From Gammaproteobacteria bacterium (lineage in GTDB: Bacteria > Pseudomonadota > Gammaproteobacteria > Steroidobacterales > Woeseiaceae): a stretch of DNA of 58,309 nt. Both the position numbers and the translations under genes were made by a program. The notes under the pieces are model-generated. The model had not been told where the DNA came from, searched no databases, and saw only the letters and a list, made by a program, of their open reading frames with translations. Within the stretch, counting starts at the first letter, position 1; each line of letters opens with the position of its first letter. Positions 1 to 58,309 of the stretch are shown here, in pieces. The stretch covers positions 1-58,309 of the forward strand of contig JAACFJ010000021.1 of NCBI GenBank assembly GCA_009937505.1, read 5' to 3'.

Positions 1-2
1 GA

Positions 3-890
3 ACGCTGAAGAACGAAGTTCTCGAGTCGGGCCTGAGCATCCCGGCGCTGATCAGGACCGCATGGGCGTCGGCCTCGACGTTCCGCGGCACCGACATGCG
101 CGGCGGCGCGAACGGCGCGCGGATTCGCCTCGCCCCGCAGGCCAGCTGGGCTGTGAATGATCCGGATGAACTCGAGAAAGTTCTGCGAGTCCTCGAGCGC
201 ATCCGGACAGACTTCAACCGTGCACAGCGGACTGGAAAGCGCATATCGATGGCGGACATGATCGTGCTGGCCGGTGACGCGGCGGTAGCGCGTGCTGCGA
301 AAAAGGCTGGTCATGACGTTGCGGTGCCGTTCACGCCCGGGCGCATGGACGCAACACAGGAACAGACCGACATCGCGTCGTTCGAGGTACTCCGCCCGAA
401 GGCGGACGCGTTCCGCAACTACTTCGGCGAGGGCAACTACCGGTCGCCGACAGCCATGATGGTCGACAAGGCAGACATGCTGACCCTGACCATTCCTGAA
501 ATGACCGTGCTGATCGGCGGCATGCGGTCTCTCGGCGCCAATGCGGGTGATTCCGAACACGGTGTATTCACCGACCAGCCGGGCACCCTGAGCAACGACT
601 TCTTCGTGAATATGCTAAGCATGGACACGGCATGGACGAAGTCGTCGAAAGAAGCGGGCGTCTACGAGGGCCGTGATCGTACTAGCGGCAAACTCAAGTG
701 GACGGCCACGCCCGTAGACCTCGTATTTGGGTCACACGCCGAATTGCGTGCCATTGCCGAAGTCTATGCAGCAAACGGCGGAGAAGAGAAGTTCGTAAAC
801 GACTTCGTCGCTGCATGGAACAAAGTAATGATGCTGGACCGCTTCGAAGTGGCTAAGAGCCATCACGGCAAGGCGGTCGCAAGCCGTTGA
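3..890 (+). CDS. katG: Catalase-peroxidase KatG, C-terminal part (5' truncated by window)
   Basis: This is the C-terminal 295 residues of a bifunctional haem catalase-peroxidase, which removes hydrogen peroxide. The frame is open from base 3, well upstream of the first internal ATG at 96. The early residues contain the KatG signature around [11 protein letters not shown] and the run [14 protein letters not shown], which begin the C-terminal peroxidase-like domain. That domain lacks the haem ligand in this family but is needed for folding. The end ([10 protein letters not shown]) is the usual KatG terminus. The haem-binding N-terminal half, the start codon and the promoter lie outside the window. 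A hairpin follows 31 bases after the stop. Identity is very secure. Confidence 0.96.
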
Positions 891-920
891 ATGCCAGCTG
901 GCTGAGAGCTGGATGAAAAC

Positions 921-949
921 AAACGGCGGCGCATATAGCGCCGCCGTTT
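921..949 (+). terminator. Hairpin terminator after katG
   Basis: A perfect 12-bp inverted repeat (AAACGGCGGCGC / GCGCCGCCGTTT) with a 5-base loop ATATA lies 31 bases after the katG stop. The right arm ends in TTT followed by C, so the U-tract is short, but the stem is strong and placed as expected for an intrinsic terminator. Confidence 0.75.
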
Positions 950-961
950 CATCTACAAATA

Positions 962-1034
962 GGGGACAGTGACTTTAAGTGCCAGGCGAGACACCCCGTT
1001 TCCGGTTCGCCTGGCACTTAAAGTCACTGTCCCC
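962..1034. repeat. REPIN-like palindrome with 28-bp perfect arms
   Basis: Bases 962-989 and 1007-1034 are perfect inverted repeats of 28 bp around a 17-base spacer. The outer ends begin GGGGACAGT. This end sequence resembles the short palindromes that surround REP-associated tyrosine transposases (RAYT, Y1 family) in gammaproteobacteria. No transposase lies nearby, so this would be a non-autonomous copy. It sits between the katG terminator and the methyltransferase ribosome-binding site, and could also fold in the transcript. I see no second copy in this window. Confidence 0.7.
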
Positions 1035-1053
1035 GTTGTGTGGGAGGCTGGCA

Positions 1054-1674
1054 ATGGCTCGATCACAAAAGTTCTGGAACCGGATCGCGGAAAGGTACGC
1101 GAAAAAGCCGGTAGGCGACGAAGCGGCCTATCAAAAGAAACTCGCCATGACCCGCGAATATTTCCGACAGGACATGGAGGTGCTCGAAATCGGCTGCGGT
1201 ACTGGCTCGACCGCGATCGCGCATGCGCCGCACGTAGGGCACGTTCGTGCGACGGACATCTCGGAGAAAATGATCGAGATAGCGAAGCGCAAGGCGGCCA
1301 CGGCCGGCGTAGAGAACGTGACGTTCGAAGCCCTTGCCATCGAGGATCTCGACGTAGCTTCCGAATCAGTGGACGCCGTGCTGGCGCTCAGCCTTTTGCA
1401 CCTGCTCGATGACAAGGAAGCGGTCATCGCCCGAATCCATGACACTCTCAGGCCGGGCGGGATCTTCGTCAGCAACACGGTGTGTCTCGGCGACAGCATG
1501 AAATGGTTCCGGTTTGTCGGACCGATCGGCACGTGGCTCGGTATCTTCCCGCTCGTGCGGATTTTCACCAGGACCGAACTCGAGAGTAGCTTCAGGAGTG
1601 CCGGGTTCGACATCGAACATGCATGGCAGCCCGATAAGAGGGTAGTCTTTATTATCGCCCGTAAAGCCCGTTGA
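1054..1674 (+). CDS. Class I SAM-dependent methyltransferase
   Basis: This 206-residue protein has a Rossmann-fold methyltransferase core. Motif I is VLEIGCGTGS (about residues 45-54), which binds S-adenosylmethionine. It is followed by the acidic strand end RATDIS and a post-motif LSLLHLLDD. A hydrophobic stretch near residues 150-170 suggests a small-molecule or lipid-like substrate, but the substrate cannot be named. The frame opens at 979, but ATG 1054 has GGAGG seven bases upstream and places the start after the palindrome, so I chose it. The next gene, rraA, starts 34 bases after the stop on the same strand, so the two may be cotranscribed. Confidence 0.85.
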   Translation: MARSQKFWNRIAERYAKKPVGDEAAYQKKLAMTREYFRQDMEVLEIGCGTGSTAIAHAPHVGHVRATDISEKMIEIAKRKAATAGVENVTFEALAIEDLDVASESVDAVLALSLLHLLDDKEAVIARIHDTLRPGGIFVSNTVCLGDSMKWFRFVGPIGTWLGIFPLVRIFTRTELESSFRSAGFDIEHAWQPDKRVVFIIARKAR

Positions 1675-1708
1675 ATAGGCCGCGAATCACGATACAAGGA
1701 GAGTGCCG

Positions 1709-2185
1709 ATGCGAGCGACGACTGATCTCTACGACGACTTTGAGGATTCGTGCGAGACCTGTTCCATCCAGTTCAGGGATTTCGGGGGACGTAATGCTTT
1801 CTTCGGCAGGATTCGAACCGTCAAGTGCTTCCATGACAATGTCCTGTTTCGTGAGCTGCTGAACGAACCCGGCGAAGGCGACGTCATCGTTGTCGATGGT
1901 GGCGGTTCCACGGCGATAGCACTGATGGGCGACATGCTCGCGGCGAGAGCGCGTGATAATGGCTGGGCGGGCGTCATCATCAACGGTGCCATTCGTGACT
2001 CGGCTGAAATCGCCGGTATCGACATCGGCGTCAAGGCGCTCGGGGTAAACCCCGCCAAAAGCGAAAAAAAGGGCGAGGGCGAAACGGACACCGAGCTGGA
2101 GTTCGGTGGCGCCCGTTTTCGGCCGGGCCACTGGGTCTATTGCGACGAAGACGGAGTTCTGGTCTCTCCCGAAAAGATCGAGTGA
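1709..2185 (+). CDS. rraA: RraA-like regulator of RNase E activity
   Basis: The 158-residue product matches RraA in length and pattern: FGGRNAFFGRIRTVKCF near the N-terminus, VVDGGGSTAIALMGD, GVIINGAIRDSAEI, and a C-terminal FGGARFRPGHWVYCDEDG. In E. coli RraA forms a ring-shaped trimer that binds RNase E and inhibits mRNA decay. Some homologues are instead aldolases or methyltransferase-like demethylmenaquinone enzymes, and the sequence alone does not exclude this. A GTG lies six bases upstream at 1703, but the AAGGA at 1696-1700 is better spaced for ATG 1709. Confidence 0.88.
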   Translation: MRATTDLYDDFEDSCETCSIQFRDFGGRNAFFGRIRTVKCFHDNVLFRELLNEPGEGDVIVVDGGGSTAIALMGDMLAARARDNGWAGVIINGAIRDSAEIAGIDIGVKALGVNPAKSEKKGEGETDTELEFGGARFRPGHWVYCDEDGVLVSPEKIE

Positions 2186-2342
2186 AACCGACTTTTCATG
2201 TCAACGTGACAGTCGCTGCGTCATTACTCGCTCTGGAGCAATGAAAGCATCGACCCCGTGAAAGTACCGCGCCCACGGGTACGTGTCAGCACTTAGCCCC
2301 CTGTGGCTTACCGAAATTGGGCTGGTGAGGCCATGCAGGTAG

Positions 2343-2582
2343 TATTTTGGTTCCCGCCGTCGAATTCCGGAGTCCACCAACATCGCCAGCCCTAGCGTAA
2401 GACGCCACAGTACAGGCTCGCACCTGGCGATTGGCAACTGGAGTCCGTCGGAGCAGGTCTGCGAGCTTGCGGGTATCGTCCCTGGCGCAAGCACCGACGA
2501 GCTGCTTTACAAGCTGCTGGCCGCCCTTGCGGCGGTCCTGGGCGCGCGACGGGCATACGTAACCGAGAATTTCGACCCCGGC
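2343..2582 (+). other. Open GAF-coding extension upstream of the annotated kinase start
   Basis: The kinase frame stays open upstream of ATG 2583 to a TAG at 2340. From about 2475 the translation reads like the beginning of a GAF domain (LLYKLLAALAAVLGARRAYV). There is no in-frame ATG, GTG or TTG anywhere between 2343 and 2582. The only candidates are CTG at 2424 and ATT at 2430. Either translation starts at a rare codon, the original start has been lost through deletion, or the protein begins with a truncated GAF domain at 2583. The rest of the 2186-2342 gap shows nothing recognisable. Confidence 0.6.
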
Positions 2583-4424
2583 ATGTCCCGTACCGTAGCG
2601 TCCTGGGAGGAGGGCAAGCCCGGCCCCGTTAGAGAATACGCCTTGAGTGGTACGCCCTGTGCGGCGGTTATGCGCCATGGCGTTCAGGTAGTCGATTGTG
2701 AGCTGAGCAGGCGATATACGCTGGACAAGTCCAGTATCGGCTACGGCTGCGAGAGCTTCGTCGGCAGCGCGATCGTCAATCGCGGAGGCACTAAAATTGG
2801 CCAGATCTGCGTGTTCGGCACCCAGCCGCTGCAGGACACGGAGATGGCCAGCGCGCTGGTATCGCTGGCCGCGGTCAGGGTCTCTGCAGAGCTGGAGCAT
2901 CGTCAGCAGCAGGCAGCGCTCGCACGATCCGAAGCGTACTCCAAAGCAATCGTCGCGACGGCTGCCGAAGGCATTGTCACGCTTGACGCCCAGGGGCGGA
3001 TCGAATCCTTTAACCGTGCCGCGGAAGAGATGTTCGGCTACGCTGCCGAAGAGCTGATTGGCAAAGACGTTAATGTCCTGATTCCCGAACCCTATCGCAG
3101 CAAGCATACCGGCTATGTAGACCGGTACGTTGCCACCGGTGAGGGCACCATCTGCGGTGCCGGCCGTGAGGTTCCGGCCCTGCGCAAAGACGGTACCGAG
3201 TTTCCGATCTACCTTGCTGCAAGCGAAGTGCTGCTCGACGGCGAGCAGTGCTTCGCCGGAATAATGCGCGACATCTCGGAGCAAAAGGCGGCCGAGGAAT
3301 CTCGAGTCTCGGTAGAGCGCCGATTTCGTGCCGTATTCGAACAGCGGCATCAGCTTGCAGGGATTCTGAACGTCGATGGTACGGTCCTAGAAGCCAACCA
3401 GAAGTCACTGGAATTTGCAGGACTCGAACGCAATGCCGTTCTGGGCCAGCCGTTCTGGGCGACACCGTGGTGGCGTCACTCGCCCGAAATGCAGGAGCGC
3501 ATCCACGACGCCGTCAAATCGGCAGCGGCGGGGGAGACCGTACGATTCGAGGCAACCTGCCTGCGCAAAGACGGACAAATGGCGATCCTGGATTTTTCGG
3601 TACGGCCCATCCCGGATGCGGAGGGGGAGACCGTCTTTCTCATAACGGAGAGTCACGACATCACGGAGCGCAAGCTGGCGGAGGAGGAAGCACGACAACA
3701 CCGTGCTCGAGTCGCACATGTCGCGCGGCTCAGCACCCTCGGGGAAATGGCAGCCGGTATTGCACACGAGATCAATCAGCCGTTAACGGCCATATCGCTA
3801 TTCGCGCAGGCTGGGAGGCGCCTGGTCGACTCCGGTGATTTCGAGCGAATTAGTGAGGTTTGTGAAAAGCTCAACGAACATGCGCTGCGGGCAAGCGACG
3901 TTGTCGAACGCATGCAAAAGATGGCGAGAGAAGGCGAGAACGTCAAGGAAACTGTTGACTGCAACGACCTGCTCGAGAGTGCCGTGAAGCTTGCAGAGTC
4001 CGAGGCAAGAATTTATGACATCCAGATCAAGTTCGAGAAGGGCCCGAACCTCTCCCTGGTGTCCGTGGATGGGGTACAGATTCAGCAGGTGGCGCTCAAT
4101 TTGCTGCGCAATGCTATGGAGGCGATGATCGCGACGGGCGATGACGATGAAAGGTCAGTGTCGATTCGAACCCGGATGCTCGATGGGGACCAGATCGAGG
4201 TCTCGGTCAGTGACAGGGGGTGTGGGGTACCGGATGACTTCGCCGACAGCCTGTTTACCCCGTTTTCGACGACGAAATCGTCCGGCATGGGCATGGGCCT
4301 GTCGATCAGCCAGGCGATCATCAGGGCACACGGCGGCAGTATCGGCTTCAGCAACAATGATGGCCGCGGCACGACATTCTGGTTCACGCTTCCCGCAATA
4401 GAGCGAGAGACTCGCCATGAGTGA
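2583..4424 (+). CDS. FixL-like sensor histidine kinase (GAF, haem-type PAS, PAS, HisKA, HATPase)
   Basis: The 613-residue protein is soluble, with no membrane segment. The order is partial GAF (1-105), PAS1 (117-235), PAS2 (about 245-365), HisKA with H395 in GIAHEINQPL, and HATPase with the GMGMGLSIS box. PAS1 is strikingly FixL-like: EPYRSKHTGY followed by GAGREV. H175 matches the haem-ligating His of FixL, and R195 lies 20 residues later, the same spacing as the oxygen-contacting Arg. A haem oxygen or NO sensor is therefore likely. The FixJ-type regulator overlaps by 8 bases and is the obvious partner. The true N-terminus probably lies upstream (see the extension entry). Confidence 0.85.
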   Translation: MSRTVASWEEGKPGPVREYALSGTPCAAVMRHGVQVVDCELSRRYTLDKSSIGYGCESFVGSAIVNRGGTKIGQICVFGTQPLQDTEMASALVSLAAVRVSAELEHRQQQAALARSEAYSKAIVATAAEGIVTLDAQGRIESFNRAAEEMFGYAAEELIGKDVNVLIPEPYRSKHTGYVDRYVATGEGTICGAGREVPALRKDGTEFPIYLAASEVLLDGEQCFAGIMRDISEQKAAEESRVSVERRFRAVFEQRHQLAGILNVDGTVLEANQKSLEFAGLERNAVLGQPFWATPWWRHSPEMQERIHDAVKSAAAGETVRFEATCLRKDGQMAILDFSVRPIPDAEGETVFLITESHDITERKLAEEEARQHRARVAHVARLSTLGEMAAGIAHEINQPLTAISLFAQAGRRLVDSGDFERISEVCEKLNEHALRASDVVERMQKMAREGENVKETVDCNDLLESAVKLAESEARIYDIQIKFEKGPNLSLVSVDGVQIQQVALNLLRNAMEAMIATGDDDERSVSIRTRMLDGDQIEVSVSDRGCGVPDDFADSLFTPFSTTKSSGMGMGLSISQAIIRAHGGSIGFSNNDGRGTTFWFTLPAIERETRHE

Positions 4425-5040
4425 TGATCAAACAGTCTTTATCGTAGACGACGACGAAGGGGTACGCGACGGGCTCAGTTTACTGCTGGCGACGGTTGGT
4501 CAGCCGTGCGAGCTTTACGAGGGCGGCCAGGAGTTTCTCGACGCGTACGACGACGACAAACGCGGTTGCCTGGTTCTGGACATCCGCATGCCGCGCATGA
4601 CCGGCCTGGACCTGCAGAAGAAGCTGCTCGAAACAGGATCCTCGCTACCGATCATATTTATTACCGGACACGGTGATATCCCCATGGCTGTCGAAGCGAT
4701 GCGTCGTGGTGCGCTGGACTTCATCCGCAAGCCGTTCAGGGAACATGACCTGCTGGAGCGAATTAACGAGGCATTGAATCTCGATGAAGATGCTCACAGA
4801 AAGGCGCTCAACCGCAAGGACCTCGCTAACAAATTGTCGTCACTCTCGGAACGGGAACGGGAAGTATTCGACCGGGTCGCGGACGGTCAGATGAACAAGG
4901 TAATCGCCGCGGATCTCGGCATAAGCGAGCGGACCGTCGAGGTTCATCGTGGACAGGTAATGAAGAAGCTCGACGCCCGGACACTGGCTCAACTGGTTCG
5001 CATGAAGATCGAGCTGCAGCTCGTCGAGGAAGCAATCTAG
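4417..5040 (+). CDS. FixJ-type response regulator (REC-LuxR HTH)
   Basis: This 207-residue regulator has a receiver domain with acidic pocket DDD at 11-13, phospho-acceptor D55 in CLVLDIRMP, T in FITGHGD, and K in IRKPF. A C-terminal LuxR/FixJ helix-turn-helix follows (LSSLSEREREVF, then ISERTVEVHRGQVMKKL). It starts inside the last codons of the FixL-like kinase, so translation is coupled and it is the cognate output. In FixLJ systems phosphorylated FixJ activates microaerobic genes. The target genes here are unknown. Confidence 0.92.
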   Translation: MSDDQTVFIVDDDEGVRDGLSLLLATVGQPCELYEGGQEFLDAYDDDKRGCLVLDIRMPRMTGLDLQKKLLETGSSLPIIFITGHGDIPMAVEAMRRGALDFIRKPFREHDLLERINEALNLDEDAHRKALNRKDLANKLSSLSEREREVFDRVADGQMNKVIAADLGISERTVEVHRGQVMKKLDARTLAQLVRMKIELQLVEEAI

Positions 5041-5159
5041 TCCGACCGTTGTCGGACACGGGGCATCCGCAGAAGGTTACGCGGTAGTCCCAATATCGCC
5101 ACGGAGCGCGCTGAGCCCATACTGTGCTCTCAGTCTTGTTCAGCTTCGAGTAACAACTC

Positions 5160-5540
5160 GTGACGCGCGACAACTTTGTCGTCCATATAGTGGATCCGGA
5201 CCAGGCGATCGGCGACGGACTGGCAACGCTATTGGGCACCTACGGCATTGACGTGCTTTCGTATCCGGACGCCGAGTCATTTCTCAAGTTCTGGCTTCCA
5301 CGGCGCCCATGTAATTGCTGCCTGATCTCCGAAGCAGACCTGCCGGGCTTGAGCGGTCCTGCACTGCTGCGGGAACTTCGCGAGCTGAGCGTCGAAATTC
5401 CTGTCTTGTTGTTGGTTAGTACGTCCTCTCCCGAACTGATCGAGGTTGCGCGCAGCTCGAGCCAGATCGGCGTTATCGAGAAGCCCTGCGTCGATCATGC
5501 GTTGATCAACCGGGTCCTGAGACTCAGAGAGGAGACGTGA
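5160..5540 (+). CDS. Stand-alone FixJ-like receiver with Glu at the phosphorylation site
   Basis: The 126-residue protein is a single receiver domain without an output domain. Aligned to its FixJ neighbour, the strand-3 motif CLVLDIRMP becomes CLISEADLP, so the acceptor Asp is replaced by E58. The phosphate-contacting Lys is retained (VIEKPC), and the Thr region reads LVSTSS. Glu at this site often mimics the phosphorylated state, so this may be a constitutive or phosphorylation-independent partner or a decoy for the kinase. D60 two residues later is an alternative acceptor. The start is GTG at 5160, 119 bases after the FixJ gene, with only a weak Shine-Dalgarno. Confidence 0.75.
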   Translation: MTRDNFVVHIVDPDQAIGDGLATLLGTYGIDVLSYPDAESFLKFWLPRRPCNCCLISEADLPGLSGPALLRELRELSVEIPVLLLVSTSSPELIEVARSSSQIGVIEKPCVDHALINRVLRLREET

Positions 5541-5650
5541 CCGGCCAGGACAATGCCCCGCGTTCGGAGAAGAATAACTGGCCACGGCATGCGCAACGAT
5601 CCCGTGGTGTCTGTACCTCTGCCACGGATGTAATGCCGTGATCGCATCAA

Positions 5651-5944
5651 ATGCCCAACCAATCGCGACGAAAAAGCTCGACCGTACGCGTCGGCATCGC
5701 CGACAAGAGCCCACTCGTCCGTGCGGGGTTGCGGCACCTGTTCGAGAACGACGAGCGATTCGTCCTGGTTACGGTCCTGAGCCACCCGGCTCGCACCGCG
5801 CCGATTACCGGATCGATGAACTCACCGACTTGCCGGCGGTCGTCGCCGGGCATTCTACTGGCCAGGCCGTCACCTGATCGGGCGGCCGGGGGTGAACGTT
5901 CAATCGCGCGAGCCTGGCGGAATTATCTGCTGACCTTGTTGACG
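5651..5944 (+). pseudogene. Truncated NarL-type receiver remnant
   Basis: The first 45 residues from ATG 5651 (VRVGIADKSPLVRAGLRHLF) are a clear beginning of a NarL/LuxR-family receiver. After about base 5785 all resemblance ends in every frame. The rest of the open frame (to 6046) is mostly antisense to the neighbouring minus-strand gene. No phospho-acceptor Asp or helix-turn-helix can be found. It looks like a remnant, or a gene broken by a deletion. The 110 bases before it hold nothing I recognise. Confidence 0.5.
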
Positions 5945-7666
5945 TCAATGACGTTCGGGCGTTGTAAATCGCTTGAATATGTCCGCAAGGGATACCGAGG
6001 CAAGATCTCTGAATTCACCGGCGTCGAAAAACGAGCCGTGGCATGAGCCGCATTTTTCGTACCAGATGTGCGTTTGCGTCGGGTCGACCATGCGCAACAT
6101 CGGTCCGCCGCAGCGGGGGCAGCGGTAGTGGTCGATCGCATTCTGCTGCTTGCCGGTCTCGGCCTTACCGATATCAATGGATGCGGCTACTTTTCGGTTC
6201 CGCAGCCGCTCCAGTTCACCGGGATCGAACCAGAGTCCGTGGCACGTGGAGCAGCGATCGATCTGCGTGCCGTCGACGTCGATCTGCTCCATGTCTGAAC
6301 GGCACTTGGGACAGCGCATGGCCCCGGACCAGTACATGCCGGCACCGCTGGTGCCCATGCCGACCGTGTATCGCGGCGCAGCCTTTTTCCCCCCGGCCTG
6401 TGCGGCGGGATTACGGTGACGGTGGAATAAAAGCACGACAATCATGGTAACCGTGAGCAGACCGAGCAGAACATAAGCCTCCACGTAAGATGCCTGGTCA
6501 GAAATGATTCCATAGAACTTGGAGCCGGCCGAGGAACCGAGGTTGGCGAGCGACATGTAGATTGCGAACTGCGTCGCGGAGTTGGCGCTGGAACAGATCG
6601 CCATGGCAAGGGCTATCATGCAGACCATGGTCACCGGCCCCAGCAGGATCCAGGCCGAGAGCATCACCTTGACGTAGAGCGTGTCCTGCCAGAGGTACTG
6701 TGTTTCGGCCAGAAGGAAGGCGTGTATCGCGACCAGCGAAATGGTCAGGACCAGCATACGCTTTGCGCCGAAACGATCGATAAGTGGACCGAGTGCCAGC
6801 GCGACCCCCGCGCCAGCAAGTCCCATGATGGCAACGAGCTGTGACCACTGCGGCGTTGTAAATCCGAAGAGTTTTACGGCCGCGATGGGCATTAGCGCGT
6901 GCCCGTATCCGCCGATCATTCCATCGAAAAGCATGATGACCATCAGGATCAGGCTGACGCGCGACCACAGGACCGTGTTCAGTCCCTTGAGTAACGTCGC
7001 GAACGTGGTGCCGGTCCGAGGTTCCGACGCTGCTTCACCACGGCCCCAGGGCAGTCTGCGCTCGCCATCGCGCTCGAGGACCAGCATGAAGCCGACAAGA
7101 ATGATGGCCGATATCGTTGCCGCAACGAGAGCCGTTACCCCGAGACCGAAGGTAACGAGCAGCACGCCGGACACGGCGGAGGAAATACCCCAGCCGGCTG
7201 CCTTGCCGAATGCCATGAATGCGTTAAGCCGACCCTGCTCCTCCACGGGGGTCAGGTCGATCGACATGCCATCCACCGCGACGTCCTGCGTTGCGGCGAA
7301 GATATTGATCAGGACACCGAGCAGCATCAGGAGCCCGATTTGCTCGGCCGGTTGCTCCACGAATACGAGGCCGAAAAACGACAGCGTGAGCCCCAGCTGC
7401 GCCCCGAGTATCCAGGGCCGGCGGCGGCCCATGGCCAGGAATTCGTAGCGATCCATGAACGGGCCCGAGAGCAGTTTGAATGCCCAGGGCAGCACGATCA
7501 CGGCAAGAAACGAGGCGATTTGCCCGGCGCTTACACCCTGGCTCGCAAGCCAGGCCGGTATCGCAATAGCCAGCAGGCCATACGGGATGCCCTGTGCGAA
7601 ATACATGATCGACCCGGTTGCGTAACGCACACGCGGGCTGTCAGCCAGAATCAGGTTGATCGCCAT
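5945..7666 (-). CDS. MFS transporter with C-terminal zinc-ribbon (zf-TFIIB-like) domain
   Basis: The 573-residue protein has about 12 membrane helices over residues 1-420, in an AmpG/PAT-like major facilitator pattern (early FAQGIPYGLLAIAIPAWL, loop FMDRYEFLAMGRRRPWI). The last 124 residues carry two Cys-rich modules: CPKC plus CSTCHGLWFDPGEL (from 452), and CPRC plus CGSCHGSFFDAGEF. Both are of the zf-TFIIB type usually found in small separate proteins. A Met at 450 could allow an internal start, but the frame is continuous. The transported substrate is unknown. The gene is monocistronic and convergent with the receiver remnant. Confidence 0.8.
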   Translation of the reverse strand: MAINLILADSPRVRYATGSIMYFAQGIPYGLLAIAIPAWLASQGVSAGQIASFLAVIVLPWAFKLLSGPFMDRYEFLAMGRRRPWILGAQLGLTLSFFGLVFVEQPAEQIGLLMLLGVLINIFAATQDVAVDGMSIDLTPVEEQGRLNAFMAFGKAAGWGISSAVSGVLLVTFGLGVTALVAATISAIILVGFMLVLERDGERRLPWGRGEAASEPRTGTTFATLLKGLNTVLWSRVSLILMVIMLFDGMIGGYGHALMPIAAVKLFGFTTPQWSQLVAIMGLAGAGVALALGPLIDRFGAKRMLVLTISLVAIHAFLLAETQYLWQDTLYVKVMLSAWILLGPVTMVCMIALAMAICSSANSATQFAIYMSLANLGSSAGSKFYGIISDQASYVEAYVLLGLLTVTMIVVLLFHRHRNPAAQAGGKKAAPRYTVGMGTSGAGMYWSGAMRCPKCRSDMEQIDVDGTQIDRCSTCHGLWFDPGELERLRNRKVAASIDIGKAETGKQQNAIDHYRCPRCGGPMLRMVDPTQTHIWYEKCGSCHGSFFDAGEFRDLASVSLADIFKRFTTPERH

Positions 7667-7848
7667 TTTGTTGTTCTTGTTGTCGAGCGCCTCGCGATAT
7701 TACCGCGTTTAGCGATCAAAGGCACATGCCTCGTTCCAACCCGATGTCTGATCGGCCCGTTCGCCGACGACCCCGCGAATACTCAACCGTCAACGTTTTC
7801 CGGTGTATCGCCGGGGATACCATTGCGGCCGGGCGGCAGCCCGGATCG

Positions 7849-8775
7849 TCAGGCGCCCTGCCAGTCGTGGCCCACCTCGAGACACTCCTCGACCAGCCAC
7901 TTGAATTCCGTGAAGTCGTCCACGATTGCATCCGGCTGGTAGGGGTGTGCAGCCGTTCCCGGAAATATCTTGTTGATCCAGGCGTGATCCCAGCCGGTGC
8001 CGTTAAAAAAGACGGACGTGATTCCGGCACGCTTGGCCGCGATGACGTCCGTCGTACTGTCACCGACATACCAGCAGTTGGGAGCGGGCTCCTCGCCAAG
8101 GTTCCCGAGAGCCTTGAGGATCGGGTCGGGGTTGGGCTTGCGCCGGCCGCTGTCGTCACCGCATACCGTTGTCTCGAACAAATCGAGCCACGCACCCCCG
8201 TCGACGATTGCAAACTCGCGTTCGAAAAACTCCCGGTCCCGGTTCGTCAGGATGCCGAGCCTGACGTCGAACGCGTGCATTTCGAGCAGCAGGTCGAGTT
8301 CACCGCCTTCCAATGGTTGTACGTCGCCGTAGTGGTTACGGTACGCGGCATTGAACGCTTCGTGCGCAACGTGCTTGGCGTCCTCATCCCCGCCGAACAG
8401 GACTTCAAATATGTCGGTCCGTGAAATTCGGCGCTCCGCCTTGATTTTCGGGTGCAGCCGCTGGTGCGCACGTACGTAGTCGACGAGGCGCGCGTCTTCC
8501 GGCGTCTTGGCCTCCTCGTGAGAAATCAGCGCATCCATGAGGCCGAGTTGGGGCAGTTGCGGCAGCACGTCGTCGACGGCGTGATACATAGCGTCGAGCG
8601 TATCGACGAGCGTCGCATGCCAGTCGAACAACACCACGCGTGGTGCAACCAACGCTCGAGCTGCTTCATCCAGTTCGCGTAGCATCTTTCTTCCGTGCAG
8701 CAATTCCCGTTCACGTGACGACCATACAGCCTGCTGCGGTGACACGCCTTTATGATAGCGGGATATTTTCGCCAC
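7849..8775 (-). CDS. HAD-superfamily hydrolase, phosphoglycolate-phosphatase-like
   Basis: The 308-residue protein shows the HAD motifs: motif I LFDWHATLVDT (about 49-59), motif II ILTNRDREF, the motif III Lys in RRKPNPD, and motif IV YVGDSTTDV. A helical cap lies between motifs I and II. The acid/base Asp two residues after the nucleophile is replaced by His (D-W-H). This is unusual for phosphatases, although the rest of the active site is intact. The substrate is unknown. It is divergent from the lipoprotein gene at 8868, and the two must share promoters in a gap of only 92 bases. Confidence 0.82.
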   Translation of the reverse strand: MAKISRYHKGVSPQQAVWSSRERELLHGRKMLRELDEAARALVAPRVVLFDWHATLVDTLDAMYHAVDDVLPQLPQLGLMDALISHEEAKTPEDARLVDYVRAHQRLHPKIKAERRISRTDIFEVLFGGDEDAKHVAHEAFNAAYRNHYGDVQPLEGGELDLLLEMHAFDVRLGILTNRDREFFEREFAIVDGGAWLDLFETTVCGDDSGRRKPNPDPILKALGNLGEEPAPNCWYVGDSTTDVIAAKRAGITSVFFNGTGWDHAWINKIFPGTAAHPYQPDAIVDDFTEFKWLVEECLEVGHDWQGA

Positions 8776-8867
8776 GGGCCGTTTTTCGGACTCGAAATGG
8801 CATCGCCAATAATGAGAGTATTGAAACCGAACCGAACCGAATTCCGACTCCGACGGTCCAAGGACTA

Positions 8868-9554
8868 ATGCTGCGAACCCTGTCCATTATCTTCCTGAGC
8901 CTCCTGATTGTGGCCTGTACGCCCGCGCGGCCCGTCATCGACGAGCAGATGATGCGGATCGATGGCGACATGCCGGCTGATTTCAGCGGTTCCTGGGAGC
9001 GGGACTACTCGCGCGGTGACGATGTCAACCAGGTGCTGCGGGATATCTATTACTACCTGAGCCGGACGTCGGCAGACCGGGCTTACACGACACGGCCCGG
9101 GCCCGTGCAGCCGTCGTCCCGGGACATGGCGTCGATAACGGCGCTCGCGCGCCTGGCAGAACTCATCACGCGGCCGCAGGTCCTGACGATTTCGCAAAAT
9201 GACCAGGAGATCACGGTGGATCGCAAGGACGATTTTTCCCTGCTGTGCGCGTTCTATGATGGCGTCGCCAAGGGCACGGAAAGCGACTACGGTACCGAGA
9301 TCTGCGGCTGGGACAGTGACCAGCTCGTGTCTCACCTGATACTGCCGGAGGGCTTGCAGGTGACGCACCGATTCACCGTGTCCGAAGACCGGCAGCAGCT
9401 GCGTGTGGTAACGACGGTCTCGTCGAGTACCGCGCGTGTGCCGTTTACGTTGCAACGTTTCTACAAGAAATTCGAACGATTGCCGCCGGATTTCAACTGT
9501 ATCGAGACGCTGAGTATGAAGCGCGTCTGCAGCACCGGCGAGATCGAGCTGTGA
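8868..9554 (+). CDS. Predicted lipoprotein of unknown function
   Basis: The 228-residue protein begins with a lipoprotein signal (LRTLSIIFLSLLIVAC, lipobox LIVAC, lipidated Cys17). The open frame extends upstream to 8640, but ATG 8868 has AAGGA four bases before it and exposes the signal peptide, so I chose it. The mature part has DFSGSWERDYSRGDDVNQVL, a pattern like small lipocalin or META-like outer-membrane lipoproteins, and several Cys. No function can be given. Its stop overlaps the next gene's GTG start by four bases, so the two form a translationally coupled pair. Confidence 0.75.
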   Translation: MLRTLSIIFLSLLIVACTPARPVIDEQMMRIDGDMPADFSGSWERDYSRGDDVNQVLRDIYYYLSRTSADRAYTTRPGPVQPSSRDMASITALARLAELITRPQVLTISQNDQEITVDRKDDFSLLCAFYDGVAKGTESDYGTEICGWDSDQLVSHLILPEGLQVTHRFTVSEDRQQLRVVTTVSSSTARVPFTLQRFYKKFERLPPDFNCIETLSMKRVCSTGEIEL

Positions 9555-10630
9555 CGGGCAAGTCCGGGTTCCTGACCGTAATGGTCATTGGCTGTCTGCT
9601 GCTGCAGCAGCCGGCGGTCGGTGAGGTACGCGACGTCGCAGTGCTCAACGTCTCGATATCGGTATTCGACCCGGGGGTGCCGGACGATCGTTCGCTCCAT
9701 CGCGACCTGCAGATCTTTCCGCGTATCCGCGAAGTCGAGGCAAAGTTCCTGCCGTTCGTACTTCGCGAGACGCTGGTCGGGAGCGGCGAATGGGGCGCTG
9801 TAAGAGTCGTGACAGAAGCCGATTCTGCCGCCGAAGTCGAGATCAGTGGTTCGATAATCCATTCCGATGGTGAACGCCTCGAAATCCGGGTTCGCGCAGT
9901 CGACGCGACAGGGCGCGAATGGTTTGACCAGGCTTTCGCGAGCCGCCTGGTGCAAGGCGAGGACGATGGCGTTGCAGACGCCGGGTCCGGACAAGCAGGG
10001 CTTTACGCAGAGATCGCGCAAAGCCTGCAAGTGGCCCGGGATCGGCTGGACGATCGCGCGCTCGGGCGGATCATCGAAACCTCCTTGATACGCTACGCGA
10101 TTGAGCTGGCACCATCCGCGTTCGGGGAATACCTCACCGAAGACGAGAACGGAATGTTCTCGATCGAACGGCTACCCGCGCGAAACGACCCCATGCTCGA
10201 CCGGATCGAGCGCATTCGTCTGACCGAGTACGTGATTACCGATAATGTCGACGCGAAATTTCGCGAACTTCACGAAGAGATCGCGTCCACTTATGCGCTT
10301 TGGCGCGAGTACCGGCTCAAGTCTATCGAGTACGACGGGCAAAACGCCAGGCGCGCCGAGGAGACCCGGTCGGAGGCGCCGCGCGGCAGTTACGAGGCGA
10401 TCAAGAACCTGTACGACAACTATAAGTGGGGCAGGGTAACGGCGCAGGAACAGGATCGATTGGCAATTGCATTCAATAATGAAGTAGGGCCGGTCGTTGA
10501 CGAGATGGAGTCGCGCATCGCTGATCTCGAGGGCTGGGTCGATGCCAAATACGCCGAATGGCACAGGCTCCTGGAAGAGCTGTTCGAGGTCGAGGCGGAA
10601 CTGAATCGCGGCGCCGCTACGGATTCGTAG
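9551..10630 (+). CDS. Secreted protein of unknown function, partner of the upstream lipoprotein
   Basis: The 359-residue protein has an N-terminal signal peptide (hydrophobic LTVMVIGCLLLQQ, cleavage near AVGEV). The mature N-terminal half (VAVLNVSISVFDPGV, then VEISGSIIHSDGERLEIRVRAVDATG) resembles the nucleotide-free lipoprotein domains that precede envelope assembly factors. The C-terminal half is helical, charged and probably coiled-coil. GTG 9551 overlaps the upstream stop (GTGA). I do not recognise the family. An envelope role is inferred from the signal and from the lipoprotein partner. Confidence 0.7.
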   Translation: MTGKSGFLTVMVIGCLLLQQPAVGEVRDVAVLNVSISVFDPGVPDDRSLHRDLQIFPRIREVEAKFLPFVLRETLVGSGEWGAVRVVTEADSAAEVEISGSIIHSDGERLEIRVRAVDATGREWFDQAFASRLVQGEDDGVADAGSGQAGLYAEIAQSLQVARDRLDDRALGRIIETSLIRYAIELAPSAFGEYLTEDENGMFSIERLPARNDPMLDRIERIRLTEYVITDNVDAKFRELHEEIASTYALWREYRLKSIEYDGQNARRAEETRSEAPRGSYEAIKNLYDNYKWGRVTAQEQDRLAIAFNNEVGPVVDEMESRIADLEGWVDAKYAEWHRLLEELFEVEAELNRGAATDS

Positions 10631-10688
10631 GAGCGCCTCTGGAAGTGCGACCCGGCCAAGCTCCGATCGCGCTTGGAGAACCGCTCCT
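10629..10688. other. Nested inverted repeats between convergent genes
   Basis: AGGAGCG (10629-10635) pairs with CGCTCCT (10682-10688), and inside it CCAAGC (10656-10661) pairs with GCTTGG (10671-10676). The structure sits exactly between the convergent ends of the secreted-protein gene and the FKBP gene. It may act as a weak bidirectional transcription end, but there is no T-run. Confidence 0.3.
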
Positions 10689-10689
10689 G

Positions 10690-11118
10690 CTAGCCGATGT
10701 CGACGAGTTCGATATCGAAGCTGAGCGTCTGGCCCGCGAGCGGGTGGTTGGCGTCGACGGTGATGGTTTCTGCGGTTACACCAGTTACCATGAACTGCGT
10801 TACCTGGCCATCGGGACTGCTGCTCTGCAGCGCCATACCTTCCTTGGGATCGAGATCGTCCGGCAATACGTTGCGCTCGACCTCCTGGACCAGCTGGTCA
10901 TGGCGCGGACCGTAGGCCTCGTCCGGTTCAATACGAACGCTCTTGCTATCGCCGACCGACATGCCTTCGACGGCCTTGTCGAAGCCGGGAATGACCTGGC
11001 CGCTGCCGACTTCAAATTCGAGTGGATCCCGGCCTGCAGACGAGTCGAACTGGGTGCCGTCGTCGAGGGTGCCGGTGTAGTGAATTTTTACCGTGTCTCC
11101 GGATTTTGCGTGGCTCAT
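10690..11118 (-). CDS. FKBP-type peptidyl-prolyl isomerase, SlyD-like
   Basis: The 142-residue protein has an FKBP domain interrupted by the insert-in-flap module, the SlyD/FkpB arrangement: VKIHYTGTLDDGTQFDSS, VIPGFDKAVEGMSVGD, then C-terminal DANHPLAGQTLSFDIELV. It catalyses cis-trans proline isomerisation and acts as a folding chaperone. It lacks the His-rich metal-binding tail of E. coli SlyD. The ATG at 11118 is preceded by GGAG. A longer frame to 11196 would add an unlikely leader. It lies downstream of, and on the same strand as, the cold-shock gene, separated by a terminator-like hairpin. Confidence 0.9.
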   Translation of the reverse strand: MSHAKSGDTVKIHYTGTLDDGTQFDSSAGRDPLEFEVGSGQVIPGFDKAVEGMSVGDSKSVRIEPDEAYGPRHDQLVQEVERNVLPDDLDPKEGMALQSSSPDGQVTQFMVTGVTAETITVDANHPLAGQTLSFDIELVDIG

Positions 11119-11183
11119 CTGAGTGCTCCAAAGTTTCGAGAATAGGCTTCTGCGGCCAGGGGCAGACGTGCGCGGCACCAATG

Positions 11184-11208
11184 GAAAGGGCCCCATCGGG
11201 GCCCTTTC
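11184..11208 (-). terminator. Hairpin after the cold-shock gene
   Basis: An 11-bp perfect stem (GAAAGGGCCCC / GGGGCCCTTTC) with loop ATC follows the cold-shock gene by 21 bases on the minus strand. The run following the stem is only TTTCC, so termination may be partial and allow some read-through into the FKBP gene. Confidence 0.65.
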
Positions 11209-11229
11209 TGGTTCACGCGGATTCGAAGG

Positions 11230-11436
11230 TCACAGGGCTACGATGTTCGATGCCTGCGGCCCTTTCTGGCCCTGCGTGATCTCGAATTCGACCTTCTGGC
11301 CTTCGACGAGCGTCTTGAAGCCGTCGCCCTGGATCGCGCTGAAATGCGCAAATACGTCGGGGCCGTTCTCCTGCTCGATAAATCCGAAGCCCTTGGCTTC
11401 ATTGAACCATTTCACAGTACCTGTTGTGGTAGCCAT
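11230..11436 (-). CDS. CspA-family cold-shock protein
   Basis: The 68-residue OB-fold protein has RNP1 KGFGFIE and RNP2 VFAHFSA. Members bind single-stranded RNA and DNA and melt mRNA structure. A good ribosome-binding site (AGGA, eight bases before ATG) is present. The start lies about 160 bases from a strong promoter-like element, giving the long 5' leader typical of cold-shock genes controlled by RNA structure. Length and motifs are standard. Confidence 0.95.
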
Positions 11437-11603
11437 AGTAATTTCCTGATTAATCCAAAAAAATAACAGCCCTGTCCGAGGGCCGGTTTGACTGAAAGTA
11501 TTGCTTGTACTTATGAAATACCGGACGAGGTACTACGGAAGAAACTTCTGAAGGGACTTCGAAATGGTGTGCATAGTGAAAAGCGAACTTACAGGCACTC
11601 ATT

Positions 11604-11631
11604 AGTATAGGCCGTTCAAGCCCTGAGTCAA
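11604..11631 (-). promoter_or_regulatory. Sigma-70-type promoter of the cold-shock gene
   Basis: On the minus strand TTGACT (11626-11631) and TATACT (11604-11609) are separated by 16 bases, close to the sigma-70 consensus. Transcription would start near 11597, leaving a leader of about 160 nt before the cold-shock ATG at 11436. The leader has a run of seven A residues (plus strand) near 11458 and otherwise no gene. Confidence 0.7.
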
Positions 11632-11700
11632 GACTGCGCGTCCCACAGCGCGGCGAATTCGCGCGGCGAAAAAGTCTTGTTTTTCAGTAGCTCGCGCGCT

Positions 11701-12648
11701 TTATGGATTCCAATCGAGCGCGTCTTCCTCGACCTCGAGACGAACCCGGCTCCACGCAACGCTGATGTCGTCGGGCTCCCCGCTGACCCCCAGCTTGAAG
11801 TTGCCGAGATTGAGTTCGTCGGCCGGGCGCATCAAGAGCTGCGCCATGCTTTGCGCCGCTTCGTGCGTCTCGAGCATGCGCGACTGCCAACGGCCGAATA
11901 CCTTGGGATTGTCGGCGTAAGCCTCGGTCATGCCGGTTCGGATAAACGGGAACATGACGCAGCAGGAACTCACCATGTCCGATGCGCGGCCGAGGTTGAC
12001 GCGCAGGATTTCCGGGAGCCGCAGCACCGCCCAGTTGGCGACGACGTAACCCGGTACGGCGATGCCGGGCTCGATGGCCTGCATCGACGAGACGTAGACC
12101 AGCTGCAAGGGTGTCTTGTGATACAGCGCTTCGCCCGCCCACAGGTGTGTCCACGACACAAAGCCGTCGATCTTCGTGTCCATCACGAGGCGCGATTCCC
12201 GCAGGTTGTCCATGAACGACTGCCGCACTCTTACGCGGCGTTCCGCGCGACTCTCGCCCTCTATTTCGGGCAGCGCCCGGCCGAATCGATAGCCCTTTTC
12301 CGAAAGCCCGGAGTTGCAGACGATGATGTCGGGGCTCTTGCCACCCATGTGCTCGATGATATAGCTGCGCGAGGCCCACAGGTCGGAGAGGCTCGTCACA
12401 TCGGCCTGCAGTGCAAACGCATCGACGCCGCGATCGCGTATGGCGTCGACGAGGTCGAAGCCGTCCCTGTAGCTGCTGTGGAAATGGACACCGACAGCGG
12501 CAGCACCGTTAGCGGCTGCAGCAAGGGCCAGTGCCTGGCCGATTCCTCCGTCCTTCCCGGAGCCCGTAATCAGCACTCGTTTGCCAGCAAAGGCGGAGTG
12601 ATAATTTTCACCAAATTCGAACTTATTTATATCCGCCGTGAATGCCAT
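11701..12648 (-). CDS. SDR-fold oxidoreductase-like protein with altered catalytic motif
   Basis: The 315-residue protein has an N-terminal Rossmann fold with VLITGSGKDGGIGQAL (nucleotide-binding Gly-rich loop) and LQADVTSL. The family's YxxxK reads Y-V-V-A-N in PGYVVANWAV, so the catalytic Lys is replaced by Asn, while the Ser region (LVYVSSMQ) is kept. It resembles the ketoreductase module of fatty-acid synthases more than small SDR enzymes, and may be a non-catalytic or altered enzyme. The frame opens at TTG 12666, but ATG 12648 has GGAGG eight bases upstream. It is divergent from gdhA. Confidence 0.72.
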   Translation of the reverse strand: MAFTADINKFEFGENYHSAFAGKRVLITGSGKDGGIGQALALAAAANGAAAVGVHFHSSYRDGFDLVDAIRDRGVDAFALQADVTSLSDLWASRSYIIEHMGGKSPDIIVCNSGLSEKGYRFGRALPEIEGESRAERRVRVRQSFMDNLRESRLVMDTKIDGFVSWTHLWAGEALYHKTPLQLVYVSSMQAIEPGIAVPGYVVANWAVLRLPEILRVNLGRASDMVSSCCVMFPFIRTGMTEAYADNPKVFGRWQSRMLETHEAAQSMAQLLMRPADELNLGNFKLGVSGEPDDISVAWSRVRLEVEEDALDWNP

Positions 12649-12932
12649 GGTGCGTGCCTCCTTCAACGTCTCCGCAGCACAAGGTTACCTCAGATAGCGC
12701 CATACTTGGGGCGGTCTTAGCCGATGGTCTAAAGCGAAATAGTCACGCTCGCCGAAGATGTCCTGTCGAGGAACCTGGTGGTGCCGGGAGGAAGATCTCG
12801 GCGGTTCATCAGAGTCGGCGCAAATAGAATTGGCGCCAGGGGCGCGACCCAGTACGCGATTCTACGTAGCGCGATGGCATCGCAGAGGTGACATCATGTT
12901 CGACAGGCCTTTCCCCTGAGAGGAGGGACGGC

Positions 12933-14249
12933 ATGAACAACGCCGCGGGGGCCGACAACGGCCTCGATCTCTATGTCATTGCGCAGCACCAGTTCGATCG
13001 GGCCCTGTCATGGATCGATGACCTCAAGTCCGGGCTCATCGACTACCTCGTAACGCCCAAGCGCACCGTGCACGTGCGCTTTCCGATCTACATGGACGAT
13101 AATTCGGTGCAGACCTTCCACGGTTTCCGGGTTCTGCACAACACCGCTCGCGGGCCCGGAAAGGGCGGCATTCGGTATCACCCTGACGTAACGGAGCACG
13201 AAGTCGCGGCGCTGGCGGCACTGATGACGTGGAAGACGGCGCTGGTCGACGTGCCGTTCGGTGGCGCAAAGGGCGGCGTCGTATGCAATCCCAAGGAACT
13301 GAGCCAAGCCGAGCTGCGCCGCATTACGCGGCGGTTCGTGATCGAGCTAGGCGATGCGATCGGGCCCTATACCGACATTCCGGCCCCGGATGTCTACACC
13401 AACGAGCAGACGATGGCCTGGATCTACGATACCTTCGACGTGTTTCACAGGGGTCAGAACAATCGCGCCGTTGTAACGGGCAAACCGCTGCGCCTTGGCG
13501 GGTCGTTGGGTCGCGATGCAGCAACCGGGCGCGGCTGCCTGAATGCCACAGAGCGCTTTCTTGAACACGGTATCTGCGAGGGCTTCGAGAGTGTCGCGGG
13601 CCTCAGGATTGCGATCCAGGGACTCGGCAATGTCGGGTCGAATTCGATGCGGCTCTTCCACGAAGCGGGCGCCAGGATCATCTGTGTGTCCGACTCACAG
13701 GGCGGTGTCGCCGACGTGGACGGCCTGAACCCCGACGAGGTGCTGGCGCACAAAGCCGAGAACGGCACGGTTGTCGGACTTCCGGAGACGAAAACGATTA
13801 CGAACGAGGACCTGCTGACCTGTGACTGCGACATCTTGATACCGGCCGCGCTCGAGTGCCAGATCCTCGAGGAAAATGCCGGCAGGGTCCAGGCGAAACT
13901 CGTGGTCGAAGCAGCGAACGCGCCCGTGAGCCCCGAGGCTGATGAGATCCTGCAGGAAAGGGGCGTCGTCGTGCTGCCGGATATTGTCGCAAACGGAGGC
14001 GGGGTGATTGTCAGTTACTTCGAATGGGTCCAGAACCTGGAAAACCAGCAGTGGCCACTCGACGAGGTGGAGAGGAAGCTGAAGCACAAGATAGAGGCGG
14101 CGGTGGACGCGATCGTCGCCCGCTGGCAGCACATACGCGACAAAAACAATCGCGGTGACGGCGCATCGCCAACACTTCGTGATGCGGCGCTCGTCGAGGC
14201 CATACGGCGATTGTCCGAGGTGATCCTGCAGCGAGACATCTGGATGTAG
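12933..14249 (+). CDS. gdhA: Glutamate dehydrogenase (Glu/Leu/Phe/Val dehydrogenase family)
   Basis: The 438-residue protein has the family's dimerisation domain, with substrate and catalytic Lys residues in GPGKGGIRYHP and PFGGAKGGV, then a Rossmann domain with IQGLGNVGSNSMRLF. It interconverts glutamate and 2-oxoglutarate with ammonia. Coenzyme choice is not certain from the motif. ATG 12933 has GGAGGG six bases upstream. A longer frame to 12888 lacks a ribosome-binding site. The 284-base gap to the divergent SDR gene carries no element I can define. Confidence 0.93.
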   Translation: MNNAAGADNGLDLYVIAQHQFDRALSWIDDLKSGLIDYLVTPKRTVHVRFPIYMDDNSVQTFHGFRVLHNTARGPGKGGIRYHPDVTEHEVAALAALMTWKTALVDVPFGGAKGGVVCNPKELSQAELRRITRRFVIELGDAIGPYTDIPAPDVYTNEQTMAWIYDTFDVFHRGQNNRAVVTGKPLRLGGSLGRDAATGRGCLNATERFLEHGICEGFESVAGLRIAIQGLGNVGSNSMRLFHEAGARIICVSDSQGGVADVDGLNPDEVLAHKAENGTVVGLPETKTITNEDLLTCDCDILIPAALECQILEENAGRVQAKLVVEAANAPVSPEADEILQERGVVVLPDIVANGGGVIVSYFEWVQNLENQQWPLDEVERKLKHKIEAAVDAIVARWQHIRDKNNRGDGASPTLRDAALVEAIRRLSEVILQRDIWM

Positions 14250-14363
14250 CCGGCCGGCCTATTTGGATCAGTGCCTTACTGGTATCCTCGTGGCTCGCAT
14301 TTCACGGGCGACAGCGCGTTTACGAGGCTGCGACGCTCTTGACGGGGACTTGCTATCCACCCA

Positions 14364-16193
14364 TTGCTGCACAAAAAGCCGCGGATTGCCTGGCTGGTTG
14401 GTCTCTTGCTCGCTGCCTTGCTGACCGGCGTGATCTACGCGCCAGGACTGTCCGGGAGCCTGTACCTGGACTCTGCCAAGCTCTACCAGGTTGAGCAGGT
14501 CTACCGGGAAAAAGGTGCCGACGTCGAGCTCAAAGATCTCGCGTTTGCGAGAGAGTTTGGTCGTGTAATTCCGCAGCTTACCTTCTACCTCAATACAGCG
14601 ATCGATGACGGCGTGAACCCGTACGCGATCAAACTGACAAACGTAGTCATTCATGCATTCAATGCGATGCTCGTCTACCTGTTTTCGTCTTTGCTGCTGG
14701 ATCGGACGCGGTATCGAGAGCGGCGGCATCTTCTGGCGGCCGCGGCGGCGCTGGCCTGGTTGATATCGGCCGTCAACGTGAGTGGCGTTCTTTACGCCGT
14801 GCAGAGAATGAATCAGCTGGCGACCTTGTTCTCGCTCGCAGCGCTGGTGTTCTACCTCAAGCTTCGCGGCGCGCAATCGCTGCGCCTATGGTCAGGCTCT
14901 CGACTACTGGCACTTGTTGGCGGCGTCGTCGCACTGGCTATTGTCGCGTACGCGTGCAAGGAAAATGCGCTTCTCATTCCCGTGTTCATCGTGCTGATCG
15001 AGTGGTATCTGTTTCCGGACCTGCCTGCGTGGCTTCGAACGAGAGCCGGTCTCGCTGCAATGATCGCGGCGACCGCGCTGCTCGTAGTGCTGCTTGCCTG
15101 GTTACTGCCTGGCAGCGGTTTGATCGATTACAGCGCTCGCACGTTTACGTTGGAAGAACGCGTGCTGACAGAGGCTCGAATCCTCTGGATCTACATGGCA
15201 CAGCTGATTCTGCCCAGTTCGACTGCCACGGGTCTCTACCAGGACGGCATCCCGGTTTCGAGCGGGCTCTTTTCGCCGCTATCTACCGCGGCGGCTGTTG
15301 CAGGTATCACCGGGCTGATCGTGTGCGCAATTCGCTATCGCGGCCATGAAGCGGTCGGAATCATTGCGTTCGGGATCGCGTTCTTTCTCGCCGGGCATCT
15401 CCTGGAAAGCACCGTGTTTCCGCTGGAACTCTACTACGAGCATCGTAACTACCTGCCGTCGGCGGGCTTGTACCTGTCCTTTGCCGTATCCGCTTCCTGG
15501 TTGCTGCGGGATATACGGCGTCCGTATGCAATCGGGATTGCGCTGGTCTACTTTGCAGGCGTCGCCTATGTTGCGCATGCGAAGGCCGTTACCTGGTCGG
15601 ATCAGGGGCAGGCTTTTCGGCTCGCAATGCAAAGGGATTATCTTTCGCCGCGGGCGGCGAGCGGCATCGCGCAGATTCATCTCGAGGAGGGCAGGACCGG
15701 CGCGGCCATGGAACTCCTGGACAGGGTCATAGCCGAGTCTCCTCACCAAGCGCTGCGGGCGAGGCTGCAAAAGCTGTATGTGCAGTGCGCGATCGGCGCG
15801 TCGCCGGATAAGCATCTCTATGCAGAGCTTCCCAAGGTGACCGGTCGGGAACTCGATATCGAGGTATCCCAGGCGTTGTCCAACGTCACAACCCTATATG
15901 TGTCCACCGGTTGTGGCGCGATCGATGTCGACCGGCTGATACCGATACTGGCGTCGATATCCGAGAACTTGCGCGCAGACCAGCGTTCGTCCTGGCATAT
16001 CGATTACTACGTCGGCCAGCTATATTCGACCTACGACAACCAGCAAGCGGCGGAGTGGCTCGAAGCGCGGTTCCTGGGCGGGGAGGAATCCGCGGGCTGG
16101 GTGCTTGTGGAACTGCTGGAGCGAGACCCGAGTATTCGCGTCGCTCCGGATACCGTCGCCGCTCTCGACATCCTCAGATCCCGCGGACAGTGA
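14364..16193 (+). CDS. Multi-pass membrane protein with C-terminal helical repeats (TMTC/GT-C-like)
   Basis: The 609-residue protein has about 10-12 hydrophobic helices over residues 10-415 and a soluble C-terminal third with TPR-like helical pairs (AASGIAQIHLEEGRTGAAME). The motif LYYEHRNYLPSAGLYLSF is typical of bacterial membrane proteins resembling O-mannosyltransferase/TMTC proteins. A glycosyl-transfer role is therefore possible but unproven. The start is TTG 14364, just after an in-frame stop at 14340. No good ribosome-binding site is visible, so a later start is possible. Confidence 0.65.
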   Translation: MLHKKPRIAWLVGLLLAALLTGVIYAPGLSGSLYLDSAKLYQVEQVYREKGADVELKDLAFAREFGRVIPQLTFYLNTAIDDGVNPYAIKLTNVVIHAFNAMLVYLFSSLLLDRTRYRERRHLLAAAAALAWLISAVNVSGVLYAVQRMNQLATLFSLAALVFYLKLRGAQSLRLWSGSRLLALVGGVVALAIVAYACKENALLIPVFIVLIEWYLFPDLPAWLRTRAGLAAMIAATALLVVLLAWLLPGSGLIDYSARTFTLEERVLTEARILWIYMAQLILPSSTATGLYQDGIPVSSGLFSPLSTAAAVAGITGLIVCAIRYRGHEAVGIIAFGIAFFLAGHLLESTVFPLELYYEHRNYLPSAGLYLSFAVSASWLLRDIRRPYAIGIALVYFAGVAYVAHAKAVTWSDQGQAFRLAMQRDYLSPRAASGIAQIHLEEGRTGAAMELLDRVIAESPHQALRARLQKLYVQCAIGASPDKHLYAELPKVTGRELDIEVSQALSNVTTLYVSTGCGAIDVDRLIPILASISENLRADQRSSWHIDYYVGQLYSTYDNQQAAEWLEARFLGGEESAGWVLVELLERDPSIRVAPDTVAALDILRSRGQ

Positions 16194-16209
16194 GCTGACT
16201 CAGGGCGTC

Positions 16210-17111
16210 TCACACGGTCCCGAGCTTGCGGAGCGCCACGAACATCATCGCCACCGAAAGCAGGACAAACAGGATACTGATTGCCCTGCGCATCGCGTGG
16301 GGTGAGATCTTTCCCTGCAGCCGCGGCCCGATCTGGCCTCCGACGGTACCGCGGCCCAGCCACCGCTCTTGACCAACTGAACGACCAGCGTCGTCGACGC
16401 GAAAACGACCGTGGTGATCACGACCAGCACGGACGTCGCCGCGGCTACAGCGATCGGCAGGCCCTTGCGCGTCAGCTGCGAGATCGTTACTTCGCCGATG
16501 CCCACGGATACCATACCGGTCAGGAACGCCCCGATTCCGGTCAGCAGTTTGCTGCGTAGCCCGAGCCGCGGCATCTGGTAGCTGTAGGAGTGTCCTTTCG
16601 AATCGACGATCGTGCACAGTTCCATCGCGGTTGTCGCGGCCGCGTCGGCGCGCGTCGGCGGCCGGTTGCGCCACATGACGATCGACAGGACTGCAATGAG
16701 CACTGCATAGCTCGCGAGCAGGACGCTGTCGTGTACGATACCTGCTGTGAGGGCACCTGCCACCGCCACCGGCACCGACACCAGGATGATCCGCGTAGCC
16801 AGGCGGTAGTCGATCAGCTTGCGGCGGTAGTAGCCGACGAAACCGGAGAGGAAGCCGAAGGTCTGCGTGATCAGCGCGGTTCCGATGGCCGCGATCGTCG
16901 ACCCCAGCACGTACTCCGGGCCGAGCAGCGGGAAGACAAGGATGAAAATCGGCGTGAACAGGGCGGCTCCGCCGATGCCGCTCAGCATCGCGCAGGTTGC
17001 GACCAGGATCGAAGCCGGAAACATGAACCAGTAAAGCGTGAAATCCATTACCTTATGCAGGACACTTGCTCGGAGTCCCCCCGATACGCGCAGCGGGAGA
17101 GTATTGTCCAT
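16210..17111 (-). pseudogene. TauE/SafE-family permease, frame broken near the C-terminus
   Basis: The N-terminal 250 residues (from ATG 17111, or ATG 17048 with AAGG before it) are a TauE/SafE membrane permease with repeated TM segments (CAMLSGIGGAALFTPIF, VSVGIGEVTISQLTRKG). Family members export sulfite, sulfoacetate or related anions. At about 16345 the frame shifts. The expected last segment (GGQIGPRLQGKISPHAMRRAIS, ending in a membrane helix) is encoded in another frame and stops at 16210. Roughly 10-12 residues expected between VKSGGWAAVP and GGQIGP are also missing. This indicates a frame-disrupting deletion of a few tens of bases, real or artefactual. Confidence 0.8.
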
Positions 17112-17227
17112 GCACGACCGGACGGCAATGTTTCGGGTGGCTAAACGCCGCTAGGGGTTTGCCCCAATAGGCCGGCCGGCAGCAGGGGGGCAGCATTGAA
17201 TTGGAATTGACCGCTACCCGGGAAGCC

Positions 17228-19948
17228 ATGAATCGCATGAAAAAGAAGCTCGTCTATTCATTCGCCGAAGGTGACGGCAAGAACAAGAAACTGCTTGGCG
17301 GCAAGGGTGCCAATCTGTGCGAGATGACTCAGATCGGCCTCAATGTGCCGCCGGGATTCGTGATCACGACGGAAGCCTGTCTCGACTATCTCGTGGCGAA
17401 CGAGATTCCGGCCGGGTTGATGAAGTCGATCAGTAGCGCGATCGCAGAGCTGGAGGTGGCGACGAGCAGGAAATTCGGTGCTGCCGACAATCCGCTGCTG
17501 GTATCGGTCCGCTCCGGTTCCGCGCTATCGATGCCCGGCATGATGGACACGATACTGAACCTCGGGCTCAACGACGAGACGCTCGCGGGCCTGATCGAGC
17601 AGACCGGCGACGAGCGCTTCGCCTATGACGCCTACCGCCGCTTCATACAGTTGTTCGGCAAGGTTGCCCTCGGCATCGAGGATGAGAAATTCGACGAGCA
17701 CTTCAATGACGTCAAGCAACGTGCGGGCGTCAATGCCGACGTCGGCCTCGAGGCAACGCATCTCAGGGAGATCAGCGAGAAGTTTTTGCTTGTGGTTCGG
17801 CAGGAGACGGGCGACGAGTTTCCCCAGGACGTGATGCGCCAGCTGCAGCTGGCTGTCGAAGCCGTGTTCCGGTCCTGGATGGGCAAGCGCGCCATCGATT
17901 CTGCCGTTAACGTCTGCACGATGGTGTTCGGCAACATGGGCAACGACTGCGCTACCGGAGTTGGGTTCACGCGTAACCCCGGGACGGGCTGCAACGAGAT
18001 GTTCGGCGAATACCTGACGAATGCGCAGGGTGAGGACGTCGTCGCCGGGATCCGGACGCCGAAGCCGCTCACGGAGATGGAGCAGGAGATGCCGGAACAG
18101 TACGCGCAGCTCGTCGAACTCCGCAACAAGCTCGAAACACATTACGGAGAAGTGCAGGACTACGAGTTCACGATCGAGAAAGGCACGCTTTATTGTCTGC
18201 AGACGCGCAACGGCAAGATGAACGCGGCTGCGAAGGTCAAGACGTCAGTCGACATGTTCAGTGAGGGGCTGATCAGCAAGGACCAGGCGCTCCTGCGGAT
18301 AGAACCCGAGATCCTCGAGCAATTGTTGCACCCCACTCTAGATCCGGACAGCAGTGATGAGCCCGTTGCCCACGGGTTGCCCGCATCCCCGGGTGCTGCA
18401 TCCGGCAAATGCGTGTTCGATGCCGATCTCGCCGAAAAGCTCGGCAATACCGGCGAGCAGGTCATACTGGTACGGGAAGAGACGCGGCCCGAGGATATTC
18501 ACGGCTTCTTCGCCGCCGAGGGAATACTGACCAGCCGTGGCGGCAAGACGTCACATGCGGCTGTCGTCGCGCGCGGCATGGGCAAGCCCTGCGTTGCCGG
18601 GGCGGAAGGCATCGACGTGGATGTTGCATTGAGAATGGCCCACGTTGGCGGCCACGTAATTCACGAGGGAGACACCATTACCCTCGATGGCGGCACCGGA
18701 GAGGTTTACCTGGGAGCCATCCGGACCCTGGAGGCGGACTTCTCCGACGACCTGCGGACGCTGCTGGAGTGGGCGGACGAGACCGCCGATCTCAAGGTCA
18801 TGGCAAATGCTGACACTCCGGATGCGGCCCGGCGGGCGCGCGAGTATGGCGCCATGGGCATCGGTCTCTGTCGCACGGAACGCATGTTCAACGCGAGTGA
18901 TCGTCTGCCCATCGTTATCGACATGATCCTTGCCGACAATGCCGAAGACCGCAAAGCGGCGTTGAACCGGCTGTTGCCTATCCAGCGCGCCGATTTCATC
19001 GACCTGTTCACCGTCATGTCGCCTGATCCGGTTACCGTGCGCCTGCTCGATCCGCCAATGCACGAATTCCTGCCGACCGAGCAACAACTGCTGGAAGAGA
19101 TCAGGACGCTGAGCCTTTACCGCGACGTCGTGCGCGGGCGTGAAACCGCGCTGGCGACGATGGTCCAGCCGTCGCCACTGCCCGAGCCGTTCAGCGAACT
19201 CAATGAAGAGATCGTTATCGATGCAATAAGCACCAAGGAGCGCATGCTGAAGAAGGTGCGGGAGCTCCAGGAGACCAACCCGATGCTCGGTCACCGCGGT
19301 GTGCGATTGGGTATCACCTATCCCGAGATCTACGAGATGCAGATCGAGGCGATCCTGGAAGCAGCAGCCGAGTGCGCGAAGAACGGTATAAAGGTGCAGC
19401 CGGAGATCATGGTGCCGCAGGTCATCACGTCCGAGGAACTGCAGCACGTGAGGCGCACCGTGGACCGCAGGACGGCGCAACTGAAGAGGGAGTTCGGCGA
19501 GGCCGTCGATTTCAGGTTCGGCACGATGATCGAAACCGTGCGCGCCTGCACCCGCGCAAGAAAACTCGCGGCGAGCGCCGAATTCTTCTCGTTCGGAACC
19601 AACGATCTTACCCAGGCAACCTTCTCCTTCTCCCGCGAGGACGCCGAAAACAAGTTCCTGCCCATGTACAACGACTCGGGGATCCTGCAGGACAACCCGT
19701 TCGAAGTGCTCGACGTGCAAGGTGTCGGGCAGCTTATCAACATGGCCGTCTACAACGGCCGACAGGTCCGCAGCGACCTCAAGATCGGAATTTGCGGCGA
19801 GCAGGGCGGGCACCCCGAATCGATCCGGTTCTGTCACCACGTGGACCTGAATTACGTGTCCTGCTCCGGGCCGCGGGTTCCGATCGCAAGGCTCGCGGCG
19901 GCGAACGCAAAATTGCTGCAGGAGGAGTACGTCGCCTTCCAGCGTTGA
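17228..19948 (+). CDS. ppdK: Pyruvate, phosphate dikinase
   Basis: The 906-residue enzyme interconverts pyruvate, ATP and phosphate with PEP, AMP and pyrophosphate. The N-terminal ATP-grasp domain begins LLGGKGANLCEM. The central phosphohistidine domain has H443 in GGKTSHAAVVARGMG. The C-terminal PEP/pyruvate barrel includes FGTNDLTQATFSFSRED and the catalytic Cys in SCSGPRVPIARLA. Length is normal for bacterial PPDK. ATG 17228 follows GGGAAG. The frame opens at TTG 17201. The P-type ATPase gene begins four bases after the stop, so the two are cotranscribed. The pyrophosphate-dependent step would favour flexible glycolysis/gluconeogenesis. Confidence 0.96.
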   Translation: MNRMKKKLVYSFAEGDGKNKKLLGGKGANLCEMTQIGLNVPPGFVITTEACLDYLVANEIPAGLMKSISSAIAELEVATSRKFGAADNPLLVSVRSGSALSMPGMMDTILNLGLNDETLAGLIEQTGDERFAYDAYRRFIQLFGKVALGIEDEKFDEHFNDVKQRAGVNADVGLEATHLREISEKFLLVVRQETGDEFPQDVMRQLQLAVEAVFRSWMGKRAIDSAVNVCTMVFGNMGNDCATGVGFTRNPGTGCNEMFGEYLTNAQGEDVVAGIRTPKPLTEMEQEMPEQYAQLVELRNKLETHYGEVQDYEFTIEKGTLYCLQTRNGKMNAAAKVKTSVDMFSEGLISKDQALLRIEPEILEQLLHPTLDPDSSDEPVAHGLPASPGAASGKCVFDADLAEKLGNTGEQVILVREETRPEDIHGFFAAEGILTSRGGKTSHAAVVARGMGKPCVAGAEGIDVDVALRMAHVGGHVIHEGDTITLDGGTGEVYLGAIRTLEADFSDDLRTLLEWADETADLKVMANADTPDAARRAREYGAMGIGLCRTERMFNASDRLPIVIDMILADNAEDRKAALNRLLPIQRADFIDLFTVMSPDPVTVRLLDPPMHEFLPTEQQLLEEIRTLSLYRDVVRGRETALATMVQPSPLPEPFSELNEEIVIDAISTKERMLKKVRELQETNPMLGHRGVRLGITYPEIYEMQIEAILEAAAECAKNGIKVQPEIMVPQVITSEELQHVRRTVDRRTAQLKREFGEAVDFRFGTMIETVRACTRARKLAASAEFFSFGTNDLTQATFSFSREDAENKFLPMYNDSGILQDNPFEVLDVQGVGQLINMAVYNGRQVRSDLKIGICGEQGGHPESIRFCHHVDLNYVSCSGPRVPIARLAAANAKLLQEEYVAFQR

Positions 19949-19951
19949 GCA

Positions 19952-22570
19952 ATGAACCGTCCTCACCCGGTCGAGCCATGGCATCGCAAGGATGCGGCCA
20001 CCATCCTGCGCTCGCTAGGTACGTCTCCAGACTTCGGACTGAGCGAGCGTGATGCTCGCGTAAAGCTCGAGGAGATCGGCGCAAACGAGATCGAGCGGCA
20101 ACGCGGACCTGGCGTACTGCGGTTGTTTGGGCATCAGTTCGCCGACGTGATGATCGTGCTGCTGATTGCAGCGGCAATCATTGCCGGATGGCTGGGCGAC
20201 GTGATCGATACCGTCGCGATCGTCGTCATCGTCTTGCTCAACGCGACGGTCGGGGTGATCCAGGAGTATCGCGCGCAGCGGGCGATCGCAGCCCTGCGGC
20301 GCATGAGCGCACCGACAGCGCGAGTTCTGAGGGACGGGAACATGAGCGAGATCCCGGCGCGGCAGGTCGTCCCGGGAGATATCGTGCAGATCGAAGCCGG
20401 CGATGTCGTGCCGGCAGATATGCGCTTGATCAGCACAGTCGACCTCGGCGCGGACGAGTCCGCGCTTACCGGGGAGTCGGTGCCCGTTTCCAAGACCGAT
20501 GAGGTCGTGGACATCAGTGCGCCGGCTCTGGGCGAACGGCTCAACATGGCTTACAAAGGCACCCTCGTGACGCGCGGGCGCGCGAGTGGCGTCGTCATCG
20601 CGACGGGCCGAGCCACCGAGATCGGCCGCATCGCCGACCTTTTGCGTGGTGCCCGCAATGCGAGAACCCCGCTGCAACTGCGCCTCGCCCGCTTCAGCCG
20701 GCGGATCGCGCTCGTCGTGCTGGCAATTTGCGCCATCGTGTTCGCAACGGGGATGCTGCAGGGCCAGCCGGCGTTATTGATGTTCATGACCGCGCTGAGC
20801 CTCGCGGTCGCGGCTGTGCCGGAGGCGCTACCGGCAGTGATTACACTCTCGCTCGGCATCGGCGCGCGGCGGCTGGGGGAGAATAGCGCGTTGGTCAGGC
20901 GGCTGCCCGCGGTCGAGTCGCTCGGCTCAGTCACGTACATCTGCGCGGACAAGACCGGAACACTCACCGAGAACCGCATGGCCCTGTCGATCCTCTACGC
21001 GGCAGGCGGGGAGCATCGCGACCTGTCCGCACCATTGCCCGACCTACTCGGTCAGCGTATCGGCGAGGTACTCGCGTTGTGCAACGATGTCGATGCCCGA
21101 GACCTGCGCGGTGAGCCGACCGAGGTCGCATTGTTAGAGGGCGCGCGAGCGATGGGCTTCGACAAGCAGGTGCTTTCCGAGGGCCTGCCGAGAGTCGGCG
21201 AGCTGCCGTTCGAAGCCGAGCGGCGCTGCATGGTTACGCTTCATGACGGACCGGACGGCCCGCTGGCGCTGGTCAAGGGAGCGCCGGAGCGCGTCATCGA
21301 GGGCTGTGTGGATCAGATGACGGCCCAGGGCAGGGCAGCGATAACGGGCTCGCTTCTTGAGGCCGCCGACAGGATGGCCGAGCGTGGCTACCGGGTTCTG
21401 GCGCTCGCCTTCCGGGACGAATTTGCAGGCGTGGGCGAAATAGGCGAGGCCGAACTGGGGAAGGGATGGACGTTCGCGGGCCTCGCCGGGTTGATCGATC
21501 CGCCGCGTCCGGGGGCGCTGGAAGCCATCCGCGAGTGCCGGTCGGCCGGCATCGTGCCGGTGATGATCACCGGCGACCATCCGGCGACGGCCGAGGCCAT
21601 TGCCCGGGAGCTTGCGATCGCCGACGAATCTTCAGAATCAATGACCGGTAGTCAGCTCGCCGCGCTATCCGACGACGAGTTCGAACAGCATGTCGAGAGG
21701 GTCCGCGTGTACGCGCGTGTCGACCCGGAACAGAAGATCCGCATCGTGCGGGCGCTGCAGGACCGGGGGCACTTCGTCGCAATGACCGGCGACGGTGTCA
21801 ATGATGCCCCCGCACTCAGGGCAGCTACGATCGGCGTTGCGATGGGGCAGCGTGGCACGGACGTGGCGCGCGAGGCCGCCGAACTCGTGCTGCTGGACGA
21901 CAGTTTTGCGACGATCGTGACCGCCGTGAACGAGGGGCGCCGGATCTTCGACGATATTCGCAAGTTCATCCGCTACACGATGACCAGCAATTCGGGCGAG
22001 ATCTGGGTGCTGGTGCTGGCACCGCTACTGGGCCTGCCGCTGCCCCTGCTGCCCCTGCACATCCTCTGGATCAACCTCGTGACGGACGGACTGCCGGGCC
22101 TGGCGCTGTCGGCAGAGCCCGCGGAGCGCGACGTCATGCAACGAAGGCCGAGACCGCCCGAGGAGAGCATTTTTGCTCACGGCATGGCGGGCCACATCCT
22201 CTGGGTCGGTCTCCTGATAGGCGGGCTGACGCTGGCGACGCAGGCATGGACCTGGACGCGGGGGCAGGCCGAGTGGCAAACGATGGTGTTCACGGTGCTG
22301 GTTGTCGCGCAGCTTTTCCACTGCCTGGCGATCCGCTCGGAGCGATTCTCGCTCTTCGGCATCGGGTTGTTCAGCAATCCGGCGGTCGTGATTGCAATTC
22401 TTATCACCGTAGCGGCACAGATTGCGGTTATCTATCTGCCGTTTTTCAACACCGTGTTCCGCACGGTACCGCTGTCCGCCACGCAGCTTGCGGCCTGCTT
22501 CGCGATCGGGTCGGTCGTCCTCGTCGCGGTCGAACTCGAGAAGTTCGTGCGCCGGCGAGCCGAGGGCTGA
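19952..22570 (+). CDS. P-type cation-transporting ATPase (P2/Ca2+-ATPase-like)
   Basis: The 872-residue pump has the P-ATPase order: N-terminal cation-ATPase domain, TM pair, actuator domain with [11 protein letters not shown]4 with PEALPAVIT, phosphorylated D333 in [13 protein letters not shown], nucleotide domain, [12 protein letters not shown], and six C-terminal helices ([17 protein letters not shown]). The TM4 motif PEALP resembles calcium and related P2 ATPases (PEGLP), so Ca2+ or Mn2+ export is likely but not proven. It overlaps nothing and is tightly linked to ppdK. Confidence 0.92.
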
Positions 22571-22576
22571 TACGTA

Positions 22577-22975
22577 TCAGTTGTCTTTCGCGCCCTGGTC
22601 TATCCAGGTACCGATGGTCTCGATGTTAGTCCTGGACAGCGCATACCCCCTGCCTTCGGCGAGCGACTCGTCGTGATGCGGCGGCATGTGGATCTTCGGG
22701 TCCACCTTCTCGGTGACGACCAGGTACAGCGAACTGGACATGTTGCTGCCGGGCACGACCACCCGACCGAATTTCGTGCCCCGCATCAGGGAGTCGTAAT
22801 CATCCACGGAAAATCCGCTCGCCGCCGTGCCCTCGCTAGAGCCTGAGTGACAGCTGATGCAGTAGTTGTCGAGGATGGGTTTCACGTCCGCTGAGTAGCT
22901 GACCTGTTTTTCGCAGCCGGCGAGCACGACGCAGAACAGGGTAATACCGAACGATAGGAAAGGTTTCGAGGTCAT
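22577..22975 (-). CDS. Haem c-containing lipoprotein
   Basis: The 132-residue protein has a lipoprotein signal (LFCVVLAGC, lipidated Cys21) and one haem c site, CISCH, within VKPILDNYCISCHSGS, of the type found in planctomycete-like cytochrome c domains. A Met-rich HMPPH near residue 97 could supply the sixth haem ligand. It probably carries electrons at the periplasmic face of a membrane. It converges with the P-type ATPase gene (6-base gap). A possible ECF-type promoter lies upstream (23019-23044). Confidence 0.82.
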   Translation of the reverse strand: MTSKPFLSFGITLFCVVLAGCEKQVSYSADVKPILDNYCISCHSGSSEGTAASGFSVDDYDSLMRGTKFGRVVVPGSNMSSSLYLVVTEKVDPKIHMPPHHDESLAEGRGYALSRTNIETIGTWIDQGAKDN

Positions 22976-23018
22976 GGCACGATCCTCACTGGATCTTTCT
23001 TTAACGCTAGGTCAACAG

Positions 23019-23044
23019 GACGGCCGCCGCTATTGTGGCTTTCC
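23019..23044 (-). promoter_or_regulatory. Weak fourth match to the ECF promoter motif
   Basis: On the minus strand GGAAAG (23039-23044) is followed after exactly 16 bases by CGTC (23019-23022), 44 bases before the haem c lipoprotein start. It shares GGAA, the spacer length and CGTC with the three stronger sites at the sox/ECF locus, but differs in the last two -35 bases. A chance match is quite possible. Confidence 0.3.
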
Positions 23045-23203
23045 ACATCCGGCGGGCGCATGTGCATGCCCGGCCCGAGGGTCAGCTTTTCCCGGGTTTG
23101 TCAGGACACTATTGAAAGCCGATTCATCCCGTTGTGTTACAGAAACTTGCGGCAGCCGCGGCTGCGTTCGACAATCCTCTCTCATTAGGGACGGAGAGCC
23201 GGT

Positions 23204-24661
23204 GTGACGGCAAGGACAAGGGCGCTGGTATTCGGCGCCAGCGGCTATATCGGGACCAACCTTGTGCCACGGCTAATCGAGGCTGGCTGGCAGGTGCGTG
23301 CGGCTGCGCGCCACCGGGCAGTGCTGGAGGCACGCGACTGGGGTAACGTGGAGCTGGTCGCAGCCGATGCGCTGGATCCCGAGACGCTGGCGGCGGCGGT
23401 GCAGGACATCGACGTGGCCTTCTACCTCGTGCACTCGATGGCGGCCGGGCGCAATTTCGCGGAGCTGGATGCCGAGGCGGCGAAGAACTTCGCAGCCGCC
23501 GCTACCGAGGCAGGCGTCGGCCGCATCGTATACCTGGGCGGACTGATTCCGGCAGATCCGCGCTCACGCCATCTCAAGTCGAGAGCTGAGACCGGAGATG
23601 TGCTGCGGCACGGGGCGGTGCCCGTAACCGAGATTCGTGCCGGCATGATTGTTGGTCCTGGCTCCGCGGCTTACGAAGTCATTCGTGACCTCGTCAACTA
23701 CCTGCCGGTCATGATCACGCCGCGCTGGGTGCAGTCGCGCTCGACGCCCATCGCGCTCGATAACCTGCTGGACTACCTGGTAAGCGTCTCACGCCTGCCG
23801 GATGCACTGGGCAAGATCTATGACGTCGGCGGTCCGGAGGTGCTTACTTACGAGCAATTGATGCGGCAGTACGGAGAAATTGTGGGAAAACGCTTCTGGC
23901 TCCTGAGCTTGCCCGTGTTAACGCCGCGTTTGTCATCATACTGGCTGAAGCTCGTTACGGCAGTGCCCACGAATATCGCCCGCGCACTCATTGACGGACT
24001 GGAACACGATGTCATTGCTGACAACAAAGCCATCAACGAATTGATCCCGCTGAAGCTGAAAACCTTCAAGGAATCCGTCGCCGCGGCGCTCGAGGCGGAG
24101 CAGAACGATACACTTAGCGCGCACTGGGCCGAAGGATCGATCGTCTGCCGTAACTTTCACCCCGAATATGCGTACTACGCGAAGCGAGCGGGTGGCATGG
24201 CGTCGACCTGGGCAAGCAAGGAGGCGCTTTGGCGGCAGGTAATGGCATTCGGTGGCGATGAAGGCTACTACTATGCGGAGTCGCTCTGGTTTCTGCGCAG
24301 GCTGATCAACTGGTTTGCCGGTGGTCCGAGTTTCTACCGCCGCCGCCGGCACCCCAGAGAGCTGAGAGTTGGCGACGTCGTCGACGCGTGGCGTGTCATT
24401 GCCGCCGAGCCCAACAAGCGCCTGACCCTGCTCATGGAAATGCGTGGGCCGGGCTCCGGCGTGTTCGAGTTCGATATCCGCGATCGGGGCGATCATCGCA
24501 TTCTCCGGGCGACCGCCTACTGGCATCCAGCCGGGCCGGCGGGACTCATTTACTGGTATGCGTTGCTCCCGGTTCACGCGTTCCTGTTTCGCGGCATGAC
24601 AGCGGCGATCGCAAAGCGTGCGGAGAAGAAGGAAGGTGAGCCCGTGGATGCGCCTACATGA
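23204..24661 (+). CDS. NAD(P)-binding SDR-like protein with DUF2867 domain
   Basis: The 485-residue protein begins with an atypical SDR/NmrA-type Rossmann domain (LVFGASGYIGTNLV, then AADALDPETLAAAV and FYLVHSM). It ends with a DUF2867-type region (about 330-480; LLMEMRGPGSGVFEFDIR). Such two-domain proteins are common in proteobacteria, but their reaction is not established. The start is GTG 23204 with GGAG about seven bases upstream. The preceding 228 bases to the haem c gene form a divergent intergenic region. Confidence 0.8.
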   Translation: MTARTRALVFGASGYIGTNLVPRLIEAGWQVRAAARHRAVLEARDWGNVELVAADALDPETLAAAVQDIDVAFYLVHSMAAGRNFAELDAEAAKNFAAAATEAGVGRIVYLGGLIPADPRSRHLKSRAETGDVLRHGAVPVTEIRAGMIVGPGSAAYEVIRDLVNYLPVMITPRWVQSRSTPIALDNLLDYLVSVSRLPDALGKIYDVGGPEVLTYEQLMRQYGEIVGKRFWLLSLPVLTPRLSSYWLKLVTAVPTNIARALIDGLEHDVIADNKAINELIPLKLKTFKESVAAALEAEQNDTLSAHWAEGSIVCRNFHPEYAYYAKRAGGMASTWASKEALWRQVMAFGGDEGYYYAESLWFLRRLINWFAGGPSFYRRRRHPRELRVGDVVDAWRVIAAEPNKRLTLLMEMRGPGSGVFEFDIRDRGDHRILRATAYWHPAGPAGLIYWYALLPVHAFLFRGMTAAIAKRAEKKEGEPVDAPT

Positions 24662-24739
24662 TGTCGCAAACGGAATCCAAGAAAGCTGCAACGGACGTGT
24701 CACGACAGACACGGACCACAATTTAACAAGGTGACTAAC

Positions 24740-25381
24740 GTGAAATACCCGCACAGACTCCTGGAAGACGTCGACACGCTAGCCAGCTTCAAAGGCTGGA
24801 GCAAAGAAGTTTACGAGGATTTCTTCAGACTCCGGCGCGGCGAAATTGGTGAGTCGGAGTTTCGGGATAAGTACTCACGGGAACGCGCAATCCTGTCGAT
24901 CGACATGACAGGATTTACAATATCCACCGTCAAGCTCGGAGAACTGCACAGCCTGACACGGATACTGGATGCGCAACGAGTCACGATCCCGGTACTGCAA
25001 GAATACGGTGCCGACCTCGTACGCTGCTTTGCGGACGATATTGTCGCCCTGTTCATGGAACCCGGTAGCGCGATAGATGCGGCGCTCGAAATACATCGGC
25101 GAGTGCAGTTGTTCAACGCTTCCTCGCTGGCATCCGAGCACCCGACCTTGTGCTGCGCCGGTGTCGGCTATGGCCGTGTTCTCGGCATCGGCCCGAATCT
25201 GGCGCAGGGGGACGAGATGAATCGAGCCTCGAAGCTCGGCGAAGACGTCGCGCGGGGCAATGAAACACTGGTCACGGAGCGTGTCCATGATGCGCTTGCC
25301 GCGCGCGAAGATATCGTTTTCGAACGCCAGGATCACGATGATCTGCTGTTCCCGTTTTACCGTGTTAGTGAGTCGGAGTAA
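24740..25381 (+). CDS. Class III nucleotidyl cyclase-like domain protein, partly degenerate
   Basis: The 213-residue protein has the core of a class III adenylate/guanylate cyclase: ILSIDMTGFT (first metal Asp), CFADDIVALF (second metal Asp in a degenerate GDG loop) and DEMNRASKL, where the transition-state Asn/Arg pair appears as N and K. The changes suggest low or absent cyclase activity, or a nucleotide-binding role. GTG 24740 has AAGGTG at a good distance. GTG 24731 is an alternative. A cNMP-binding protein lies 4 kb downstream, but on another transcript. Confidence 0.65.
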   Translation: MKYPHRLLEDVDTLASFKGWSKEVYEDFFRLRRGEIGESEFRDKYSRERAILSIDMTGFTISTVKLGELHSLTRILDAQRVTIPVLQEYGADLVRCFADDIVALFMEPGSAIDAALEIHRRVQLFNASSLASEHPTLCCAGVGYGRVLGIGPNLAQGDEMNRASKLGEDVARGNETLVTERVHDALAAREDIVFERQDHDDLLFPFYRVSESE

Positions 25382-25505
25382 CCACCGATTTTGATTTGTT
25401 CGACGGTCGACCATACTATGGATGGACGTATCCCGCCCGACGAACTCAGGTCACTGTACCTCTAGTGATCGTTTCTTCGGTTACTTGGACGATTGCAAGG
25501 CACTC

Positions 25506-25895
25506 ATGTTCACGGCTGACCAATTAGTAGCCCACGCCGTAGGCGATTATTTGCTGCAAAGCGAATGGATGGCCGTCGAGAAGACCAAGCGCTCTTTGCC
25601 GGCGCTGATACATTGCCTTTTCTACCTGATACCGTTTCTGTTCATTACACAAAACCCCGCCACGCTCGCGGTAATTGGCGGCACCCACTTCGTCATCGAT
25701 CGCTGGCACCTGGCGAGGTACGTCGCGTGGCTGAAAAACCGGCCCTGGCCTGGGAGTAGTTCTTGGTCGGAGTGCAAAGCGACCGGATTTCATCCGGACA
25801 CCCCACCGTGGTTGTCAGCATGGTTGGTTATCATCGTCGATAACGTCATGCACGTCGTTATTAACGGCCTCGCGATAGCGTACATAGGCACATGA
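25506..25895 (+). CDS. DUF3307-family small membrane protein
   Basis: The 129-residue protein has three or four hydrophobic segments (ALIHCLFYLIPFLFI, LSAWLVIIVDNVMHVVI) and conserved acidic/His residues in LVAHAVGDYLLQSEWMA and GGTHFVIDRWHLARY, the DUF3307 pattern. Its function is unknown; family members are often near phage or metabolism genes. ATG 25506 follows AAGG. The frame extends upstream to 25422 without a ribosome-binding site. Confidence 0.75.
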   Translation: MFTADQLVAHAVGDYLLQSEWMAVEKTKRSLPALIHCLFYLIPFLFITQNPATLAVIGGTHFVIDRWHLARYVAWLKNRPWPGSSSWSECKATGFHPDTPPWLSAWLVIIVDNVMHVVINGLAIAYIGT

Positions 25896-25915
25896 GCGGG
25901 CGATCTTGAAGGTGT

Positions 25916-27589
25916 TCAGGTAAGGGTTTCCCGGGGTTCGAGATAGCCGCATGGGCAGAGTTCAATGCACTTGCCGCAGCCCTCACAGACATCGAGTGCG
26001 ATTGCGAAGTATTTGCCCGGGCGCGTCTCTTCGATACGAGTGAACCCACCGGCATTACAGTACATGAAGCATTGCTGACAGTCGAAGCAGAGGCTGCAAG
26101 ACATACACCGTTCGGCTTCCTCGCTAGCTTGCCGATAGGTAAGCGTCAGGTCGATCTCGGCCTCCGGACACGCCAGCCACTCGTCTTCAGGTAGACGCGA
26201 ACCCTGTGAACGTTGACGATCGGCGTAATAGTCGACCCTGATCGATTTTCCCGATATTTGAGGACTTGAAGGCTTCACTTGCGGGCGTGCCAGGCCCCGA
26301 AGATCTGCATCAGCCGATTCCGCAGCATGACGTCCTTGCCCCACGGCCCGACTCGCGATTCCCGGACCCAGGTCATCACCGCCAGCAAATAGTCGCTGTT
26401 GAAGTCTGCCGTCATCTTCAGCATGTAACCACGATCCCGAATGCAGCACGGCGTCCGTATCGTGCCAGCCCGGCGCCTGCGATACGGCTACGATGACGCT
26501 GTCGGCCGGTAGTTGCTCGAGTTTGCCGGCGATGGGTTCGGGCCGGCGACGCCCGTCAGCGTCGGGTTCGGTAAGCCGCATGCCCTGGACTTCGACCTGC
26601 CGGATCCTGCTGCCCTCACGGATGATCCGCGTCGGAGCCGCGAGAAACCGGAATTCGACTCCTTCGATCTTCGCATCCTGAACTTCGCGGGCTGTGGCGG
26701 GCATCTCGGACTTACTGCGGCGATAAACGAGCGTCACCGAGGCACCGTCTCGCCTGGCGCTGCGGGCTGCATCGATCGCGGTATTGCCGCCGCCGATGAC
26801 GAGTACTCGACGTCCGCAGTCCGTCGCCTGACCGTGTTTGCGCTGGCGCAGATAGCTGATGCCGGACATGACCCCGGGACCTTTCTCGCCGGGGATGTCC
26901 AGGCGACGCGCCGCCTGCGCTCCAAGGCCCAGGAATACCAGGTCGTGTTCCTCTCTCAACTGTTGCAGCGACAGATCTACACCGACATCGACCTCGGTAA
27001 CGAGCGATATATTCAGCCTGAGTATACGATCGACTTCCGCATCCAGTATTTCCCTGGGCAGCCGATAATCGGGAATTGCATGTCTTAGCATGCCGCCTGG
27101 CCGATCATCCTTGTCGTAAATGGTGACACCATAACCGCGACGTGCCATCTGGTAGGCAAATGACAGGCTGGCGGGACCCGAGCCGATCACGGCCACGGAT
27201 TCCGGGTATCTTTCCCCTGGTGGTTGCGGCAGTTGCAATGCCCTGGACAGTCCCCAGTCGCCGAGAAACCGCTCCATCGCGTTGATGGATACCGCGCCGT
27301 CCTTCTCCTGACGGCTGCACAGGTCCTCGCAGGGATGGGGGCAGATACGCCCGATCGTGGCCGGCATCGGGTTGAATTCCACGAGTCTCTGCCAGGCCTT
27401 ATCGTAGGCGTTGTCGAGGCTGAGTCCGGTTTTCTTTCTCTGGGCAATGATCCCGAGCCAACCACGAATGTCGCCGCTGTTGGGACACATCGCCTGGCAC
27501 GGCGGCAGCTTCTCGAACTGCCGTGCAAAAATCTGAAACGGCAGTTCGACCGGAGTACCATGCCGCGTCTTAGTGTCGGACACGGCCAT
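25916..27589 (-). CDS. DsrL/GltD-like NAD(P)H-dependent Fe-S flavoprotein
   Basis: The protein of about 557 residues has an N-terminal Fe-S domain (PPCQAMCP, then GRICPHPCEDLC), a FAD loop VAVIGSGPASLSFAY, an NAD(P) loop VLVIGGGNTAIDAAR, and a C-terminal tail with CMSCSLCFDCQQC and CEGCGKCIELCPCG for further [4Fe-4S] clusters. The order matches GltD-type subunits and DsrL, the NAD(P)H oxidoreductase of reverse Dsr sulfur oxidation. With a sox cluster nearby DsrL is attractive, but dsrAB are absent from the window. ATG 27589 is chosen after GAGG; 27598 and GTG 27628 are alternatives. It overlaps the upstream gene by 20 bases. Confidence 0.78.
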   Translation of the reverse strand: MAVSDTKTRHGTPVELPFQIFARQFEKLPPCQAMCPNSGDIRGWLGIIAQRKKTGLSLDNAYDKAWQRLVEFNPMPATIGRICPHPCEDLCSRQEKDGAVSINAMERFLGDWGLSRALQLPQPPGERYPESVAVIGSGPASLSFAYQMARRGYGVTIYDKDDRPGGMLRHAIPDYRLPREILDAEVDRILRLNISLVTEVDVGVDLSLQQLREEHDLVFLGLGAQAARRLDIPGEKGPGVMSGISYLRQRKHGQATDCGRRVLVIGGGNTAIDAARSARRDGASVTLVYRRSKSEMPATAREVQDAKIEGVEFRFLAAPTRIIREGSRIRQVEVQGMRLTEPDADGRRRPEPIAGKLEQLPADSVIVAVSQAPGWHDTDAVLHSGSWLHAEDDGRLQQRLFAGGDDLGPGIASRAVGQGRHAAESADADLRGLARPQVKPSSPQISGKSIRVDYYADRQRSQGSRLPEDEWLACPEAEIDLTLTYRQASEEAERCMSCSLCFDCQQCFMYCNAGGFTRIEETRPGKYFAIALDVCEGCGKCIELCPCGYLEPRETLT

Positions 27590-29012
27590 TTCCCTCATCC
27601 GCGTTTCGCCGATCCCGACTGCGGCCACCCGGCAGATTGGCAGCGACCAGATTCCTCAGCAAATTGCCAACGTAGGCGGGATGCAGCGTGCGTATGAACA
27701 CGTCGGTATAGGAGGCACTGCCGCTGAAAAGATCCCAGAGTACACCGGACATGCGCCTCGGACTGTCGACTTGCTGCTGCTCGGTCGCGGTCATACTCAG
27801 GATTCCCCGCCGCGCAAACCTGGCTTTCTGGACCACGGTTGCTACGCTGAACACGAATTTGCCGACGCGGTTGTCGTTACTGATCTTGCGGCACAGTGGC
27901 GCGTAGTAATTCTTGAAATCTTCTGCGCTTACGCCATGAAAAACGGCCGTTTTGGCAGCGGCTTTGGACGTCCGATAGGCCGCGCCGATTCCATCCTTGA
28001 ACAGGCGTGTAGTTCCGCTGTCGCCAATAAGTACGAGGCGGTCGCCATAAACCGGCGTTGCCTCGCGGATGTTGATGCGGGGATAACAGTGGCAGACGTG
28101 TCCGGGGATCACACCATCGGGAAATCGCTCACGGACCTCCCTGGCGCTGAAGAATTTGTCGATAAGCGCCTCGTCAATATCTTCGCCCAGCAGGCACAGG
28201 GTGACGTAGTCGCCTTTCGGAATCAGGGCCGCAAACTCCAGCCTCGGAATGTCGAGCAGGAACACATGCATCGAGGGACCGAAAGTCTCGCGGATAAGCT
28301 TGCGTCCCAGGTGAAATTCACAGATGAAAGTCTTGGTTCTGTCCGGGTGAGTGAACTCGCCTGACTCGTTCCCCAGCATCTCGGTCAGCCGGCTGTTGAC
28401 ACCGGTCGCCACAACCGCGAGCTCGTAGGTGTCGCTGGACTGGTCTGCGCATTGCACCGTCATCGAATCCTTTTCGCGCCGCAAGCCGGTAACAAGCCGG
28501 GGAATGACCCGGGCACCTTTTTGCTTTGCCAGATCGAGCAAATAGCCGTCGAAGCTGTGGGTATCGAGCGGTTCCGACGAGCGCGGACCATTGCCGCGGT
28601 AAATGGCGGCGATACGTTTTTCCATCAACGGCGTCGCGATCTCGACGTCGCCGACGTCCATGTGCAGGGTATAAGATTCAATACCCCGCTGAACGACGCA
28701 GTCGGGCAGCCTGATGCCCTCCGTTGCGAGCCGCTGAACGAGTGATTCGGAAACGATGCCGCCGCAGTGGTTGCAACCGGCTGGTCCGCGATGACAGAAA
28801 CCTCTCGGCTCGAATATGTCGACGTTGACATCGAGTCCAATCGTTTCCGCCATGCTCAGGAAGAAGTAGCTGAACATCGAGCCGGCGGGCCCTGCTCCGA
28901 TAACGGCGACCCTGGAGCCGTCCCCCAGCGTCATCGCTTTCCCCTTGTGCGGTTTTGGTGCTTTGCCTGTAAGGAGTTCCAGCCCCTCAACCATGTTCAT
29001 CTCGCTTGGCAC
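27570..29012 (-). CDS. FAD-dependent oxidoreductase, geranylgeranyl-reductase-like
   Basis: The 480-residue protein has an N-terminal FAD loop (VAVIGAGPAGSMFSYFF), a Cys-rich stretch (FCHRGPAGCNHCGG), the flavin motif VVATGVNSRL, and a second FAD contact RLVLIGDSGTTRLFKDGIG. This is the layout of FAD-dependent reductases related to geranylgeranyl reductase. The substrate is unknown. The GTG at 29012 gives the longest form, but ATG 29000 or 28994 are equally plausible. It is the middle gene of a three-gene operon between a cNMP-binding protein and the DsrL-like protein, suggesting joint electron transfer. Confidence 0.75.
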   Translation of the reverse strand: MPSEMNMVEGLELLTGKAPKPHKGKAMTLGDGSRVAVIGAGPAGSMFSYFFLSMAETIGLDVNVDIFEPRGFCHRGPAGCNHCGGIVSESLVQRLATEGIRLPDCVVQRGIESYTLHMDVGDVEIATPLMEKRIAAIYRGNGPRSSEPLDTHSFDGYLLDLAKQKGARVIPRLVTGLRREKDSMTVQCADQSSDTYELAVVATGVNSRLTEMLGNESGEFTHPDRTKTFICEFHLGRKLIRETFGPSMHVFLLDIPRLEFAALIPKGDYVTLCLLGEDIDEALIDKFFSAREVRERFPDGVIPGHVCHCYPRINIREATPVYGDRLVLIGDSGTTRLFKDGIGAAYRTSKAAAKTAVFHGVSAEDFKNYYAPLCRKISNDNRVGKFVFSVATVVQKARFARRGILSMTATEQQQVDSPRRMSGVLWDLFSGSASYTDVFIRTLHPAYVGNLLRNLVAANLPGGRSRDRRNADEGNGRVRH

Positions 29013-29030
29013 GTGGTTACCGCGCCGTCA

Positions 29031-29396
29031 TTATTTTTGTTGCTCGTACCTCGCCAACCTGTCTGTCAAATCGCGAATTCGGTGCGACATCGTTTGTACG
29101 ATACGAAAAGCCAGCGACGGGTCCTCGTGAATCCCGCCGAGAAAGTTCTTCTTGTCGATCGAAAGTATGCGCGTGGGCTTGGTAGTACGAATGGTGGCTG
29201 TGCGGGTCTCTTTCTCGAACAGCGCCATCTCGCCGAAAAAGTCGTTCGGCCCCATCCTTCGGAGCCGAAATTCCCTGCCGTCGGATTCGGCGATCGCTTC
29301 GACCTCGCCGTCCTGAATGACGAACATGCAGCTGCCCGTGTCTCCCTGCCGGAAGATAACCTCGCCTGACTTATATTCTTTTCCGAGGCCAGCCAT
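29031..29396 (-). CDS. Cyclic nucleotide-binding domain protein, single domain
   Basis: The 121-residue protein is only a cNMP-binding barrel: YKSGEVIFRQGDTGSCMFVI, then the phosphate-binding cassette FFGEMALFEKETRTATIRT with the key Glu and Arg present. There is no DNA-binding or enzymatic domain. It probably binds cAMP or a related nucleotide and acts on partner proteins. It is first in an operon with the two flavoproteins that follow. The gap to the FAD gene is 18 bases, so their products may interact. Confidence 0.85.
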   Translation of the reverse strand: MAGLGKEYKSGEVIFRQGDTGSCMFVIQDGEVEAIAESDGREFRLRRMGPNDFFGEMALFEKETRTATIRTTKPTRILSIDKKNFLGGIHEDPSLAFRIVQTMSHRIRDLTDRLARYEQQK

Positions 29397-29671
29397 ATTG
29401 ATGATCCGCTCTATGCGACGGATTTACGTTTTAATCATGCTAGCCAATCTTGCTGATCATGACTGTCAGTATTTGCCGCAGCGTCCGCTATGATTTGAAT
29501 GTAGCCGGTGAATGCGCGCTGTCAGGCGTTCTTTTCAGTGGAACTGACCTAGATACCGGCCCAAAACTGTACCTTCGTACAGCGCGCTCGCTGTCTGAAG
29601 GATTAAACTTAAGACAAGCGGTAGTGGCTGCAAGAACAGGCTTCGGGGTATTGCCTCGAGGATCGGGGTTG

Positions 29672-31822
29672 ATGATAAAACAAGAACGCCACACCCTTGC
29701 TTACGGGGTAGCAGGGCTTCTCATCCTGACGTTTTTCGTCTGGACCTTCAACCTGTTATTCGGCATCCAGAATCACTGGGCCGAGTCGAATAGCGTGACG
29801 GCAATGGACAAGGACGTGCATGCGCTCTTCGACCCGTGGCGAAACCTGAACCGGCCCGGCAATGACGTTCTGGAGAACTACGAGGTTGCCGCCCAGCAAC
29901 AGGCACTCGGGCGTCACCTGCAGGAATATCGGCAGGCGCGGGGTCGTCTCGACATGCACAGCCGTTCCCAGGTCGACCTTAGCGACTATTATCGCGACAT
30001 GGATGCAGTGGCATTGGAGGTGGAAACACTCGCAAGGCGTGTCCTCGACCTAGCCGAAGAGAGGGAATCGCTGCGACTCGCAGCAGCGGATCCGGCCCAG
30101 ATCAGCGCAGCAGAAACCGAGGCGGCAACGACCATGGCTCAGATGGACCAGGCATTCCAGTCGGGTCTCGAGATCATCGCCGGTATGGACCAGCTACTCG
30201 ATCAAAGACTGCTCGATCTGGACGCTGCACGGCGCGTGGGAGTCCGCAGCCTTTACCTGATCGTGATCGTGGCGCTGTTCAGTTCGGCGTTGAGTCTCGT
30301 CCTCCTGCGCAGAACGTCTGCACAGGGCGAAGCGCTGCGATCAGGCTCCCAACGGCTGAATGCGATCGTCGATAATGTTGTCGACGGAGTCGTCACCGTT
30401 GACGAGCGCGGCAATGTCGAATCTCTGAACCGGACTGCCGAGAGCATGTTCGACTACTCGTCGGACTCGGTCGTCGGATGGAACTTCCGCAGGCTCATCC
30501 AACCCGAAAGCCGGCCGCTTTACGACGCAGCAGACTTTCAGTCCAGGTCGCAGTCACCCGGCAGGATTTCCGAGGCCACCGGCATGCGCAGTGACGGTTC
30601 GGCGTTCGCCATGGAACTGGAGGGCACCAGGATCAGCGTGGAAGGCCGCCCGATCATCATCCATATCGTCAGGGACGTGACTGAGCGCAAGCGGTCCGAG
30701 AAGCGCCTGCAGCTGGCGGCGACTGTCTTCGAGAATACCAGCGAAGGCATCATGATTACCGACCGTGATGCGCGCATTCAGTCGACGAACCCCGCGTTTA
30801 CCGCGATCACAGGGTTCGCACCCGAGGAGGTCCTCGGACAGAATCCGAGAATCCTGCAATCGGGCATGCAGACGCGGGAATTCTACGAGGCAATGTGGAA
30901 ATCCATATCCGATACGGGGCACTGGCATGGCGAGATCATCAATCGCAGGAAGAACGGCGAAGACTACACGCAGTGGCTGAACATCAATTCGGTCAAGGAC
31001 GGCAGCGGCCAGGTCACTCACTATGTCGGTGTAACGTTTGACATCAGTGAGCTGAAAGCCTCCGAGCGCATTAAGGACGAGTTCATAGCGACTGTTAGCC
31101 ATGAGTTGCGAACGCCGCTGACGTCGATACACGGCTCGCTCTCCCTGCTGGATAGCGGAGTACCGGCGAAATCGCCGGAGAAGTCAGCGGACCTGATTCG
31201 CATCGCGAAGGACAACAGCCAGAGGCTCGTTCGACTGATCGACGATATTCTGAGTATCGCGAAGATCGAATCGGAGAAGATGAAGTTTCATTTGAGACCG
31301 GTAAATCTCGGCAAGCTCGTCATGGATGCGGTCGAGGCGAACCAGGACTATGCGCAACAGTTCGGCGTGCATTTGCAGCTAGATACCGGTGTGGAAAATG
31401 CGTGGGTCCTCGGCGACAAGGATCGCCTGATGCAGGTTCTTACCAATCTCCTGTCGAACGCGGTCAAGCACTCGCCCGAAGACGGCGTAATCCGCGTGGA
31501 GACCGTCCATAACGATGCTTACTGGCGCGTAACAGTTACCGACAATGGGGCGGGAATCCCCGAATCGTTCTACGACGAGGTCTTCAAGAAGTTCGCGCAG
31601 GCGGATGCGACCGACCGCCGGAAGCGTGGCGGTACCGGGCTGGGCCTGAGCATCTCGAAGGCCATAATCGACAGGCTCGGTGGCCGAATTGCCTTCGAAT
31701 CCGTACCCGGTGTCCGCACGTGTTTTTATTTCGAGCTGCCGATAATGCAACCGCACTGGGACGTAGAGGCGGGTGCCGAACGAATCGCGGCCAGCGCCGG
31801 ATTCGCAGCGCACGCGGATTGA
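29672..31822 (+). CDS. Membrane-bound sensor histidine kinase with two PAS domains
   Basis: The 716-residue kinase has TM1 (about residues 9-30), a periplasmic helical domain, TM2 (about 193-213), PAS1 (about 225-340), PAS2 (about 345-465), HisKA with H477 in VSHELRTPL, and a HATPase with GGTGLGLSISKAI. It lacks its own receiver domain. The frame extends upstream to 29450, but ATG 29672 follows GGGG and places TM1 at the N-terminus. The following receiver, HPt and OmpR-type genes complete a split phosphorelay. The 275-base gap upstream, divergent from the cNMP gene, has a TATGAT at 29489 but no clear -35. Confidence 0.88.
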   Translation: MIKQERHTLAYGVAGLLILTFFVWTFNLLFGIQNHWAESNSVTAMDKDVHALFDPWRNLNRPGNDVLENYEVAAQQQALGRHLQEYRQARGRLDMHSRSQVDLSDYYRDMDAVALEVETLARRVLDLAEERESLRLAAADPAQISAAETEAATTMAQMDQAFQSGLEIIAGMDQLLDQRLLDLDAARRVGVRSLYLIVIVALFSSALSLVLLRRTSAQGEALRSGSQRLNAIVDNVVDGVVTVDERGNVESLNRTAESMFDYSSDSVVGWNFRRLIQPESRPLYDAADFQSRSQSPGRISEATGMRSDGSAFAMELEGTRISVEGRPIIIHIVRDVTERKRSEKRLQLAATVFENTSEGIMITDRDARIQSTNPAFTAITGFAPEEVLGQNPRILQSGMQTREFYEAMWKSISDTGHWHGEIINRRKNGEDYTQWLNINSVKDGSGQVTHYVGVTFDISELKASERIKDEFIATVSHELRTPLTSIHGSLSLLDSGVPAKSPEKSADLIRIAKDNSQRLVRLIDDILSIAKIESEKMKFHLRPVNLGKLVMDAVEANQDYAQQFGVHLQLDTGVENAWVLGDKDRLMQVLTNLLSNAVKHSPEDGVIRVETVHNDAYWRVTVTDNGAGIPESFYDEVFKKFAQADATDRRKRGGTGLGLSISKAIIDRLGGRIAFESVPGVRTCFYFELPIMQPHWDVEAGAERIAASAGFAAHAD

Positions 31823-31829
31823 ACCCGCC

Positions 31830-32243
31830 ATGCGGAACGACAGCCTGCACAAGATCCTGTACGTCGAAGACGATGCCGATATTCGCAAGATCGTGAGCAT
31901 GTCGCTGGAGATGGTCGGCGACTATACCGTTGCTGCATGCGGATCGTGCTCCGACGCCCTGGAAGTGGTCGACGACTTCGGCCCCGACCTGCTGCTCCTT
32001 GACGTCATGATGCCGGAGGTGGACGGTCCCGCGACGTTGCGCGCGTTGCGCAGCCGGGAGAGCGCCGCAGGCGCGCCGGCCGTGTTTATCACGGCCAAGG
32101 TACAGGCCGGCGACATGGCGCACTACAAGCGCCTGGGGGTGTTCGACGTAATCGTCAAGCCGTTCGACCCCATGTCACTTTCCGACAGGATCGGGCAAAT
32201 CTGGCAACAATTCCGGAGTGATGCGCATGACGACGCCGGATGA
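31830..32243 (+). CDS. Stand-alone CheY-like receiver of the phosphorelay
   Basis: The 137-residue protein is a single receiver: acidic VEDDAD, phospho-acceptor D58 in LLLLDVMMPEVDG, T in FITAKV, and K in IVKPFD. It starts 7 bases after the kinase and its stop lies inside the start of the HPt gene, so the three are translated together. It most likely takes phosphate from the kinase and passes it to the HPt protein. The start at ATG 31830 removes an N-terminal stretch (31773-31829) that would overlap the kinase. Confidence 0.88.
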   Translation: MRNDSLHKILYVEDDADIRKIVSMSLEMVGDYTVAACGSCSDALEVVDDFGPDLLLLDVMMPEVDGPATLRALRSRESAAGAPAVFITAKVQAGDMAHYKRLGVFDVIVKPFDPMSLSDRIGQIWQQFRSDAHDDAG

Positions 32244-32598
32244 AATCGTGGCGATGGAACTGGCGCGGCTGTCGGCGGCATTCGTGTCACAGTTGCCCGA
32301 GCAGGTGCAGGCAGTGGAGGATGAAATGACGGCGTGGCTGGACGCGCCGCGGGACGCCGAGCGGTTCGAGATACTGAGTCACAGGGTCCACCAGCTCAAG
32401 GGTTCCGGAAGCACCTTCGGCCATCCGGGCATCAGCGCCGCGGCCCGAGCGCTCGAGGAACGCATCAGCGCGTACCGCCGCGGCATGGACTCGGGCGAAC
32501 TGCGAGCGCCCGCGGATGTGGAATCGGCGATGGCACAACTCCAGAATGAAGCGAGGCGCGCGCGAACGCAGGCGTCGGACCCGGAGGGCAACTCATGA
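32227..32598 (+). CDS. Histidine phosphotransfer (HPt) protein
   Basis: The 123-residue helical protein has the HPt signature SHRVHQLKGSGSTFG with probable phospho-His H55, followed by ALEERISAYRRG. It would relay phosphate between the single receiver upstream and the OmpR-type regulator downstream. ATG 32227 is about nine bases after GGAG; ATG 32221 and GTG 32218 are alternatives. It overlaps the receiver gene by 17 bases and the next gene by 4. Confidence 0.85.
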   Translation: MTTPDEIVAMELARLSAAFVSQLPEQVQAVEDEMTAWLDAPRDAERFEILSHRVHQLKGSGSTFGHPGISAAARALEERISAYRRGMDSGELRAPADVESAMAQLQNEARRARTQASDPEGNS

Positions 32599-33266
32599 GA
32601 GTGCTGCTTATCGAAGACGATATCCCGATCCAGGAGTTACTTCGTGCCTATTTCGAGGCCAAGGGGCACGCTGTCAGCTCGGCGGCAGACGGTGTCGAGG
32701 GCCTCAAGGCGTTCAATGCGGGAGTGCCCGAACTCGTGCTGCTCGACGTCGGGCTGCCAAGGCTGGACGGATGGGCGGTACTCGAGGCCATCCGCGCGAG
32801 TTCGGCGGTTCCCGTGGTGCTCCTGACGGCGCTCGACGACACCGATGACGTGGTCAGGGGTCTCGCCATGGGTGCAGACGACTATCTGACCAAGCCGTTC
32901 GATGTTCGTGAACTCGACGCGCGAGTCCAGGCTATCCTCCGCAGGCTCGAGGTCCCCGAGACGCTCAGCAGCCTCGACGTCGGCGACATCCATATTGACG
33001 ATCGCAGCAAGACCGTGACGGTCGGCGAATCGTTCCTGTCGCTTTCCCCGAAGGAATACAAGCTGCTCACGTTACTGGCGAGCGAGCCGGGACGGGTATT
33101 TTCCAGCGACGAAATCATCGCCCACCTCTGGCCGGACAGCGACCGCGCCGCGGCCAATGACGTGAAGCAGTACATCCACCTGCTGCGCAGCAAGCTCTAT
33201 CGGTCGCCCGACATCGGCGACCCGATCGAGAATATCAAGGGGTTCGGCTACCGCCTGAACGGCTGA
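32595..33266 (+). CDS. OmpR-type response regulator
   Basis: The 223-residue regulator has a receiver (IEDD, acceptor D51 in LVLLDVGLPRLDG, LTALDD, K in LTKPFD) and a C-terminal winged helix (LSLSPKEYKLLTLLASEPGRVFS, then IENIKGFGYRLNG). It is the DNA-binding end point of the kinase-receiver-HPt relay. The ATGA overlap with the HPt gene supports coupling. A short hairpin with a T-run follows three bases after its stop. Confidence 0.93.
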   Translation: MRVLLIEDDIPIQELLRAYFEAKGHAVSSAADGVEGLKAFNAGVPELVLLDVGLPRLDGWAVLEAIRASSAVPVVLLTALDDTDDVVRGLAMGADDYLTKPFDVRELDARVQAILRRLEVPETLSSLDVGDIHIDDRSKTVTVGESFLSLSPKEYKLLTLLASEPGRVFSSDEIIAHLWPDSDRAAANDVKQYIHLLRSKLYRSPDIGDPIENIKGFGYRLNG

Positions 33267-33268
33267 GC

Positions 33269-33286
33269 CCTGCCCGGCAGGCTTTT
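33269..33286 (+). terminator. Short hairpin terminator after the phosphorelay operon
   Basis: CCTGC-CCG-GCAGG forms a 5-bp stem followed by CTTTT, beginning three bases after the OmpR-type stop. The stem is short but the position is ideal. Confidence 0.5.
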
Positions 33287-33328
33287 GACCCGAATTTGAC
33301 TTTGCGCTGACGCGCCTTCTATGGCCGT

Positions 33329-33518
33329 GTCCGGACCGTTGCCGGACAATGAACGCCAGTAGACGTAGCCGATACACGAAAACACGGATATAGAGCGCAA
33401 ATCCGATTACCGGATGAATTGGCAATGTTGACCGGACAGCTGCAACCGACTCCCTCAAGCAATACCACAGGTATTGCGAACCCGATGCGGCGGGTACTTC
33501 GGTATCCGCCGCATTTTT
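33329..33518 (+). ncRNA. Candidate small RNA with three stem-loops
   Basis: No gene is convincing between 33267 and 33570. Instead there are GTCCGG/CCGGAC (33329-33347), a perfect 8-bp stem GCAATACC/GGTATTGC (33459-33477) and a strong 13-bp terminator hairpin with TTTTT (33485-33518). Five GGA triplets lie at 33333-33436, reminiscent of CsrA/RsmA-binding RNAs, although most are in CCGGA rather than ANGGA. A TTGACT at 33296 could be a -35, but the -10 is weak. An sRNA, or a terminator for leakage from the phosphorelay operon, are both possible. Confidence 0.35.
33485..33518 (+). terminator. Strong intrinsic terminator
   Basis: A 13-bp stem with one G-U pair (33485-33497 with 33502-33514), a stable TTCG tetraloop and five T residues. 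It is the best terminator in the window. It would end a plus-strand transcript coming from the phosphorelay operon or from a separate small RNA, just before the convergent Rnf operon. Confidence 0.85.
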
Positions 33519-33570
33519 CGGTCCGGAGCGGCATCGTGCGGACAGGGATTCGCCGCCAGCCGCGGCGAGC

Positions 33571-33735
33571 CTATCGCCGGTCCGGATCGTTGCACTCATC
33601 CCGGCGGCCGCAGCCGCCGCACTTCAATGAACGCCGCTTCGCGTCGGGGTCGTGCGCCGCCAGCCACTGCTGGAAGACGGCCCAGGCGGCACACAGGGCG
33701 ACGATTGCGAGCAGGGGCAGTAGATAGCTGGTCAT
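33571..33735 (-). CDS. Small NqrM-like membrane protein at the end of the Rnf operon
   Basis: The 54-residue protein has one membrane helix (SYLLPLLAIVALCAAWAVF) followed by a short Cys cluster, KCGGCGRRDEC. This layout resembles NqrM, the small Cys-containing protein needed to mature the Fe centre of the Na+-NQR complex. RnfA and RnfE are homologues of NqrE and NqrD and hold a similar iron centre, so a maturation role for Rnf is plausible. ATG 33735 lies 17 bases after the rnfA stop. The frame is open further upstream. Confidence 0.7.
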   Translation of the reverse strand: MTSYLLPLLAIVALCAAWAVFQQWLAAHDPDAKRRSLKCGGCGRRDECNDPDRR

Positions 33736-33751
33736 AGCAAAGTCGGCCCCC

Positions 33752-34330
33752 TCAGGACGAGCTGAACAGCCCGGCGAACCCCATGAATGCCATCGACAGC
33801 ACGCCGGCAATGATCAGGTTCATCGCCGTTCCCTGGATCAGTTTCGGGATGTTCGACAGCTCCGATTCCTCGCGCAGGCCGGCCAGCAGGACCATGGCCA
33901 GCGTAAAACCGATACCGGCACCCAGCGCATAGACGATACCCTCCACGAAACCGTAGCCGCGATTGGTCGCGAAAATCGCAAGACCAAGGATCGCACAGTT
34001 CGTCGTAATCAGCGGCAAAAAGATACCCATGGCGCGGAACAGCGCCGGGCTGAGCTTCTTGATCAGCATTTCGATGAACTGCACCGTGCTGGCGATAACG
34101 ACGATGAAACAGATCAGGCGCAGATAGGGGGCGTGTATCAGCACGTAGGTATTCAGAACCCAGGCACAAACGGCAGTCACGAGCATGACGAAGGTCGTGG
34201 CCAGGCCCAGGCGCGCCGATGTCGCCAGGGAATTTGAAACGCCGAGGAACGGGCACAACCCGAGGAAGTAGGTGAGTACGAAGTTGTTCACCAATAGCGC
34301 GCTTACGAAGATCCAGGGCAGGTTGTCCAT
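33752..34330 (-). CDS. rnfA: Electron transport complex subunit RnfA
   Basis: The 192-residue protein has six membrane helices and family motifs LVNNFVLTYFLGLCPFLGVS and FLPLITTNCAILGLAIF, including the Cys residues that hold the intramembrane iron centre shared with RnfE. It is part of the ion-translocating ferredoxin:NAD+ oxidoreductase. Its ATG overlaps the rnfE stop by one base (TGATG). Here rnfA is last in the order B-C-D-G-E-A. Confidence 0.95.
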   Translation of the reverse strand: MDNLPWIFVSALLVNNFVLTYFLGLCPFLGVSNSLATSARLGLATTFVMLVTAVCAWVLNTYVLIHAPYLRLICFIVVIASTVQFIEMLIKKLSPALFRAMGIFLPLITTNCAILGLAIFATNRGYGFVEGIVYALGAGIGFTLAMVLLAGLREESELSNIPKLIQGTAMNLIIAGVLSMAFMGFAGLFSSS

Positions 34331-34974
34331 CAGCTACCGCTCCTCTCGGCTTCGGCGACGTCGGCCAGGAACTCGTCCTTCTTGTATTTGAACCAGTTGA
34401 AGAAGAGCAGGATTACGCCGAGCGTGAGAAAGCCTCCCGGCGGCAGGATCATGACAATCCAGGGTTCGAAGTTCTCGCCGAAGAGCCTGAACCCGAACAG
34501 CGCACCGTCACCGAGGATCTCCCGCACGGCGCCGAGCGAGAACAATGCCAGCATGAAACCGCCGGCCATGCCCAGCGCGTCCATGACGGCGAGCCGGGTC
34601 GGATAGCGCGACGCGAAGGCCTCCTGGCGGCCGAGGATCAGGCAGTTCGCAACGATCAGCGGGATGAAGGCACCGAGTTCCTTGTGTACCGCGGGCACCA
34701 GTGCCAGCAGTGTGTAGTCGGCGATGGTGACGAAGGTCGCGATGATGATGATGAAGCAGGAAATGCGCACCTGCTTCGGAATGACATGGCGGAACAGCGA
34801 GACCAGAAAGCTCGAGCCGACCAGCACGAACATCGACGCCATGCCCATGGCTATGGCGTTGATCGCCGAGTTAGTGACCGCGAGCATCGGGCACATGCCC
34901 AGCACCTGCACGAAGACCGGGTTGTCGCGCCAGATACCCTTGACGAATTCTTCGTAGGATTCGTTTTTCTTCAT
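34330..34974 (-). CDS. rnfE: Electron transport complex subunit RnfE
   Basis: The 214-residue protein is homologous to RnfA and has six helices, with VQVLGMCPMLAVTNSAINA and IPLIVANCLILGRQEAFAS carrying the conserved Cys. It forms the paired RnfA/E core of the complex. ATG 34974 overlaps the rnfG stop by four bases. A longer frame to 35049 is antisense-like and not used. Confidence 0.95.
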   Translation of the reverse strand: MKKNESYEEFVKGIWRDNPVFVQVLGMCPMLAVTNSAINAIAMGMASMFVLVGSSFLVSLFRHVIPKQVRISCFIIIIATFVTIADYTLLALVPAVHKELGAFIPLIVANCLILGRQEAFASRYPTRLAVMDALGMAGGFMLALFSLGAVREILGDGALFGFRLFGENFEPWIVMILPPGGFLTLGVILLFFNWFKYKKDEFLADVAEAERSGS

Positions 34975-35651
34975 TGACCCGTTCCGTTGTCTGCTGGCTC
35001 GCCGGTCAACGGCGGCTCCGAGCCCGGCGCCGGCAACTGTTCGGCCCACGCCGCATGCGTTTCATTGATGATCCTTACGACGGCCTTCGCCGAGATCGTC
35101 GCGCCGGTGATTGCGTCGACGTGATTGGGCTGGGTGCTCGTGCCTTTTTTCACGGCGACGATCTCGGGTTCGATCGACAGGGCGCTGAATTCGGCGACGA
35201 ACTCGGCGTCCTTGTAGATCTTGTCGCCGAGGCCCGGTGTTTCGCGGCTTTCGAGTATCTCCATGCCGACGACCTGTTTCTTGCCAGGCAGGTAGCCATA
35301 CAGCAGCGCTATCGTGTCCTGGAAACCGGGTCCCGCGGCGGGCATCGCGTAGCCGACGAAGTCACTCTGTTCATCGTAGCCGCCGTAGACTACGGGTTCG
35401 TCTTTCTGCGGCTCCGGTACGGCTACGATCCTGCCGTCGCGGTAGACGAGCGCCTGCATGCGGCTGACCCCCGGGAGTACCTTGAACACGGCTTCGCGAA
35501 GCTCGCGCGCCTTGTTGGCCGTAATGGTCGGCAGCGTCGATTCGTAGATGCCGATGATCGCGACGCCCGAAACGAGTCCGGCTATCGCGAGCGTCATTAC
35601 CAGCCTTAACGAACTCGGTGCAGCCGGCTGCTTGAGGGTGTCCGTACTCAT
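34971..35651 (-). CDS. rnfG: Electron transport complex subunit RnfG
   Basis: The 226-residue protein has one N-terminal membrane helix (LRLVMTLAIAGLVSGVAIIGIY) and a periplasmic FMN-binding domain. The covalent FMN motif (S/T)GAT appears as AITGATISAKAVV, where the Thr is flavinylated. It passes electrons within the Rnf complex. Start and stop overlap the neighbouring genes by four bases each. The C-terminal tail is Pro/Gly-rich and variable. Confidence 0.94.
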   Translation of the reverse strand: MSTDTLKQPAAPSSLRLVMTLAIAGLVSGVAIIGIYESTLPTITANKARELREAVFKVLPGVSRMQALVYRDGRIVAVPEPQKDEPVVYGGYDEQSDFVGYAMPAAGPGFQDTIALLYGYLPGKKQVVGMEILESRETPGLGDKIYKDAEFVAEFSALSIEPEIVAVKKGTSTQPNHVDAITGATISAKAVVRIINETHAAWAEQLPAPGSEPPLTGEPADNGTGQ

Positions 35652-36670
35652 GGTTGCTTCTCGGCCCCGTGCCCGAATACGCGCGGCTGCGTGTAGCGGT
35701 CGATCAGAGGCGTCGCTGCGTTCATCAACAGGATCGCGTACATGACGCCTTCGGGCAGGCCGCCGAATACCCGGATCAGCATCACCAGTACGCCGGTGCC
35801 GATGGCGAAAATCCATGCGCCGCGCGGTGTGACGGGCGACGTCACCGGATCGGTCGCCATGTAGATTGCGCCGAGCAGCAGGCCGCCGGAAAACACTGAA
35901 AACAGTGGCGTCGGAAACCGTTCGGCGTCGAACAGGCCGAGGAAGAAGGAGAAGATCACGACCGTGCCGAGGATTCCGACCGGTATCCGCCAGTCGAGGT
36001 CTCGCCGCAGCCAGAGATAGACGCCCCCGAGCAGCAGCAGGATTCCGTTGGTCTCGCCGAGAGACCCACCAATCTTGCCCAACATCAGGTTCGTCAGCGG
36101 CGTGACTTCCTGCTCGAACTTCAACAAGCCGAGCGGCGTTGCCGCCGTCACCCCGTCGACCGGCGCCTGCATGAAGGGCAGCGCTAGATTACCCGCATAG
36201 ACGCTGAAGAAGCCGCCTTCCGGATGGGCCGACACCCACGTTGTCATCGCGATGGGAAACGTGGCCAGCAGGAACGCACGGCCGAGCAGCGCCGGATTGA
36301 ACAGGTTATGGCCCAGACCGCCCCAGATGACCTTGCCCAGCGCGATGCTGACGAAGCCGCCGAGAAATGCCATCCACATCGGCAGACCGGGCGGCAGGGT
36401 CAGGCCGAGTAACAGGCCCGTCAGCACACCGGTCGCGTCCCGCAGCGACTCGCCGCGCGACGCCCGATCGGCGAACAACCACTCCGCGAGCACCGCGCCC
36501 GCGATACTCGCACCGAGCACGAGAACGGCGCTCATGCCGAAGAACCACAGCGATGCGCCGGTTGCAGGTGCCAGAGCGATCAGCACGTCGCGCATCGCCT
36601 TCGGCGTCGTCATCCCCTGGCGCAACAACGGCGCGTGGAAAAGCAGCAGGTCCGGATCTTTTTGCTTCAC
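35648..36670 (-). CDS. rnfD: Electron transport complex subunit RnfD
   Basis: The 340-residue protein has about ten membrane helices (LGASIAGAVLAEWLF, TGVLTGLLLGLTLPPGLPMW, LGHNLFNPALLGRAFLL) and a predicted FMN attachment site in VDGVTAATPLGLLK. It is homologous to NqrB. The GTG start at 36670 overlaps the rnfC stop (GTGA). The open frame continues upstream to 36895, but that part is antisense-like and lies inside rnfC. Confidence 0.94.
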   Translation of the reverse strand: MKQKDPDLLLFHAPLLRQGMTTPKAMRDVLIALAPATGASLWFFGMSAVLVLGASIAGAVLAEWLFADRASRGESLRDATGVLTGLLLGLTLPPGLPMWMAFLGGFVSIALGKVIWGGLGHNLFNPALLGRAFLLATFPIAMTTWVSAHPEGGFFSVYAGNLALPFMQAPVDGVTAATPLGLLKFEQEVTPLTNLMLGKIGGSLGETNGILLLLGGVYLWLRRDLDWRIPVGILGTVVIFSFFLGLFDAERFPTPLFSVFSGGLLLGAIYMATDPVTSPVTPRGAWIFAIGTGVLVMLIRVFGGLPEGVMYAILLMNAATPLIDRYTQPRVFGHGAEKQP

Positions 36671-38007
36671 GCGTCCGGTTCCTTGCGATTCTTCAGGTCG
36701 TCCTTGGCTGTACGAATGAGCTGCACGATCGGGATGTTGGACGGGCACGCGAAGGTGCAGCAGCCACATTCCACGCAGTCGAAGACGTTGTAGTCTTTCA
36801 TCTCGTCGAACATGCGCGCCTTGGAAAGCCGTGCCAGACGCGACGGGTTCAGGAAATAGGGGCATGCCTCGAGGCATCGGCCGCAGCGAATGCACGGGTA
36901 CTCCTTGCGGCGCACCGTCTGTTCTTCCGTGAAGACGAGTACACCCGAACAGCCCTTGAGCACGGGGACGTCGAGACTCGCGATGGGCCTGCCCATCATC
37001 GGCCCGCCCATGATGATCTCGCGGGTTCCCGCCTCGAGGCCGCCGCAGAACTTGACGACGTCACGCACGGATGTGCCGAGCGGCACTATAAGGTTCGCGG
37101 GGTAGGATACGCCCGGACCCGCCACCGTCACGACCCGTTCGATCAACGGCATGCCGCGCAGGAAATAATCTGCGATGGCGACGACAGTGCCGACGTTGTT
37201 GACGTTGACTTCGACATCGCGCGGCAGGCGCCCGGCCGGAACTTCGGTGCCGAATACGCTCTTGATCATCATCTTCTCGGCACCCTGCGGGTACTTGACC
37301 TTCAGCGTCACGATGCGCACGGGCTGGTCCGGCGAGAGATGCCTGGAAATGGTCTCGATCGCATCCGGCTTGTTCGCCTCGATCCCGATCACCGTCTCTT
37401 CGGCGCCTAGCTTCTGCCGCAATATTTCCGCGCCCTCGAGCAACGCCTCGGGACGCTCGATCATGAGGCGATGATCGGTGGTCAGGTAGGGCTCGCACTC
37501 GGCGCCGTTAATGAGCAGGTGCCTGATCTTTACGCCGTCGGGCACGGACAATTTGACGTGAGACGGAAAGGCCGCGCCGCCCATGCCGACGATGCCGGCC
37601 ATCTGCACGGCCTCGATGAATGCTTCGAGCGAGAGGGAACGCCAGTCAGGCGCGGCGTCAGGATCGACTTCCTGCGTCGCAAACGGATCGGCCTCGATCG
37701 CTATGGCCGGCGCGAAGCGGCCATCGACTCCGCGAAAATCGCCAACCTTGCTTACGGTGCCCTTGACCGGGCTATGCAGGGCCGTCGAAACGAAACCGCC
37801 GGGCTCCGCGATCAACTGTCCCCGCTCGACCGGGTCGCCCGCCGCGACGACAGCACGCGACGGCACACCGATATGCTGCCCGAGCGGCATGATGTAGTGC
37901 TTGCCGAAGGGAACTCGCTGTATCGGCAGGTTCTCCGTCTGCTGCTTGTGGTGGGCCGGATGAACCCCGTGCTCGAAGTTGCGGCGTAACCGGCGAAACA
38001 CTTTCAT
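36667..38007 (-). CDS. rnfC: Electron transport complex subunit RnfC
   Basis: The 446-residue soluble subunit binds NAD(H) and FMN. It has VGMGGAAFPSHVKLS and LLINGAECEPYLTTDHRLM, and two [4Fe-4S] motifs CIRCGRCLEACP and CVECGCCTFACP. It lacks the long Lys/Ala-rich C-terminal repeats of E. coli RnfC. It starts five bases after the large PFOR-like gene, which is why I place that gene in the same operon. Confidence 0.96.
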   Translation of the reverse strand: MKVFRRLRRNFEHGVHPAHHKQQTENLPIQRVPFGKHYIMPLGQHIGVPSRAVVAAGDPVERGQLIAEPGGFVSTALHSPVKGTVSKVGDFRGVDGRFAPAIAIEADPFATQEVDPDAAPDWRSLSLEAFIEAVQMAGIVGMGGAAFPSHVKLSVPDGVKIRHLLINGAECEPYLTTDHRLMIERPEALLEGAEILRQKLGAEETVIGIEANKPDAIETISRHLSPDQPVRIVTLKVKYPQGAEKMMIKSVFGTEVPAGRLPRDVEVNVNNVGTVVAIADYFLRGMPLIERVVTVAGPGVSYPANLIVPLGTSVRDVVKFCGGLEAGTREIIMGGPMMGRPIASLDVPVLKGCSGVLVFTEEQTVRRKEYPCIRCGRCLEACPYFLNPSRLARLSKARMFDEMKDYNVFDCVECGCCTFACPSNIPIVQLIRTAKDDLKNRKEPDA

Positions 38008-38012
38008 TGCCG

Positions 38013-41000
38013 TCAGCTCCGCTTCTGCGATGCGAGTGCGAGCAGGCGGCTACGTATCTGCGCGGCGATCTCGTTCTGGGTCTGCTCCCGGATCGCCTTG
38101 ATCTCGTCCTCTGAAGCCTGCTTCTGTGCGTCGAGCTCTGCCTGGTGCTCGGCGGCGACCGCGGCACGGATCTCGGCTTCAACCGCCGCCGTGAACGGCG
38201 TTATCACGCCGGCGAGTTCCTGCAGGGTCTGCCAGTTTGCGAGGCATCCGTCTGCCACGTCCGCAACGGGGGCAGAGACGGCAAATCGCTTTTCCTCGTC
38301 ACCGTCGCCGGCGGCGACATACGGCGACTTGTTCTTACGGCCTCTGTCGTCGAGCTGCAGCCACTCGTGAAAGGGCATCGGAGCCGGCGCGTCGGCGGCG
38401 AGCGGCGGAAACTGCCTGCCGAAACGGTCCTGCCCCAACGCCCAGTCGGCGGTCGTGAAGATCCTGTCGTCCTCGCCCGGTGGCGCCACGGTCTCGTCAG
38501 GCGCTGGATTGCCTTCGAGCGATATGCGCGACCCGAATACCCCTTCGCTGTGCGGGTCGTAGCGGAACACCGGCATCGTGCGGCTGTGCAGGGCGAGCCG
38601 CGCAAAATGGAGCGTTTGCCGCGTCTCGAAGCCATGACGCGCGGGACTCGGCGCATACACCTGAAGCAGCGCGGGGCCTTCGCAAGCGAGTGCCTCGAGC
38701 ATGCTTTGGCCGAGATGTGCGGGGTCCGCTATCGACGTTTGTGCGACGAATGCCTCGCGCTGCGCCAGGGCGAGCAGCCCGAGGCTGGCGCGCGGATCGT
38801 TGGTCCTCGACTCTCGCAGGCCGAAATCCAGGCCGCTGAGGACCAGCATCTTGACCGGCAGGCCCGAATTCAGGAGCCATATGAGCTGGCCCAGGCCTTG
38901 TCCTGCGAGCATCTCGTCGCTGCCAATCAGCACGAGAGGAGGGCACAACTCGAGTTCGTCGGGGGCGAGATCCTGCCAGCGCAGATTCGCCAGTGCCGCG
39001 CGCTTCCATTCGATACCGTCCGGCTGTTCAATCTCCAGCCGCGCGAGGCGCAGGAGCCGCACCAGCTCCGTGGTTTCGTGCAGATGGCCTTCGACGAGGC
39101 CGGCGGCCAGCTGTGCGGCATCGCCGGTCATGTCGATAACGACCGGCGCCTGGAAAGGATTGTGTGGGAAAGCGCCGGCCCATGCTGCCGTAGTCCCGCC
39201 CGCGACGGCGAGGCCGTAGCGCGCGCGGCCGAGCCCGTGAGAGCCCGAGACAAGATCGTGCCTCGCCGCCGTGATGCGCTTCGAGAGTTCGAGCAGGCGC
39301 AACAGGTGGTCGGTATCGACAGAATGGTCGCCGCCTGCCTGTCCGACGCTTTCCGCGAGCTCACGCAAATCGACTCGCGGACTGCTCGTCGTCCGGAGCT
39401 GCTCACTCACGGCCTCGAGGTCCTCGACCGCAAGCGCATGCGAAAGCGTCTCGTCGACCAGCTTCGCCACCGATTCGCCGGCATCGGCCAGGGCCATCGC
39501 GAAATTTTGCACGAGTGGTTGCTGCCGAAACTCTGTTGCGGCGAGCGCGAGCTTGACGGCAATCTTCTCGCCGGACCCGGCTTCCGCCGGATCTCCGCCC
39601 GACATCGCGAACTGGCAATAACGGGACAGCAGTATCGACGACATCTTGCCTATCTCGGCATTTTCCGCGATGCGTTCGATCGTTTCGGATGTCGTGTCCG
39701 GTGCCAACGAGAACACCGACCAGCGGTCGCGGGCTGTCGCGAGCATCGCCGCATCCTGCTCGACGGATTTCAGCGCTTCGGGCTCGCAATTACGCACGCA
39801 GATGCCGCAGGACTTGCAGGCGTCCGGATTGATGACGATGGACAGCAGTTCCGCACCGTCTTTCTTCACGGTTTCCGCGTCGTGGAAAAATGGTTGCGTG
39901 ACGGCAACCGGCAGCGTACCCAGTTCGCGAACGATCGCAGAAATACCGTCATCGATGGCCTTCTTGCGGTCTTCGTCGAGCGGCATCTTTTCCTTCAGCC
40001 AGGCATACGCGTCCTCGAGGAGGGCGCCGAACGCCGGCGCTACGTCTTCGGACTTCTTGTTCGCCGCGATAATCCGCGCGGCAAGTTTCGATGCGACCGG
40101 CCGAACGGCTTCCGCACTCCCGAGCCGTATGCCGGTGTCGATCAGCGCCGCGGGTGCCGAAGAGACGACGCCGATTGCGCTGTCGGGACAGTTCGTCCAG
40201 CACATGCCGCAGCCTGTACAGTGCGCCGGTTCGAATACCGGCATCCGCGAACGCTTGCCGCTCGTCGTGTTGAACGTTGCGCTGAGCGGCGGCATCGTGC
40301 CGGTGGCGAGGAATGGATCCGCGGTGAGCCGGTCCGCCTGGCCGTCCCGGTACAGCACGCCGGTCTGGTCCCAGAACCGGGGCAGGCTCGCAAATATGTC
40401 GTCATCACGACCGAGGTGGCGCACGGCAGCTGGCGCTTCGCCGTCCCACGCCACGCCGCCCGTGTCCGTTTGCGGCGTCACCTCGCTGGCCTGCTCGAGT
40501 CCCGTCTCGAAAGCGCTCATGATTGCGTCACGCCGCTCAGCGCTGAAGCCGTCGAGCAGCGCGCGGCGCGCCGAGATGATTCGACGTGACTTGTGATCGA
40601 TCATCCCGGCATCGAGCAACGATCCGAACAGAGCGCCGAGCAGCATCTCCGGGCGCTCACCGTCAGCCACCGGGTCGATGCTGTATGTTCGTCCCTTTTC
40701 ACGCAGTGAAATCTCGTTACGGGTGGCGTCCAGCGTGACGTCTGCAACGAGTCCGTCACCCGGATCAAGCAGATCGTCGTTCCCGAGCACCAGCCAGTCC
40801 GTCTGAACCTCGCCCCAGCCATCCCACGCGATCGACGGTCGGCTGCGCACGCGCCCCTCCTCCAGCTTGTACAGCAGGGCAGCTGCCGCTTCGACGAACG
40901 TCCCGCCCAGTTCTGCGTCCAACTGCCGGATCGAGATCGTCATCGCCTTCGGCGACACGCCTGCGTCGAGGTTGCCTGATGCTCGCACGCCCCGGTCGGC

Positions 41001-42377
41001 AATATCCGGATACGCCCGTCGCAACGCGTCAAGCAGCACTTCGCGCTTGGGTTGCCCGGCAGATGGGTCGTCGAACGAAATGCCGAGGAACAGCGGCACG
41101 CCCGCGGGAAGATTCTTTCGGGTGCAGAGATCGGCCAGGTCGGCGACGCGGAATGGCAAACCGCCGATGCCGTATACGACGGACTGGCACGCGTGGCGCG
41201 GACCGCTACGCGAACGCTCCAGGCTCGCCCGGACTTCGCGGGTCAGGGGCGGGTCTCCGGCGAGTGGTGTGTTCACGCGTTCGAGCACGAAGGCGCGTTC
41301 GCGCCCCTCGAGCGCCGCGCCGATTGCGTCGGCCGGGAAAGGCCTCAGCACATGGATACCCAGTACGCCAACTTTGACCTTGTGATGCTTGCGGATGTAG
41401 TCGGCCGCGCAACGTGCGGTCTCGATGGCCGACCCTTGTGCAACGAGGACCGTTGCCGCGTCGTCAAGCCGGTAACGGGACACCGTCTCGTGCCGGCGAC
41501 CGGTCTTGCGTTCGAATTCGGCGAACGCAAGTTCGAGGGATTCACCGACGAAGCTGTCGAAGAACGGGCCGCGGGCAATCGCCCCGAGCGCAAAGCTCCG
41601 GGCGTCGAAGAGGGCGCCGGTGAGCACGGGTTCGTCCAGGTCGTGCCAGGCCGGTACGCGGCGCCGCGTTTCGCCAAATAGCAGCCGTTGCGCTTCGGTC
41701 GGCGATTCGATCGGATCGTCGGCTGCACCCAGCAGGGCGCTCACCTGCGCCGGCGAAAGCAGGCGGACGTCCTGGGCTGCGAGCGCGGTCTGCTCGCCGT
41801 CCATGACCACCATGACGGGTACGAGCGTTTCCTCCGCGACGCGCCGCCCGATGTACGTGAAATCGACGGCCTCCTGGACGTTGGCGGCGAACAGTACGGA
41901 GAATCCTGCGTCGGCACCAAGGTGCACGGTCTCGTGCCCGGTACCCGGGGCGGAGCCGTGCCCGGTCGCAGCGCGCGCGCCGACGTGCAGGATGAGAGGC
42001 ACATGTTTGCCGGCTGCCGAAATCAGCAAGTCCTGGGAAGCAGCAATATCGGTACCGGAAAGAAATGCCGTTGCGCGGCGTCCCGCGAGCGATAGACCCG
42101 TCGCTGCGGCGACGATGCCGCGGGGGCCCTCCGCCGACTGTGCGGCGAGTGCCTGGCCGAACAAATTGGTGCCGTGAGCGACTTCGCCGAGCCACACACC
42201 ATCGGCCGGGGCCACCGGGGCGCCGCCACCGAGAACGGCATGCGTGGCGATTCCCGCCTCCGATAACGCGACTGCGGTATTGCCATCGAGTACGGTGGCG
42301 AGGCCTTCATCGCGAATGTCTGAGCCGGCCGGTGCGCCGAATACTTTCCGGTACCAGCGGATCGCGGTGTTGCGCAT
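38013..42377 (-). CDS. Large PFOR/NifJ-like protein embedded in the Rnf operon
   Basis: The 1454-residue protein follows the single-chain pyruvate:ferredoxin oxidoreductase order: pyrimidine-binding-like domain I, domain II (LVAQGSAIETARCAADYIRKH, VLRPFPADAIG), a degenerate gamma domain (470-650), a two-cluster ferredoxin (CTGCGMCWTNCP near 720; CKSCGICVRNCE near 852), and a C-terminal domain VI. In domain VI the expected GDG thiamine-diphosphate motif reads LIGSDEMLAGQG (near 1149), and the Mg-binding Asn region reads LSGLDFGLRES. The thiamine site is probably lost. The C-terminus is coiled-coil. It may act as an electron-transfer scaffold between KorAB and Rnf. ATG 42377 has no ribosome-binding site and sits inside the rnfB frame. 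Confidence 0.8.
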   Translation of the reverse strand: MRNTAIRWYRKVFGAPAGSDIRDEGLATVLDGNTAVALSEAGIATHAVLGGGAPVAPADGVWLGEVAHGTNLFGQALAAQSAEGPRGIVAAATGLSLAGRRATAFLSGTDIAASQDLLISAAGKHVPLILHVGARAATGHGSAPGTGHETVHLGADAGFSVLFAANVQEAVDFTYIGRRVAEETLVPVMVVMDGEQTALAAQDVRLLSPAQVSALLGAADDPIESPTEAQRLLFGETRRRVPAWHDLDEPVLTGALFDARSFALGAIARGPFFDSFVGESLELAFAEFERKTGRRHETVSRYRLDDAATVLVAQGSAIETARCAADYIRKHHKVKVGVLGIHVLRPFPADAIGAALEGRERAFVLERVNTPLAGDPPLTREVRASLERSRSGPRHACQSVVYGIGGLPFRVADLADLCTRKNLPAGVPLFLGISFDDPSAGQPKREVLLDALRRAYPDIADRGVRASGNLDAGVSPKAMTISIRQLDAELGGTFVEAAAALLYKLEEGRVRSRPSIAWDGWGEVQTDWLVLGNDDLLDPGDGLVADVTLDATRNEISLREKGRTYSIDPVADGERPEMLLGALFGSLLDAGMIDHKSRRIISARRALLDGFSAERRDAIMSAFETGLEQASEVTPQTDTGGVAWDGEAPAAVRHLGRDDDIFASLPRFWDQTGVLYRDGQADRLTADPFLATGTMPPLSATFNTTSGKRSRMPVFEPAHCTGCGMCWTNCPDSAIGVVSSAPAALIDTGIRLGSAEAVRPVASKLAARIIAANKKSEDVAPAFGALLEDAYAWLKEKMPLDEDRKKAIDDGISAIVRELGTLPVAVTQPFFHDAETVKKDGAELLSIVINPDACKSCGICVRNCEPEALKSVEQDAAMLATARDRWSVFSLAPDTTSETIERIAENAEIGKMSSILLSRYCQFAMSGGDPAEAGSGEKIAVKLALAATEFRQQPLVQNFAMALADAGESVAKLVDETLSHALAVEDLEAVSEQLRTTSSPRVDLRELAESVGQAGGDHSVDTDHLLRLLELSKRITAARHDLVSGSHGLGRARYGLAVAGGTTAAWAGAFPHNPFQAPVVIDMTGDAAQLAAGLVEGHLHETTELVRLLRLARLEIEQPDGIEWKRAALANLRWQDLAPDELELCPPLVLIGSDEMLAGQGLGQLIWLLNSGLPVKMLVLSGLDFGLRESRTNDPRASLGLLALAQREAFVAQTSIADPAHLGQSMLEALACEGPALLQVYAPSPARHGFETRQTLHFARLALHSRTMPVFRYDPHSEGVFGSRISLEGNPAPDETVAPPGEDDRIFTTADWALGQDRFGRQFPPLAADAPAPMPFHEWLQLDDRGRKNKSPYVAAGDGDEEKRFAVSAPVADVADGCLANWQTLQELAGVITPFTAAVEAEIRAAVAAEHQAELDAQKQASEDEIKAIREQTQNEIAAQIRSRLLALASQKRS

Positions 42378-43186
42378 CGGAATTGTTCGCGTTCGAGCCA
42401 GACGATCGAACGGGTCGGACAGCGGAACACGGCGTCCGGTCTCGGCTCGCCGCCGGACGAATAGTCGATGACGGGGAGGTTATCTTTCATCGTGATCAGC
42501 CCCGGGGCCGCATCGGCAGCGCACTTGCCGCAGGCGTCGCAGGCTACGTTGCACAGCTGCGTCGCGGCCTCGCCCGCGAGCGGTATGTTGCATTGGACGT
42601 AGAGGTTCTGGCTCAGTGGCACGAGTTCGAACAGGTCGCGGGGACATGCCGCCTGGCAGTCCGGGCAGGCAGTACATTTTTCGGTGTTCACCTGCGGCAG
42701 CCCGTTGGCGTTCATGTGGATCGCGTCGAAGGTGCAGGCACGCTCGCAGTCTGCGAGACCGAGGCAGCCCCAGGCGCAACCCTTGCCGCCGCCGGATACG
42801 AGCGCCGCCGCCCGACAGCCCTCGAATCCCTGGTACTCGGCGATCTGGTTGGCCTGCAGGCGACCGCCGCCACACCGCAGCCTCGCAACCAGCTTCTCCT
42901 GGCTGCCGGCATCGACCTGCAAATACTCTGCGATCTCCTCGATGGCCTCGGCAGTGCTTACGGTACACTTGCTCGGCTCGATCTCGCCGGACACGACTTT
43001 TTCCGCGAATGGCAGGCATCCCGGTTGCCCACAGGCGCCACAATTTGTCCCGGGCAGCAGTTCGTTGGTTGCCTCGATTCGCGGATCCTCGTCCACCTTG
43101 AGAAAGCGCTGCGCGATGGCCAGGATCGCGCCGAAGAAAAGGCCGATGCCAACCATGATTGCGGGCGCTACGAGGATGCTGTTCAT
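42023..43186 (-). CDS. rnfB: RnfB ferredoxin subunit with abnormal run-on C-terminus
   Basis: Residues 1-269 are a good RnfB: N-terminal membrane helix (PAIMVGIGLFFGAILAIAQRF), the four-Cys cluster CGACGQPGC (near 49), then CAWGCLGLADCERAC, CTACPDCQAACP and a further CDACGKC. After VWLEREQF (about 42380) the frame runs on for 118 Arg/Ser/Pro-rich residues that are simply an out-of-frame reading of the PFOR-like gene. This 355-base overlap is abnormal. The normal stop and the next gene's ribosome-binding site appear to be missing. ATG 43186 overlaps the upstream stop by one base. Confidence 0.88.
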   Translation of the reverse strand: MNSILVAPAIMVGIGLFFGAILAIAQRFLKVDEDPRIEATNELLPGTNCGACGQPGCLPFAEKVVSGEIEPSKCTVSTAEAIEEIAEYLQVDAGSQEKLVARLRCGGGRLQANQIAEYQGFEGCRAAALVSGGGKGCAWGCLGLADCERACTFDAIHMNANGLPQVNTEKCTACPDCQAACPRDLFELVPLSQNLYVQCNIPLAGEAATQLCNVACDACGKCAADAAPGLITMKDNLPVIDYSSGGEPRPDAVFRCPTRSIVWLEREQFRCATPRSAGTGKYSAHRPAQTFAMKASPPYSMAIPQSRYRRRESPRMPFSVAAPRWPRPMVCGSAKSLTAPICSARHSPHSRRRAPAASSPQRRVYRSRDAAQRHFFPVPILLLPRTC

Positions 43187-45651
43187 CAGTTAAATGGCGC
43201 CGCTCGGGCAATCAGTTCGTCCAGGTTCGGCTCGTTCGGGTCCAGTGGCTTGCCGGGATGGATACACTTGGCCGGACAGATCTCGGCCGCACGGACGAGA
43301 TCTTCATAAGTACCGGCTTTTGGATCTGTCAGATACGCCTGCTTGTCCTCGTTGTACGCGAACATCATCTTGTTGATGCCCATGCAGTCGTCGCAGGTCG
43401 TGCACGCCGGCGTGTCGAGCCAGGGCTCGTCGAAACTCAACTCCTCTTCGGGTTCTTCGACCTCGGCTGGCTCGGCTTCCGCTCCGGCCTCGTCGGCTTC
43501 CGCCGGCGCCTCGACCTCGGCCGGGCGGGCAGCCGGCATCGTGGCAAGCTGGCCGCCACCGACGACCATGCCGGACAAGTCCGCTCCCATGAGCACGTCG
43601 ACAAGCTGCCCCATGGCCTCGCCGGCGGCCTCCGAGCGAACGGACTCCAGTTCCTCTGCATGCTCTTTTCGCAGCTGCTCGCGTTCGGCTTCCAACTCGG
43701 CGCGTTGCTCTTCGATAATCCGCTCGATCGCTTCCTCGACGTAGTAGTTCTGGACGCCGGCGAGTTCCTGCAGGGCGTGCCAGTAGTTGAGCCGATCCCG
43801 GCAGGCGAAAATGAGCGCACGCGATACCACCAGCCGGACGAGTACGCCGTCCTCGCCGATGCCCCACACGAACGGGACCAGGCGATCGCGGTGTTCCTCG
43901 CTTGTATCGAGGAACTCGGACACGGTGACGAGCTCTTCCGATGCGAAGCCCGTAGGCACCGTACGGAAATGTTCGTGCAGAGCAGGCATCAGCAACGCGT
44001 AGTCGGCAAACGTAAATGCCAGCTCCATGGTCGTCTCTTCGCCATCGGCGCTTTGGTATTCCAGTGTCTCGACCGGCCAGTCGGCATCCGGCTGCGGATT
44101 GCCGTCAAACCTGACGCGCATTGCGGCCTGGTCGCCGGCGTCCGGATCGATGAGGAGGAAGGGGTGTGCGCGGCTCTCAAGGGCCGCGCTGGCGACGAAC
44201 CAGGGCTCGAGGATCGGCTTGCTCGACTTTGTCTGCGTGCCGCGATTGATCAGGTGCAGGCTTGCCCGATTGCTGTCGATGGCGCACGTAAAACCTGCCA
44301 GCAGGCCCTCATGACGCGCAGCCGATGTCTGCGCCACAACGACCTGGCGATGGCCAATGCCGAAGTTCGCAAGCTCGAAGCGATACGCATCGAAGGGGCC
44401 CTCGCCGGGTTTCACGGCCGGATTGTCATAGGCGCGTACCCATGTGAGCACGTGCACCGGCAGCCGTGAGCCGAGCAGGTGCGAGAATGCGGGCAAACCG
44501 TCGGTTGCGAGGTAGTCGGCTGACTCCAGCGCCACCGCGCGCGGCACGAGCTGCAGTTCCTCGTCGGAGAACGCCTGCCAGTCAAAGCTGGCGAACCATG
44601 AGTCGTGCACGGCCGGATCGTACTGATCATCGAGTTCGAGGCCGGCGATGCGCAATGCCGCGAACAGGCGAGCGAAGCGCACGGCGTCGTCGAGGAACAG
44701 CTCGCTTGCGGTCGCGCATGCCTCGTAGCTCTCGACGATATCCAGATCGGCTTGCTCGGCGAACCACGGGTTGACGACGCGGCCCGCAATTCGAACCAGC
44801 ACGGCGTTATCGTCCCAGGACGTCAATTCGCCGAGCGCATTCTCGATCCTGGATCGCCTTTCGGGCGCCATCTCCTGCGAACCGTGCGACCGTTTCTCCA
44901 GCATGCCCGACAAGGCGTCGCTGTCCAGGAACTGCCCCGCAGGACCCACGCTGCTGCTGACGCTCTCCGGCTCATTGCCTTCGCTCGACTTGGATTGCTC
45001 GACGAGGAGCAGCGACTCGAGAGCGGCGGCGCACTTCTCGACTTTGTGGCGCAGCTTGGCGCGGCGCGGCGCGAGCAGGTGCCGGATCGCGTGCACAAAG
45101 AGGTGCAGCGGCACGTCGGGCCCGTAGCCGAGGTACTGGCTGCCTTCCGCTACCCTGGCGCCCAGCTCGGCCAGGTTGGCTGCGAGTGTCTCCTGGTTGC
45201 TGTCGCTGAGGTCCAGGTGCTCTTGCAGCGCCTCGGCCGCCTCCGAGAACAGCGACGGCGCGTCGACCGGATCGGGCCCCGTCAGCTTTTGTCGAAGGTA
45301 GCGTTCCAGCCACGGCAGGTTGTCCTTTAGCATCCTGGCTTGCTCGGCGGCCGGCGCAAAGGTCTCGATCGACTCCGCCAGGTGCTCGGAGAGCGGCCTC
45401 GCCAGGACTGTCTCCACCGCGTCGCCTCGCGGCACGAGGTAGAGCGGATACTGGTAGCGGATCGCCGACGAATCCCGGTAGGGATTCAGGAGTGCGGGCA
45501 GGATTGCACCGGCGGGCGCCGAGGTCGATGCGGCCGCCGACGGTTCACCGTAATGGAAGCGGCGCAGCAGGTTGATCACGGCTGCACCGTCTTCGACTTC
45601 CGTCTGCGCCGTTTCCACGGCGGACTTCTTGTTTTCGGCTGCGGAGTCCAT
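43186..45651 (-). CDS. PFOR-related protein with coiled coil and C-terminal ferredoxin
   Basis: The 821-residue protein is not a known Rnf subunit. Residues about 330-650 share collinear segments with domain VI of the 1454-residue protein: WQAFSDEELQLVP, LPVHVLTWVRAY, VVVAQTSAARHEGLL, RVRFDGNPQPDADWP and WHALQELAGV. No thiamine motif is present. Next come a charged coiled coil (635-680), an Ala/Glu-rich linker, and a ferredoxin-like end with CTTCDDCMG (near 750) and CPAKCIHPG. I propose an electron-carrying partner of KorAB and RnfB, between which it is encoded. The first 330 residues are unrecognised. Confidence 0.65.
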   Translation of the reverse strand: MDSAAENKKSAVETAQTEVEDGAAVINLLRRFHYGEPSAAASTSAPAGAILPALLNPYRDSSAIRYQYPLYLVPRGDAVETVLARPLSEHLAESIETFAPAAEQARMLKDNLPWLERYLRQKLTGPDPVDAPSLFSEAAEALQEHLDLSDSNQETLAANLAELGARVAEGSQYLGYGPDVPLHLFVHAIRHLLAPRRAKLRHKVEKCAAALESLLLVEQSKSSEGNEPESVSSSVGPAGQFLDSDALSGMLEKRSHGSQEMAPERRSRIENALGELTSWDDNAVLVRIAGRVVNPWFAEQADLDIVESYEACATASELFLDDAVRFARLFAALRIAGLELDDQYDPAVHDSWFASFDWQAFSDEELQLVPRAVALESADYLATDGLPAFSHLLGSRLPVHVLTWVRAYDNPAVKPGEGPFDAYRFELANFGIGHRQVVVAQTSAARHEGLLAGFTCAIDSNRASLHLINRGTQTKSSKPILEPWFVASAALESRAHPFLLIDPDAGDQAAMRVRFDGNPQPDADWPVETLEYQSADGEETTMELAFTFADYALLMPALHEHFRTVPTGFASEELVTVSEFLDTSEEHRDRLVPFVWGIGEDGVLVRLVVSRALIFACRDRLNYWHALQELAGVQNYYVEEAIERIIEEQRAELEAEREQLRKEHAEELESVRSEAAGEAMGQLVDVLMGADLSGMVVGGGQLATMPAARPAEVEAPAEADEAGAEAEPAEVEEPEEELSFDEPWLDTPACTTCDDCMGINKMMFAYNEDKQAYLTDPKAGTYEDLVRAAEICPAKCIHPGKPLDPNEPNLDELIARAAPFN

Positions 45652-45664
45652 GGTCGCTCCGGGG

Positions 45665-46621
45665 TCAGATGGCGAAATGGTCCAGCGCTTCGTTGAGGCC
45701 GGCGAGCTTCTCTTCCGCCGTCATCTCGAGGCCCACCGACGACATCAGGTCGTAACGCGGTGCGTCGGGGTTGTGGTAGAGAATGCCGAGGGGCAGCACG
45801 CTCTCGTCCTCTGCCAACTGGCGAGCGGCATGGATATCGGACGGATCGTGCTCCGCCTGATTCGGAAACTGCCGCTTGACCGAGTCGTCGACCTGCACGC
45901 CTTTCTCGTGTGTGAGGAGCTGCATTCTCGCGGGCTCGTCCTGGAGCGCCTTGCCGATGGATTCGACGTAGACAGGGCAGCGCTGGATGATTCTCACGAA
46001 GCTCGTTCCCTTGTGCGCGTGAGCCATCCTGATCACTTCGTGCCTGAGCTGTGCATTCCAGTCCACGATCTGTGCGACGAACGAGATATTCGTGATGCCC
46101 AGCGTCACGGTCAACGGGTTCAGCGGCGGCAGCAGTGCGCCCGACGGATGGGTATTGGTGGGCACGTCGAGCGGTGTCGTCGGTGAAGTCTGTTTCTTGG
46201 TCAGGCCATAGATGCCGTTGTCGAATACCAGCAATGTCAGGTCCATGTTGTAGCGCATGGCATGGATCCAGTGCGCCGCACCAATCGAGAAGCAGTCGCC
46301 GTCGCCGGTCGCGACCCAGACGTCAAGATCGGGGCGCCGCGATTTGACGCCGCAGGCAACCGGCAGCGCGCGTCCGTGCAGGCCATGGAAGCCGTAGGTA
46401 TTCATGTAGTGAGGCAGCCGGCTGGAGCAGCCGATGCCGGACACGGCTACGGTCTTTTCGGGCTTGAGCTGTGCGTCACGGCACACGCGATGCACCGCGG
46501 CCAGTATCCCGTGGTCACCGCAGCCCGTACACCAGCGTGGTTCGGCACCGCAGTAATCCTCCAGCGTGAAATAGCGTTCCTTTACGTCGAGAGACCAGTC
46601 ACCTTTCAAGCCGAACATCAT
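45665..46621 (-). CDS. korB: 2-oxoacid:ferredoxin oxidoreductase beta subunit (KorB-like)
   Basis: The 318-residue subunit binds thiamine diphosphate: WCTGCGDHGILAAVH, SGIGCSSRLPHYM, the metal motif ATGDGDCFSIG, and FDNGIYGLTKKQTSPTTP. This is the 2-oxoglutarate-type beta subunit, which oxidatively decarboxylates 2-oxoacids to acyl-CoA and reduces ferredoxin. AAGGAG precedes ATGATG. ATG 46618 may be the true start. The korA stop overlaps it. It is the only intact thiamine-binding enzyme of the operon. Confidence 0.93.
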   Translation of the reverse strand: MMFGLKGDWSLDVKERYFTLEDYCGAEPRWCTGCGDHGILAAVHRVCRDAQLKPEKTVAVSGIGCSSRLPHYMNTYGFHGLHGRALPVACGVKSRRPDLDVWVATGDGDCFSIGAAHWIHAMRYNMDLTLLVFDNGIYGLTKKQTSPTTPLDVPTNTHPSGALLPPLNPLTVTLGITNISFVAQIVDWNAQLRHEVIRMAHAHKGTSFVRIIQRCPVYVESIGKALQDEPARMQLLTHEKGVQVDDSVKRQFPNQAEHDPSDIHAARQLAEDESVLPLGILYHNPDAPRYDLMSSVGLEMTAEEKLAGLNEALDHFAI

Positions 46622-48666
46622 TCTGCTCCTTCTATCTGTTCGAGGGTTTCGTCAATGACCCGGCCGATGGTGGCGGGTGACAACGGGTGGCCCGGGACCT
46701 TGGACCAGCAGTCAATATCCATGAGCGTGTGCGCCCGCAGCAAGTACGCGAGCTGTGCGTAGCGCCGGTTCTCGCTACCGGACAATGGTGCGTCAGGCGC
46801 GTCGCTGTCTTGAGGCCGGGTTCCATAGGCGACAGGAACCTGAGGTGCACGGAGGACACCTTGTTGCCTGCGTCTCGAGCCAGGTCGACGGCTTCCTCGA
46901 TGGCGCCGATCGTCGAACCCCAGCCGACGATCAGCAGATCGCCTTCCGGATCGCCGTGCACCTCGGGTGGCTTCAGCGTCGCCGCCAGTGCGGCCAGCTT
47001 GCGGCTGCGCATGTCCATGCCTTCCTGGTTGGATTTGGTGTCGTAGGCAATCTTGCTGTTACGGTTGTGAGCAAGACCCGTGAGAATGTATTCGCCACCG
47101 CGCATGCCGGGGATCGGGCGCTCCGACAGACCGGTCTTCTCATCCCAGTCATAGGGCAGCACGTTTTCGTCCCACTTCGACTGGTCGACGGGCGGGGCGA
47201 ACCACTCGTCCGTCGCTTCGGGCCGCTCGATTGCCTGCACGCCTGTCGCCAGGTTGGCGTCGGTGAGAATCAGGACCGGCGTGCGGAACGACTCGGCGAG
47301 CTTGCGCGCCAGGATTACGAAGTGAAAGCACTCTGAAATCGTGGAGGCGGCGAGCACCACCTTGGGCGCATCGCCTGGCGCGCCGAAGATGCAGGCGAGC
47401 AGGTCGCCCTGTTCGACCTTGGTCGGCAGGCCTGTCGCCGGGCCGCCGCGCTGCACGTTGATAATGACCAGCGGAATCTCGGCCATGACGGCAAGGCCGA
47501 TCATCTCGGTCTTGAGTGCGATGCCGGGACCAGACGTGATTGTGCAGGCGGTCTTGCCGGCGTAGGAAGCGCCGATCGCGAAGCCGATCGCGGCAATTTC
47601 ATCCTCCGCCTGGTGGACGAAACCGCCGGTCAGGGGGAAGTCGTCCGCCAGGTAGTGCGACGCCGAGGTTGCCGGTGTAATCGGGTACATCGAGACGAGT
47701 TCGATGCCTGCCGCCATGACGCCGAGTCCTGCCGCCGTGTTGCCGTTCATGACGAGCGCGGACTCGAGCCGGTCCTCCGGCGCCGTCGTGATACTGAACT
47801 GGTAGCCGATGTTGTCGAGGGCGAACCCGTAGCCGGCGTCGAACAGGTCATGGTTGATGTTGATGACCTTGTCGCTCTTCTTGCGGAAGATCTTGGCAAT
47901 TTCTTCCTTGGCCTTGTCCGCGTCGCGGTTGTAAATGCGGCAAAGCATGCCGAGCACGAACATGTTCTTTCCCTTGCGCGGGTCGGTTACGAGCTTGAGG
48001 CATTCCTGCTGGATCGGCAGTTCGTGCACGATCAGGCCGCGCTTCTTGAAGTCGGCGAGTGCTTCGGCGTACTGCTCGCGCACCTTCGGCTCGGGGTCCT
48101 CGGCCCACATGTTCTCGAGCAGCACGACGGTGCCTTCCTTGTAGGCGCCGTTCTGGATGCGGGAGTAGAGGACCTGCTCGTTGAAGGTTCGACCCCATGC
48201 GCACGCGGATGCCGCTGGCGCCCTCTCGCGAACGCGCCGGCGGCTGGATTTCGGCCGGGATGATCTCGACGGTCCATACGCCGTTGCCCATTTTGCCGCT
48301 GACCAGGCCGAGTAACTGGCCGCATTTTTGCGCACCCTCACCGGAGTCACTGACGATCTCGACGATGTGCTGATCCATGGTAAGCGGACCGGAAGATGAC
48401 TTGCCGTTGCCGCTGACCGAGGTTTTTTTCTCCCCGGCCTCGCCGCCGTTCTTGCTGGTCCGAACCTTCTCGATCTCGCTCCGGAACTCCTCTACGACCT
48501 CCCAGCGCGTCTCGCGCGCGGCATCGAGATCATGGGTGTGTAGCGAGCGGCGCAGGTCGTAGCCGAGTTCGTCCCGCAGTGTCCGCGGTACGGCAACCTT
48601 GACCCACCAGGTCTTATCGCGTCTGAACAAGTACCTGGTATCGCCTTCGACGTGTGAATCTGACAT
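46618..48666 (-). CDS. korA: 2-oxoacid:ferredoxin oxidoreductase alpha subunit (KorA-like), two frame breaks, extra N-terminal domain
   Basis: From ATG 48666 (after GGAG and AAGG) the protein begins with about 65 residues like the N-terminal module of phage-type integrases (YLFRRDKTWWVKVAVPRTLR), then a Gly/Ser linker and the KorA gamma domain (MDQHIVEIVSDSGEGAQKCG, from M97). At about 48190 the frame breaks. The main part (FNEQVLYSRI to SPMEPGLK, with ITSGPGIALKTE and QRGGPATGLPTK) is in another frame. Near 46810 it breaks again, and the true end (MDIDCWSKVPGHPLS) stops at 46618, overlapping korB. About 13-17 expected residues are missing at each break. The operon otherwise looks functional, so assembly error must be considered. 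Confidence 0.82.
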
Positions 48667-49049
48667 ACCTTACTCCTCGCCATAGCTCCGTCAGCAGAGC
48701 TGTACCTTCGTTTTCGCGTGATTCAATCGGGGTGCGGACGTATCAGTCCCTGAGAACCTCGGCGCTGGCTAATGCTGTCCCCCTGGACGTGTTTCCCGTC
48801 AACTCTCCAAGGAACAATCTGCAGTTCATATTAATCAACGACTTACCTAATTGCCTGGCGGCGTATTTTCTTTGCCAACGCACGCCGGATTCCCTTTGTA
48901 CCTTACGGAGATTGGCTTATCCGGCGACCTGCGGCTATACGCGCTATCCAAGCGGAACTACGTGGAAACCCCGATGGACGCCGGAACCCGGTCCAATTAA
49001 ATTTCCGGACGAGGCCATACTATCCCGGGTGCGCAGGCAGGAGGTGACG
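48667..49049. other. Divergent intergenic region, 383 bases
   Basis: This region separates the Kor-Rnf operon (minus) from the Cys-rich protein (plus). The korA start has a good ribosome-binding site just inside it. I find no clear sigma-70 promoter, no ECF-type GGAWTA-N16-CGTC site and no repeat. The open frame spanning it on the plus strand (from 48654) has no credible protein signature before 49050. Confidence 0.5.
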
Positions 49050-49421
49050 ATGCGGAGAGAACTGATCGAGGCACTCACCTACCCGAGACTGCTCATCCTG
49101 AAAATCATCGACTCACGGGACTGCCCGCACGAGAGCCTGTTCGCGGCCACGAGTGAGCGCTGCAAGGAGTGCCCGATCGGACAGGAGTGCCACTGGACTA
49201 GCTGCCTGAACGACTTCGAGGACCTGAGCAGGAAGCCGACCCATACGCTCAGTGCCTCGCTGCGATACGGTATGCGGCTCGTCGAATCGTTGCACAGAGA
49301 ACTGCGGCACGACGAGACCACGTGCGCGTGCGAGCCCTGTACCTGGGTTCGGGATTCCCAACGACTGATTGCAGCCTACGAGGCAGGGCTCACGCCGAAT
49401 CCTTACCGTCCGGGCGCCTGA
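49050..49421 (+). CDS. Cys-rich small protein of unknown function
   Basis: The 123-residue soluble protein has eight Cys in two groups: DCPHESLF...CKECPIGQECHWTSC (about residues 20-52) and TCACEPC (near 95). The spacing suggests a zinc or Fe-S site. I do not recognise the family. ATG 49050 is preceded by an excellent GGAGGTGA. The gene stands alone between the Kor-Rnf operon and the SGNH hydrolase, which starts 53 bases later on the same strand. Confidence 0.7.
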   Translation: MRRELIEALTYPRLLILKIIDSRDCPHESLFAATSERCKECPIGQECHWTSCLNDFEDLSRKPTHTLSASLRYGMRLVESLHRELRHDETTCACEPCTWVRDSQRLIAAYEAGLTPNPYRPGA

Positions 49422-49474
49422 TCGAGCCGCCCGCTGGACGCGGCTCGCCACGTCACGCATGATCCGCGGCACGG

Positions 49475-50185
49475 ATGAATTACCTGTTGCGGACAATCAG
49501 CCTTGCTCCCGTTATCTTGGCGCAGGGCATATGGACGAACCTTCGGGTCCCGACGCTGCCCGAGCCACCCGGCGCGAGGGAGGGCTCTGCAGGCAAAGGT
49601 CCGCCATTGAAACTCCTCGTCGTCGGCGACTCGGCGGCCGCCGGGGTCGGCGTGTCACGCCAGGACGAGGCCCTGCTCGGCCAGGTGGTCTCCCGGCTCG
49701 GGGGCCGATACCGCGTCGAGTTCGGCCTGCACGCAAAAACCGGTTACACGACGGCCGATATCCTCCGGCGCCTCCACGAGATGGAGGCACGCGACTACGA
49801 TGTCGCGCTGACCTCGCTCGGCGTCAACGATGTCCTGGCGCTGACGAGCCGGGGTACCTGGCTGGAACGGCAAAGACAGCTGCGCGAGGTGCTCAGGGAA
49901 AAGTTCGGCGTGCGGCTGCTCGTTTTGTCGGGATTACCGCCCGTGCACAGTTTTCCGGCGTTGCCGCAGCCGTTGCGCTGGCACCTCGGCGGCCGCGCGA
50001 CGGAATTCAACGAGGCACTTGGTGCAGCTGTCGAAGCAGATCCGGATACGCGCCTCGTGAACCTTCGCTTCAGCGCGGACGCCAGCATGATGGCCAGCGA
50101 CGGCTTCCACCCCGGAGCTCCGATCTACTCGGAGTGGGCGGAGCGGGCTGCACGGATAATTCTCTGCAACGGGGCGAATGGGTGA
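49475..50185 (+). CDS. SGNH/GDSL-family hydrolase
   Basis: The 236-residue protein has block I LLVVGDSAAAGVG (nucleophile Ser), block III GVND, and the C-terminal catalytic pair in DGFHPG, as in SGNH esterases/lipases. An N-terminal hydrophobic stretch (YLLRTISLAPVILAQGIW) may be a signal anchor, suggesting action at the envelope. The substrate is unknown. It ends 15 bases before the ECF-type promoter of the sox operon. Confidence 0.85.
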   Translation: MNYLLRTISLAPVILAQGIWTNLRVPTLPEPPGAREGSAGKGPPLKLLVVGDSAAAGVGVSRQDEALLGQVVSRLGGRYRVEFGLHAKTGYTTADILRRLHEMEARDYDVALTSLGVNDVLALTSRGTWLERQRQLREVLREKFGVRLLVLSGLPPVHSFPALPQPLRWHLGGRATEFNEALGAAVEADPDTRLVNLRFSADASMMASDGFHPGAPIYSEWAERAARIILCNGANG

Positions 50186-50200
50186 TCGTGGAATGAAAAT

Positions 50201-50228
50201 GGAATAATCATCCTTGATGAGGCGTCAT
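50201..50228 (+). promoter_or_regulatory. ECF-type promoter upstream of the sox operon
   Basis: GGAATA (50201-50206) and CGTCAT (50223-50228) are separated by exactly 16 bases. The same elements with the same spacing precede the ECF sigma operon (minus) and the DsrE2 gene. A start near 50235 would leave almost no leader for soxX ATG 50239, so soxX may really begin at ATG 50266. Confidence 0.65.
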
Positions 50229-50238
50229 ACACTAGTAG

Positions 50239-50625
50239 ATGCACGGTAAAAACCTGAAATTTTTCATGCCGTTGTGCGATTTTCGCCGGCTTGCGGCCGG
50301 AATCGCTGCGATGTCGGTACTTGCTCTTGCCGCGGCGCATGCGACAACGGACGACGGCATCGCGGCGGGCAAGTCCCTGGCGATGGAACGCAGCAAGGGA
50401 AACTGCCTCGCATGCCACAGTATCGAGGACGGGGAACTTCCCGGTACGATCGGCCCGCCGCTGGTAGCAATGAAATTGCGTTTCCCGGAACGCGCGGCGC
50501 TGAAGCAGCAGATCTGCGATGCGACGGTTCGGAATGTGGATTCGCGGATGCCGCCATTTTGCAGGCACGGGATCTTGACGGAAGACGAAGTCGAATTGAT
50601 TGTCGATTACCTGTACACGCTGTAG
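50239..50625 (+). CDS. soxX: SoxX, monohaem cytochrome c of the thiosulfate-oxidising complex
   Basis: The 128-residue product has a signal peptide (AAGIAAMSVLALAAAHA) and one haem c site C56-L-A-C59-H60 in GNCLACHSIEDG, with the distal Met M104 in DSRMPPFC. SoxX pairs with SoxA to couple thiosulfate to the SoxY Cys and accepts the electrons. The ATG at 50239 has no ribosome-binding site and is very near the predicted transcription start; ATG 50266 is an alternative that still encodes the signal. It is first of the operon soxX-Y-Z-A-K-B-dsrE1. Confidence 0.92.
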   Translation: MHGKNLKFFMPLCDFRRLAAGIAAMSVLALAAAHATTDDGIAAGKSLAMERSKGNCLACHSIEDGELPGTIGPPLVAMKLRFPERAALKQQICDATVRNVDSRMPPFCRHGILTEDEVELIVDYLYTL

Positions 50626-50653
50626 CGTGGGGTAGTCCAATGGAGAACGGAGT

Positions 50654-51106
50654 ATGGATGTAGGGAGAAGGCTATTACTCAAGGCTGGGGTCGCGTTCGC
50701 GGCGCTCGCGGCCCTGCCGAGAACGCTGCTGGCCGCAGCCTGGCCCGAGAAGGCGTTTGCAGCCACCGAGGCCGGGGCGGCGATGTCGACGCTGTTCGGC
50801 ACGAACCAGGCTACGCCGTCCGCGGAGATCAAGCTGAAAGTGCCGGAAATAGCGGAAAACGGTGCCGTGGTGCCGGTCACGATCAGCACGACGCTCGAGA
50901 ACGTGGAGTCGATCAGTATCGTGGTCGAGCACAATCCGCGGCCGCTGGCGGCCAGTTTCGAGATTCCGGCGGGGACGCTGCCCAATGTATCGAGCCGGAT
51001 AAAGATGGGTGAAACGTCCGACGTAATTGCGGTCGTCAAGACGGATACAGGTATCTACAGCACGTCGAAGCAGGTCAAGGTTACGATCGGCGGCTGTGGC
51101 GGCTAG
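50654..51106 (+). CDS. soxY: SoxY, sulfur-carrier subunit
   Basis: The 150-residue protein has a Tat signal (GRRLLLKAGVAFAALAALP) and the C-terminal GGCGG arm with C148, the Cys that carries covalently bound sulfur intermediates in the periplasm. The Ig-like body contains VVPVTISTTLENVESISIVV. It is exported together with SoxZ, which lacks a signal. The gap to soxX is 28 bases. Confidence 0.95.
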   Translation: MDVGRRLLLKAGVAFAALAALPRTLLAAAWPEKAFAATEAGAAMSTLFGTNQATPSAEIKLKVPEIAENGAVVPVTISTTLENVESISIVVEHNPRPLAASFEIPAGTLPNVSSRIKMGETSDVIAVVKTDTGIYSTSKQVKVTIGGCGG

Positions 51107-51127
51107 CCCGGCGGAGGGAGACGAGTA

Positions 51128-51442
51128 ATGGCGAGCAAGATAAAGGTCAAGGCGAAACTGTCGGGGGATTTGGCGGAAATCAAGAGCCTCATGCTGCATC
51201 CGATGGAAACCGGGTCGCGAAAAGACCCTGACACCGGCGAACTGGTGCCCACGCACCACATCACCCAACTGACGTTCACGAACAACGAGAAGACGGTGAT
51301 GGTTGCCAACTTCAGCACGGCAGTATCGAAGAACCCGTATTTCAGTTTCAGCTTCAGTGGCGCAAAGGCGGGTGACACGCTCAAGGTCAGCTGGATCGAC
51401 AACAAGGGTGCTACGGACGAACTCGAGACCGTACTGAAATAG
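51128..51442 (+). CDS. soxZ: SoxZ, partner of the SoxY carrier
   Basis: The 104-residue protein lacks a signal peptide and matches SoxZ: ASKIKVKAKLSGD at the N-terminus, MLHPMETGSRKDPDTGELVP, and the C-terminal beta-rich FSFSFSGAKAGDTLKVSW. SoxYZ is the heterodimeric carrier that the other Sox enzymes act on. ATG 51128 has GGAGGGAGACGAGTA upstream, an excellent ribosome-binding site. Confidence 0.95.
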   Translation: MASKIKVKAKLSGDLAEIKSLMLHPMETGSRKDPDTGELVPTHHITQLTFTNNEKTVMVANFSTAVSKNPYFSFSFSGAKAGDTLKVSWIDNKGATDELETVLK

Positions 51443-51467
51443 TGGGTCGCGGCGGATCGACACCTGC

Positions 51468-52307
51468 ATGAAGAATAGTGCCGCCATGCTGTTGCTAAGC
51501 CTCGTGCCGATGCTGACGCAGCAGGCAGCCGTAGCGGGGCCCGAGGATGACCGAGAGGCCTTCGTCGAATATTTCCAGTCACGATTTCCCGACGTAGCGT
51601 TTGCGGAGTTTGCAAACGGCATCTATGCGATCGACGAAGACGCGCGTGGGCAATGGCTGGACATTGAGGAGTTTCCGCCCTACGAATTTGCGGTTGAACA
51701 GGGCGAGACCCTGTGGCAAGAGGCTTTGCCGGACGGGGCGCGGCTTGCTGATTGTTTTGGCCAATCCACGGGCGATATCCGCCCGGCTTATCCCCGCTTC
51801 GACGCCGGCAGGGGCGAGGTCGTGACGCTGGCGGTGGCCATCAACGACTGCAGGCAGACGCAGAAGTTGCCGGTATGGCCCTATGACTCCGAAGAGCTGA
51901 TCAGCATCACGGCGTATCTCGCGTACGCGGCGCGGGGAAAGCCGGTTGTGACGCAAATTCATGCGGACGAGCCTGGCGCGCTCGCCGCCTACGAGGAGGG
52001 CAAGCGCTTCTACTACAGCAAGCGCGGGCAGCTGAATTTCGCGTGTTCCGATTGCCACGTGACGTCGGTCGGGCTCCATGTTCGCGCGGACAGGTTGAGT
52101 CCGAGCCTGGGCCATACCACGCATTTCCCGGTTTATCGCTCCAAGCTGGGCACGGTGATCTCGTTGCACCAACGCTTCTCCGGTTGTGTGCGAGACGTAC
52201 GGGCAAAACCGTTCGCACTGCAAAGCGAAGAATTCCGGAATCTCGAATACTTCCTGAGCTATATGAGTAACGGACTCGAATTCAATGGCCCCGGTGCGCG
52301 CAAGTAA
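51468..52307 (+). CDS. soxA: SoxA, monohaem L-cysteine S-thiosulfotransferase subunit
   Basis: The 279-residue protein has a signal peptide and one haem c site, C193-S-D-C196-H197. The active-site Cys that becomes a persulfide haem ligand is C240 in FSGCVRDVRAKPF. In the N-terminal half, C96 and C128 stand where dihaem SoxA proteins have a second haem, so this is the one-haem, disulfide type. It forms SoxAX with SoxX. The soxK gene starts inside its last codons. Confidence 0.95.
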   Translation: MKNSAAMLLLSLVPMLTQQAAVAGPEDDREAFVEYFQSRFPDVAFAEFANGIYAIDEDARGQWLDIEEFPPYEFAVEQGETLWQEALPDGARLADCFGQSTGDIRPAYPRFDAGRGEVVTLAVAINDCRQTQKLPVWPYDSEELISITAYLAYAARGKPVVTQIHADEPGALAAYEEGKRFYYSKRGQLNFACSDCHVTSVGLHVRADRLSPSLGHTTHFPVYRSKLGTVISLHQRFSGCVRDVRAKPFALQSEEFRNLEYFLSYMSNGLEFNGPGARK

Positions 52308-52596
52308 ACGCGGCATGGCGCTGGCCGTTCTCGCAGCGGTGTTCGCTGCAGCCGGATGCACGACGGCATTCGAGCAGCAGCTGGCGGAGGCGGAGCTGCT
52401 GCGAGTCGAGGCTGCCGCCGCGGGCGCCGAGTGGCTGCAAACCGGGGCGCTGCTGGAGCAGGCTCGCGATGAAGCGGCAGGCGGTGACATGGACGCCGCA
52501 CGAGCACTGGTCGACAAAGCGCGATTCCAGGGCGAAGCCGCACTCCGCCAGGCCGAACATGAAGCCTCTGCCTGGCAGAATCGGGTCGTGCAGTGA
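52285..52596 (+). CDS. soxK: SoxAX-binding lipoprotein, SoxK/SAXB-like
   Basis: The 103-residue protein has a lipoprotein-type signal (LAVLAAVFAAAGC, Cys25) and a helical mature part with GAEWLQTGALLEQARDEAAGG and ALVDKARFQGEAALRQAEHEA. This pattern matches the small SoxAX-binding protein (SAXB/SoxK), which raises SoxAX activity, and it occupies the usual place between soxA and soxB. It overlaps soxA by 23 bases. An alternative start is ATG 52315. Confidence 0.78.
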   Translation: MAPVRASKRGMALAVLAAVFAAAGCTTAFEQQLAEAELLRVEAAAAGAEWLQTGALLEQARDEAAGGDMDAARALVDKARFQGEAALRQAEHEASAWQNRVVQ

Positions 52597-52612
52597 CGGC
52601 GAAAGGGGAAAG

Positions 52613-54376
52613 GTGGACAGGCGCGAATTCCTGAGGCTGCTGGCCATCGCCGGCATCGCTACCGGTTCGGCCGGTTGCGCGGCCCGCAAACAATTGCCCG
52701 AAGCAGACATCTACGCGGCCGAGCCTTTCGGCCAGGCGCGCCTGATGCACTTTACCGACTGCCACGCCCAGCTGTTGCCGGTCTACTTTCGTGAGCCCAG
52801 CGTCAACCTGGGATTCGGCGACGCAAGGAACCGTCCGCCACATATTGTCGGCGAAGCGCTGCTCGAGCATGCGGGGATCGACCCGGGCAGCCGTTTTGCG
52901 CATGCCATCACTCATCTCGACTTCGTGTCCGCGGCACGACGCTACGGCACGGTGGGTGGATTCGCACACCTGAAGACACTGGTCGATCGGCTGCGCGACG
53001 AGGCGGGGCCGCAGAGTTGCCTGTTGCTCGATGGCGGCGATACCTGGCAGGGGTCCGGCACGGCGTACTGGACCCGAGGACGGGACATGGTAGGTGCCTG
53101 CAACCGTCTCGGCGTCGACGTCATGACCGGCCACTGGGAATTCACCTACGAGGACGCGGAAGTGCTGCGGAACATCGACGAGTTCGCCGGCGAATTCGTG
53201 GCGCAGAATGTCCGACTCACTGACGACGCCCTGTTCTCCGGTGCAGCGGCGTTCGACGAAGATTCGGGCCACGTGTTCCGGCCCTATACCGTGCGCGATG
53301 CAGGCGGCAGAAGGATCGCTGTCATCGGCCAGGCCTTTCCATACACGCCGATTGCGAACCCGTCACGTTTCATCCCCGACTGGACCTTCGGCATCCGCGC
53401 CGGCGAACTGCAGGGCCTTGTCGACGCGGTGCGCGAGAACGAGCGACCCGATGCGGTCGTCCTCTTGTCGCACAACGGCATGGACGTCGACCTGAAGCTC
53501 GCGCGCGTGGTTTCGGGTATCGATGCGATCCTCGGTGGACATACGCACGACGGCGTACCTGTTCCGGTCATCGTCGACAATAACGCAGGCCGCACCGTGG
53601 TAACGAATGCGGGTTCCAACGGCAAGTTTCTCGGCGTGCTGGACCTCGAATTCGGCAATGGCGGTGTCAGCGATTTCCGTTACCGCCTCTTGCCCGTGTT
53701 CTCGAACCTGCTGCCTGCCGACGCGGATATGAGCGCTTACATTGCGAGCGTCCGCAAACCCTGGCGGCAGGTACTCGAGGAACCGCTCGCAACTGCCGAT
53801 GTATTGCTTTATCGCCGCGGCAATTTCAACGGCACGTTCGACCAGGTGATCTGTGATGCTCAACGTGCGGTCGGTGACGCACAGATCGCGTTGTCGCCGG
53901 GATTCCGCTGGGGGACGACCGTTCTGCCGGGCGATACGGTGACCATGGAGCGTGTCATGGACCAGACCTGCATCACGTACCCGGAGACCTACGTTCGTGA
54001 CATGACCGGCGAGCAGATAAAACTCATCCTGGAAGACGTGTGCGATAACCTGTTCAATCCGGATCCTTTCTATCAGCAGGGCGGAGACATGGTTCGTACC
54101 GGCGGCATGAATTACGTGTGCGAGCCGACCGCCGGCGCCGGCGAACGAATTTCGGCGATGACACTGGATGACGGCACGCCGGTAGAGGCGGGCAGGAGCT
54201 ACCGTGTCGCCGGCTGGGCGACGGTCGGGAGCCAGGCGCCGGGGCCACCCATATGGGAGGTCGTCGCCGAATATTTGCGCGACCTGAAAGTTGCGAAGAT
54301 CGAGCGGTTGAATACGCCTGTGCTGAAGGGCGTGGAAAACAACCTCGGGGTAGCCGACTATCCCGGACAAGCCTGA
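52613..54376 (+). CDS. soxB: SoxB, S-sulfosulfanyl-L-cysteine sulfohydrolase
   Basis: The 587-residue periplasmic enzyme hydrolyses sulfate off the SoxYZ-bound sulfone, using two Mn ions. A Tat signal is present (DRREFLRLLAIAGIATG). Metal-site motifs are HFTDCHAQLLP, LLDGGDTWQGSG, MTGHWEFT, LLSHNGMD and LGGHTHDG. The C-terminal 5'-nucleotidase-like domain is complete. GTG 52613 follows AAGGGG. The frame opens at 52469 inside soxK. The window has no soxCD, so sulfane sulfur left on SoxY must be handled elsewhere. Confidence 0.96.
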   Translation: MDRREFLRLLAIAGIATGSAGCAARKQLPEADIYAAEPFGQARLMHFTDCHAQLLPVYFREPSVNLGFGDARNRPPHIVGEALLEHAGIDPGSRFAHAITHLDFVSAARRYGTVGGFAHLKTLVDRLRDEAGPQSCLLLDGGDTWQGSGTAYWTRGRDMVGACNRLGVDVMTGHWEFTYEDAEVLRNIDEFAGEFVAQNVRLTDDALFSGAAAFDEDSGHVFRPYTVRDAGGRRIAVIGQAFPYTPIANPSRFIPDWTFGIRAGELQGLVDAVRENERPDAVVLLSHNGMDVDLKLARVVSGIDAILGGHTHDGVPVPVIVDNNAGRTVVTNAGSNGKFLGVLDLEFGNGGVSDFRYRLLPVFSNLLPADADMSAYIASVRKPWRQVLEEPLATADVLLYRRGNFNGTFDQVICDAQRAVGDAQIALSPGFRWGTTVLPGDTVTMERVMDQTCITYPETYVRDMTGEQIKLILEDVCDNLFNPDPFYQQGGDMVRTGGMNYVCEPTAGAGERISAMTLDDGTPVEAGRSYRVAGWATVGSQAPGPPIWEVVAEYLRDLKVAKIERLNTPVLKGVENNLGVADYPGQA

Positions 54377-54388
54377 GATGCCAAAGCC

Positions 54389-54835
54389 ATGAGAACCTCT
54401 TGCCTGTTCGCCCTGGTGTTGATCCTCCTGAGCCTTGCGGGCGCGCAGGCTTCGGCCGACGACGAGGGCAAGCCGTTTGCAGAGGCAAGGATCGTCCTGC
54501 AGATGGCGGATGGCGATGCCGAATCACAGACCCGCGTTCTCAATGTCGCCAATAACCTGATCAAGCACTACGGTGGGCCGGATTTCGTCGATATCGAGAT
54601 CGTGGCGTACGGTCCCGGTCTGTCTCTGCTGTTCCCGGGAAATGCCAACGAAGAGCGAATTTCCAGCCTGTTGACCAACGAGGTGCGATTCGTCGGCTGT
54701 ATGAACACCGTCGAATCGATCGAGCGGGCTACGGGTGAGCGCCCGGATCTCATTCCCGAGACCATACCGGTGCAGACAGGGGTGGCGCGCCTGGTCGAGC
54801 GGGCGCAGCAAGGCTTCGTAGTAATCCGGCCCTAG
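54389..54835 (+). CDS. Periplasmic DsrE-like protein 1
   Basis: The 148-residue protein has a signal peptide (FALVLILLSLAGAQASA) and a DsrE/DsrF-like fold: RIVLQMADGDAESQTRVLNVANNLI, VDIEIVAYGPGLSLLF, VRFVGCMNTVESI. C104 sits where DsrE-family sulfurtransferases carry a Cys. It starts 12 bases after soxB and so ends the sox operon. It is about the same size as DsrE-like protein 2 (57471-57923). A role in accepting or trafficking sulfane sulfur from SoxYZ is likely but inferred. Confidence 0.75.
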   Translation: MRTSCLFALVLILLSLAGAQASADDEGKPFAEARIVLQMADGDAESQTRVLNVANNLIKHYGGPDFVDIEIVAYGPGLSLLFPGNANEERISSLLTNEVRFVGCMNTVESIERATGERPDLIPETIPVQTGVARLVERAQQGFVVIRP

Positions 54836-55003
54836 CGCACGGCAGGCCTTGCCTGTTCGGCCTGCTCGCTCAGCTCGAGCACGGTTGCGACGGGCATGAT
54901 GGCCGACCCGGCGCAGCGTGATCTGCCTTCGCCCTTAACGATGACGCCGCGATCACGGCGATGGCGCCGCACAAGCGGCTCCGGGTCCTGCGACTTAACA
55001 CGG
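54836..55003. other. Convergent intergenic region between sox and ECF operons
   Basis: The two operons meet here. GCAGGCC/GGCCTGC near 54842-54865 can form a 7-bp stem after the DsrE1 stop, without a clear T-run. A minus-strand open frame across this region shows no recognisable protein. Confidence 0.3.
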
Positions 55004-55960
55004 TCACAAGGGCTTGATTGCGAGTTCGTCGTCCGATGCGCGCAGGAAGCCGTAGCTTTCGTAAATGGCTTGCGCATCATCAGTCGCAAGGTAGGCAAGG
55101 TAACGGGCGGCGTTGTCGGCATTACGGCCGGTCTTCATGATGCCTATGGCGTAGTTCACCTTGTCCTGCTTGTTCAGGGGCGCCGGAATGGCGACACCGT
55201 CGATCGGGCGTCCTTCTGCTTTCGCATGAACGACTTCCGTCGTCCAGACGATGCCGACATCCGCCTCGCCCTTCTCTATCAGGTCCGGGGTCTCGCGATG
55301 ATGACGCGACGTAAACCAGGTCTTGCCTTCGACCGCCCAGCAGCTGCGGCACTCCTTGCCACCCGTTATCTTCTCGTGCAGCCCGAGGTCCTTGAGCATC
55401 TCGCTGCCGTAGAACTTGAAAATGCCTTCGGTTAGCGGATTCGGGTGCGACTGAACGAGATCGTCGCGGCCGAGATCCTCAGGGCCCTCGATGTTTTTCG
55501 GGTTTCCTTCCGCAACCATAAGTTCCAGCTTGTTGTGAATATAGATCGCGTATTCGTCCATCAGGCCCTTCTCGTTGAGTTTCCTCAAGTGGCCAATGTT
55601 GACGGAGGCGAACACGTCGGGGTTCATCGCCGTTTTCTCGCCCTCGATCTCGCCCTGCTTGAGCAACTGGTTCTTGAGAATCTGGCCGGGAGGAATCGTC
55701 TCGACGTAAACCGACTCGATGTCGGGGTTCTTCTTCTGGAAATCCGAGATCAGTTCCTGCATCACCATGAACTGGTTGCCTGCCAGGTACATGACGAGGT
55801 CGGCGGTATAGGAATCACCGATCGAGCCGTATTCCACTTCCCCGTTCGCATGGAACGTCCGGTAGTCCTTGCCATGGCCAGCGTCTTTGGATTCGGCTAC
55901 TGCGGTGCCGGACGCGGTGGCGAACAATCCCAGCAACGCAAGCTTTGCGGAAGTCTTCAT
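55004..55960 (-). CDS. Periplasmic solute-binding protein of the ECF operon
   Basis: The 318-residue protein has a signal peptide (LALLGLFATASGTAVA) and the two-lobed layout of ModA/tungstate-like or Fe-type solute-binding proteins (LVMYLAGNQFMVMQELISDF, PDVFASVNIGHL, GEADVGIVWTTEVVHAKAEG). It also has a C204-x2-C207 pair in GKECRSCWAVEG, not usual in that family. No permease or ATPase gene is nearby. It begins about 20 bases after the anti-sigma stop, so it belongs to the ECF operon and could deliver or sense a ligand, perhaps a sulfur oxyanion. The ligand is unknown. Confidence 0.78.
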   Translation of the reverse strand: MKTSAKLALLGLFATASGTAVAESKDAGHGKDYRTFHANGEVEYGSIGDSYTADLVMYLAGNQFMVMQELISDFQKKNPDIESVYVETIPPGQILKNQLLKQGEIEGEKTAMNPDVFASVNIGHLRKLNEKGLMDEYAIYIHNKLELMVAEGNPKNIEGPEDLGRDDLVQSHPNPLTEGIFKFYGSEMLKDLGLHEKITGGKECRSCWAVEGKTWFTSRHHRETPDLIEKGEADVGIVWTTEVVHAKAEGRPIDGVAIPAPLNKQDKVNYAIGIMKTGRNADNAARYLAYLATDDAQAIYESYGFLRASDDELAIKPL

Positions 55961-55980
55961 AATGGATATTCCCCCCGAAG

Positions 55981-56685
55981 TCAGATCTTTTCGTATTTCC
56001 AGCCGTCCTGCATTCGCATGACGACCCGATCGAGCGCCGTGTAGTCCTGCTGGATGTTGGGCACGAGTATGACTTTCACGCCTTTCTCTTCGAGGCGCTG
56101 GATGCTCCTCGCGCAGGCGTAAAACACGACGTCATTTTCCTGCAGTGTGCGAATTTCCTCCGCGAACGAAGTGACGTCACTTCTCAGCAGGTCGAGCCCG
56201 CGCTCGTTCGCAACGATTTCCACGCGGCGATATTCTCCCTCGTCCGCGGAATCCAGCAGGTATTTCGCATGCGCCAGCGCCGACTGCATCTGCTCGGGGT
56301 CGCCGCTGACAATGTGCAGCAGGTAATTTCCGGTTTGTTCCAGTGCCTGGGCTGTTGGCGCCGGCTTGGCGGCCGGGGCTTTACTGATCAGACCCTGGCC
56401 AAAATAGCCGGCCGTGGCGCCAACTGCGAGCAAGATGCCAGCGACGAGAACCCCGCCAAAAGGGCCGGAACGCCTCAGCGCCGGTCCGCCAGGGCGTTTT
56501 GCAGGAGGCACATCGTCATAGGCATGGCGCACAAGCTCTTTGAGCTTGCGCAGCTGGCACAGCCGCAAATCGAGCTCGGGCGAGTGCGCCGACTCGTTGT
56601 ACAGGCGACTTTTCTCTTCCGGATCCAGTTCACCATCCACGAAAGCATTCAATTGCTCTTCGGAAAAATGTTCGTCCTTCTTCAT
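55981..56685 (-). CDS. Anti-sigma factor with membrane helix and periplasmic DsrE-like domain
   Basis: The 234-residue protein has an anti-sigma N-terminus (EEQLNAFVDGELDPEEK), but the HxxxCxxC zinc motif is only H34 with a lone C43. A single membrane helix follows (76-98), then a short Ala/Pro linker and a DsrE-like domain (119-234): LLHIVSGDPEQMQSALAHAK, YRRVEIVANERGLDLL, VVFYACARSIQRL with C191 at the conserved Cys. ATG 56685 overlaps the sigma stop (ATGA). It would hold the ECF factor at the membrane and release it when the periplasmic domain senses a sulfur species. I know no described example of this fusion. Confidence 0.8.
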   Translation of the reverse strand: MKKDEHFSEEQLNAFVDGELDPEEKSRLYNESAHSPELDLRLCQLRKLKELVRHAYDDVPPAKRPGGPALRRSGPFGGVLVAGILLAVGATAGYFGQGLISKAPAAKPAPTAQALEQTGNYLLHIVSGDPEQMQSALAHAKYLLDSADEGEYRRVEIVANERGLDLLRSDVTSFAEEIRTLQENDVVFYACARSIQRLEEKGVKVILVPNIQQDYTALDRVVMRMQDGWKYEKI

Positions 56686-57242
56686 TTCACCCTCTTCAAG
56701 GTCGCCGGTCGGCGCGGCGCCATGGCCGTGCCGACGTCTATCAGATGTTCCTTGAGCGCTCTGCGCCCTCTGCACAGGCGGCTCATAACCGTCCCTACCG
56801 GGATCTCCAGAATCTCCGCCACCGATGCATAGGTGAAGCCCTCGAGGTCCACCAACGTAACCACCTGGCACTGTGCCAACGGCAGCTTCCTGACGGCGCG
56901 ACGTACTTTGTCGACCAGCTGTTGCTTTTCCGTGTTCTGCTCCGGTGTAACCTCGTCAGCGATGACGACGTTTTCCGACGACACGACGTCACGTTTGGCG
57001 CGGTAATAGTCCTTGAGGCAGTTGGACAGGATGCGGAACAGCCAGGCTTCCGCTGCCCCAAGGTCTTTCAACTGCTTCTGATTGCTCAAGGCCTTGAACA
57101 TTGCCTGCTGCACCATGTCGTCTGCCAGGTGCGGATCGTGAGTCCAGGCATAGGCCATGCGATACAGCCGATCCCTGCTGTTCTCCACGAGTTTCCTGAA
57201 AGCCCGTCGCTGGCTGATTCCGAGGATTATTCTTTTAGGCAT
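56682..57242 (-). CDS. ECF RNA polymerase sigma factor
   Basis: The 186-residue protein has sigma region 2 (FRKLVENSRDRLYRMAYAWTHDPHLADDMVQQAMFKAL) and region 4 (QVVTLVDLEGFTYASVAEILEIPVGTVMSRLCRGRRAL). It directs RNA polymerase to specific promoters when not held by its anti-sigma factor, which follows with a four-base overlap. ATG 57242 is preceded by a GGGGGG run; the frame opens further upstream at 57350. Its own promoter-like site lies at 57280-57307, implying autoregulation. Confidence 0.93.
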   Translation of the reverse strand: MPKRIILGISQRRAFRKLVENSRDRLYRMAYAWTHDPHLADDMVQQAMFKALSNQKQLKDLGAAEAWLFRILSNCLKDYYRAKRDVVSSENVVIADEVTPEQNTEKQQLVDKVRRAVRKLPLAQCQVVTLVDLEGFTYASVAEILEIPVGTVMSRLCRGRRALKEHLIDVGTAMAPRRPATLKRVK

Positions 57243-57279
57243 CGAGCAGGACCCCCCCAATTCGTGGCCTGTACGACTA

Positions 57280-57307
57280 CTGACGTGGCAAGTCGTGATT
57301 TTATTCC
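57280..57307 (-). promoter_or_regulatory. ECF-type promoter of the sigma-anti-sigma operon
   Basis: On the minus strand GGAATA (57302-57307) is followed after 16 bases by CGTCAG (57280-57285), 38 bases before the sigma start. It is identical in the -35 and in CGTCA to the site in front of soxX. Confidence 0.65.
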
Positions 57308-57357
57308 CTGCGGGAACAACGGTATGCCCTTTCGAGGCAATCGATTTCAAGGCTAAG

Positions 57358-57385
57358 GGATTAATCTGGCTGCTTCAAACGTCTG
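57358..57385 (+). promoter_or_regulatory. ECF-type promoter upstream of DsrE-like gene 2
   Basis: GGATTA (57358-57363) and CGTCTG (57380-57385) are separated by exactly 16 bases, pointing to the DsrE2-porin unit with a leader of about 80 bases. It differs from the other two sites by one base in each core element. Confidence 0.55.
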
Positions 57386-57470
57386 TACTTGTTAAGGCCG
57401 TATCCGCATGCGTGGTAACAGCCTGAAATCAATGCCTTGAAGGCATGGAAACCGGTCAGGAGGTCAAGAT

Positions 57471-57923
57471 ATGAATATCCGTAGTTTACTGGGGCCAGGC
57501 AGTGTCCTTGTCGCGTTCTGCATGCTCTTTGCACCCCAGGCGCTGATGGCGCAGGAAGAGAAACCGTTTGCAGAGCACAAATTCGTGCTGCAGATCAGTG
57601 ACATGGACCCGTCGAAGCAGACGCTGGTACTCAATGTCGCGAGCAATATTCTCAAGGCCTACGGCCAGGATCAGGCGGATGTGGAGATCGTCGCATTCGG
57701 CCCGGGATTGCGCCTGTTATTCGAAGGAAACAGCAATGCCGGCCGCATCGACGGTCTTGTCGACAGCGGCGTACGATTTTTCGCATGCCAGAACACAATA
57801 ACCAACATGTCGAAAATAATCGGCGAACCGATCAAGGTGAACAGCCACGCATCGTCGGGCAAGGGCGGGATCGTGCGCATCAAGGAACTCGTTGATCAGG
57901 GCTACATGCTGGCGAAACCTTAA
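57471..57923 (+). CDS. Periplasmic DsrE-like protein 2
   Basis: The 150-residue protein has a signal peptide (LVAFCMLFAPQALMA) and a DsrE-like domain related to protein 1 throughout: KFVLQISDMDPSKQTLVLNVASNIL, VEIVAFGPGLRLLF, VRFFACQNTITNM with C106. It shares the V-E-I-V-A...G-L...L and V-x-F-x-x-C pattern with the anti-sigma C-terminal domain. GGAGG precedes ATG 57471. It is divergent from the ECF operon and may be cotranscribed with the porin 50 bases downstream. A role as periplasmic sulfur carrier or as ligand of the anti-sigma domain is inferred. Confidence 0.78.
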   Translation: MNIRSLLGPGSVLVAFCMLFAPQALMAQEEKPFAEHKFVLQISDMDPSKQTLVLNVASNILKAYGQDQADVEIVAFGPGLRLLFEGNSNAGRIDGLVDSGVRFFACQNTITNMSKIIGEPIKVNSHASSGKGGIVRIKELVDQGYMLAKP

Positions 57924-57973
57924 ATTCGTCACAACGACTCAATTATCAAATCGCGTAACGAAGGGGGTTTCAC

Positions 57974-58309
57974 GTGAGAATTTCAAAAGATTATCAACGA
58001 GCATGGTCGGCAGCATTGCTGGCCGGGCTGCTTATATTCTCCGGCAGTGCGTTTTCGGCGAACTGGCTGCAGCTGCAGGGTACCGAGCCGGAAGGCGCAG
58101 AGCAGCTGGGCAAGGTCTGGGGATTCGTCCAGGTGCAGTACCAGGATGATTCCAGTGATCCGAACCCGGCCGGCGGATTCATTCCGCCCAAGACGATCGG
58201 GCCGAATCTCGAGACGCAGTCGGCGTTCAACGTCAACCGTGCGCGCATCGGCGTGCGCGGCGTGGCGATGCCTATCGATCAGAAGATCAATTACTTCGTC
58301 CTGCTGGAG
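57974..58309 (+). CDS. Outer-membrane porin, N-terminal part (3' truncated by window)
   Basis: The first 112 residues start at GTG 57974 and the frame runs to the window edge. A signal peptide (SAALLAGLLIFSGSAFSA) is followed by porin-like beta-strands KVWGFVQVQYQDD and FNVNRARIGVRGVAMPI, as in phosphate-selective porin O/P-type or OprO proteins. It follows DsrE-like gene 2 by 50 bases and may belong to the same transcript, providing anion entry for the periplasmic sulfur pathway. Confidence 0.75.
   Translation, partial: MRISKDYQRAWSAALLAGLLIFSGSAFSANWLQLQGTEPEGAEQLGKVWGFVQVQYQDDSSDPNPAGGFIPPKTIGPNLETQSAFNVNRARIGVRGVAMPIDQKINYFVLLE

Follow-up and report, generated by a model that had tools for sequence, protein, structure and literature searches.

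The window analysed here (the whole 58,309-nucleotide stretch of DNA) carries, towards its end, a sox operon, a sigma factor operon and a dsrE-porin operon divergent from the latter. The sox operon lies on the plus strand and consists of soxX (50239-50625; TIGR04485, 88.6 bits against a cut-off of 61), soxY (50654-51106; PF13501, 7e-34), soxZ (51128-51442; PF08770, 1e-34), soxA (51468-52307; TIGR04484, 222.9 bits, cut-off 110), a gene for a small lipoprotein resembling SoxAX-binding proteins (52285-52596; NF052674, 5.5e-12, under that model's cut-off), soxB (52613-54376; TIGR04486, 833.8 bits, cut-off 550) and, at the operon's end, a gene for a periplasmic DsrE-like protein (54389-54835) whose family alignment shows an invariant cysteine and whose profile matches PDB 1l1s. 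All five genes that we required of a Sox operon (soxX, Y, Z, A and B) are thus present.

The sigma factor operon is read from the minus strand. Its first gene (56682-57242) encodes a protein of about 185 residues with sigma-70 regions 2 and 4 only (Sigma70_r2, 1.5e-12; r4_2, 6e-15), which meets the criteria for an ECF sigma factor, and this protein is 37% identical to Sinorhizobium RpoE4. It is followed by a gene for an anti-sigma factor (55981-56685) and, third, by a gene for a solute-binding protein of the SBP_bac_11 type, resembling molybdate and sulfate binders (55004-55960; PF13531, 6e-36). The solute-binding protein is strongly conserved with invariant cysteines (orthologues are 73-86% identical), and its gene has no adjoining ABC partner genes. 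In all complete Woeseiaceae loci, as well as in locus L040, this gene comes after the anti-sigma gene; at the more distant loci examined, none was seen next to the sigma operon. Divergent from the sigma operon, on the plus strand, is a gene for a DsrE-like protein (57471-57923) with a signal peptide, a conserved Cys106 and a 1l1s-type domain. The original prediction had labelled this gene DsrE2, a label that no search supported: the product has no NCBIfam match at E 0.01, its Pfam DsrE match is weak, and it is best described as periplasmic and DsrE-like. The start of a porin gene comes next (57975-58309, plus strand) and runs off the contig; its orthologue in a relative (L031, 5844-7274) matches Porin_O_P at 7e-9, and there the gene run extends from dsrE and porin to a thioredoxin-like gene and a YeeE-type sulfur transporter.

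The anti-sigma factor has an unusual build for which we found no published counterpart, that is, no DsrE-bearing anti-sigma factor, in a literature search that left out most subscription papers. Its N-terminal helices (residues 9-57) are predicted to bind the sigma factor, a membrane helix follows at 78-96, and residues 121-233 form a DsrE-fold domain. The predicted structure (mean pLDDT 83, about 95 in the sensor domain) fits the layout of membrane anti-sigma factors, with N-terminal helices, one membrane helix and a further domain. The N-terminus resembles zf-HC2 at 18.8 bits, under the curated cut-off of 22.2, and the HxxxCxxC zinc motif of ZAS and zf-HC2 proteins is not met, only C43 being there, a residue found in 24 of 29 sequences. 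That this protein binds the sigma factor is inferred from the gene pairing and the zf-HC2-like N-terminus, without binding data; that the DsrE domain is periplasmic is likewise inferred from sequence alone, from the charges flanking the membrane helix (an RR pair precedes it). The fold assignment rests on a match to the DsrE-fold structure 1l1s (Foldseek E 5e-9, TM 0.89) and on a profile match to the DsrE fold at 7e-19; the Pfam DsrE match is under the curated cut-off. C191 is invariant in two alignments (18 of 18 and 29 of 29 anti-sigma sequences), as are H124, G163 and W229, so both features that define DsrE/DsrF proteins, the fold and the conserved cysteine, are met. Moreover, the sensor domain and the two secreted DsrE-like proteins of the putative regulon are homologues (hhalign 99.6%, E 7.6e-24).

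Each of the three operons is preceded by the same promoter-like motif. For the sox operon it lies at 50201-50226 on the plus strand, with a -35 element GGAATA at 50201-50206, a spacer of 16 bases and a -10 element CGTC at 50223-50226 (matrix score 28.8 bits). The putative autoregulatory promoter of the sigma operon occupies 57282-57307 on the minus strand (GGAATA 57307-57302, N16, CGTC 57285-57282; 20.2 bits), and that for dsrE, and probably for the porin gene after it, lies at 57358-57383 on the plus strand (GGATTA 57358-57363, N16, CGTC 57380-57383; 27.1 bits). The first ATG of soxX (50239) is just 12 bases past the CGTC, so either the soxX mRNA would be nearly leaderless or translation begins at ATG 50266, perhaps the true start.

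The original prediction had listed these three sites, with their orientations, as a shared ECF promoter, and had expected about 0.2 matches by chance. All three sites were confirmed, and dinucleotide-preserving shuffling gave a mean of 0.20 and a maximum of 2 exact GGAWTA-N16-CGTC matches (100 shuffles). The list was incomplete, since the window holds four such matches, the fourth (29923-29948, plus strand) being within a sensor-kinase gene. A search of the whole genome (3.09 Mb) returned 17 exact matches, compared to 4 with the reversed pattern as control; 14 of the 17 overlap long coding frames, and only the three window sites are intergenic and aimed at a start codon. A weight matrix trained on 61 sites, all from other genomes, ranks the three sites first to third in the window, the next score being 11.9 bits. 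Matches at or below that score were considered as further regulon members and rejected, as they are not placed as promoters; the best of them (54035, minus strand) is antisense inside soxB. Beyond the two boxes the three sites share no similarity.

Conservation upstream of orthologous operons had been set beforehand as a test that could refute the prediction, and the motif passed it. At five further loci of the Woeseiaceae type (L031-L035) the motif precedes the ECF gene, dsrE and soxX, always with a spacer of exactly 16 bases, and at the incomplete loci (L019-L024 and L030) it is present wherever the sequence covers the promoter positions. In a motif-anchored alignment the -35 hexamer and the CGTC are 100% conserved, compared to 0.53-0.72 for the spacers and 0.46-0.63 for the flanks; among these close relatives GGATTA always stands before dsrE, and GGAATA before the ECF gene and soxX. 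One genome (G256) offers an internal control: the motif precedes the sox operon that adjoins the ECF gene (L035), whereas a divergent, paralogous sox operon lacks it (L224). Recurring GGAATATATCG...GAGCGTC matches at five other loci (L113, L123, L132, L136 and L177) were set aside, as they appear to be conserved coding sequence and not promoters.

Within the genus the anti-sigma factor was found in 7 of 73 genomes, all SoxB-positive, which amounts to 7 of the 11 SoxB-positive genomes versus none of the 62 SoxB-negative ones. Four SoxB-positive genomes remain in which no anti-sigma factor was found. In G181 the contig edge falls inside the adjoining binding-protein gene; G1038 and G212 carry a different type of soxB (64-66% identical), and the motif was not seen in them (the G212 contig stops before soxX); G141 retains the motif at its soxX promoter. 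We note that most of the genomes compared are metagenome-assembled.

The association extends across the class. When the anti-sigma alignment was used as a search profile, 66 of the 369 Gammaproteobacteria genomes sampled proved to hold a full-length relative, and SoxB is found in 65 of these 66 (26.7 expected; Fisher 3e-29), although these co-occurrence tests are uncorrected for shared ancestry and the genome lists were transcribed by hand. At 28 sampled class loci GGAWTA-Nx-CGTC occurs 35 times with a spacer of 16 and 6 times with a spacer of 15, and never with 13, 14 or 17-19. By our own count 22 of the 28 ECF genes have the motif upstream, and it is often also found before dsrE, porin or sox genes. 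Two loci (L138 and L139) have the ECF gene, the anti-sigma gene and soxXYZAB contiguous on one strand. The N15/N16 motif lies directly before a sox gene at 14 of 52 sox loci from genomes with the anti-sigma factor versus 2 of 28 from genomes without a full-length one (Fisher 0.04), and spacers of other lengths between 12 and 20 were not seen in these upstream regions. At the remaining 38 of the 52 no sox gene is preceded by an exact match, and sox is therefore not always a direct target. The motif's presence at those 2 of 28 loci without a full-length anti-sigma factor, and in G141, counts against the main reading given below. In five complete distant genomes, with gene names assigned by reading the sequences, the pattern picks out ECF genes, soxX, porin and genes for a YeeE-type transporter, a DsrE-like protein and a lipoprotein resembling SoxAX-binding proteins; some matches in the same genomes are unrelated or coding. 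In a phylum-wide sample the full-length DsrE anti-sigma factor was found only in Gammaproteobacteria, matches elsewhere being lone DsrE proteins, and a plasmid search yielded no anti-sigma factor of the DsrE type.

The closest characterised relatives are RpoE4 of Sinorhizobium meliloti and SigE of Starkeya novella, which share with the window system sulfur-oxidation targets, a sigma/anti-sigma operon and a GGAAT/CGTC promoter. The ECF26 consensus (-35 GGAAT, -10 CGTC), established by start-site mapping and reporter assays (PMC6527743, PMC3511301), is met by the window sites. We recovered the rpoE4-anti-sigma-sorT locus of S. meliloti, RpoE4 being also the best-matching place in the pSymB record CP090106, and found GGAATA-N16-CGTC upstream of rpoE4 and GGAATT-N15-CGTC upstream of sorT, the same two spacer lengths as at the Gammaproteobacteria loci. 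Given this promoter class and the 37% identity between the two sigma factors we refer to the window sigma factor as ECF26-like, although membership of that clade is not established, as no ECF26 profile or labelled tree was used. The RpoE4 anti-sigma factor aligns with ours at residues 4-54 only, so that whole-length likeness is not met, and it has no detectable DsrE domain; the targets of RpoE4 and SigE are sulfite dehydrogenases (sorT, sorAB) in Alphaproteobacteria, compared to soxXYZAB and dsrE-porin in Gammaproteobacteria. In the related ECF26 systems sulfite is the signal (PMC3511301, PMC6527743), and their release step has been described as unknown (PMC6527743).

Other systems resemble this one in part. 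In Arcobacter butzleri two ECF sigma/anti-sigma pairs affect sox expression, mutants showing that sigma-2 raises and sigma-7 lowers it, but that organism belongs to another phylum, the regulons are large and overlapping, and the text mentions no promoter consensus or DsrE sensor domain (PMC3445524). DsrE/DsrF-fold proteins such as MTH1491 (PDB 1l1s), 2pd2 and E. coli YchN (1jx7) have the fold and the conserved cysteine in common with the anti-sigma domain, which, unlike them, makes up the extracytoplasmic half of an anti-sigma factor in the membrane. The SoxR-type sulfane-sulfur regulator of Hyphomicrobium likewise controls sulfur-oxidation or sox genes, but as a repressor (PMC10451225), and the Acidithiobacillus TspS/TspR system, also a regulator of such genes, is a sigma-54 two-component system and not an ECF/anti-sigma pair with a DsrE domain (PMC12194929).

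The three promoters are very likely those of the sigma factor that the ECF gene at 56682-57242 encodes; this rests on comparative evidence, transcription starts being unmapped in the source organism and data on binding or induction being absent. The sigma factor would then transcribe its own operon (sigma factor, anti-sigma factor and solute-binding protein), the sox genes (soxXYZA-lipoprotein-soxB-dsrE) and, on the divergent side, dsrE with the porin gene. In the resting state the N-terminal helices of the anti-sigma factor would keep it at the inner membrane. Periplasmic reduced sulfur (thiosulfate-derived sulfane sulfur, polysulfide or sulfite), perhaps with the solute-binding protein or the secreted DsrE proteins as its carrier, would modify or occupy the C191 site, upon which the anti-sigma factor may change shape or be cleaved, and the freed sigma factor would activate sulfur oxidation and boost its own operon. 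The sites, their conservation, the spacer rule, the family distribution, the domain architecture, the homology between sensor and regulon proteins and the co-occurrence with sox are shown by sequence, and the regulon is well supported by it; sigma-anti-sigma binding, the signal, the cysteine chemistry and the release step are inferred. As a whole, an autoregulated ECF26-like system whose DsrE domain senses periplasmic sulfur and switches on sox seems to us the likely reading, while the cysteine of that domain could as well be the sensor as not, both the signal and the cysteine chemistry being inferred. Against the sensor role of the DsrE domain, ECF26 systems sense sulfite with an anti-sigma factor showing no DsrE domain, so sulfur sensing needs no such domain. 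A bolder reading, which we offer as speculation slightly more apt to fail than to hold, is that sox is commonly under such a trans-envelope switch across sulfur-oxidising Gammaproteobacteria, the DsrE domain of the anti-sigma factor reading sulfane sulfur via a cysteine persulfide, so that a sulfur-carrier protein was recruited as an ECF receptor.

Alternatively, the regulon might be right and the signal might be sulfite, as for RpoE4 and SigE, with the DsrE domain a scaffold or partner-binder and its cysteine not a switch. This remains possible: no characterised sigma factor and promoter are closer than those of RpoE4, which responds to sulfite by a release mechanism described as unknown (PMC6527743). 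Against it stand the retention of C191, within a sulfur-carrier fold, in 29 of 29 anti-sigma factors that have otherwise diverged widely, and the absence of a DsrE domain from RpoE4's own anti-sigma factor. The solute-binding protein might instead be the receptor, binding an oxyanion (thiosulfate, sulfite or tetrathionate) and signalling to the anti-sigma factor. Its gene's placement after the anti-sigma gene, its strong conservation, invariant cysteines and lack of ABC partners speak for this, as does a periplasmic-binding-like protein among the targets of Sinorhizobium RpoE1 (PMC3511301); we nevertheless consider it unlikely, as the protein cannot be the general sensor when its gene is not seen beside the distant sigma operons.

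Two further explanations concern the sites themselves. Another ECF sigma factor of the genome might use them, the local one merely sharing them; promoter use overlaps between the ECF26 paralogues of Sinorhizobium (PMC3511301), and two of our loci (L036 and L037) hold two related sigma/anti-sigma pairs each. We regard this as very unlikely, given the motif before this very ECF gene at most of the sampled class loci and the single full-length anti-sigma factor of this family found in the genome. Finally, ECF promoters are short and degenerate, which would favour chance matches, or the sites might be copies of one duplicated stretch. Both are all but excluded: the shuffle counts are low, the sites lack similarity beyond the boxes, relatives keep the motif while the spacers drift, and the spacer rule holds class-wide.

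Neither this promoter class nor the concept of an ECF factor that responds to sulfur is new; in the literature searched, most subscription papers being outside it, we found no report of the DsrE sensor domain, of a sox regulon for this sigma family or of its spread among Gammaproteobacteria. How sulfur oxidisers sense external reduced sulfur has been described as poorly understood (PMC11582611), and the module described here offers a candidate sensor domain with a single invariant cysteine to mutate, and is linked to sox at the level of the class. It points to the secreted DsrE proteins, the porin and the YeeE-type sulfur transporters as likely members of the same pathway, and provides a promoter code precise enough to predict regulons in uncultured marine bacteria.

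Two related genomes (loci L138 and L139) carry soxXYZAB, the ECF sigma factor gene and its anti-sigma gene contiguously on the same strand, and these genes apparently form a single operon. At L036 and L037, ECF/anti-sigma pairs of the same family stand two in tandem, flanked by two dsrE genes, and each pair has a GGAATA-N16-CGTC promoter of its own. Another genome, G256, contains two soxXYZAB operons, one ECF-linked and a second, divergent one (L224), from which the motif is absent. In genome G376 (L126) a motif site lies upstream of the gene for a YeeE-type transporter, and a TusA-like gene is located nearby.

The third gene of the Woeseiaceae sigma operon encodes, without exception, a solute-binding protein with an invariant CxSCW motif, and the window's copy (55004-55960) has no ABC partner genes. 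Matches outside Gammaproteobacteria in the phylum sample are lone DsrE proteins that closely resemble the anti-sigma sensor domain; for one of these, L129, the gene adjoins a solute-binding-protein-like gene. At 34330-48350 the window also holds a large gene cluster whose members, judged by eye, are of Rnf type or resemble 2-oxoacid:ferredoxin oxidoreductases; a recombinase-like N-terminal fragment (47848-48666) overlaps the upstream end of this cluster.

The first ATG of soxX (50239) is 12 bases downstream of CGTC (window 50226-50266), and therefore either the transcript would be almost leaderless or the true start is the ATG at 50266. In Woeseiaceae the -35 element of the ECF and soxX promoters is invariably GGAATA, whereas that of the dsrE promoter is invariably GGATTA, both in the window (57358-57363) and at the equivalent position in the relatives L030-L035. 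This fixed single-base difference may adjust promoter strength.

Follow-up and report, generated by a model that had tools for sequence, protein, structure and literature searches.

Anti-sigma factors that cross the membrane once and sense in the periplasm are an established type of regulator. ChrR, the anti-sigma factor of Rhodobacter sphaeroides SigE, joins an N-terminal anti-sigma fold to a separate sensor domain; it is soluble, its N-terminus binds zinc and its sensor is of the cupin type. DsrEFH and TusBCD are cytoplasmic heterohexamers for sulfur relay. Sulfite oxidation is controlled by ECF26 sigma/anti-sigma pairs, among them RpoE4-SMc04050 and RpoE1 of S. meliloti and SigE of Starkeya novella (PMC3511301, PMC6527743), and the sensing step of the anti-sigma factors in these sulfite-responsive ECF systems has been called an unknown mechanism (PMC6527743). 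The sox genes are also controlled by SoxR, which responds to thiosulfate and is a cytoplasmic DNA-binding repressor rather than a sigma/anti-sigma pair, and how thiosulfate induces sox genes is stated as unknown (PMC5748708).

The sigma/anti-sigma pair described here lies in a stretch of 58,309 nucleotides (contig JAACFJ010000021.1, from a member of the gammaproteobacterial family Woeseiaceae), which was analysed as a whole and which we refer to as the window. The pair is like the ECF26 pairs in its predicted autoregulation of an ECF sigma factor, its downstream anti-sigma gene, its GGAAT / CGTC promoter core and its proposed response to a sulfur compound (PMC3511301, PMC6527743). It differs from them in its anti-sigma factor, as those of ECF26 are described as COG5662-type only (SMc04050 is set apart here by that description), and in its targets, which are sulfite dehydrogenases in the published ECF26 cases and are predicted here to be sox genes, secreted dsrE genes and a porin gene. 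We consider it likely that the pair is an autoregulated switch for reduced inorganic sulfur, in which an adduct on a single periplasmic cysteine, C191, would free the sigma factor. In the open-access literature we found no description of an anti-sigma factor with a DsrE sensor, secreted DsrE partners and sox targets, although the 2021 ECF reclassification may list the group without discussion.

The anti-sigma gene (55981-56685, minus strand; ATG at 56685, stop at 55981) encodes a protein of 234 aa and overlaps by 4 bases the gene upstream, which encodes an ECF sigma factor of 186 aa (56682-57242, minus strand) with normal region 2 and region 4 matches (Pfam Sigma70_r2 and r4_2). An initial annotation made from the sequence alone had given the same reading frame, coordinates and strand, and had proposed an N-terminal anti-sigma region, one membrane helix and a periplasmic DsrE-like domain with C191 at the family cysteine position. 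The N-terminus of this single-pass protein looks like an ECF anti-sigma domain (residues 1-57; 56515-56685, minus strand) of ChrR-like fold, without an HxxxCxxC zinc motif. Taken as a single sequence it gives a weak Pfam zf-HC2 match (E 0.0018) that falls under the Pfam cut-off, and the NCBIfam antisigma profile matches 8 of 65 relatives. AlphaFold2, run on an alignment of the relatives, gives a mean pLDDT of 87.8 for the whole protein, and residues 2-57 of the model superpose on ChrR (2z2s_D) over 56 residues with Z 5.0 and an rmsd of 2.2 A. By itself this match is marginal, yet it is in keeping with the gene order described below, and fold and gene order together lead us to infer inhibition of the sigma factor by the N-terminal domain. 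Beyond this fold the two proteins differ: the window protein spans the membrane with a helix, has DsrE as its sensor and lacks a zinc motif. We considered a zinc-finger redox switch and ruled it out: HxxxCxxC, the criterion for a ZAS (zinc anti-sigma) protein, is found in 0 of the 65 relatives. Twelve other proteobacterial anti-sigma factors that share the N-terminal region have a different C-terminal part, without DsrE.

The membrane helix (residues 77-99; 56389-56457, minus strand) is evident in the AlphaFold2 model, where residues 77-100 are helical, and in the hydropathy profile, the best 19-residue window of which starts at residue 78 with a value of 1.82. There are more K/R residues on the N-terminal side of the helix in 63 of the 65 relatives, so the C-terminus should be periplasmic; hydropathy and charge thus predict that the DsrE domain should lie outside the inner membrane.

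The nature of this domain (predicted DsrE-fold sensor, residues 118-234; 55984-56334, minus strand) was decided by a profile of the relatives and by structure, since Pfam and NCBIfam scans of the single protein are too weak. The whole protein matches Pfam DsrE (PF02635) with E 0.02 and the isolated domain with E 0.0045, at 15.5-17.6 bits against a gathering score of 22.7, and 17 of the 65 relatives are matched at E <= 0.01 (best 2.1e-8). The profile built from the 65 relatives, however, finds MTH1491 at 5e-22. AlphaFold2 predicts a DsrE fold for the C-terminal domain with a pLDDT of about 96; this model matches MTH1491 (1l1s) with Z 18.9 and an rmsd of 1.6 A, TusD with Z 13.1 and DsrE with Z 12.8, unrelated structures beginning at 6.8, and foldseek gives E 2.5e-8. 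Among solved structures, those of the MTH1491 / ST0148 subgroup come nearest to the sensor domain and also to the secreted protein of the locus (Z 17.5-18.9); they are stand-alone proteins of unknown function without a membrane helix or anti-sigma domain. DsrEFH and TusBCD share this fold (Z 12.8-13.1), with one key Cys carried by the DsrE/TusD subunit, but unlike the window protein they are neither membrane-bound nor regulators.

Four residues, D17, C191, W229 and Y231, are invariant in the 65 aligned sequences, and H124 is kept in 63. C191 (codon 56113-56115, minus strand) sits at the end of the strand formed by residues 186-190 and aligns with a Cys of MTH1491, which places it by sequence and model at the sulfur-carrying Cys position of the DsrE family. 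In all 65 relatives it is the one and only Cys of the periplasmic part. An intramolecular disulfide switch is thereby ruled out; C191 could instead take up sulfur as an adduct or bond to another molecule, such as the secreted DsrE protein. Sulfane sulfur carriage is reported for DsrE-type proteins, and thiosulfate carriage is cited for one archaeal homologue (PMC13047784).

In a sample of 369 gammaproteobacterial genomes (GTDB class), 79 contain a match at E <= 1e-4, about 68 of them, by row count, with both ends of the protein; several genomes have 2-4 copies. Identities among the relatives are mostly 28-41 percent, which indicates an old family and not a local oddity. A sample of 299 genomes from the phylum gave no full-length match outside the class. 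The partial matches there were examined as candidates and set aside: those to the DsrE profile are secreted DsrE proteins alone, without the anti-sigma part or a related sigma gene in the flanking sequence examined, and those to the N-terminal half are ordinary anti-sigma factors with another periplasmic part. In two of the loci outside the class (L102 and L106) the secreted DsrE gene stands beside a gene that, from its sequence, likely encodes a TAXI-type solute receptor.

Gene neighbourhoods of about 16 kb were compared around 59 copies and the closest relatives. The sigma gene lies directly upstream of the anti-sigma gene in 61 of 62 loci, in most of them with the same 4-base overlap, and the single exception begins 125 bases from a contig end. 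The initial annotation had named three outcomes that would speak against it, a C-terminal domain of another fold, a helix that is not a membrane segment and homologues apart from ECF sigma genes; all three were tested and none was found, so that its assignments stand, including the anti-sigma region and the position of C191.

A gene for a secreted DsrE-like protein is found near the pair in 39 of the 62 loci, usually divergent from the sigma gene, and is followed by a porin gene (Porin_4) in 32. The window has this arrangement: a secreted protein of 150 aa (57471-57923, plus strand), also predicted by structure comparison to have the DsrE fold and with one Cys in its mature form (C106), is encoded divergently from the sigma gene, and after it the start of a porin gene (57974-58309, plus strand), similar to Porin_4 of the other loci, is truncated by the contig end. 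The mature secreted DsrE protein has exactly one Cys in 46 of 46 cases examined. In two loci (L054 and L068) two sigma/anti-sigma(DsrE) pairs stand in tandem with two different secreted DsrE genes.

One reading of these neighbours is that the DsrE domain is a docking module for the secreted DsrE paralogue, in which case the signal would be the amount or oligomeric state of the paralogue and C191 would serve in packing. DsrE-family proteins form oligomers, and the co-encoded paralogue in those 39 loci has the same fold and the same promoter motif as the pair (see below). However, C191 is invariant in a setting where the neighbouring positions vary among the 65 relatives, and no secreted DsrE gene is nearby in 23 of the 62 loci, though it may be encoded elsewhere. 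We regard docking as unlikely. A cysteine that receives a sulfur adduct, as we propose, fits the sole Cys found both in the sensor and in its secreted partner, as expected of a one-Cys sulfur carrier.

To the other side of the pair, 20 bp downstream of the anti-sigma gene, the window has a gene for a periplasmic substrate-binding protein (ModA/sulfate-binding-like; 55004-55960, minus strand), which is kept beside the pair in 5 loci, those of the Woeseiaceae together with L071 and L076. Its product carries a CRSC motif, and no transporter genes were seen adjoining it. Beyond it lies a sox operon on the plus strand, consisting of soxX (50239-50625; the start may be a later ATG at 50266), soxY with a C-terminal GGCGG (50654-51106), soxZ (51128-51442), soxA (51468-52307) and soxB (52550-54376), all above the cut-offs of their profiles (TIGR04485, TIGR04488, TIGR04490, TIGR04484 and TIGR04486 respectively). 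The operon ends with a gene for a second secreted DsrE-like protein of 148 aa (54389-54835, plus strand), which starts 12 bp downstream of soxB. Sox genes adjoin the pair in the Woeseiaceae and in L095 and are about 5 kb away in L097; with about 6 of 62 loci in all, adjacency to sox genes was rejected as a general rule. In genome content the association is broader, SoxY being encoded in 60 of 68 genomes with the pair versus 130 of 301 without it.

Promoter motifs were sought by counting spaced word pairs in the 62 regions upstream of the sigma genes. The pair GGAAT-N17-CGT and related pairs occur in 37 of these, whereas no pair exceeds 4 in shuffled sequence; before the dsrE genes these words recur on the opposite strand. 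With the resulting weight matrix, GGAATAAA-N14-CGTCT, 91 of 95 regions score above the best shuffle; as base composition is all that the shuffles preserve and the matrix was derived from these same 95 regions, the regulon tests given below weigh more. The motif stands before the sigma gene and also before the dsrE-porin operon that diverges from it. Three predicted ECF promoters are present in the window, that of the sigma/anti-sigma operon (GGGAATAAA-N14-CGTCAG; 57280-57308, minus strand), that of the dsrE-porin operon (GGGATTAAT-N14-CGTCTG; 57357-57385, plus strand), which is the weakest of the three, and one directly before soxXYZAB (TGGAATAAT-N14-CGTCAT; 50200-50228, plus strand). The -10 box predicted for this last promoter stops just 10 bp short of the first soxX ATG (50223-50239), so either translation must begin at a later codon or the transcript must be leaderless.

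A held-out matrix, trained without the Woeseiaceae and two other sox-linked loci, gives its highest score in the 58-kb window to the sox site, at 21.2, followed by 17.6 for the sigma site and 12.2 for the dsrE site. Scores in 20 shuffled windows go no higher than 16.7, and the dsrE site, being below this, would not stand alone. The three closest relatives in which a sox operon adjoins the pair have the site at the same place, with scores of 26-27. Among soxY-upstream regions, 11 of 40 score above 19 in genomes with the pair versus 0 of 40 in genomes without it, where the best single region reaches 17.9; the opposite strand gives 0 of 40. Nearly all of the 11 sites lie directly before a soxX-type cytochrome gene, and they come from six families, the kinship among them weakening the nominal p-value of 0.003. 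As no site above 19 is found in the other 29 of the 40 regions from genomes with the pair, sox control would not be universal.

A search for strict matches in 42 genomes with the pair gives 39, with 24 at sigma or dsrE loci and 4 at sox, and ten genomes chosen as negatives give one. The remaining strict matches are two at other dsrE genes, one at a YeeE gene, one at a cytochrome c gene, two at genes for a TPR protein and five without an assignment. Unlinked or distal sites precede genes for SoxX, SoxC, two secreted DsrE proteins, a Sulf_transp (YeeE) protein and a cytochrome c. We consider the predicted regulon link between the sigma family and sulfur genes to be well supported by sequence, and because the motif of the sigma family also lies before sox operons and other sulfur genes, the case for a role in sensing reduced sulfur is much stronger than the sequence of a single protein could make it. 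A wider regulon in the genome of the window is not claimed, as a relaxed pattern gives 20 matches of which 17 resemble background, with 5 for the reversed-pattern control.

These targets bear on two other readings of the switch. The promoter core found here is the GGAAT / CGTC consensus published for the sulfite-induced ECF26 sigmas (PMC6527743), and one locus (L097) has a site before SoxC, of the sulfite dehydrogenase family. The signal might then be sulfite, as in Sinorhizobium and Starkeya, with C191 forming an S-sulfonate and the regulon serving sulfite/thiosulfate stress and not energy metabolism. Yet the targets found away from the pair are mainly operons led by soxX, secreted DsrE genes and a YeeE-type transporter gene rather than SorA/SorT, and DsrE proteins are known as carriers of sulfane sulfur or of thiosulfate (the latter as cited in PMC13047784). 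A sulfite signal seems to us improbable. Porin_4, a general porin, is the target met most often after dsrE, as might be expected if the protein were a general envelope-stress or porin-regulating anti-sigma factor whose DsrE domain is a relic or structural spacer, but the strict conservation of C191, W229 and Y231, the enrichment of sox sites and the co-occurrence of SoxY with the pair make this very hard to credit.

In the mechanism that we propose, the N-terminal domain would hold the sigma factor at the membrane and the periplasmic DsrE domain would act as the sensor, C191 receiving a sulfur adduct such as a persulfide or thiosulfonate from a small sulfur compound or from the co-encoded secreted DsrE protein. 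The adduct would alter the anti-sigma factor or its assembly, by conformational change or proteolysis, and so release the sigma factor, which would then read GGAATAAA-N14-CGTCT promoters at its own operon, at the operon of the secreted DsrE protein and the porin and, for the window and several further families, at the sox operon too. With reduced sulfur present, outer-membrane entry, periplasmic sulfur handling and thiosulfate oxidation would be induced. We think it probable that the switch detects reduced sulfur on the outer side of the inner membrane and induces the genes that use it.

As to the signal itself, the initial annotation had suggested a persulfide, a polysulfide or a SoxY-type intermediate. 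A SoxY-bound intermediate is not a general answer, because sox genes stand beside the pair in so few of the loci; a small sulfur compound, thiosulfate itself or the co-encoded secreted DsrE protein are equally possible. We offer more tentatively, as a possibility that we would not yet favour, a sulfur relay in which the secreted DsrE protein passes sulfane sulfur or thiosulfate to C191, such that DsrE-to-DsrE transfer would be the input of a sox-inducing ECF switch. If true, sox induction would work by DsrE sulfur transfer across many gammaproteobacterial families.

With its membrane sensor, single conserved Cys, sulfur-carrier fold and predicted motif, the family is a direct candidate for sox induction and would add DsrE to the signalling domains. 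The predicted targets exist in closed genomes, and the proposed sulfur-sensing part is testable by one point mutant and one reporter. The lineages with the pair include the Woeseiaceae, which are common in marine sediments (PMC7451513).

Several further observations concern individual loci. In L007 a gene for a YeeE-type sulfur transporter (1531-2673, minus strand) comes after dsrE and the porin gene, as it does in part in L008, and in genome G140 a YeeE-related gene carries a separate copy of the motif (L152). The two sites before the TPR-repeat protein (L161:1501 and L183:1504, both plus strand) come from two genomes of one genus. Lastly, in L048 (1-1362, minus strand) and L079 (5050-7224, minus strand) a SoxB-related metallophosphatase gene is divergent from the sigma gene and carries the motif, the L079 protein scoring below the SoxB cut-off.
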